From contig WELB01000008.1 of the NCBI GenBank assembly GCA_009602725.1, positions 1,077,051 through 1,108,795 of the forward strand: a stretch of 31,745 nt of DNA, read 5' to 3'. Below, one piece after another: positions 1-31,745 of this stretch. The position numbers and the translations under genes were made by a program. Source of the stretch: Spirogloea muscicola (lineage: Eukaryota; Streptophyta; Zygnematophyceae; Spirogloeales; Spirogloeaceae). The first letter of the stretch is position 1. Each line of letters begins with the position of its first letter. The notes under the pieces were generated by a model, which was not told where the DNA came from, made no database searches, and worked only from the letters and a program-made list of their open reading frames with translations.

Positions 1-44
<44 letters not shown>
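1..44. repeat. (GCC)n trinucleotide repeat at the window edge
   Basis: An uninterrupted GCC/CCG run opens the window and ends directly at an ATG at position 45. It may be the 5' UTR or a coding Ala/Pro run of a gene that begins to the left, or simply a place where the assembly broke. Similar GGC runs recur at about 5787-5810 and 22173-22205. Confidence 0.95.
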
Positions 45-509
45 ATGGCGCGCTTCCAGCCGACGGGACCCAGGAGCGGTAACGGGACTTGGGGGACTGC
101 GCCCTTCTCCGCCGGTCCCTCGGGCGCTGCGCCCAGCCCTGAGGGCTCCCGATCCTTCGCCGAGCGCGCCCGCAGCGCCGCGGCACGAGCTCTTCCGAAT
201 GGGGACGGAGGGGCCGACGTGTCGAAAGGGCAAACAATTTTGCCATGCAGATGTTGTGTCACGCCGAGCACGAGGCCCGTGGCTGACGGCCACGCAGAGA
301 GCCTCCCCTTGCTGCGAGTGCTGAACCGGCGGCTCGCCCTCGCCTCTCCTGATGCTACACCTCCTCTGGGGCGTGCAACCTCCCTCCTCGCTCCAAGCTG
401 CCACATAGCGGACTCGAGAAGGACGTGCGAGGCGCCATTTGCGGAGATGCAGAGGCTGGGACTCAGCTCCGGTCAAATGTATGGCTTGATCGTTGCACCA
501 CGCCCGTAG
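45..509 (+). CDS. Hypothetical ORF, possibly a first exon; weak
   Basis: An open frame of 154 codons begins at the ATG right after the (GCC)n run. The first 60 or so residues are rich in Gly, Ala, Pro, Ser and Arg, as expected for any frame through GC-rich 5' sequence. The remainder shows no motif, transmembrane segment or repeat that I recognise. If real, the first part could be a 5' exon that splices onward; I could not find convincing partner exons. It is at least as likely to be chance openness in a GC-rich stretch. Confidence 0.15.
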   Translation: MARFQPTGPRSGNGTWGTAPFSAGPSGAAPSPEGSRSFAERARSAAARALPNGDGGADVSKGQTILPCRCCVTPSTRPVADGHAESLPLLRVLNRRLALASPDATPPLGRATSLLAPSCHIADSRRTCEAPFAEMQRLGLSSGQMYGLIVAPRP

Positions 510-1974
510 CCATGGGGTGGCAAGTACGAGGAAAGGGACGTGCGAAGGGGAAGTTCTGACTTTTTCAATCTGCTGTGATGCAACCATGGGCTACTCTTTG
601 CGCGTCTGACGCTATTTGAGGCTTTCGCTTGTTGCAAGGCTTGCCAGGCTTGACCTGCAAGGACGCCAGAGGTAAGAGGCCAAGCAGAATGCTGCTGCTG
701 ATATAAAAGGAGCGGCTGTTGAAGTCAGCCAGGTGCACACAGAGGGTGTTCATGACTATATTAGCGGAGCCACAGGCTAGGCAGACAGGGCGCTGTTAGT
801 CCCCCGTGTCAGCAGTAGGAAGTCAGATGAGCTGAGGGGAGGTCTAGCAACCGCCGCTGACTGGCCTCTTGCCATCTGTCACTGTCGTTGACGTCGAGCA
901 TAGGCAAGACCATCCAAAAGGCAAGATTGACCACCAAGACCCCTGCATTCTGCCAAAATGCAGATATTTGGCGCACGATGCAAGATTAACGATTGTCACA
1001 CTTGCATGAGGGTGCGCGTCACGTCATGGCGAGTGGGGAGACCTCTTAGCAGCCTCCACTGAGAAAGCGTGGACAACTTGCCGCATCATCCGCTACCAGC
1101 ATCAGACGACAATTAGTGCAATCAATTGATTGCAGCATTCATACGGCTCGATTGCCAGAGCCATTGATCTCAAGGTAGCACAGTGTGCGTGGCTTGTAAC
1201 AAGGTGAACACAAACGAAGATCCTTGAGCCGCACAAAAATTTCTACACCCCAAGTTGCAGGTGCCAGAGAGCTGCTTACAACACAAGGAGAAAATGAGAA
1301 TGACGTTCCCATTGGCGGCAGAACTTGTGTCAAGCTAAATGGAAGATTGTGGACAAGAGGGAAAGGCAAGCAGAGGCAAAAGTGGAGGCTGTAGTCAACC
1401 TGACAAAGTTCGTCTATAAGCTGTTGAAGACAGGCATATGCAGCATTGCAGGCTTTCTAAGTGGATCGTACGGCAATGTCGTCAATAACCTGTCTATGTC
1501 AATAACCTTGTTACGCCTGTCGATCAGGGGACCGGACATCATAAGTAGCCGAGGGAAGCTAGTCGAGCTTAAGAGCTTGACAAGCATAAGCACAGCATGT
1601 CAACCACTGTTCTAGCCGAGCAGCGCCGAGGAAGTCTTTCGACGCTGTACATGTGCCCAAGGGCAAGGACATTATCACGTTCAATATCTGATTTGCCAGG
1701 ACTGTAGGTGTCCTAATAGCTAAGTGTTGAGCAGAAGCCCATGGGACCCTGCCGTCAGCTCTACAGGCTAGTATTGTCATGCAGGGGAATAACACATTCT
1801 CTAATCCCACCATTGACAGCAGATCGTGTCGCCAGCTTGTGGGAACGTCTCAAACACCCAAAACCCATTCACTTAGACTGCTTGTGCACCTTGACATCGC
1901 AAGTTGGAGTGATCATATGATACATACATTCTCTCAGGAGGTACCTCTCAGGAGCACAAGACTTGGTCAAGATA
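510..1974. other. No gene recognised
   Basis: About 1.5 kb in which open frames are short and mutually overlapping, with no protein motif. The only notable element is a TATA-like site at 702-709. Some of this may be intron or the 3' flank of the minus-strand coiled-coil gene further right. Confidence 0.5.
702..709 (+). promoter_or_regulatory. TATA-box-like site
   Basis: TATAAAAG lies in a GC-mixed context reading toward higher coordinates. No convincing coding exon follows within 500 bases, so this is only a candidate core promoter and may be chance. Confidence 0.2.
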
Positions 1975-1979
1975 TGTCA

Positions 1980-2090
1980 ACGTCCATCCTAACTTTGATG
2001 GTGAGAGGTGCTTTTTCCAAGCCAGTTACGTCCATCCTAGCTTTGATGGTGAGAGGTGCTTTTACCAAGCCAGTTACGTCCATCCTAGTT
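1980..2090 (+). repeat. 48-base tandem repeat, about 2.3 units
   Basis: Units start at about 1981, 2029 and 2077 and differ by only a few bases. Each contains GTCCATCCTA, then CTTTGATGGTGAGAGGTGCT, then CAAGCCAGTT. The period is 16 codons, so an open frame on the plus strand stays open through it (1779-2096), but nothing else argues that it is translated. Confidence 0.85.
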
Positions 2091-2488
2091 ATCTGATGTC
2101 CTATACGAGGTTAGCAAGAATAGCCTCACAAGGCACACTATTAAGTGAGAAAATGGATCTGGTGGAGAAGTGCAATAGCAAGCTACAGTATCCTGGGCAC
2201 TCCAATGAGGGGAATGGAACACCTGTTGGATGCTACGGAAGTCAAAGGAATAATAGTGTGACCTCATTGTACACTATTTTCTCTGCAGATCACATGGACT
2301 GCACTGTCAGCGAGCAGCGCATGCCTTGTTGCCTTGACTCCACAGACTTCTGCTGGACTAGTATTCATACAGGTACGTCTGATGCTGGCACACGATTGAG
2401 CTATGGAATGTAAGTCCCTCGATCTCTTACCTCGCTGAAGGGTCAACCTCGACCCTTCTCATCGTCTTTATGGGCCAGATCAGCTGCG
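2091..2488. other. No gene recognised; probable 3' flank of the coiled-coil gene
   Basis: There is no protein motif on either strand. The stretch lies directly downstream of the proposed stop codon (2489-2491) of the minus-strand coiled-coil gene. An alternative last-exon frame of that gene would run to 2443. Confidence 0.4.
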
Positions 2489-5400
2489 CTACAACAGATC
2501 CTCATGAGATATGATTCTGAGTGCATGAAAGATTCTCTTGATATTCCCAAAAAGATCAAGCAGATCATTGTGCAACGTGGAGAGTGCAGCTTGGATTGCT
2601 GGCCTGGACAGTGTTGTACCTTGGTTCTTTGGCTCACGGCAACTTGGATTGGTCTTAAGGGCGACCTGAAGCTTTTCTGCTTTGCTGGCGTTTTGACACC
2701 CTCGAGCTGCCAAAAAAGGAGGCACTGATTTAGAAGCACTGAGGAGCTGATTAGTAAGTCACGAGGCAATGAACATCAGTGTCAAAGTGCATCAGCATCC
2801 TGGTCATGGAGTATCAGCAGTCTAAGCGAAGGTTTGCTATGTTCTGTCTCTGTCGCGCAAGTTGGTAGAATGAGCACAAACTAACTGCATGGATTATCTG
2901 GAAAGCATACCTGCATGCCTATCTCACATATACGCTGGACCAGAGTGGCCACCTCAGCCTCATGCCGTGCTTTTTCTGCTGCAGCCTCCTGTCGGTACTT
3001 TGTAATGCAGGCCTCCATCTCCTTCCTGGCTTGCTCCTTCACGGCTAGCATCTCTTTCTTCAGTTCCAGCATCTCTCGACATACAAGATCCTCCCGATCG
3101 CATGCCTCTTGCATGGCCCGTGATAGGTCCGTGGTCATTGCCTCAGAAGCCTTAAATTGAGACCTCAGAGCTGCCACCAAGTCTGAGGCTTTCTCAAGCT
3201 TACCCTGCAACTCCATGACCTGCTCATAGGAAAGGTTAGGCTAAATCAAGTACATCAGGATGTCACCGCTAAGAGTGATGACTAGTACTCCAGTCCTGCC
3301 TGACGAAGGAGATGTAACACATGTTACGTAATGCTACCAGGCCATGCAGTAACACTCTATGTCATTAGAAGCCATTCTCATACCTGATTGCTTGACTCTT
3401 GTAGATCCTTCAACAGAGATGCAACCTCGGCCTCCTGCTTCTCCTTGTCCATGTCCGCCTGCTGCCTCAGCTGTTCGCTTTCCTTGGTCATTCCCACCTT
3501 AAGAGCCTGCATCGAGACCTTCATCTCCTGTCTGGCGCTTCGTTCCTTTTCAGAAGCTTCCTTGGCGGTACTCTGAAATAGTTCGGCAAGCCGTTCAGCC
3601 TGCTCCAGCTGCACCAACAGGCTGGCCTCTGCTTTTACAGACTCTGCAGCTTGCTCCAGCTTCACACGCAAGTCCTGTGCCTGCACACAGCACGTCAAAC
3701 GAATTCCTCTTACAGCCAATTGAGGACTTCCCTTTAAACTGTTCCTCATGCAGAGTACGTAGCCACAAAGCAATGCTGGCCGACTGTGGAGTGGCGGAGA
3801 TAAGAACATGACCACGTACAGTTTCCAAAGCCTTTGTATGCTCCTCAGAAGTTATCATCAGCATCGTCTCCCGTTGCTGCTTCAGATGTACAATAGCGGG
3901 TGCATACATCTCCAACCACTTCAGCTCAGCTGCGTCGCATGCACCTCTTCTGTCTGCCATGTCAGACAGGTCTTTGGCACTTCGGGCGATCATCCTCTGC
4001 TTCGACAGCAAAGTCAGGTGCCTCTCCTGAACAGCACGGATTGCAGAGTCACTTCTCACAGCTTGATTCACCTCAGGCAGCAATTGCAGGCATGCTGAAA
4101 ATTGTGGCGCTGCAACAGATGGCCATGCCAGTCGGGAGAAGTACTCCCACCTGCAGCTCAACATACTGTTCAAGAAGTCTGGAATGACCGAGGATAGCAG
4201 TTGCTACTGCATCTTTGGCTTCCTCAGCTGACCTCCTCTCCGATTCAGCAGTGCTCTGAGATATATCCAACTGTTCCTTAAGTGCAACTAGCTCAGCAGC
4301 TTGATGCTCTACTGTGTTGGCCCAGTCGTCTTCTCGAGAAGACCACACCTGAGCCCACCAGGCACATGATCCATCTCATTCTAGAGTACACATGATGCGA
4401 TTACAACTGTGCAAACCGCTTTATGCCAGCCTCACAGTGCCGTGCATCGTCTTCAAGGTAACACACACTCAAGTGATATGGCCTGAGTAGATTGTAAATT
4501 TCATACCTTGTCCATCTCCTCCCAATGTTGAAGTTCCTCTTCCCACTTCGCCTGCTTCTCCTCCCAAGCCTTCTTCTCCTGCTGCAGCGCTTCTACCAAT
4601 CTGTTCTTTGCATCCAGATCTACAGATGCGGTTTCCTGACTGGTGTCATCCTCTCTCACTGACACCAGACCTTTTTCAGGAGACTGATGGCCATTGAGCT
4701 TCTCAAAGTACTGCTGTGGCGGTGAGCGCTCCTCCTGCAGCAGTCCTTGTGGCTGCCTCATGCGACCGAGTGACCTCCTTGCCAGCACCTGCATGCAGAA
4801 GGCCCTAAGATGAGCAGCTTGACGAAAGACTTCTAGAAGCTGTGAAGGTAGACGATTCCAGAACTTCAGAACCTGTGAAAATATGGCAGCCTTATACCTG
4901 CTCAGGAGTAGCCAACAATGTCCGCCTTGCCGCACTCGCGGGCGTACATGGTACTTTCTGGGAGTCCAGTACTGCAAGTAGGTGGTGACGAAGCTCTTGA
5001 ACCTCCCTTACAAGAGTCTCTCGTTCGCCACCCTGTTGTGCACACAGTACGCTTTATGAGACACCTGGAGATCGCAGTATATGCGTGCTGTCTTCTAATA
5101 TTCAGCATGAGAAGTACTAAAAGTTCTAGTCAGCAGACCTCGTGGAAGGCCTTCAGCTCTTTGTGTTCCTGATGCAGACGCTGAAGCTCAAGTTTCAGCC
5201 TTGCAACGTCGGGATGATTGTCCAACTTTTCTTCCAAGACCTGCCACACGCAGTGGAAAGGTTCTGTAGGCGCTAACGCTCAAAATTCAGGTAGCTCAAT
5301 AAGCGCCACAGCTAGGAGGGCCAGGAGGGCCATCATACCCTGACAAGCACAGTTACACTCAGGCGCAGCTTCTTACCTTACGTTCGAAGAGCATCGCGGA

Positions 5401-5755
5401 CCACTCCTGGGCTAGGAAAGTGGAGGTGGGTATGAGGTTATCTGCGACAGCTTCCAGGCGAGAAACCTTCTCCTCCCTGGCCTGCTGCAGGACGGCAGTG
5501 CTGTCCCGGTCTTGCTTGTACCGCTGCACCTGCAGCCGTGATGTGCGACAGAGCGAACGCATCACTCTGACGGAACAGTGTGGTGGTGCTCACACGAGCG
5601 TAGTGTGTCGCCGGAGTGGCCCGCAGTGCGCCGTCGCACGGAAGCAGTGCCGATGACAGCAGCAGGCTGAAGCGCACCACGAGGCTCAGCTGCTCGATCT
5701 CGGCGGCGGCGCGGCGCAGCTCGTCCTCCGCGGCGCGCTCCCTGCGCAGCGCCGC
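2489..5755 (-). CDS. Coiled-coil protein, multi-exon, 5' end missing
   Basis: Spliced by eye on the minus strand, exons are 5755-5594, 5529-5377, 5240-5139, 5032-4955, 4872-4507, 4348-4151, about 4071-3820, 3680-3384, 3219-2911 and about 2665-2489, giving nearly 700 residues. All ten lengths divide by three, all junctions are phase 0, and most exons start with a Val or Ala codon after CAG. The product is rich in Glu, Lys, Gln, Arg and Ala with heptad-like stretches such as KKAWEEKQAKWEEELQHWEE and KEMLAVKEQARKEMEACITK, so long coiled coils are expected, probably in a structural or scaffold role. I recognise no catalytic domain or orthologue. No in-frame ATG is seen in or just before the first exon, so an exon further upstream is needed. 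The last exon is uncertain: a competing frame starts near 2706 and ends at 2443. The donor after 5139 (GTCTGC) is weak, and the seventh exon could instead begin at 4026. Confidence 0.6.
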
Positions 5756-6120
5756 CTGAAGGGGTCCCGCGGCTGCGCCGGCGCCGCCCGGCGGCGGCGG
5801 CGGCGGCGGGCGAGCCCGGTGGCGTTTCGAAACGGCGCAACGGCCGGGTCAACGGAGGGGAGCGACCGGCGCCGGTTGCGACCGGTTTGGATCGGGTCGA
5901 ACCAACCGGCACCGGTGGGGAGCCAGGCCCGGTTGAACATTCATCCGCCCACCCAGCTCAACGCCGAAATCTCTCGTGGTGAGCCACGTGGGACACCAGT
6001 TGCTATGGGCTTGACTGCTGCAGGTCAATGGCAGTCAGCTCCAGCGCCAGGCACGTAAGCCGCACGACAATCACAAACGACACCAGAAGCAAGAAAGTGG
6101 CTCTCCCAATGTCAATTCTT
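5756..6120. other. GC-rich stretch with CCGG-type repeat block
   Basis: The part from about 5820 to 5945 is dense in ACCGGC, ACCGGT and GGTCG words and resembles blocks at about 11363-11490, 16908-16960 and 17187-17235. It lies where the 5' exon of the coiled-coil gene would be expected, so that exon may have been displaced or lost. No coding exon is supported here. Confidence 0.45.
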
Positions 6121-6175
6121 TCTGGGCTGGCTTTTCGCAGCCCTTGCCCCCATTAAGAGTGCCACTTCTTCTCTG
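6105..6175 (+). repeat. Type-B hairpin repeat (loop TTTTCG)
   Basis: The hairpin GGGCTGGCTTTTCGCAGCCC spans 6124-6143 and is followed by a tail reading TTGCCCCCATT...GAGTGCCACTTCTT. Further copies are at 6605-6705, 11243-11325 and 21729-21832. These four share the same loop and the same 3' tail, unlike the loops in the hairpins that follow LINE stop codons. Confidence 0.8.
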
Positions 6176-6232
6176 CGAAGGGGCCTGAAGAAGCTGTGTC
6201 AGGACGGGGCGAGAACGCAGCGAGCCAGCCGA

Positions 6233-6420
6233 CTTCAACGCCGCTGGCTCGTGGGCTCAGGTATACCGGATGCGCCTCTCTGTATCCCTGCAGCGGTCCA
6301 TGGCCCACGCTCTGCATCTGCGAGCTGGCCGTGCTCTCGCTGCGGGCTCTGGCTTTCGTCAGGGTGATAGCTTCCCGGCAGCTAGACTGTCGGATCTGAG
6401 GCTCCTCACATGTTAATTAC
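6233..6420 (+). mobile_element. LINE 3'-end fragment (C-terminus of the RT polyprotein)
   Basis: One plus-strand frame reads the hallmark end of this element family: a VYRMRL-like segment, SLQRSMAHALHLRAGRALAA, an SGFRQGDSFP-like segment, then SDLRLLT before the frame ends near 6413. It matches the intact tails at 9470-9644 and 16870-16606. Only about the last 60 codons remain, so this is a 5'-truncated copy, as is usual for target-primed reverse transcription. The hairpin at 6562-6580 lies about 150 bases downstream. Confidence 0.75.
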
Positions 6421-6540
6421 TGAGTGATCCATCCTCCCCCTGTTTTACCATAGCATCCTCAGGCCCCTTTGTAGCTGCATTCTTTCTTTGTGTGCTTTGG
6501 TTTCTTAGCGCTTCCTCTGGCTTCCTCTGGCCCCCTTCTC

Positions 6541-6860
6541 GTTCTTTGTTCATTCTTTTTTGGGCTGGCTTGTCCAGCCCCTATCCTCAATGGGCGAGCC
6601 CTTTCTTTGTAGCTGCTCACCGCTCTTAGGCCCCTCTGAACCTTTGTAAATTCTTTTTGGGCTGGCTTTTCGCAGCCCTTGCCCCCACTGGGAGTGCCAC
6701 TTCTTCTACACCAGTCCTGAGATAGCGCTTTTGGCCCCTTTCGTAACTTGGCCCCTTCGAACAGAGAAAGGGCTCGCCCATTGAGGATGTGGGTTGGTAC
6801 AGCCAGCCCAATAAAAGTGGCACTCCAAATGGGGGCAAGGTCTGTGATAAGCCAGCCCAA
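6541..6860. repeat. Composite hairpin repeats in head-to-head arrangement
   Basis: A type-A hairpin at 6562-6580 is followed by the phrase CTCAATGGGCGAGCCC, then a type-B hairpin at 6659-6678 with its CCACTTCTT tail. The minus-strand version follows at once: GGGCTCGCCCATTGAGGA at about 6770-6788, a hairpin at 6791-6809 and another half-site near 6850. The whole 6590-6700 composite is nearly identical to 21700-21832. The inverted layout suggests two insertions in opposite orientation rather than one element. Confidence 0.8.
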
Positions 6861-7740
6861 AAAAAGGAATGAACAAAGTACAAGAAGGGGGCTAGGCGAA
6901 GCACTAAGGAAGACGAGCACAAAAACCCTGTCGGGCTTCTTCTGCTTCTCGCAGCCCTTGCACCCGTTGGGCGAGCCACTTCTTTCTTCAAAGGGGGTTG
7001 ATGGCTGTGGAAAAGCCAGCCCTGTCCCACCGCCCCAACCCCCGTTCCCTCCCTCCAACAGCAAGCCACATTCTACCCAACCTACCCCCCCCTCCCACGC
7101 CTTCCCTGTGGCTGCAGCCCTCACGCCGTCGCGAACTCCCTCGGCGCCCACATGCGTTGCAGCGGAGGCCCGTCCCACCATCACCAGCCTCCTCTCTCCC
7201 CTTTTGGCCTGCTGCCGGCCCACAGCTACCCTTCTTGTGCGTGACAATGTTGCAGGATACGCCCTTGAGCTCCCATACCTCCAGGAGACCTGATGCCAAT
7301 GCCGCGCCCGTCAATCAACATGAGATTTTCTCAGTGTCTCTATTGCACTTCTCACACTGATGTGCTATGCTCATGCAGCAATTCTTTGTCGCACCTGCAA
7401 CAGTCAGCATGAAGGAGGCCTCATTGTCTTTCTGCTTGCTTGCTTGGTCAGCACTTTGAAGGAGGGCCAGTTCCACAGATTTACCTTATCCATATCTAGC
7501 ATTCTACACAAAGGACTGGCTGAATGAGGAACAGCCTTACAGATTACAATTGCTCTCGCTCTTGGTGATGACTTAGATTGGCGGAGCTTCGGCGACCATC
7601 ATGTCATAGCTCATGAGCTGACTACATGCTCCAGAACCTGCTCTTGCATAAGTGGCCGTTGATGAGCGCCATAGGTGGTTTGTCAATGTTGAGCAAGCTC
7701 AATCCTCAACAGAGGATCTTCTAACGAGCAGCAAAGGAGC
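6861..7740. other. No gene recognised; C-rich stretch and repeat debris
   Basis: From about 7030 to 7180 the plus strand is strongly C-rich, which opens Pro-rich frames without motifs. The rest shows no protein similarity that I recognise. The right part (about 7310-7740) is ordinary mixed sequence leading into the LINE remnant. Confidence 0.45.
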
Positions 7741-7794
7741 TTGAGGTTCAGCACGATGACGTCCAGCATAGGAAGTCAGCGACCACTAACTGTG

Positions 7795-8346
7795 TCCTCA
7801 TTCACTACGGCGATGGGGCTTTTGCCTCCGGACGACCTCCGGGGACGCGCGCGGCTGCTCTCGGCATCGTCACCCGGGGCGGCAGCTTGGTTGTCTGCCC
7901 TGCCGATTTACGACGCGCTCCGGATGCCGGACGACGCCTTCCGCACGGCTGTGCACCGCCTCCTCGGCCTCCACCCACCCTGCATAAGTGGAGTACAGCA
8001 GTGCGAGTGCGGCGAGCGCAGCCCACACGCGGCATCGTTGGCAGCTCATATGCTCAGGTGCGCAAGGGAGGGGAGCGGACCGGCACACACGACCTGCTCC
8101 GGAGTGCAATGTTCGGCATATTTGTCGAGGCGGTCACACAGTGGCGCTGGAGAGTTCCAGCATCATGCCTCTGACTGCTGGGGCGGATGGCCGCCTCCAC
8201 ACCCGGCGCGCCGATCTCGTCGCCAGCGCGCTCGGCGGGCGGCCACGGCTCATTGCCGACGTGGTCACGACTGACTGCTTGATTTCAGGAGCGCCAAACG
8301 CTCGTCGGAGGCGGCGGGCTATGCAGTCCGCCAAGCGGCGGGCGTA
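7795..8346 (+). pseudogene. LINE polyprotein fragment 1 (CCHC knuckle and endonuclease-type region), frameshifted
   Basis: The frame starting near 7795 reads a TTAMGLLPPDDLRGRARLLS-like segment, then a knuckle region with QCECGER followed by HMLRC (spacing C-x-C-x13-H-x3-C), typical of the C-terminal part of non-LTR retrotransposon products. After about 8060 the reading continues in another frame, through RRADLVASALGG and LIADVVTTD, and stops at 8347. A closely similar segment occurs again at 8780-9260, so this is either a separate truncated copy or a duplication within one element. The frame change means it is not functional. Confidence 0.75.
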
Positions 8347-9644
8347 AAGGAACGGAAGTACTATGCAACCTTCGATGCAGGCATCCTGGCCAGCGCAGCG
8401 GCCCTCGTCCAACACCCGGCCTTCCTGGCGACGCCGGCTGCCGTGCACCAGGCCTCCCTGCCTGTGAGCCGCGGGGGTCTGGGCTGCTGGCCGCTGGCTC
8501 GTGCTTGCCGGGCAGCGCACCTGGGGAGTTGGGCGCAGGTTGCGGCTCCGGTGGCCCAGCTTTTCATCCGGCATGGAAGTCGCCTTCTGGGGCAGGCGGC
8601 GGCGGACGTGGAGACTGGCACGTTGCCCTTCCAAGAGGCTCTCCGCTCAGCCCGGGATGAGCTGCTTGCGGATCACCCAGCCCTGGTGCCACGGGCCGTC
8701 CCGTTCGCGCACCTCGCGCGCACGGCCGACCTCCGGGCCCAAGCTCGCTTCATGGCAGAGGTGGATGCGGCCTCCTTCACCACGGAGATGGGGCTCTTGC
8801 CAGCGGCCGACCTCCGGGGGCGCGCGCGGCTGCTCTCGGCATCCTCACCTGGGGCGGCAGCTTGATTGTCTGCCCTGCCGATCCATGCTGCGCTGCGAAT
8901 GCCCGATGCCGCCTTCCGTACGGCGGTGCACCGCCACCCACCCTGCGTCAGTGGAGTACAGCAGTGTGAGTGCGGGGAGCGCGGTTCAGCGGCGGCATCG
9001 TTGGCAGCTCACATGCTCAGGTGCGCACGGGGCGGGGAGCGGACAGGAACACACGACCGGCTGCGAAGCGCCATGTTTGGAATCTATGTCGAGGCCGGCT
9101 ACACGGTGGCGCTCGTACCAGCATCATGCCTCCGATCGCTGGGGCGGATGGCCGCATCCACATCCGGCGCGCCAATCTCGTCGCCAGCGCGCTCGATGGG
9201 GGGCCTTGGCTCATCGCCGACGTTGTCACGACTGACAGCTTTGTTTCCAGCAGCAGCGCCAAACGCTCGTCCGAGGAGGCGGGCTACGCAGTCCGCCAAG
9301 CGGCGGACGCCAAGGAACGTAAATACGCGGACCACCCGGTGGGCGACGAATTTGTTCCCCTGGCGGTCGACATACACGGGGCCTTTGGCGCAAAGTGGCT
9401 CGACTTGCTTCACCGCCTTGCGCAGCAGGCCGCGGCCCGCCGCCACGGGCAGCAGGGCGAGCAGCCCGGGTCCCTCGCGCAGGTCTTCCGCATGCGCTTG
9501 GCCGTCTCGCTTCAGCGGTCCCTTGCGTTCGCAGTCCACTTGCGCGCAGGCCGAGCTTTGGCAGCGGCCTCCGGCTTCCGTCAGGGCGACGTCTTTCCCC
9601 CGGCTAGCTACTCAGACTTGCATCTCCTGACTAGAGGTCACTGA
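8347..9644 (+). pseudogene. LINE polyprotein C-terminal half, with nonsense codon and frameshift
   Basis: The segment begins with a post-RT motif widespread in non-LTR elements (HQASLPVSRGGLGCWPLA), then an Ala-rich region, GLLPAADLRGRARLL, the CCHC knuckle (QCECGERG...HMLRC), then RRANLVASALDGG, LIADVVTTD and KERKYA, which fit the charged residues of a restriction-like endonuclease, and FVPLAVDIHGAFGAKWLDLL. It ends in SLAQVFRMRLAVSLQRSL, HLRAGRALAAASGFRQGD and SYSDLHLLTRGH before the stop. Damage: TGA at 8863-8865 where the 7.8 kb copy has TGG, and a frame change near 9110-9140. The reverse-transcriptase palm motif (FADD-like) is absent, so this is a 5'-truncated copy. The endonuclease assignment is inferred from motif pattern only. 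Confidence 0.8.
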
Positions 9645-9783
9645 GCGTCCTCTGGCTGATGTCTTAGTCCTAGTCCACAGGCATGGACTGTAGTGTAGTT
9701 CTATTTCGGCATCTCTTTCTTTGGCTTGGGATACTGTCCATTCTTTTCGGGCTGGCTTTGCCAGCCACTCTTCTCTATGGGCG
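9645..9783 (+). mobile_element. LINE 3' UTR with conserved hairpin
   Basis: This is the untranslated tail of the LINE above. The hairpin GGGCTGGCTTTGCCAGCC spans 9749-9766, about 105 bases after the stop, and is followed by CTCTATGGGCGAGCG, the usual phrase of this family. The next LINE fragment starts immediately after that phrase. Confidence 0.75.
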
Positions 9784-10223
9784 AGCGCTTTGTTGATCAT
9801 CCAGTGAGAGACGAGTTTGTCCCACTCGCCGTCGAATTACACGGAGCTTTTGGGACGAAATGGCTTGACCTTCTTCACCGCCTTGCGCGGCGTGCAGTGG
9901 CCCGCCGCCACGGGCAGCAGAGCGAGCAGCCTAGCTTCAATGTCGCCGGCTCCCTCGCTCAAGTCTTCCGGATGCGCTTGGCCGTTTCTTTGCAGCGGTC
10001 CCTTGCCTTCGCGATTCATTTGCGCGCAGGCCGCGCTTTGGCTGCAGCCTCCGGCTTCCGTCAGGGCGACGTCTATCCGCCTGCTAGCTATTCTGATTTG
10101 CATCTCCTGACTAGAGGTTACTAAGAGTCCCCTTGCTGCCGTTTTAGCACTTAGCACCTTGCTTTCTGCACCATCCGGCTCCTTCGGACCTTGTCCATTC
10201 CTTCGGGCTGGCCTCTCACAGCC
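9784..10223 (+). mobile_element. Second LINE 3' end in tandem (ORF tail plus hairpin)
   Basis: An open frame reads FVPLAVELHGAFGTKWLDLL, a VARRHGQQSEQ-like stretch with a few extra residues relative to the preceding copy, SLAQVFRMRLAVSLQRSL, HLRAGRALAAASGFRQGD and SYSDLHLLTRGY, then TAA at about 10122-10124. A hairpin sits at 10205-10223, about 81 bases after the stop. The frame is intact over this piece, so the copy is younger or was simply cut short before any lesion. It lies head-to-tail behind the first copy. Confidence 0.8.
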
Positions 10224-11080
10224 ACCAGTCAGTCTGACCGCGCCTTCTTTAACTGTACCGTAAAGGGCATCCTCAATAATTGTCGCCTTGCGTCGCCGTT
10301 TCCAGCGTCAGCTACTTGCTCTACTGCGCCATAACTCCCGGTGGCGCCGTTCTCCCCTCTAGGAAGCAGATCAACTTCCCCTTCCGTCCGTCTGACAGAG
10401 GAAGCTAGCCTCTCCAGGCATCCGTCAAGCCGGCTTTGCGGCATCAACACTCCAACTATGTGATTATCCCTGCATATGCTGCCTCAGTGCCCTAATGTGT
10501 CCTCCCCTTATGGGGCAGATTGTTGAAGCATGCCCTTAAGAAGGACATGTTGCCACCTCGAAATGCGCACTTTTGCAGATAATGCGCGTTCCTGTCTCTT
10601 GCCTACATGGCCTGCACTGGTCATTTCCTTAGTGCGACGCAGAAAGCAGTATCAGCCAGTCACAATGTGGTGTTATCATCTCGTTGGATGCTGATGGCCC
10701 GGGGATTCGAAGACTAAGTGGGCCAAGGGGCCGCCCTTGTCGGCATCTTGCCGCACTCGTCAGCCCTGTGTCTTGCTGTCTGGCGCAACCAGATCGCAAG
10801 GCCCGCCAGGCAACCAGACTGCGCAGCACGAGTGGCTGCAGCGGCGGCAGTAGGCGCGGGCGACGGTGACGGCAGCAGCGGCAGCAGCGGCGCATCCCCT
10901 AGCGAGCTCGTCCGGAGCTGGAGGCGTGAGGTGAGGAGAGTGTGGCGTCCTCGTGGCCGTCTGGGGCGCTTTCAACGTACCTTTGGCTCTCTGTTCCATG
11001 AGTCAATTCGCCAGCCGGAAGGAGGCCCCCGAGCTAGGCTGATTCTCTGAGGCTTTTGTCCATCTTTGGTTTGTTCCTCT
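10224..11080. other. No gene firmly recognised
   Basis: The plus strand is open from about 10718 to 11050, with an Ala/Gly/Ser-rich middle (a GCAGC-type repeat near 10840-10890) followed by an Arg-rich part. There is no family motif. It may be a degenerate element ORF or chance openness; I would not annotate it as a gene. Confidence 0.35.
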
Positions 11081-11335
11081 TATCTGGGCTGGCCAATCAC
11101 AGCCATCGCCTTTTACTGGCAAAGTCTTCGGCCTTTTGTCCTCTCTAGTTGGCGCTTCCGTGCGGACGGTTGTCCCTTCCTCGGCTGGCCCTTTACAGCC
11201 ACCGCCCTGCGGACAAGCACACGGGCACTCTTCCATGGAGTAGCTGCTCACCGCTCTTAGGCCTTTGTCAAATCTTTTTGGGCTGGCTTTTCGCAGCCCC
11301 CATTGGGAGTGCCACTTCTTTCTTCCATGGAGGGC
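11081..11335 (+). repeat. Cluster of three hairpin repeats
   Basis: Hairpins lie at 11086-11104 and 11183-11200, and a type-B one at 11280-11298 preceded by AGCTGCTCACCGCTCTTAGG and followed by CATTGGGAGTGCCACTTCTT. The CGGACAAGCACACGGGCACT phrase at about 11211-11230 recurs in the 97-base tandem repeat at 21331. Confidence 0.75.
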
Positions 11336-11362
11336 CTGCCGGTGAGCGTGGGCTGGGCGAAG

Positions 11363-11490
11363 AGTGGTCCGCAACCGGCGCCAGTCGCGACCGGCGGGCG
11401 GCGCGCCCGGTCGGGTGTCGGCACACGGGCGCCGGGGTCCCCGACCGGGCCCGGTCGCGGGGCGCCGCTCCCGTCCCGGTTCACGGCTAG
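11363..11490. repeat. CCGG-rich block upstream of DUF3419 copy 1
   Basis: Dense in GACCGG, CCCGGTCG and GGCGCC. The closest relatives are 17187-17235 upstream of copy 2 and 16908-16960. It is followed by a shared phrase, AGGCCTCTCCTCTGCCTGCC, that also precedes copy 2 and lies near 22331 in the copy 3 flank. It belongs to the duplicated unit. Confidence 0.6.
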
Positions 11491-11639
11491 GCCTCTCCTC
11501 TGCCTGCCAAGTGGCGGGGGAGCTGGGTAAACACCCCCCCCCCCCTCCGGGTCAGGGCCAGCCGACCAGCGCTGCCGGCGGGACCCCCCTCCTCCCTCCC
11601 TCCTCCCTCCCTCCTCCCTCCCTCCTCCCCCTGCGGCCG

Positions 11640-11646
11640 TATAAAA
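11640..11646 (+). promoter_or_regulatory. TATA box of DUF3419 copy 1
   Basis: TATAAAA lies 126 bases before the ATG at 11772. Downstream come CACTTGACATCCCGCCGCTC and CATTCTCCTGCTCCCTC, which are conserved upstream of copies 2 and 3. At the aligned place, copy 2 has CACTAAGAG and copy 3 has TGATAAGAG, so only copy 1 keeps a canonical box. The box is seen directly; promoter function is inferred. Confidence 0.55.
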
Positions 11647-11771
11647 GTAGCCGCTGCTCTCTCACTTGACATCCCGCCGCTCATTCTCCTGCTCCCTCCG
11701 CGCCAACGAGCTCAGCGACGACGCCCGCTCGCCCCGTGCCGCCGCAGCCGCCTCCCCGCGCGCTCTCCGCC

Positions 11772-14652
11772 ATGGCTCCCGACGGCGGTGCCGCCGACGG
11801 CGCGCCGCGGCCGGCGGTCTACTCGTGCCTGCCTCCCTGCAAGAAGGTGTACGTGGAGTACGAGGGCCTGCCGGGCCCCGGCTGGCTGTCCGACACGCCT
11901 TTCGGCATCAACAACGAGGACTACCGCGTCGAGCTGCTCTGCATCGACCATCTGCTCGCCAGGCCTGCTCCGACGCGCCCTTGGCTCAGCCGATTCTTTC
12001 ATATCAGCAGCCGCTTTCTCGCCCTGACCTCTGCTGCGCTCGCGGTGCTGGGTCCAATGTTCACTGGACATTGAGTTGGTCTACATTGCGCTCGCGACTC
12101 GCGCGGCAGCTGACGAGCTGCACGCGGCCCGAAACTGTCAAGCAGGATGAAAGCCAGAGGAGAGCCAGAGCGGAAGCTGCGGGTGCTCGCCATTACAGGA
12201 GGGTCTGACAACGTGCTCTCTATGCTCACCCTCGGCGACAAGGTCGAAAGCGTGGATGCCGTGGACCTGAACCCCGCCCAGAACCACCTGCTCCTCCTGA
12301 AGCAGGTGAGAGCCTTGCTCAGGTCTATATTCTCTCTGCATTCTACAAGATACCATTCAGCTTCCTGTCCATTCATGCTGGCATCCTCCTCATCCTTCTC
12401 GACTGCACTAATTGAGCACCTGCTCGCAATTGCCAGGCTGCAGTCAAGGTTCTGGAGAGAAGAGGCGAAGTCGTAAAGTTCTTGGGGCTAGATGGCGATC
12501 ACAGCAACGCGGCGGCTGGCACTCGCATCGCCACCCACAAGGCGATCGTGCGCGACCAGCTGCCTCCTGAGACTCAGGTCGGTGTACGGGCGGCAGCTCG
12601 CAACTGCCAAAGTTGTTTCCTACACGATGTCAAGAGCCACGAGATTAGGGCCTAGCTGCTGCTATGCGTTTATGAGGAGCCAATTACAAACATCCTGAGC
12701 GGCTCCTTGGGGATGACTGTGCAGAGCTTCTGGGACACACTCGTCCAAAAGAATATTGCTTATGGTGCCTCGACATGCTCGCGATTCGAGAAAATGTACA
12801 GCATCATCAGGAAGAACCTGAGTGGCAATGGCTTTGACATGGATGCGCTCTTCCGGAAGGACAAAGCTGGGTTCATTGCAGGGGCTGTGGCCAGGGGCTG
12901 GGGCTCTTCACGTCAGGAGATTGATGAAGCTCTGATTGCATGCCAGCCGGATGAGATCTTCTATAACTCCTTCGAAGTGAGTTGGCAATTCAGCACAGCT
13001 ACCTGCTTTCGCTTGCGCAGAAGTCAAGTGTCTGTGGGCACCAGCAACTCAGGACATTGTTCATTGCTTTTGGTAGCCACGCTAGCCTCTCCATTGCGCA
13101 AGCCAGCAATTAAGAGCAGCTTCTATAATTGTTACCGCCCTGCTTCCAGATCAAGCGTGCTGCTTATGCACAGATTTCAGGATAACCAGATCTTCTATAG
13201 CGTCCCAAGCTCACTTTCGATGCTGCTGTGATGAATCTTCGTAACGATCACAGCCGTCAACTTGACATGACGAAATATTGTCCTTTTCGTGTCTTGCATC
13301 AGCTGGGCCGAATGAAGCCCCAGCTGCTGGAGTACTTCGAGCGCAACAAGGACGCTTACAGAGCCGTTTTTGCAGGCGAGCGCCCTCCTGCAGCTGTCAG
13401 ACATCTTCTTTCAAGTTCCATGCACGTGCATTGTGATATGAAGCAATCAAGCCCAGCATCTGCTTCCACATCTTACTTGCTGTTTATTAGCAAGCAGGTG
13501 TGATGAATCAACTAGAGGAGGACCCAGAGAAGTACGAGGACAACTTCATCATGAGTGTTCAATACAAAGGGTCCATGCCAACAGATGACTCCTCTTCAAG
13601 CTTGCCACTGTACTTTAGCGACGAGGGGATCAAGGCAAGCAACAAGTTGTTTCCTTCCATCACTTTTTCTCTAAACAGATTCATGGCTGCATTGACTGTT
13701 TATCTCAGTTGACCTCTTCTTTGCTTTTCCTGACTACGATGAATCTGCTGCATGTATGTCGCTAATCTCCAGCAATGATGATCACATTCTCAACATCATG
13801 ATGGAAAAAAGTAGTAATCCTCATTTACCAAATGGATTGTCTACAAATGCAGACCTTGAAAGCAGAGTCCCCCCCGAGCTTACGTGTACACGTCGGGAAC
13901 GTGGTTGACCTCGCCACCATTTTGGCAAAAAAGGTGAGAAGCCTTAGCCTTGCAGCAGACTTAGCATGCTTGCTCTCTTCAGTCCTTCCGAATCATCTCT
14001 TGATCACCTGATCAACAGGGAAAAGTGGCACTCGGAGGTGTGTCTTCTTTAGCTTGCTGATTCAAGCTTTAGATCACATCTAGCGAGATTGTGATGGGTG
14101 TAGCTGCCCATCTCCAGCAATAGCGAACAACACAGGAAGCTTGCGGAGCATGAATCACATGTGTACCACCTGCTTGTTTGATATTTGGACAGGCCGGGCG
14201 GGGCTTTGATTTGATAACTTTGTCCAACATTGGTGACTGGCTGGACGAGGAAAATCTCACCAGCACCATAAAAAGCATCGAATATGCCCTAGCTCCTGGA
14301 GGTGATGCAAGCACATCAAGCCTCGGCCATGCCTCAAAAAGCACATGATCGTAGTCAACCATGCCTTGACATGTTTATCATCACAAGCCTCCCATTGATG
14401 AAGGTGGCCGGTGAGTAAATCGCGCTTGCATGTAGCCTTGAGGCCAAAACTGTCTTTTAATCAAAGCTATTGGCCGCTGGGCATTGGACAGGCTTGCTCC
14501 TCCACCGAAGAGCTCTTGGCAACCAGCGGCGGAGCTTTGAGGGGGTCCTTGACATTGATGAGGAACTGGTCTCAAGGCTTCCATTCGAGGACCACAGCCA
14601 TGTGTTCTGGGGCCGCCCAGAGTCTGTCTTTGCTGGAAGCAAGCGAAGCTAG
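11772..14652 (+). CDS. DUF3419 family protein, BtaA-related, copy 1 (apparently intact)
   Basis: Exons spliced by eye: 11772-11962, 12146-12305, 12437-12577, 12725-12976, 13303-13375, 13498-13634, 13853-13933, 14019-14039, 14193-14301, 14492-14652. They total 1326 bases, or 441 residues, ending at TAG. The family is shown by INNEDYRVELLCID near residue 50, LAITGGSDNVLSML and VDAVDLNPAQNHLLLLK (SAM-type glycine loop and acidic strand), FWDTLVQKNIAYGASTCSRF, YFSDEGIK, RGFDLITLSNIGDWLDEE, APGG and a C-terminal FEGVLDIDEELVSRL. Family members include BtaA, which moves the 3-amino-3-carboxypropyl group of SAM onto diacylglycerol in betaine-lipid synthesis; a similar reaction here is inference, since no BtaB-like methyltransferase domain is attached. 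Three introns (after exons 1, 5 and 6) start with GC instead of GT. The ATG follows a conserved CCGCC context and is shared by all three copies. Confidence 0.75.
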
Positions 14653-15477
14653 ACTAAGCGGCTGCCGTCAGTATGCTGCAAGAAACCTTTATACATGCAA
14701 GGGCCGAAGCAAATCTCGATCGTCTTTGTGCACCTTGTCCATTTTTAATAAGCTGGCAGTCACACTCACAGCCAAAGCCTCGATGAAGGAGCCACTTGCC
14801 CATGTCCCTTCTTGACTTATATTTTGCATTCATTTTTCATGGCCTCCCACGGCTGTCCCTTCTTTGAATAAAGCATTAACTCTATTTTCAGAGTCTTTGC
14901 GGGTCTTGTTGCCTCCTCACAGTATATCTCCGCTCACATTGGACACTGTCACAAGTCTCGCAGAGACTGCTCGCGCCATGCTGCAAGTCAGTCTGCCCCT
15001 TGACTTATCATACACCTGGCAATAGATGACCAGAACGTCATCTACTAGTCTGCGTCAGGATGACCGGCACAAACTGCACAGGGTATATATCTACGTAGCT
15101 CATCTGCATGAGGGTTGATGGACGTAGGGTCATGGAAGGGATGACGTGAAATGTGTGCAGCCTCAAGGAGATTGAGCGTGGGAGGGCACTAGGGCCAAAC
15201 ATAGTGAGTCCCTTTGGGCTGTGTGTATTGTCGTCGTGAGCCTACTTCCTTTCAGTATCGCTTCTCTTGCACGCTGTCACGCTGTTACCTTAGCCACCTT
15301 AGGATAGTGCTTCGATTTGTGAAGCCCCAGGTGCACTACCCTTTTGCCTGAACAGTGTATTGGCTAAGCTTGGCCAACCTTTCATCTCATGCGCCACGCG
15401 CGCCTTCGCTTGCAGAGAGCTGCTTCTTTGGTGGCCCAGCACGCTAACGTATGGTTAGAGCCTGGAAGAAAGATGCC
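14653..15477. other. 3' flank of DUF3419 copy 1; no further gene
   Basis: Homology with the flank of copy 2 (20526-20995) continues to about 15070, ending near the phrases AACGTCATC and GACCGGCAC. An AATAAA-like word occurs near 14868 (GAATAAAGC) and could serve polyadenylation. From about 15070 to 15477 I recognise no gene. Confidence 0.5.
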
Positions 15478-15720
15478 TCCAAGAGAGGGCCTCGGCTGGA
15501 AGAGGCGAGCCCAGAGAAAAGAATGAACAAAGTTCGAAGAGGCCAAGGGAAAGCGCTAAAGCACACACGAATCAAGCAGCTACGAAGAGAGAGCTACGAA
15601 ACACTCAGTAACCCCTGCTAAGCAGCCGCACAGCTTGCCCATGTGCTTGGTCACAGAGGCCTTTCCACAAAGAAGAAGTGAGCGCTCATAGAGAATAGGG
15701 GCTGGGAAAGGCCAGCCCCC
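15478..15720 (-). mobile_element. LINE tail and hairpin fragments
   Basis: On the minus strand the family's last codons (RLLSRGY and stop) lie at about 15630-15605, followed by the 3' UTR to near 15500 with GTTCATTCTTTTCT and GGGCTCGCC. To the right, a separate hairpin GGGGCTGGGAAAGGCCAGCC is at 15698-15719. Only the tail of the ORF remains. Confidence 0.65.
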
Positions 15721-15782
15721 AAAATAGAAATTGTCAAGGGGCCAGGGGAGGGTCTAAAGCTAGCAATATGGAGTCATCTCTG

Positions 15783-16030
15783 TCTCCTTCCAACGCTCCC
15801 TGGCTCACGCCGTGCACTTGCGGGCAGGCCGTGCTAGGCCTGCTGCTTCTGGGTCTCGCCGGGGTGCCTCCATGCCAGCTGCAAGTTACTTCCCACTTGC
15901 TGCTGCTAATCCGGGGTTACTAAACTTCCCTCCGCTGCAATCTCGTGCAGAGCTGTGTGTCTTAGGCGCCCTTCGGCACTTCGGACTTTGTCAATTTCTT
16001 CTGGGCTGGCCTTTCCCAGCCACCTTTTCA
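15783..16030 (+). mobile_element. LINE 3'-end fragment with hairpin
   Basis: A plus-strand frame reads an SFQRSLAHAVHLRAGRARPA-like segment, then drifts, but the exact GGGGTTACTAA ending is present at about 15913-15923. The hairpin is at 16003-16022, about 80 bases after the stop. The reading frame is degenerate in the last 30 codons. Confidence 0.65.
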
Positions 16031-16039
16031 TGGTGGGTG

Positions 16040-16225
16040 AGGTTTTTCCATCTGACAAAGGCCAAAGAGCCGACAGGCGCTATAAGCCCACAGCTCTGCA
16101 AAGTGGCTACAGCGAGCACAGTAAGTCAGAAGCCGCAAATCGGAGTAACACGCAGCTGGAAACGAGTCACCCCGACAGAATTCATAAGTAACAGCCAGAG
16201 CACGGCCTGCCCGCAAGGGCACGGC
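16040..16225 (-). mobile_element. LINE C-terminal fragment, minus strand
   Basis: The minus-strand frame reads LRAGRALAVTYEFCRGDSFP and AACYSDLRLLT before losing the pattern. It lies nested between plus-strand fragments, showing that insertions occurred in both orientations. Confidence 0.55.
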
Positions 16226-16254
16226 GTGAGCCTCTCTCTCTTACCAGGAGACTA

Positions 16255-16400
16255 GTTTCTCCGACCTGCGGCAGCTTAGTAGGGGTTACTAAGTAGTAGG
16301 TGGCTACTTGCTTTTGTGTGTGCTTTAGCCCTTTCCCTGGCCCCTTTGAACTTTGTTAATTATCATTTCTGGGCTGGCCTCTCCCAGCCACCTCTCTCCC
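16255..16400 (+). mobile_element. LINE tail (last codons) and hairpin
   Basis: Only the family's terminal segment remains (TCCGACCTGCGGCAGCTTAG, then GGGGTTACTAA). A hairpin is at 16371-16389, about 80 bases after the stop codon at 16290. Confidence 0.65.
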
Positions 16401-16439
16401 AAACACCGCCTTCTCATGGAAGCGTCTCTCACTCTCTTC

Positions 16440-16870
16440 CATAAAGAAGAAAGAGCTCGCCCATTGAGGATAGGGGCTGGAACAGCCAGCCCAAAAAAGA
16501 ATGAGCAGAGTACAAGAAGCCCAAGAAGAAGGGGGCCAGGCGAAGCACTAAGGCGAAGCACTAAGAAAGAAGCACACAAGAAGAAACAAAGCAGCTACTA
16601 ACTACTCAGTAACCCCTGCTAAGCAGTCGCAGGTCAGAGAGGCTATGTTCCTGGAAGGACGTCCCCTGGCCAGAGCCAGAGGCAGCAGCGAGGGCTCGGC
16701 CGGCACGCAGGTGCAGCGCACGGGCCATTGACCTCTGCAGCGAGACGGCCAGGCGCATGCGATACACCTGGGCGAGCGACCCGGCTGCAGGAAAGTCCAC
16801 CGGCTCCCCATGGAAGCGGCGAGCGACGGCGTGACGGGCAAGCTGGTGGAGCAGTTCGAGCCACCATAAA
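16440..16870 (-). mobile_element. LINE 3' end, minus strand, ORF tail open, with 3' UTR
   Basis: On the minus strand from about 16870 the frame reads LWWLELLHQLARHAVARRF, SLAQVYRMRLAVSLQRSM, ARALHLRAGRALAAASGSGQ and SLSDLRLLSRGY, ending at 16606. The 3' UTR continues to the hairpin at 16492-16473, about 114 bases past the stop, then the CCTCAATGGGCGAGC phrase. It is nearly identical to the plus-strand copy at 22745-23060, so these two are recent relatives. Confidence 0.75.
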
Positions 16871-16899
16871 GGACCTTCTGGTGAGCGCGGCCTGGGCGA

Positions 16900-17090
16900 C
16901 GGGGGGGTCCGCAACCGGCACCAATCGCGACCGGGGGACGGTGTGCCCGGTCGGGCGGCGGCGCGCCTTGCATTGCACCGCCGCGCTGGTCGCGCCCTTG
17001 CAGCAGCCTCTGGCTTGCGCAGCGGGGTTGCTCTTCCTCCCCTCAGCTCATCTATCTGACTTTTACTGCTGACACGGGGGTATTGAAACC
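16900..17090 (+). mobile_element. GC-rich LINE tail variant
   Basis: A CCGG-rich block (16908-16960) is joined to a frame reading HRRAGRALAAASGLRSGVAL and LPPLSS...SDFLLLT. The same block and tail occur at 22600-22736. The tail differs from the main family in the GLRSGVALPPLSS stretch and may mark a subfamily; the copy at 22600 ends with GGGTACTAA. Confidence 0.6.
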
Positions 17091-17696
17091 CTGTCTGCCT
17101 AGCCTTTGGCTCCGTCATGAACACCTGTATGCATCTGGCTGGCATTTCACAGCCGATTCTTTCATATCAGCAGCCGCTTCTCCTGGGGGGGCACCCGACA
17201 CCGGGCCCGGTCGCGGGGCGCCGCTCCCGTTGCGGCCCCTTTTTGGATTCACGACTAGTTAGGCCTCTCGCCTGCCAAGTGGCCAGGAAGCTGGGTAACA
17301 CCTCCCCCACCCACACTCTCACCCCCCCCGGTAAGCCCGAGCAGCGCTGCCGGCAGGCAACCCCCCTCCCTCCTCACCCCTGGCCCCCCGGCCTGCAGTC
17401 GTGAAACACCCCCCCTTCAGAGAACACTGGAGACCTGCTTGGACTGCCTTGGATCCACTGTCTTTTACACAGCTCATCGCCCCGTTAGCAGGACTTGCAA
17501 GGGAGGCTTGGATAGGCCTCCCTTTCGTTGGCCTCCCTTCCATCTCATGCGCGCCTTTCTCCCCCCCTCCCCTCCCCCCTTCCGCCATCACTAAGAGCAG
17601 CCACTTGTATCTCACTTACATCCCGCCGCCCGTTCTCCTGCTCCCTCTCGGCTCGCCCCGCGCCGCCGCAGCAGCCGTCGCCCCGCGCGCTCCGCC
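17091..17696 (+). promoter_or_regulatory. 5' flank of DUF3419 copy 2, no TATA at the copy 1 position
   Basis: The region shares its CCGG block, the AGGCCTCTCGCCTGCCAAGT phrase, a C-rich tract and the final CACTTACATCCCGCCGCC...TTCTCCTGCTCCCTC with copy 1. Between the C-rich tract and the start region it has about 160 extra bases (roughly 17398-17560), which are also present before copy 3 (23266-23430) but absent before copy 1. Where copy 1 has TATAAAA this copy reads CACTAAGAG. Confidence 0.5.
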
Positions 17697-20525
17697 ATGG
17701 CGCCAGACGTTGGCCCCGCCGACGGCGCGCCGCGGCCGGCGGTCTACTCGTGCCTGCCTTCCTCCAAGAAGGTGTACGTGGACGACGAGGGCCTGCCGGG
17801 CCCCAGCTGGCCGTCCGACACGCCTTTTGGCATCAACAACGAGGACTACCGCGTCGAGCTGCTCTGCATCGACCACCTGCTCGCCAGGCCTGCTCCGCCG
17901 CGCACTTTGCTCTGCCCTGACCTCTGCTGCGCTCGCGGTGCCTGGTCCCGCACATTGTTCACTGGACTTCGAGTTGGTCTACATTGCGCTCGCTTCTCGC
18001 ACGCACCGGATGTTCTGCAGCTGACGAGCTATGGCTGCCCGCAACTGTCAAGCAGGATGAAAGCGAGAGGAGAGCCGGAGCGGAAGCTGCGGTTGCTCGC
18101 CATCACAGGAGGGTCTGACAACGTGCTCTCCATGCTAACCCTCGGCGACAAGGTTGCAAGCGTGGATGCCGTGGACCTGACCCCCGCCCAGAACCACCTG
18201 CTGCTCCTGAAGCAGGTGAGAGCGTTGCTCAGGTCTACATCTTCTCTGCATTGTTATAATGGCTTTGACCAGCCTGTCCAACCATGGTGGCATCCTCCTC
18301 ACAATTGCAATGATTGAGTACCTGCCCGCATATGCCAGGCTGCAGTCAAAATTCTGGAGAGCAGAGGCGAAATCGTACAATTCCTGGGGCTCGATGGCGA
18401 TCACAGCGAAGCGGCGGCTGACACTCGAGTCGCCACCTACAAGGCGAACGTGCGCGACCAGCTGCCTCCTGAGACTCAGGTGGGTTTACGGTCGGCGCTC
18501 GCAGCTGCCAAAGTTGTCTCCAACATGGTGCCAAGGGCCACGAGGATTAGGGCCTAGCTGCTGCTATGTGCTTATGAGGATCCAATTACAAATATCCTTC
18601 CCCGGAGGTGATTGTGCAGAGCTTCTGGGACACACTCATCCAAAAGAATATTGCTTATGGTGCCTCGACATGCTCGCAATTCGAGAAAATGTACAGCATC
18701 ATCAGGAAGAATCTGACTGGCAACGGCTTCGACATGGATGCGCTGTTGCGGAAGGACAAAGCTGGCTTCATTGCGGGCGCAGTGGCCAGGGGCTGGGGCT
18801 CCTCACGTGAGGCGATTGATGAAGCTCTGATTGCCTGCCAGCCGGACGAGATCTTCTACAACTCCTTTGAGGTGAGCGGGCGGATTAGCGCAGCCACCTG
18901 CTTTTGCTTGCTCGAGACTTTTTGTGGGCACCAGTAAAAATCAGGACACTGCTAATTGCTCTTGGTAGCCGCGCTAGTTTCTCCATTGCGTAAGCCAGCA
19001 TGTAAGAGCAGTTCTGGAGTTGTTACCGACCTGCTTCCGAATCAAGCGTGCTATTTCTACACAGATCAACTTCAGGATAGCCGGTATTTTCATAGCATCC
19101 CAAGCTCGCTTCTGCTGCTTCTTGATGGATCTTCATAATCATCACAGCTCGTCAACTTGACACGACGACCCTTCTCGTGTGTTGCATCAGCTGGGCCGAA
19201 TGAAGCCCCAGCTGCTGGAGTACTTCGTAAGGACGCTTACAGAGCCATTCGTGCAGGCGAGCGCCCTCCTGCAGCTGTCAAACATCTTCTCTCAAGTTCC
19301 ATGCACGTGCATTTAATCATGAAGCAATTTGCCCAGCTTCTGCTTCCACATCTCACTTGCTGTCTACGCAAGCAGGTGTGATGAAGCAACTGGAGGAGGA
19401 TCCAGAGAAGTTCGAGGACAACTTCATCATGCGTGTTCAATACAAAGCGTCCATGCCAACAAATGACTCCTCTTCAAGCTTGCCACTGTACTTCAGCGAC
19501 AAGGGGATCAAGGCAAGCAACAAGTTGTCTCCTTCCATCACTTTTCCTCACAACAGAGATTTGGCTGCACTGACTGTGTATCTCAGTTGACCTCTTTCTT
19601 TACTTTTCCCGACTCTGAAGAATCTGCTGCATGTATGTCGCTAATCTCCAGCAATACTGACACATTCTCAACATCCTGATGGAAGGAAGTGTGACCCTTC
19701 ATTAACCAAGTGGATTGTCTACAAAATGCAGGCGTTGAAAGCAGAGTCCCCCCCAAGCTTACGTGTACACGTCGGGAACGTGGTTGACCTCGCCACCATT
19801 TATGCAGAAAAGGTAAGAAGCCTTAGGCTTGCAGCAAACTCAGCAAGCTTGGATTCTCTTCAGTCCTTCCGAATTATCTCTTGCTCACCTGATCAACAGG
19901 GAAAATTGGCACTCGGAGGTGTGTTCTCTTTAGCTTGCAGAGTCAAGCTTTAGATTACATCTAGGGAGACTGTGATGGGTCCTTCTCCAGCAATAGCGAA
20001 CAGCACAGGAAGCTTGCGGAGGCATGAATCATATATATACCACCTGATTGTTGCAATGTGAACAGGCCGGGAGGGGCTTTGATTTGATAACTCTGTCCAA
20101 CATTGGTGACTGGCTGGACGAGGAGAAGCTCACGAGCACCATAAAAAGCATCGAATCTGCCCTAGCTCCTGGAGGTGATGCAAGCACATTGAGCCTCGGC
20201 CATGCCTTGACACGCACATGATATCAGTCAACAATGCCTTGACAGAATCATCATCACAAACTACCAGTAATGAAGGTGCCCGGTGAGTAAACAACGTTTG
20301 CATGTAGCCTTACCGCCAAGAATGGTACTCTCAACAAAGCTATTGGTCGCTGGGTATTGGACAGGCTTGCTCCTCCACCGAAGAGCTCTTGGCAACCAGC
20401 GGCGGAGTTTTGAGGGGGTCCTTGACATTGATGAGGAACTGGTCTCAAGGCTTCCATTCGAAGACCACAGCCATGTCTTCTGGGGCCGCCCAGAGTCTGT
20501 CTTTGCGGGAAGCAAGCGAACCTAA
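17697..20525 (+). pseudogene. DUF3419 family protein, copy 2, with 7-base deletion in exon 5
   Basis: The exon map matches copy 1: 17697-17887, 18056-18215, 18339-18479, 18620-18871, 19191-19256, 19376-19512, 19732-19812, 19900-19920, 20066-20174, 20365-20525 (TAA). All have copy 1 lengths except exon 5, which is 66 instead of 73 bases: after GAGTACTTC the bases GAGCGCAAC are replaced by GT, shifting the frame. The deletion also creates GTAAGG, a good donor, exactly at the break (19227); splicing there to an AAG site at about 19388 would restore frame, so a shortened product is possible. Other changes include MAPDVGPADG at the start and DLTPAQ for DLNPAQ in the SAM-site strand. The GC donors after exons 1, 5 and 6 are kept. 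I call it a probable pseudogene. Confidence 0.65.
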
Positions 20526-21020
20526 GTTAAGCGGCTGCCGTCAGTAGGCTGCAAGGAACCGTTATACATGCAAGGGCCGAAGCGATTCTCGATCTTCTTT
20601 GTGCACCTTGTCCCTGTTTGATAAGCTGGCAGTCACACTCACAGCCAAAGCCTCGATGAAGGAGCCACCTGCCCATATTCCTTCTCGATTGTAATGTGCA
20701 TTCGCTTTTGATGGCCTTCCACGGCTGTCCCCTATTTGAAGAAAAGTTTCTCTTTATTTTCAGAGTTTTTGGGGGTCTTGTTGCCTCCTTATAGTACGTC
20801 TCCGCTCACATTGGCACAGTCACAAGTCTCACAGAGACTGTTCGCGCCATGCTGCAAGTCAATCTGCCCTTTGGTTGCCAACCGTCTGATGATGACCAGC
20901 TACTGGCGGGATGTCATGGAGCGAGTCTGTTCTACACCTAGCAATAGATAACACCGGAACGTCATCCACTTGTTTGCGTTAGGAGGACCGGCACTTTTGC
21001 TCACTTTTATCACTTTGTTC
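20526..21020. other. 3' flank of DUF3419 copy 2
   Basis: Homologous to 14653-15070 downstream of copy 1, with scattered substitutions and indels; the shared part ends near the GGACCGGCAC word at about 20986. No other gene is seen. Confidence 0.55.
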
Positions 21021-21330
21021 ATTCTTCTTTTGGGCTGGCCTCACACAGCCACTGCCCTCTTTTGGAAGCGACTTATCTGAGTTACTGAGCTTTCCGTTGC
21101 GTCGTCTTGTGTCTAGCTGTGTCATTTTTCTTGTAGGCAACTTTTTGGTTCTTTGGATTTTATCCGTTCGTTCTCTGCCAGCCCCTCGTCTTTATGGGCG
21201 CCACTTCCTCTCTCTTATCTTGCAGACACTGTCCCTCTGCCTGTAGCACTTAGTCCCCTGCTTTCTGCGCCATTCGGCTCCTCTTGACCTTGTCCATTCC
21301 TTTTGGGCTGGCTTCTCCCAGCCACCAGTC
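21021..21330 (+). repeat. Hairpin repeats without ORF tails
   Basis: Hairpins at 21032-21050 and 21305-21323 are each preceded by TTCATTCTTCTTTT- or TTGTCCATTCCTTTT-like sequence. No LINE coding tail is visible within 100 bases upstream, so these may be fragments or an independent short element using the same hairpin. Confidence 0.65.
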
Positions 21331-21493
21331 CTAGGCGGACAAGCACATGGGCCACTCTCCTACATGCCTCGCTTTCATGCCATGCGCACCGCGCGCGTTC
21401 TCTGCCTGGTCCTTCCCAGCCACCGCCCTAGGCGGACAAGCACATGGGCCACTCTCCTACATGCCTCGCTTTCATGCCATGCGCACCGCGCGC
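21331..21493 (+). repeat. 97-base tandem duplication
   Basis: The unit starting CTAGGCGGACAAGCACATGG recurs exactly 97 bases later (21428), including CATGCCTCGCTTTCATGCCA and GCGCACCGCGCG. It lies just after a hairpin whose ...CCCAGCCACC end is also repeated, so the duplication includes a hairpin half. Confidence 0.85.
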
Positions 21494-21512
21494 CTTCTCT
21501 CTTCTCTTCTCT

Positions 21513-21840
21513 TGATCCATCCTCCCCCTGTTTTACCATTGCATCCTCAGGCCCCTTTGTAGCCCAGCATCTCTGATCTGCGGCTGCTTAGCAGGGGTTA
21601 CTGAGTGTCTCGTAGCAGCTTTGTTTCTGTTACTTAGCGCTTCCCCTGGCCCCCTTCTCGTACTCTGTTCATTCTTTTTCGGGCTGGTTGTTCCAGCCCC
21701 TATTCTCAATGGGCGAGCACTTTCTCCTTTGTAGCTGCTCACCGCTCTTAGGCCCCTCTGAACCTTTGTGAATTCTTTTTGGGCTGGCTTTTCGCAGCCC
21801 TTGCCCCCATTGGGAGTGCCACTTCTTCTACTCTCGTGGA
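21513..21840 (+). mobile_element. LINE tail plus two-hairpin composite repeat
   Basis: A short piece, TGATCCATCCTCCCCCTGTT, matches 6425-6444. It is followed by the LINE terminal codons (TCTGATCTGCGGCTGCTTAG, GGGTTACTGA; stop at 21602-21604), a type-A hairpin at 21681-21699 (77 bases after the stop), the CTCAATGGGCGAGC phrase and a type-B hairpin at 21781-21800 with the GTGCCACTTCTT tail. The second half is nearly identical to 6590-6705. Confidence 0.75.
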
Positions 21841-22171
21841 ATTACTGAAGAAGAAGAACTGAAGGGCTGCTTCTTCCTCTAATTCTTCATTAATAAGATC
21901 TACATGATATCTGGAATGAGAGGCCAGCCCAAAGGAACGGACAAGGTCTGCAAGGGCCGCATGGCGCAAAAGGCAGGATACTAATTTCTGAGACGTCAGC
22001 AAGTAGGCTCTCAGTAACCTCTGGTCCGCAAAAGCGCCCTGTCAGCCCAGCCTGCGGCTCCATCACTCCCCATATGAACACCCTCTGCATTTCGTTTCTC
22101 TCAAATAAACGAAATACACGAATACACGAAATATCTCCTGCATGCCCCGGCCTGCCGTTGTACCATTGGCA

Positions 22172-22172
<1 letters not shown>
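21841..22172. other. No gene recognised
   Basis: Mixed sequence containing a degraded GCGCCCTGTCAGCCCAGCCT phrase (22032-22051) that resembles one in the copy 2 and copy 3 flanks (about 17086 and 23078). No coding support. Confidence 0.4.
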
Positions 22173-22205
<33 letters not shown>

Positions 22206-22330
22206 TTCGCTCGGCCGCCAAGGGCATGGCGGGCGAGCTGCCGCAGCCGCAGCGCCGCCTGGCGAGGCTGGCTGCCCACCTCGGCGGCGGCGGCGGCGGC
22301 GGGGATGACAGCGGCGGCGGTGGCNCGACT
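22173..22330. repeat. (GGC)n repeats with one undetermined base
   Basis: A GGC run at 22173-22205 is followed by shorter runs near 22284-22323 and an N at 22325. The N marks unresolved sequence in a hard-to-read GC repeat. Ala/Gly/Pro runs in frames through here should not be taken as coding. Confidence 0.9.
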
Positions 22331-22553
22331 AGGCCTCGCCTCTGCCTGCCACGTGGCGAGGAGGCTGGGGAAATAAGAGAGAAGGGCTCGCCCATTCATT
22401 GAGGAATAGCCCTCCCCCTCTCAGCACTTCCTCGGTGCCTTTTGGGTCTTGTATCCTGCTACCGCATGCGAATGTCTATGTCTTTGTCCATGCTTTTCGG
22501 TGGGCGAGCTCTTTCTTTCTTTTCTATGTCCCCCAGCGCTGTCCATTCTTTTT
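22331..22553. other. Displaced upstream block of DUF3419 copy 3
   Basis: CTAGGCCTCGCCTCTGCCTG, followed by a GTGGCGAGGAGGCTGGG-like run, matches the block found just upstream of copies 1 (about 11490) and 2 (about 17258). Here it lies about 1.2 kb from the ATG because LINE fragments sit between it and copy 3. The rest of the stretch shows no gene. Confidence 0.5.
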
Positions 22554-22744
22554 GGGCTGGCTTTGCCAGCCCCTCTTTCTCTATGGGCGAGCCTTCTTCC
22601 CAAGCGACCGGCGCGGCGGCTTGCTTTGCACCGCCGCGCCGGTCGCGCCCTTGCAGCAGCCTCTGGCTTGCGCAGCGGGGTTGCTCTTCCTCCCCTCAGC
22701 TCATCTGACTTCCTACTGCTGACCCGGGGGTACTAAGCTTATGA
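22554..22744 (+). mobile_element. Hairpin and GC-rich LINE tail variant
   Basis: The hairpin at 22554-22573 with the CTATGGGCGAGCC phrase is followed by a frame reading HRRAGRALAAASGLRSGVAL and SDFLLLTRGY, ending at TAA 22734-22736. It is nearly identical to 16960-17075. The next LINE fragment starts within about 10 bases of the stop, replacing the expected 3' UTR. Confidence 0.7.
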
Positions 22745-23060
22745 TAAGAGCCCTTTCTTCTACGTCTCGCTGCAGAGGTCCATGGCCCGTGCGCTGCACC
22801 TGCGTGCTGGCCGAGCCCTTGCTGCTGCCTCTGGCTCTGGCCAGGGGACATACTTCCAGGAGCATAGCCTCTCCGACCTGCGCCTGCTTAGCAGGGGTTA
22901 CTGAGTGGTTAGTAGCTGCTTTGTTTTTTCTTGTGTGCTTGTCATTTCTGCTGCTTCGCCTTAGGGCTTCGCCTGGCTTCCCCCCCCCTCTTCTTGTACT
23001 CTGTTCATTCTTTTTTGGGCTGGCTGTTCCAGCCCATATTCTCAATGGGCGAGCCCTTCT
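22745..23060 (+). mobile_element. LINE 3' end with 3' UTR hairpin
   Basis: The plus-strand frame reads SLQRSMARALHLRAGRALAA, ASGSGQGT and SLSDLRLLSRGY, with stop at 22902-22904. The 3' UTR includes GTACTCTGTTCATTCTTTTT and the hairpin at 23017-23035, about 113 bases after the stop, then CTCAATGGGCGAGCC. It is the plus-strand sister of the minus-strand copy at 16440-16870. Confidence 0.75.
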
Positions 23061-23556
23061 CTTTCTTCTAAGAGCGCCCTGTCTGCCTAGCCTGTGGCTC
23101 CGTCAAGGACACCTGTATGCATCTGGCTGGCTTCCACAGCCGCTCTTTATATTAGCAGCCGCTTTCTCTCTCTCCCCGGTACGCCCGAGCAGTGCTGCCG
23201 GCAGGCAACCCCCCTCCTCCCTCCCTCCTACCTCCCTCCTCACCCCTGGCCCCCGGCCTGCAGTCGTGAAGAACCCCCCCTTCAGAGAACGCTGGAGACC
23301 TGCTTGGACTGCCTTGGATCCACTGTCTCTTACACAGCTCATCGCCCCGTTAGCAGGACTTGAAAGGGAGGCCTGGATAGGCCTCCCTTTCACTGGCCTC
23401 CTTCCATCTCATGCGCACCGCGCGCCGTTCTCCCCTCCCCCCTCCCGCCATTGATAAGAGCAAGCCACTTGTACGTCACTGACATTCCGCCGCCCATTCT
23501 CCTGCCCTCTCTCGGCTCGCCCGCGCCGCCGCAGCCACCACCCCGCGCGCTCCGCC
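23061..23556 (+). promoter_or_regulatory. 5' flank of DUF3419 copy 3
   Basis: Homologous to the proximal flank of copy 2: GCTGCCGGCAGGCAACCCCC, the 160-base segment also seen in copy 2 (here 23266-23430), and the closing CATTCTCCTGC...CGCTCCGCC before the ATG. At the TATA place of copy 1 it reads TGATAAGAG. The sequence left of about 23170 is broken up by the LINE insertion. Confidence 0.5.
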
Positions 23557-24331
23557 ATGGCGCCAGACGTTGGCCCCGCCGACGGCGAGCCGCGGCCGGC
23601 GGTCTACTCGTGCCTGCCTTCCTCCAAGAAGGTGTACGTGGACGACGAGGGCCTGCCAGGCCCCAGCTGGCCGTCCGACACGCCTATCGGCATCAACAAC
23701 GAGGACCACCGCGTCGAGCTGTACTGCATCGACTACCTGCTCGCCAGGCCTGCTCCGGTCGCCCTTGGCTCTGCCCTCAACTCTGCTGCGCTCGCGGTGC
23801 CGGGTCCCGCCCATCGTTCACTGGACATCGATCTGGTCTACACTGTGCTCGCGACTCGCACGGCACGGGATATTCTGCCGCTGACGAGCTACAGCGGCCC
23901 GAAATTGTCAAGCAGGATGAAAGCCAGAGGAGAGCAGGAGCGGAAGCTGCGGTTGCTCGCCATCACAGGAGGGTCTGACAACGTGCTCTCCATGCTAACC
24001 CTCGGCGACAAGGTTGCAAGCGTGGATGCCGTGGACCTGACCCCCGCCCAGAACCACCTGCTGCTCCTGAAGCAGGTGAGAGCATTGCTCAGGTCTACAT
24101 CTTCTCTGCATTGTTATAATGGCTTTGACCAGCCTGTCCAACCATGGTGGCATCCTTCTCACTCATTGAGCACCTGCCCGCATGTGTCAGGCTGCAGTCA
24201 AGGTTCTGGAGAGCAGAGGCAAGATTGTTCAATTTCTGGGGCTCGATGGCGATCACAGCGACGCAGCGGCTGACACTCGCATTGCCACCTACAAGGCGAA
24301 CGTGCGCGACCAGCTGCCTTCTGAGACTCAG
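23557..24331 (+). pseudogene. DUF3419 family protein, copy 3, exons 1-3 only
   Basis: Exons 23557-23747, 23916-24075 and 24191-24331 have exactly the lengths of copies 1 and 2 and keep the frame, the GC donor after exon 1, LAITGGSDNVLSML, DLTPAQ and FLGLDGDHSDAAA. Homology runs on through part of intron 3 to about 24472 (GAGGAGCCGATCACAACCAT) and then stops before exon 4. The FWDTL, YFSDEG and LITLSN segments are missing, so the methyltransferase-like fold would be incomplete. It shares MAPDVGPADG and DLTPAQ with copy 2, so those two are the closer pair. It could still be transcribed; there is no nonsense codon in what remains. Confidence 0.7.
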
Positions 24332-24472
24332 GTCGGTGTGTGGGCGGCTGCTTGCAACTGCCAAAGCTGGTTCCTACATGAGGCCAAGAGCCACGAAAAT
24401 CAGGACACTAAGATCAGTGCAGATTCTATGTGCTCTCTGAGGAGCCGATCACAACCATCTTGAGCCGCTTGA

Positions 24473-26093
24473 TAAGTGGTGGCCCTCCGTGATTACCCAG
24501 AGGACAGTTTTGTAGAGCTGTGTAGGCAGAGAGGATACAGACACGCCTGCCTTTTGAAGTAGTTGCTAGAACGCCATTCTTTCCCACGAGGTTCTTTGGC
24601 CTCTGCTTCATGGGGCCGCCACAAATGAGGAGGCCGCACATGATACCTCACTAAGAAAGCGGACATGTACGTAAGACTGTACAGATTGAAATTTGAAGGC
24701 GCATCCTTCTTCCTGCAACACTGTTGCGATGGATCCGCTTCTGTTGAGTCTTTTTCTGTGTATGATCTTCTTCATCAATTGTGCGTTGTAACTTCATGCC
24801 CAACCTTGTGACACATGTGCTATCGCAGCTAAGGAAAGAGCTCCTACTTGCCTATCTTGATCATCCGCTGAGGGTGCAAACCCTACTGCCTGCAAGAACG
24901 CTCGCTAAGACGCTGATAAGCACCGGAGGCCTTATCAGCCGTTTAGAACATCCAACAGTGAGATTGCCTCAAATGAAGGGAGGACGGCTATTGACCCTGT
25001 GAACACACAGGAGCTGTTGCTCTTGGTCTTTGTGTCATCGACAAACTCGTCATGAGGGCGAGATGGTCACGGATGACCACTTTATGGAGCTTGATTGTGA
25101 TCCTGCAAGCCTCATCATCTGTGTACAACCACCGTCTCAATCACACATAGCAGAAAGCGTTGCCACGGAGCCTGCAAAATCACAGAATCGTCTGCACATA
25201 GTCGCTTTGTCAGGCGACCACCCCTCTCAACTCGGAAGAGCGCTGGTGATGTAAGAGTTGGTAAGACCGAGGTGTGAGGTAATCTCGTTGGATACATCTG
25301 CTCATATTCGAACCTCATCCTTCGTACAACAGCCAGGCATGCGTGCTTACAACATTGGAAATGATCGAGGCTGCAAACAAGCCCTAGCCAGTAGCCACAC
25401 TCAGTCCTGGAGAATAAACAAAGAAAGGCCTGTGTTGGCTTGTGGCGACTCTGAATCTACTATCTTTCTCTCATTCTGTCCGTTCCCTCAGCTGCACCTA
25501 TTCCTCCATGTCTCCCACATGTAGTGCTTTTGTGGATCTAGCATGAGAAGAGGCGAGCTCCAGTCCAAAGCGCCTTACCAGGTCTGGCCAGATTGGAGAA
25601 GGTCGTATGTGGCAAGCAGAATATGCCGCTTGAGCGTCTCAGCAGGCGGTCTGCCTGTTCTCTGTATATCACTACCGACTGACTCACCGTATAAAGGCGG
25701 GGGAAATGCTTGGAGGCAGGGGCAGGGCCAGAAGGGGAGTGTGAACGCAAGGGGAGTGCGGGCCAATTTGGCCCGCCCACAATGCTGTGCTATGAGCTGA
25801 GCACAATGAGTGCTGGGACCCAAACGGCCTGCCTACGCAAGAGGCTGCTAACTTGCTCGTATTTTGACTAGCTGGTCTACCGACCCACACTAGGTCCAGC
25901 TCCAGGACTCACAGATAGTCATCGGACGTCTATGTTTGTTGTCCCACTTCAGCTAGTCGTGCTGATGAAGCGAATGAAGGAACCAAAACGTGCAGTGTAA
26001 CAGAGAAATGCGTCCCCCAGAACCGTGTAAGCAACCCCCCTCTGCACCTACGCACGACTTCTGCGTCAGCGCTGGTCAATAGTGGACCTCTGA
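24473..26093. other. No gene recognised
   Basis: About 1.6 kb right of the broken end of copy 3. Open frames are short on both strands, with no motif, hairpin or LINE tail. The abrupt loss of homology at its left edge marks the array boundary. Confidence 0.5.
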
Positions 26094-26889
26094 TTGAAGC
26101 ACAGAAGGCCTGCTCCCGCACTGCTGAACGTTGGTAGCGGGTGCCTCAGATGAGGCTCCAAAAGGAGGGCCTGAAATACTTGCCGCTTGGTCCAAAGGCG
26201 ACCAGGAGTTGAGCAGCGGCCCTACTTCAGATGCGGGCCTCGGAACCTTGCCCAAGTATGTTCGACCACTATTGGAGCTACGCTGAGTACCGGAAGAAGC
26301 CGTTGCCTGGCTCGGCCTTTGGAAAGGTCTCGTCACTTGGCCTTCATAACCAGGTCGAGCATTGCTAAGCAGCCTCTGCTCCAAGTCAGCAGGTGGCTCA
26401 GATTGCAGATCCAGGCTGTGGCTGAATGACGACGATAATAGGCCGCTTGCAGCATTCCTCGGCTGCCCAAAGCTCAAGCTGCTGGGCACAGAAGGTGCTA
26501 CCTGGACACAGGCGAATTCAAACCCCTCAGCAACCACTATGCCACAAAACAGATGAGATAAGATAAGAGCCAGACACTTAAAAACCAAGAAACGAGTGTG
26601 CCATGTGGACTGCTTGAGGTCGACCCTGGCTGTGGTTGGGTGAGGTTTGGTGCACTGACAAGCACACCTCCTCCACTGTGGGGCGCTGAGTCCTCTGGCT
26701 TGGGCTGAAGATTAGCTGCCGAGGCTGCTCTGCTTCACAGACTAGCGCATGCTGAGGAAGGTGCCGTCTAGCTCGGAAGAAGCCTATCTGAAACGCGTCC
26801 CATGATGTCTCCTGATATTTGCAGGGTGGCAAGGCTTCATCATGACGACATACAGTGCTAGAAGGTCCAACGCTCCCGAGCACTGTCAC
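26094..26889 (-). other. Possible C-terminal exons of the SPT7-like gene
   Basis: Two minus-strand stretches could be further exons. One runs from an acceptor (TGTGTCCAG) near 26503 down to about 26076 and encodes a Ser/Pro/Gln-rich frame. A smaller one, near 26770-26672, reads PRQLIFSPSQRTQRPTVEE up to a GTGTGC donor. They can be joined in phase to the exon ending at 26894 if GTGAGT there is a donor rather than part of the stop context. Evidence is only frame and phase compatibility. Confidence 0.3.
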
Positions 26890-29800
26890 TCACTGCGGAA
26901 GACCGCGGGGCAAAGGAAGGTTGCCGGGTGCTGAAGGCAGCGTCTTGCTTGGCGGCCACATTGGCAGCGACAGGCTTTTGTGCTTGGGCGAACTCAAAGG
27001 CTTGGGCGAACTCAAAGGCTTGGCTGTCGGAGACACCGGCACCGGCTGGCCAGCACTTGGCCCCTTGGCGGCGAGCACCTTCGTGTGCAACATATTCCTG
27101 GCCTGTGCGGCAGGCTTGCTCAATGCCGGCGCTGGCGGCGGCGGCGCCGGCAGAGCAGGGCTCACATCAGGCAGCCGCTCTGGCGAGAAGGGTGGGCTGG
27201 GAGGCTGAACTTTGACATCTGCCAATGCTTGGGATGCCTTCTTGGCTGGCGAGGCTCTTGGGCTCGCTGACCCCGAGGCATTCCTCTTCTTGTGCTGCTG
27301 TTGCTGCTGCCACCCATGGGCGCTGCTCCCTGATAACGACCTCTGTTGGAGAAAGCAAAGCAACTGCGATCAGCTGAAGATTGCACTGGAGCTCTCAAGG
27401 CAATATCTGGTCTTGCAGTTGATGGGTACATTACACCAGGCAGCAATGTTGGCATGATCCTGTGTACCCACAGTAAGCATGCCTAAAATCTAATGAAAGA
27501 TGCAAACCCTGAAGTAGACAATGTCCCCAACCCATGATAGCAACTTAAAGGGCAAGGGAGCTCACTGCTGGAGCCAGAGCCAGAGGAGAGAGCCGCTGCC
27601 TCCCGCCGTCTGCAAATGAAGCAGGGCCCTGGCGCTGCACGGCATCTGAGTGACTGTATCCCAAGCCATGGCCACCGCCTGCCTTCAAAGAGGGCGCGCT
27701 CCCCCTAGTGTAGCCAGGCCTCACAAAGTCTGCAATGTCCTTGGTCGAGCTGCACAAATTGCATAAAATACCACTGTTAGCAACTGTGACTTGCCCAGCT
27801 AAAACTTCACAATTAGACAAGTAAGTATTGGCCCTCCCTGTATTGTGCTGGGACTGCCATGGACGACCTTTGACGGTGGCCGAATATCCACGAGGTCCAG
27901 GACAACAATGCTCACACTTTCTGCCAAGCGTGTCAATGAAAGTGGCAGTCACTGCTCATTGACAAGCATAGGCCTGCAGGCTCACCTGCCCCAAACACTA
28001 CCAAGAGATAGCGTTGCCAGAGTTGTGAGAGAACAGCCAGGTGGTGAACTGTCCTGCAATCTTTTCAGGCAGCGGCCAAGCCTGGCAAACCGGTGAGCCA
28101 AAAGATCGCAGATTGTTTCAAGGCTCGCCTGCCTGCCTCCTCCAAAGCCGGCAGTCTGCAGCATGCGGACCACCACCTTCTGCATGGCGGCATTGGCCTG
28201 CTGCTCCTCGAAGCACTGGTCATCAGTAGCTCGAAGGCAACACTGCACTTGTGAGGAACAGGTACCAGACAACGCCGTCGACGGGACGCAGTTGCAGAAG
28301 AAGAAGGCACCCTCAGGAAGAGGAGTCGCTGCTCTTTGCGCGCCGCCTTGATCGGGCCTGCCTGGGGCCGCCTGACTGCTTGCCACCAATTTGTCACAAG
28401 CGGCTGTCCTTGGCTCAGCTGCAAGCTGGGAGTGGTCCTCCACTTCCAGGAGCTGGCTGGCGCGCGCTTCCTGTGCCACATAGCTGGCCATGCGATGGGG
28501 GTCCCTGACCATGGCGTCCCTCTCAGAGAATGCTCGGCGCTGCTCTGCGAGCCTCTGAGCCACACGGTGCATCCTCGCCATGAGGGACCTCCTGACACAC
28601 AGCTCTGGCCAGCTATGCTGCTCGCCCTCTGCCTCGCCATCTCTTCTGCAGTGCTTGTCGCAGCCTCCTTGTCCTCCATCACAGTGACTTCTGCCCTCTT
28701 CTCCTTCTCGGCACCGGCAGCCCTCGCTTCCCGTTACCACATGACCCTCACTGGAGGACTTTCCTGGAGACTTTGGCATCACTATGCCAGTGTCGAAGGT
28801 TGTGCAGGATTGAGATCTGCTCAGGTGCGCCAGCAGCATAGCTCGCCCATCATCTCGTTGGCTGCCAGAGAGACCTGATGCGCACTCTGGGCTAGACATC
28901 TGTCAAAGCGAAAGTAAGAGTGAGGCAGTAGACACACCACATAGGTCACCCTCTGTTGACTCCGTCGAGTGGCAGTGCCCAACCTTGCTTAGTACAGAGA
29001 AGTGACAGGCAAGGAAGACCAGTCGGCATAACTGTCCTCTCGCAGAATGCAAGCTACTAACCTCGCTGCTGCGATCAGTGTCAAGGCCGTCGCCTAGATT
29101 AACGGTTCCAGGGCCAGCTGACGCAGTATGAGCTGCCTGGCCTGCAGTGCCTTGACGAATAGCAACACTGTCCTCAGGAGACAGAACGTCTATGTTGGGT
29201 ATTGCACTAAGAAGCTTGAGAGCTCGTTGCTGCAGCATCGCCACGTGTCGGACGTAAGTGGATCCCTGGTCGTAAGCACACCAACTGAAGTTGCTTCAGT
29301 TGGCAGTCAAGTTGTACCCAAGAGGGGATGGGTGGGTGCGCGTGAAATGAAGGGGGGCCAAGCCTCGCCAATGGACTGGGGATACCCATTGGCACACAGT
29401 AGGGCGCAGTAAAGACTCGACGTATACGATGCGTGTTGGAAGTAAAAGATGTATTGATGAGTATCACAAAGGAAGTGTGCCACCTAGCGCAGCTGCTCCC
29501 AACCTTCTCATTGTATTGGCGACAATTGGCAGCAATGAGGTCAATGTCTGCATGGAAGCTCCTTTTGTTTGTGTACCTGCATGACCTCTCAGGTTGTCAA
29601 CAAATATCTGATGGAAAAAGCCCATGAAGATGAAGATGTAGACAACCAGAACTGTGAAGTCTGAAATTGGTCTATAAGCAGAACTTGCTGCATACTTGCA
29701 AGTACGGAGCTTCTTCAGCATGGTGCCCAAGTCCATGGGGTGCTTGATGACTTGAGCAACAAGAAACATAACCATTGCAAATGTCAATAGCCAGTCAGTG

Positions 29801-31472
29801 CATCATGCAGTCCCTCATACAGGTGCACCAGACACTTGCTGGGATAAAGCCCATGTTACAAAGCACCCAAGACTGTGAGCAGGTTCGTGTCCCTTATCAA
29901 GTATAATAGTCGCTAGTGGCCCTATCCACACGCTTCTGATCAAAGGAGTCTCACCGTCATAGTAATCCCAAGCTTCGGCTTTTTTAACTTTAGTCATGAA
30001 CGGCCTTGCAACTTCCTGCCATGCGCAACCAGAATGTGCCAGCAAGACAATCCTCAAACATGGCTTCAACAGCTGACAAATGAGCACAGCACATCTGTCC
30101 TGGCATTAGAAAGATGAGAAGCTTCTGTCACACACCCCCATGTTCTTCAGTTCTTCTAACACCTTCTCCAGTGCATTGTTCAACAATGCCTGATCAAAGT
30201 CATGACTAACATGTCAGTCTGCTGCAAAAGCTCATGAATGCTGCGCACCGACCTTGGACGTCGGGATGTGACAAAGCACCACAAGTGGCAATTCAGCCTA
30301 TCAATCGAATATTGGCGATGACATGACAAGCACAAAGTAGAAACACAACACGTCCATGTAACTGCAACAGGCGTACATAGACCAGCTGATGATGGCAATG
30401 ATCACAGCAATCAGCTTAGAGGATTACTGGCAGTCGCTCACCTGCTTTTCCTGTTGAAGATCCTTCTTGGTCTGCAAGCAGCAATGACAATGACATCCTT
30501 AGCCACAACCATCATATGAGCACCAAGGCTCCAAGATCACAGTCAAAAGGATGAGCACACGAAGCTTGGTTAACGATTTTCCAACACTCTGGATACCCCG
30601 GCATTGTGCCTGGCATTTCACAGTCAACAGCTTCAAAGCTAATCACTTACAGGCTTCACATTTGGCATGGGAGCTGATAGCTTGCAACTGGTCTGAAGTT
30701 GGTTACTTACAGGCTTCACATTTGGCATGAGAGCTGATAGCTCGCGACTGGCTTTCAACTGCTTCTGCTTGTGCCCTCTGTGTGAGATTGATTCCTCCTC
30801 AGCTTCGTCTCCGCTTCAAAAGAGGGAGGTGTTGGCACAGCATAGCAAGCCACACAAGGAGCTGAGAGTGTGTGAAGGAGCACTGTGGAGCAGCATGACA
30901 ACAAAGGAAAGCAGGACGACACAGAAGAAAGTGCGTCTTGACAGAGCACTTAAGAAGCAACGGAGCTCTTAGTCTCAGTTGTTTCGCAGGCAGACGAGGC
31001 TTACTCTGGACTTTGCCCTTGATGGCCTTGGAGATCATACTGCGGGGACAGATGCAGCGAGATAGAAAAGCACGCAGATGTCAGCGAGGACTGCACCCGA
31101 GCAAGGCGGCATTGCTGGCGGATGCCCTCTGCCAGGCAGCACCGCAGAAGCCTTGATCAGCGCATGCTGATGGATTGTCAAGCTCTGGGAGGCCATGTCC
31201 GAGCTTGCCAGCTCTACCTTGCGCACGAGCTCGGCGAGCTTGGGAGCTCCCTCGGCCTGCAGCCGCGCCCAGTCCTCAGCATCGTCCTCGAGCGAGTAGT
31301 ACACGTCGTTCTCGCTGAGGTCTGGCGAGCCATCGGCGCAGGCGCATGGCGTCAGGGACACAACGGTGTCAGTGCCGGCCAAAGCCTGCAGTCCGAAGAC
31401 CTGGCCATGGCGGCGGCCGCTCTCGCTGGCCCCAGCAGCAGACGGGCGCAGAGAAGGCCGGGAGGAGATCAC
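26890..31472 (-). CDS. SPT7: SPT7-like bromodomain and histone-fold protein, N-terminus incomplete
   Basis: Minus-strand exons read by eye: about 31472-31143, 31039-31005, 30813-30711, 30692-30651 (duplicated mini-exon), 30471-30442, 30189-30136, 30015-29955, 29750-29696, 29561-29504, 29265-29062, 28899-27986, 27749-27566, 27342-26890. The joined bromodomain reads PFMTKVKKAEAWDYYD, VIKHPMDLGTMLKKL, FHADIDLIAANCRQYNE (the Asn is the acetyl-lysine-binding position) and VRHVAMLQQRALKLLSAIPN. The KLLSAIPN ending and an upstream ALEKVLEELK helix recall yeast Spt7. The large exon then contains VVVRMLQTAGFGG, SLETICDLLAHRFARLG and RCLKRLQD, like a BTP histone fold. Bromodomain followed by histone fold is the order in Spt7, the SAGA coactivator subunit. 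The tail is Ser/Pro/Lys-rich and disordered. The 5' start is not resolved: several frames stay open to the poly-T edge. The stop at 26890 could instead be a donor. Confidence 0.65.
30641..30760 (-). repeat. 60-base tandem duplication carrying a mini-exon and its donor
   Basis: Bases 30641-30700 and 30701-30760 are copies in an exact 60-base period. Each holds, on the minus strand, a 42-base coding stretch ending ATGCCAAATGTGAAGCCT and a GTAAGT donor. The left copy has gained TTCAG directly before the 42 bases, a usable acceptor; the right copy is continuous with the upstream exon. Encoded residues are ASRELSALMPNVKP and TSCKLSAPMPNVKP. Confidence 0.8.
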
Positions 31473-31673
31473 CTCCCGCAGCGCTGCCGCCGCGCAGGAG
31501 CCCGTCGGCAGCCTGCCTGGCGAGGAGCGAGCGGACGCGGAGCTGGAACGGCACGTCGCTGGCGTCGCCGGCGTCGCCGCCGGGCGCGGCGGCGGCGGCG
31601 GCGCCCAGGAGCGAGTCCCAGGCCTGGCGCGACGCCAGGTGCGCCGCCAGCCGCGCGTGGTCGCGCCCGCCCA

Positions 31674-31677
<4 letters not shown>

Positions 31678-31745
<68 letters not shown>
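31678..31745. repeat. 68-base poly-T run at window end
   Basis: A pure T run to the last base, directly adjoining coding-like GC-rich sequence. It could be a genomic homopolymer, a polyA tail of an inserted retrocopy on the minus strand, or an assembly artefact at a contig end. Confidence 0.9.

Follow-up and report, generated by a model that had tools for sequence, protein, structure and literature searches.

A short hairpin with a 5-bp stem, GGCTG-(7–9 nt)-CAGCC, recurs in the 3' untranslated regions (UTRs) of a group of related LINE-like elements at a locus of Spirogloea muscicola, and is probably the recognition element of a stringent-type LINE, likely one encoding a restriction-like endonuclease (RLE). 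The window, that is the whole stretch of 31,745 nt that was analysed (contig WELB01000008.1, positions 1,077,051 to 1,108,795), carries 26 such hairpins, and all counts given below refer to this one locus.

A short hairpin repeated across the window

An earlier note on this DNA had listed 19 sites with a repeated GGGCTGG-loop-CCAGCC hairpin, all of which were found. The strict pattern (GGGCTGG N3–30 CCAGCC) gives 16 matches over both strands of the whole window, corresponding to 10 distinct sites, against a mean of 0.11 and a largest value of 3 in shuffled controls. The part common to the copies is the shorter core cited above, intact in 18 of the 19 listed sites: 10 sites follow the strict pattern, eight have the core only (6124, 6659, 10205, 11086, 11183, 11280, 21032 and 21781), and one (6791, minus strand) harbors a single stem mismatch. 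The site listed at 15698 was assigned to the minus strand from its flanks. Seven further hairpin places bring the total to 26; a one-mismatch scan gave more places than these, from which those devoid of flanks were excluded by eye. A search of the window for the exact core (GGCTG N6–9 CAGCC) gives 23 sites. All but one of them belong to the 26 hairpins, and the exception (7518–7536) lacks the usual flanks.

Linkage to LINE-like ORF tails

A hairpin on the same strand lies within 160 nt of 11 of the 13 C-terminal tails of LINE-like ORFs, compared with a mean of 0.82 and a maximum of 6 in 4450 rotations, which supports its belonging to the 3' UTR of a LINE-like element, where the earlier note had placed it. 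When exact cores were counted on both strands, with no manual selection, 11 of the 13 tails were again concerned (control mean 1.29, maximum 7), tail T6 entering this count only through the palindrome of another copy. The two tails without a near same-strand hairpin are T6, which has none of its own, and T11, whose hairpin lies past a nested insertion. The most frequent 6-mer after the tails is GGCTGG (10 of 13, against 15.6% of the window segments), in a count that includes the palindrome borrowed by T6 and in which two stops were placed 1 and 14 nt off.

On the plus strand, strict-pattern hairpins follow tails T2 (stop 6416; hairpin 6563–6579, group F1), T3 (stop 9644; 9750–9766, F1b), T5 (stop 15923; 16004–16021), T7 (stop 16292; 16372–16389), T10 (stop 21604; 21682–21698, F1) and T12 (stop 22904; 23018–23034, F1), and a core-only F3a hairpin (10206–10223) follows T4 (stop 10124). 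On the minus strand, T8 (stop 16606) is followed by a strict F1 hairpin (16475–16491). Beyond the earlier list come the F4 hairpins of T1 (796; 714–730, minus strand) and T9 (stop 17086; 17137–17154, plus strand), a hairpin with one stem mismatch after T13 (stop 15605; 15494–15511, minus strand), and the F4 hairpin at 23125–23141 (plus strand), with a nested F1 copy lying between it and its tail T11 (stop 22736). Of these 12 tail-linked copies, 11 keep an intact core and the other has one mismatch. Measured from the last base of the stop to the first G of GGCTG, the distances for the 11 tails are 51, 66, 78, 80, 81, 82, 94, 106, 114, 115 and 147 nt. The eight values reported earlier agree to 1 base (3 for the loosest), but the range of 51–147 nt is wider than the 75–115 bases then proposed.

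A model built from the 12 tail-linked copies retrieved 10 further copies (E ≤ 4e-5), eight with an intact core, one mismatched and one without the 5' arm. No ORF tail accompanies 14 of the 26 hairpins. Those seen with the tail-trained model include, on the plus strand, 6660–6677 (F2, head-to-tail behind 6563), 11087–11104 (ORF tail not kept, E 0.0023), 11281–11298 (F2), 21033–21050 (ORF tail not kept), 21306–21323 (F3b, strict pattern) and 22555–22571 (F1b, strict pattern), and on the minus strand, 6792–6808 (an F1 3' end with one stem mismatch) and 15700–15717 (strict pattern); the F3b hairpin at 11183–11200 (plus strand) scores weakly (E 0.17). The model also detects two other F2 hairpins on the plus strand, at 6125–6142, where the upstream flank resembles an inverted F2 3' end, and at 21782–21799, head-to-tail behind 21682 in what is a duplicate of the 6563/6660 pair. 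Three places absent from the earlier list were not reported by the model up to E 1, namely 6840–6857 (minus strand, F2 3' side, one stem mismatch), 7003–7021 (minus strand, without the usual flanks) and 21404–21421 (plus strand, a damaged tandem copy with one mismatch).

The tail-less copies, and the spacing of about 97 nt between some hairpins, would suit a palindromic repeat in its own right (MITE or SINE), adjoining the ORF tails by chance. This is highly improbable given that the hairpins are linked to the tails on the same strand, and that the tail-trained model also detects many tail-less copies, as expected from 5'-truncated insertions.

Distance to the 3' end of the element

Homology between copies stops 20–38 nt after the hairpin (median 28), with 52 of the 54 ends falling within 20–35 nt, as estimated from the 27 of 322 copy pairs having a clear downstream match. 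This distance is tighter than that from the stop to the hairpin: the fixed range claimed previously is thus retained as a near-constant distance to the 3' end, but the stop is not its anchor. The hairpin thereby keeps a nearly constant distance to the position where target-primed copying would begin. Truncation at the 5' side is variable among copies, and in truncated copies the hairpin is located at the 3' end, as is the stem-loop of stringent-type LINEs. Most copies end in a short pyrimidine tract and lack poly(A), and a run of six A was found in none of the 26 copies within the 60 nt after the hairpin.

The near-constant 3' distance and the lack of poly(A) would fit equally well a hairpin that forms or protects the RNA 3' end, through processing, as in histone mRNAs, or through stability, with a reverse transcriptase reading the pyrimidine tract only. 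This explanation is unlikely: no histone stem-loop appears among the ten weak Rfam hits obtained up to E 10 in 20950–23200, the only stretch scanned so deeply, and in known LINEs it is the reverse transcriptase that recognizes hairpins of this kind (excerpts of PMC4176376).

Conservation and folding of the stem

Between 12 hand-made groups (22 copies), identity reaches 98% and 100% in the two core arms, against 49% for the upstream and 42% for the downstream flanks, the core identity being inflated because the copies compared were chosen by their core; the set of 12 tail-linked copies and its model avoid most of this bias. The comparison bears out the earlier observation that the stem varies less than the loop, although the loop is itself partly constrained, reading G-C-Y-N-N-N-C(-N) in many copies. 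The pairing bias that was also expected is not seen, the stem hardly varying: there are no two-sided compensatory changes, neither among the aligned copies (25 of the 26, 21404 being left out) nor among the 12 tail-linked ones, and covariation cannot be demonstrated because the stem is nearly invariant.

Such a lack of covariation, in a set with many closely related or segmentally duplicated copies, could also be explained by a stem devoid of function, common to the copies by descent from a recent ancestral element. The F4 group makes this very unlikely, as its core is fully common with that of the other groups (99% and 100% for the two arms) while its flanks are only 21% and 37% identical to theirs.

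When six 3' UTR pieces were folded, z fell below −2 in only two (−2.1 and −2.3), with −0.1 to −0.7 in the rest, and the hairpin was absent from the minimum-energy fold of piece 10125–10250. In two F1 folds and one F1b fold, TGTYCATT was paired with a downstream AATGGGC or TATGGGC around the hairpin, and in the 21306 copy CTTGTCC pairs with GGACAAG. An outer helix was abandoned as a general feature because cognate arms gave no advantage in a swap test (22 copies, 12 groups; mean of −6.8 for cognate versus −7.5 kcal/mol for swapped arms, p 0.88).

The LINE-like element

The longest LINE-like C-terminal copy (8362–9644, plus strand) comprises the linker, knuckle, RLE-like region, tail and stop in a broken frame. 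The C-terminal piece at 7795–8361 (plus strand), its frame also broken, has the motifs LSALP, CxC...H...C, RAD...D and KERKY. A 5'-truncated copy (9795–10124, plus strand) starts within about 5 nt of the 3' end of the preceding one. Other LINE-like tails belong to F1 (16606–16863, minus strand), to F4 (22623–22736, plus strand), and to an F1 copy nested inside the F4 3' UTR (22764–22904, plus strand).

LSALP, CxC-x12-H-x3-C and KERKY are present in both C-terminal copies. As in R2 and other RLE LINEs, a KX2KY motif (here KERKY, at 8290–8361 and 9141–9326), an ALP motif preceding a Cys-His knuckle and a putative C-terminal nuclease region are found (excerpts of PMC5678591). The knuckle keeps C, C, H and C in both copies, but unlike in these LINEs its spacing is CX1CX12HX3C, outside the CX2-3CX7-8HX4C given in the same source. 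Where the nuclease core PD...D would be expected, the 8180 copy has RAD-x14-D and the 9141 copy RAN. The element is probably a LINE of the RLE type, the name LINE itself resting on motifs and behavior because no Pfam, PDB or Rfam match was obtained in the stretches scanned, and none of 20 stretches and one read-through matched a reverse transcriptase domain, the longest copy covering about 2 kb of the C-terminal end. A structure model of 9129–9641, for which two misaligned alignment rows had been dropped, has a mean pLDDT of 42.4, too low for a fold to be read from it.

Across the window, no Rfam hit reached the gathering score. Searches of viral contigs (by protein, alignment and three DNA patterns), phages and genome contigs yielded no relatives, and no paper on this element is among the literature matches listed. 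The dinoflagellate spliced leader gave no exact match and one poor partial match, a result without bearing on the host. In the Pfam, Rfam and PDB searches made, this LINE-like group, with its putative compact 3' recognition element, has no match.

Possible mechanism and comparison with known LINEs

According to the mechanism favored here, GGCUG-(7–9 nt loop)-CAGCC in the 3' UTR of this related non-LTR retrotransposon group would fold in the element RNA some 28 nt short of its 3' end, and would most likely be bound by the element's own reverse transcriptase; binding would bring this end to the nicked target, allowing target-primed reverse transcription to start. The earlier note had also put forward such recognition; 3' UTR membership, conservation amid diverged flanks and the near-constant 3'-end distance speak for it, while pairing bias and a range fixed by the stop are not supported. 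The 3' UTR of R2, in contrast to the compact hairpin described here, is a larger structure.

Like ZfL2-1 and ZfL2-2, for which a stem-loop in the 3' tail is required for retrotransposition, and UnaL2, for which it is reported as likewise required (in the sections seen of PMC4176376), the present elements have a stem-loop in their 3' tail. In these L2-clade LINEs, specificity comes from the loop and the stem can be swapped (same sections), whereas here the stem is near-invariant between groups and the loop more variable. The end itself is also different, consisting of TGTAA repeats in UnaL2 (portions of PMC3747384) and of a pyrimidine tract here. A hairpin at the 3' end is likewise common to a plant L1-clade LINE lineage and its SINEs, which are related there over some 50 nt; its stem varies with compensatory changes while the loop UCU and the flank CGAG are conserved (same portions), whereas the stem is the constant part in the window.

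It is possible, if rather doubtful, that a whole group of LINE families in one genome has in this common, near-invariant stem a shared handle, opposite to the L2-clade LINEs, where recognition is known to be loop-specific. The 3' ends of all these families would then be open to copying by a single enzyme, and head-to-tail chains would record template jumps between them. More generally, if the stem and not the loop gave specificity, this would add to the known ways in which LINE enzymes select a template, which would bear on the RNAs that can be mobilized in trans. Head-to-tail chains of different families are observed at 9790/9795, 6607, 11233/11239 and 22597/22610. Short units of about 97 nt, candidates for a partner SINE with the same tail, resemble 3' UTR fragments when compared by eye.

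Hairpins and LINE-like tails

The leading reading of this repeated hairpin is that of an element in the 3' UTR of a LINE, probably recognised by the element's own reverse transcriptase. Ten sites in the window match the strict pattern (GGGCTGG N3-30 CCAGCC), against 0.1 expected, and a loose scan combined with reading brings the oriented hairpin places to 26, of which 22 have an intact core (GGCTG-loop-CAGCC) and four a single mismatch. All 19 positions of an earlier note, which had counted about 19 hairpins, are among them, together with seven further places that include a damaged tandem copy (21404) and a minus-strand hairpin at 7003-7021; the latter has the same core without the usual flanks, and is possibly a severely truncated copy, or else a chance occurrence. 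Of the 23 exact-core sites in the window, 22 belong to the 26 places, and the loops are 7-9 nt long, many of the form GCYNNNC(N).

A search in which the window's own tail peptides served as queries yielded 13 C-terminal ORF tails (T1-T13, stops placed by hand), four of which (T1, T7, T10 and T13) rest on weak or short peptide matches, and which do not represent 13 independent lineages, three each coming from the flank-defined groups F1 and F4. A same-strand hairpin lies within 160 nt of 11 of the 13 tails, where rotated hairpins give 0.8 on average (maximum 6); restricted to 5900-23500, the figures are 10 of 12 against 1.4. As these hairpins had been chosen with their flanks in view, the test was repeated by searching both strands for the exact core, giving 11/13 tails against 1.3 (maximum 7), and 10/12 against 2.1 within 5900-23500; this count includes T6 via the palindrome of a converging copy, and lacks T13 because its hairpin has a stem mismatch. 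The association proposed in the earlier note is upheld, but its stop-to-hairpin range of about 75-115 bases is too narrow, the measured distances spanning 51-147 nt. At T11, a nested F1 copy separates the tail from hairpin 23125; judged by eye, the flanks of this unit, once joined, match two uninterrupted relatives, and the nested copy has what resembles a target duplication of 4-5 nt, with some 25 nt of additional sequence between left flank and F1 body.

The 3' end of the copies

To place the 3' boundary, copies were extended pairwise from the hairpin to the point where related ones cease matching. Of 322 pairs, 27 match clearly downstream (the pairs share members and are not independent); in these, homology ends 20-38 nt past CAGCC (median 28), with 52 of 54 end values at 20-35 nt and a standard deviation of 4 downstream versus 12 upstream; none of 4817 random pairs reached the same score. 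With looser extension, many ends again fall at 20-38 nt, some downstream matches continue where neighbouring sequence is also duplicated, and upstream matches reach more than 250 nt. The distance from hairpin to 3' end is thus a tighter constant (20-38 nt) than that from stop to hairpin (51-147 nt). A pyrimidine run (at least six) ends 26-38 nt past the hairpin in 21 of 26 copies, and none of the 26 has six consecutive A in the 60 nt past it. A near-constant 3' end combined with variable 5' truncation is the pattern expected if target-primed copying starts at a fixed 3' end of the RNA.

Conservation and folding of the stem

The core is nearly invariant in the alignment of hairpin copies (25 of 26). 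Between 12 flank-sorted groups (22 copies), identity is 98% and 100% in the core arms, 64% in the loop, which bears out the earlier observation that the stem varies less than the loop, and 49% upstream and 42% downstream of the hairpin; for F4 versus the other groups, the arms are 99% and 100% identical, and the flanks 21% and 37%. Because these 22 copies had been picked by their core, conservation was rechecked on the 12 tail-linked copies (23125 being counted across the nested copy), 11 of which have an intact core and one a mismatch. A covariance model built from these 12 found 10 further copies at E <= 4e-5, including one that has lost its 5' arm (21136-21215); run to E 1, it missed three of the 26 places and scored two more weakly, all E-values being rough owing to short calibrations.

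The single line of evidence for the predicted folding is the complementarity of the two nearly invariant arms. RNAalifold recovers the 5-bp stem and no compensatory pairs, and the tail-linked set has 98.3% paired cells and no two-sided changes; the stem changes too little for pairing bias to be judged either way. Two of six folded 3' UTR pieces have z below -2 and four do not, the best fold of one of these four lacking the hairpin. An outer helix around the hairpin, suggested by the F1 folds, was rejected by a swap test. The flank before the 6125 hairpin resembles an inverted F2 3' end, and 6085-6175 therefore folds back over a long stem.

According to PMC4176376, the loop decides specificity in ZfL2 LINEs and the stem is replaceable, whereas the stem letters are constant in the window copies. 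They also differ from a plant L1 lineage, for which PMC3747384 describes a varying stem with compensatory changes, loop and flank being conserved. Constant stem letters may reflect an enzyme that reads the stem, or merely insufficient divergence among the groups here.

Class of the element

The LINE-like pieces have no Pfam family match above chance, and their read-through matches no PDB chain. By reading, they contain, in order, LSALP, C-x-C-x12-H-x3-C, RAD-x14-D (RAN instead of RAD in a second copy) and KERKY. PMC5678591 gives the R2 motif KXRINALP and, for LINEs with a restriction-like endonuclease (RLE), the knuckle pattern CX2-3CX7-8HX4C and the motif KX2KY, whose first K is catalytic. 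KERKY fits KX2KY well and the remaining motifs fit in part, so that the element is probably of the RLE type, judging from these motifs. Its identity as a LINE rests on motifs and on behaviour, copies being interspersed and 5'-truncated with a nearly fixed 3' end.

Arrangement of copies and genomic setting

Copies of different groups are joined head-to-tail on the same strand at 9790/9795, 6607, 11233/11239, 22597/22610 and 6815/6811 (-), leaving roughly 0-10 nt between them (boundaries set by eye); such joins could come from template jumping, or from older 3' ends serving as insertion sites. The spacing of consecutive hairpins on one strand is 96-100 nt at 6563/6660, 11087/11183/11281, 21306/21404 and 21682/21782. 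The pairs 6563/6660 and 21682/21782 are mutual duplicates, and 21306/21404 is a tandem duplicate. The duplicated segment 6425-6709 / 21513-21831 carries F1 and F2 3' ends, one copy apparently lacking some 70 nt flanked by short GTAGC repeats (by eye).

The window, interpreted as eukaryotic nuclear DNA, also contains a gene unit in three tandem copies (about 12.0-15.0, 17.9-20.9 and 23.8-24.4 kb; overall 12014-24396) that are mutually 84-90% alike. Both gene-unit stretches scanned match DUF3419 (Pfam PF11899, BtaA-like; E 5.6e-8 and 7.8e-8). The spacers between units are populated on both strands by numerous short, 5'-truncated copies derived from the C-terminal end of a single protein type. 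Weak element-model matches lie within two unit copies, at 14711-14805 (E 0.0025) and 20584-20678 (E 1.3), possibly an old element copy that predates the gene duplication. The window edges consist of a GCC repeat (1-44) and 68 T (31678-31745), typical of assemblies that break at repeats.
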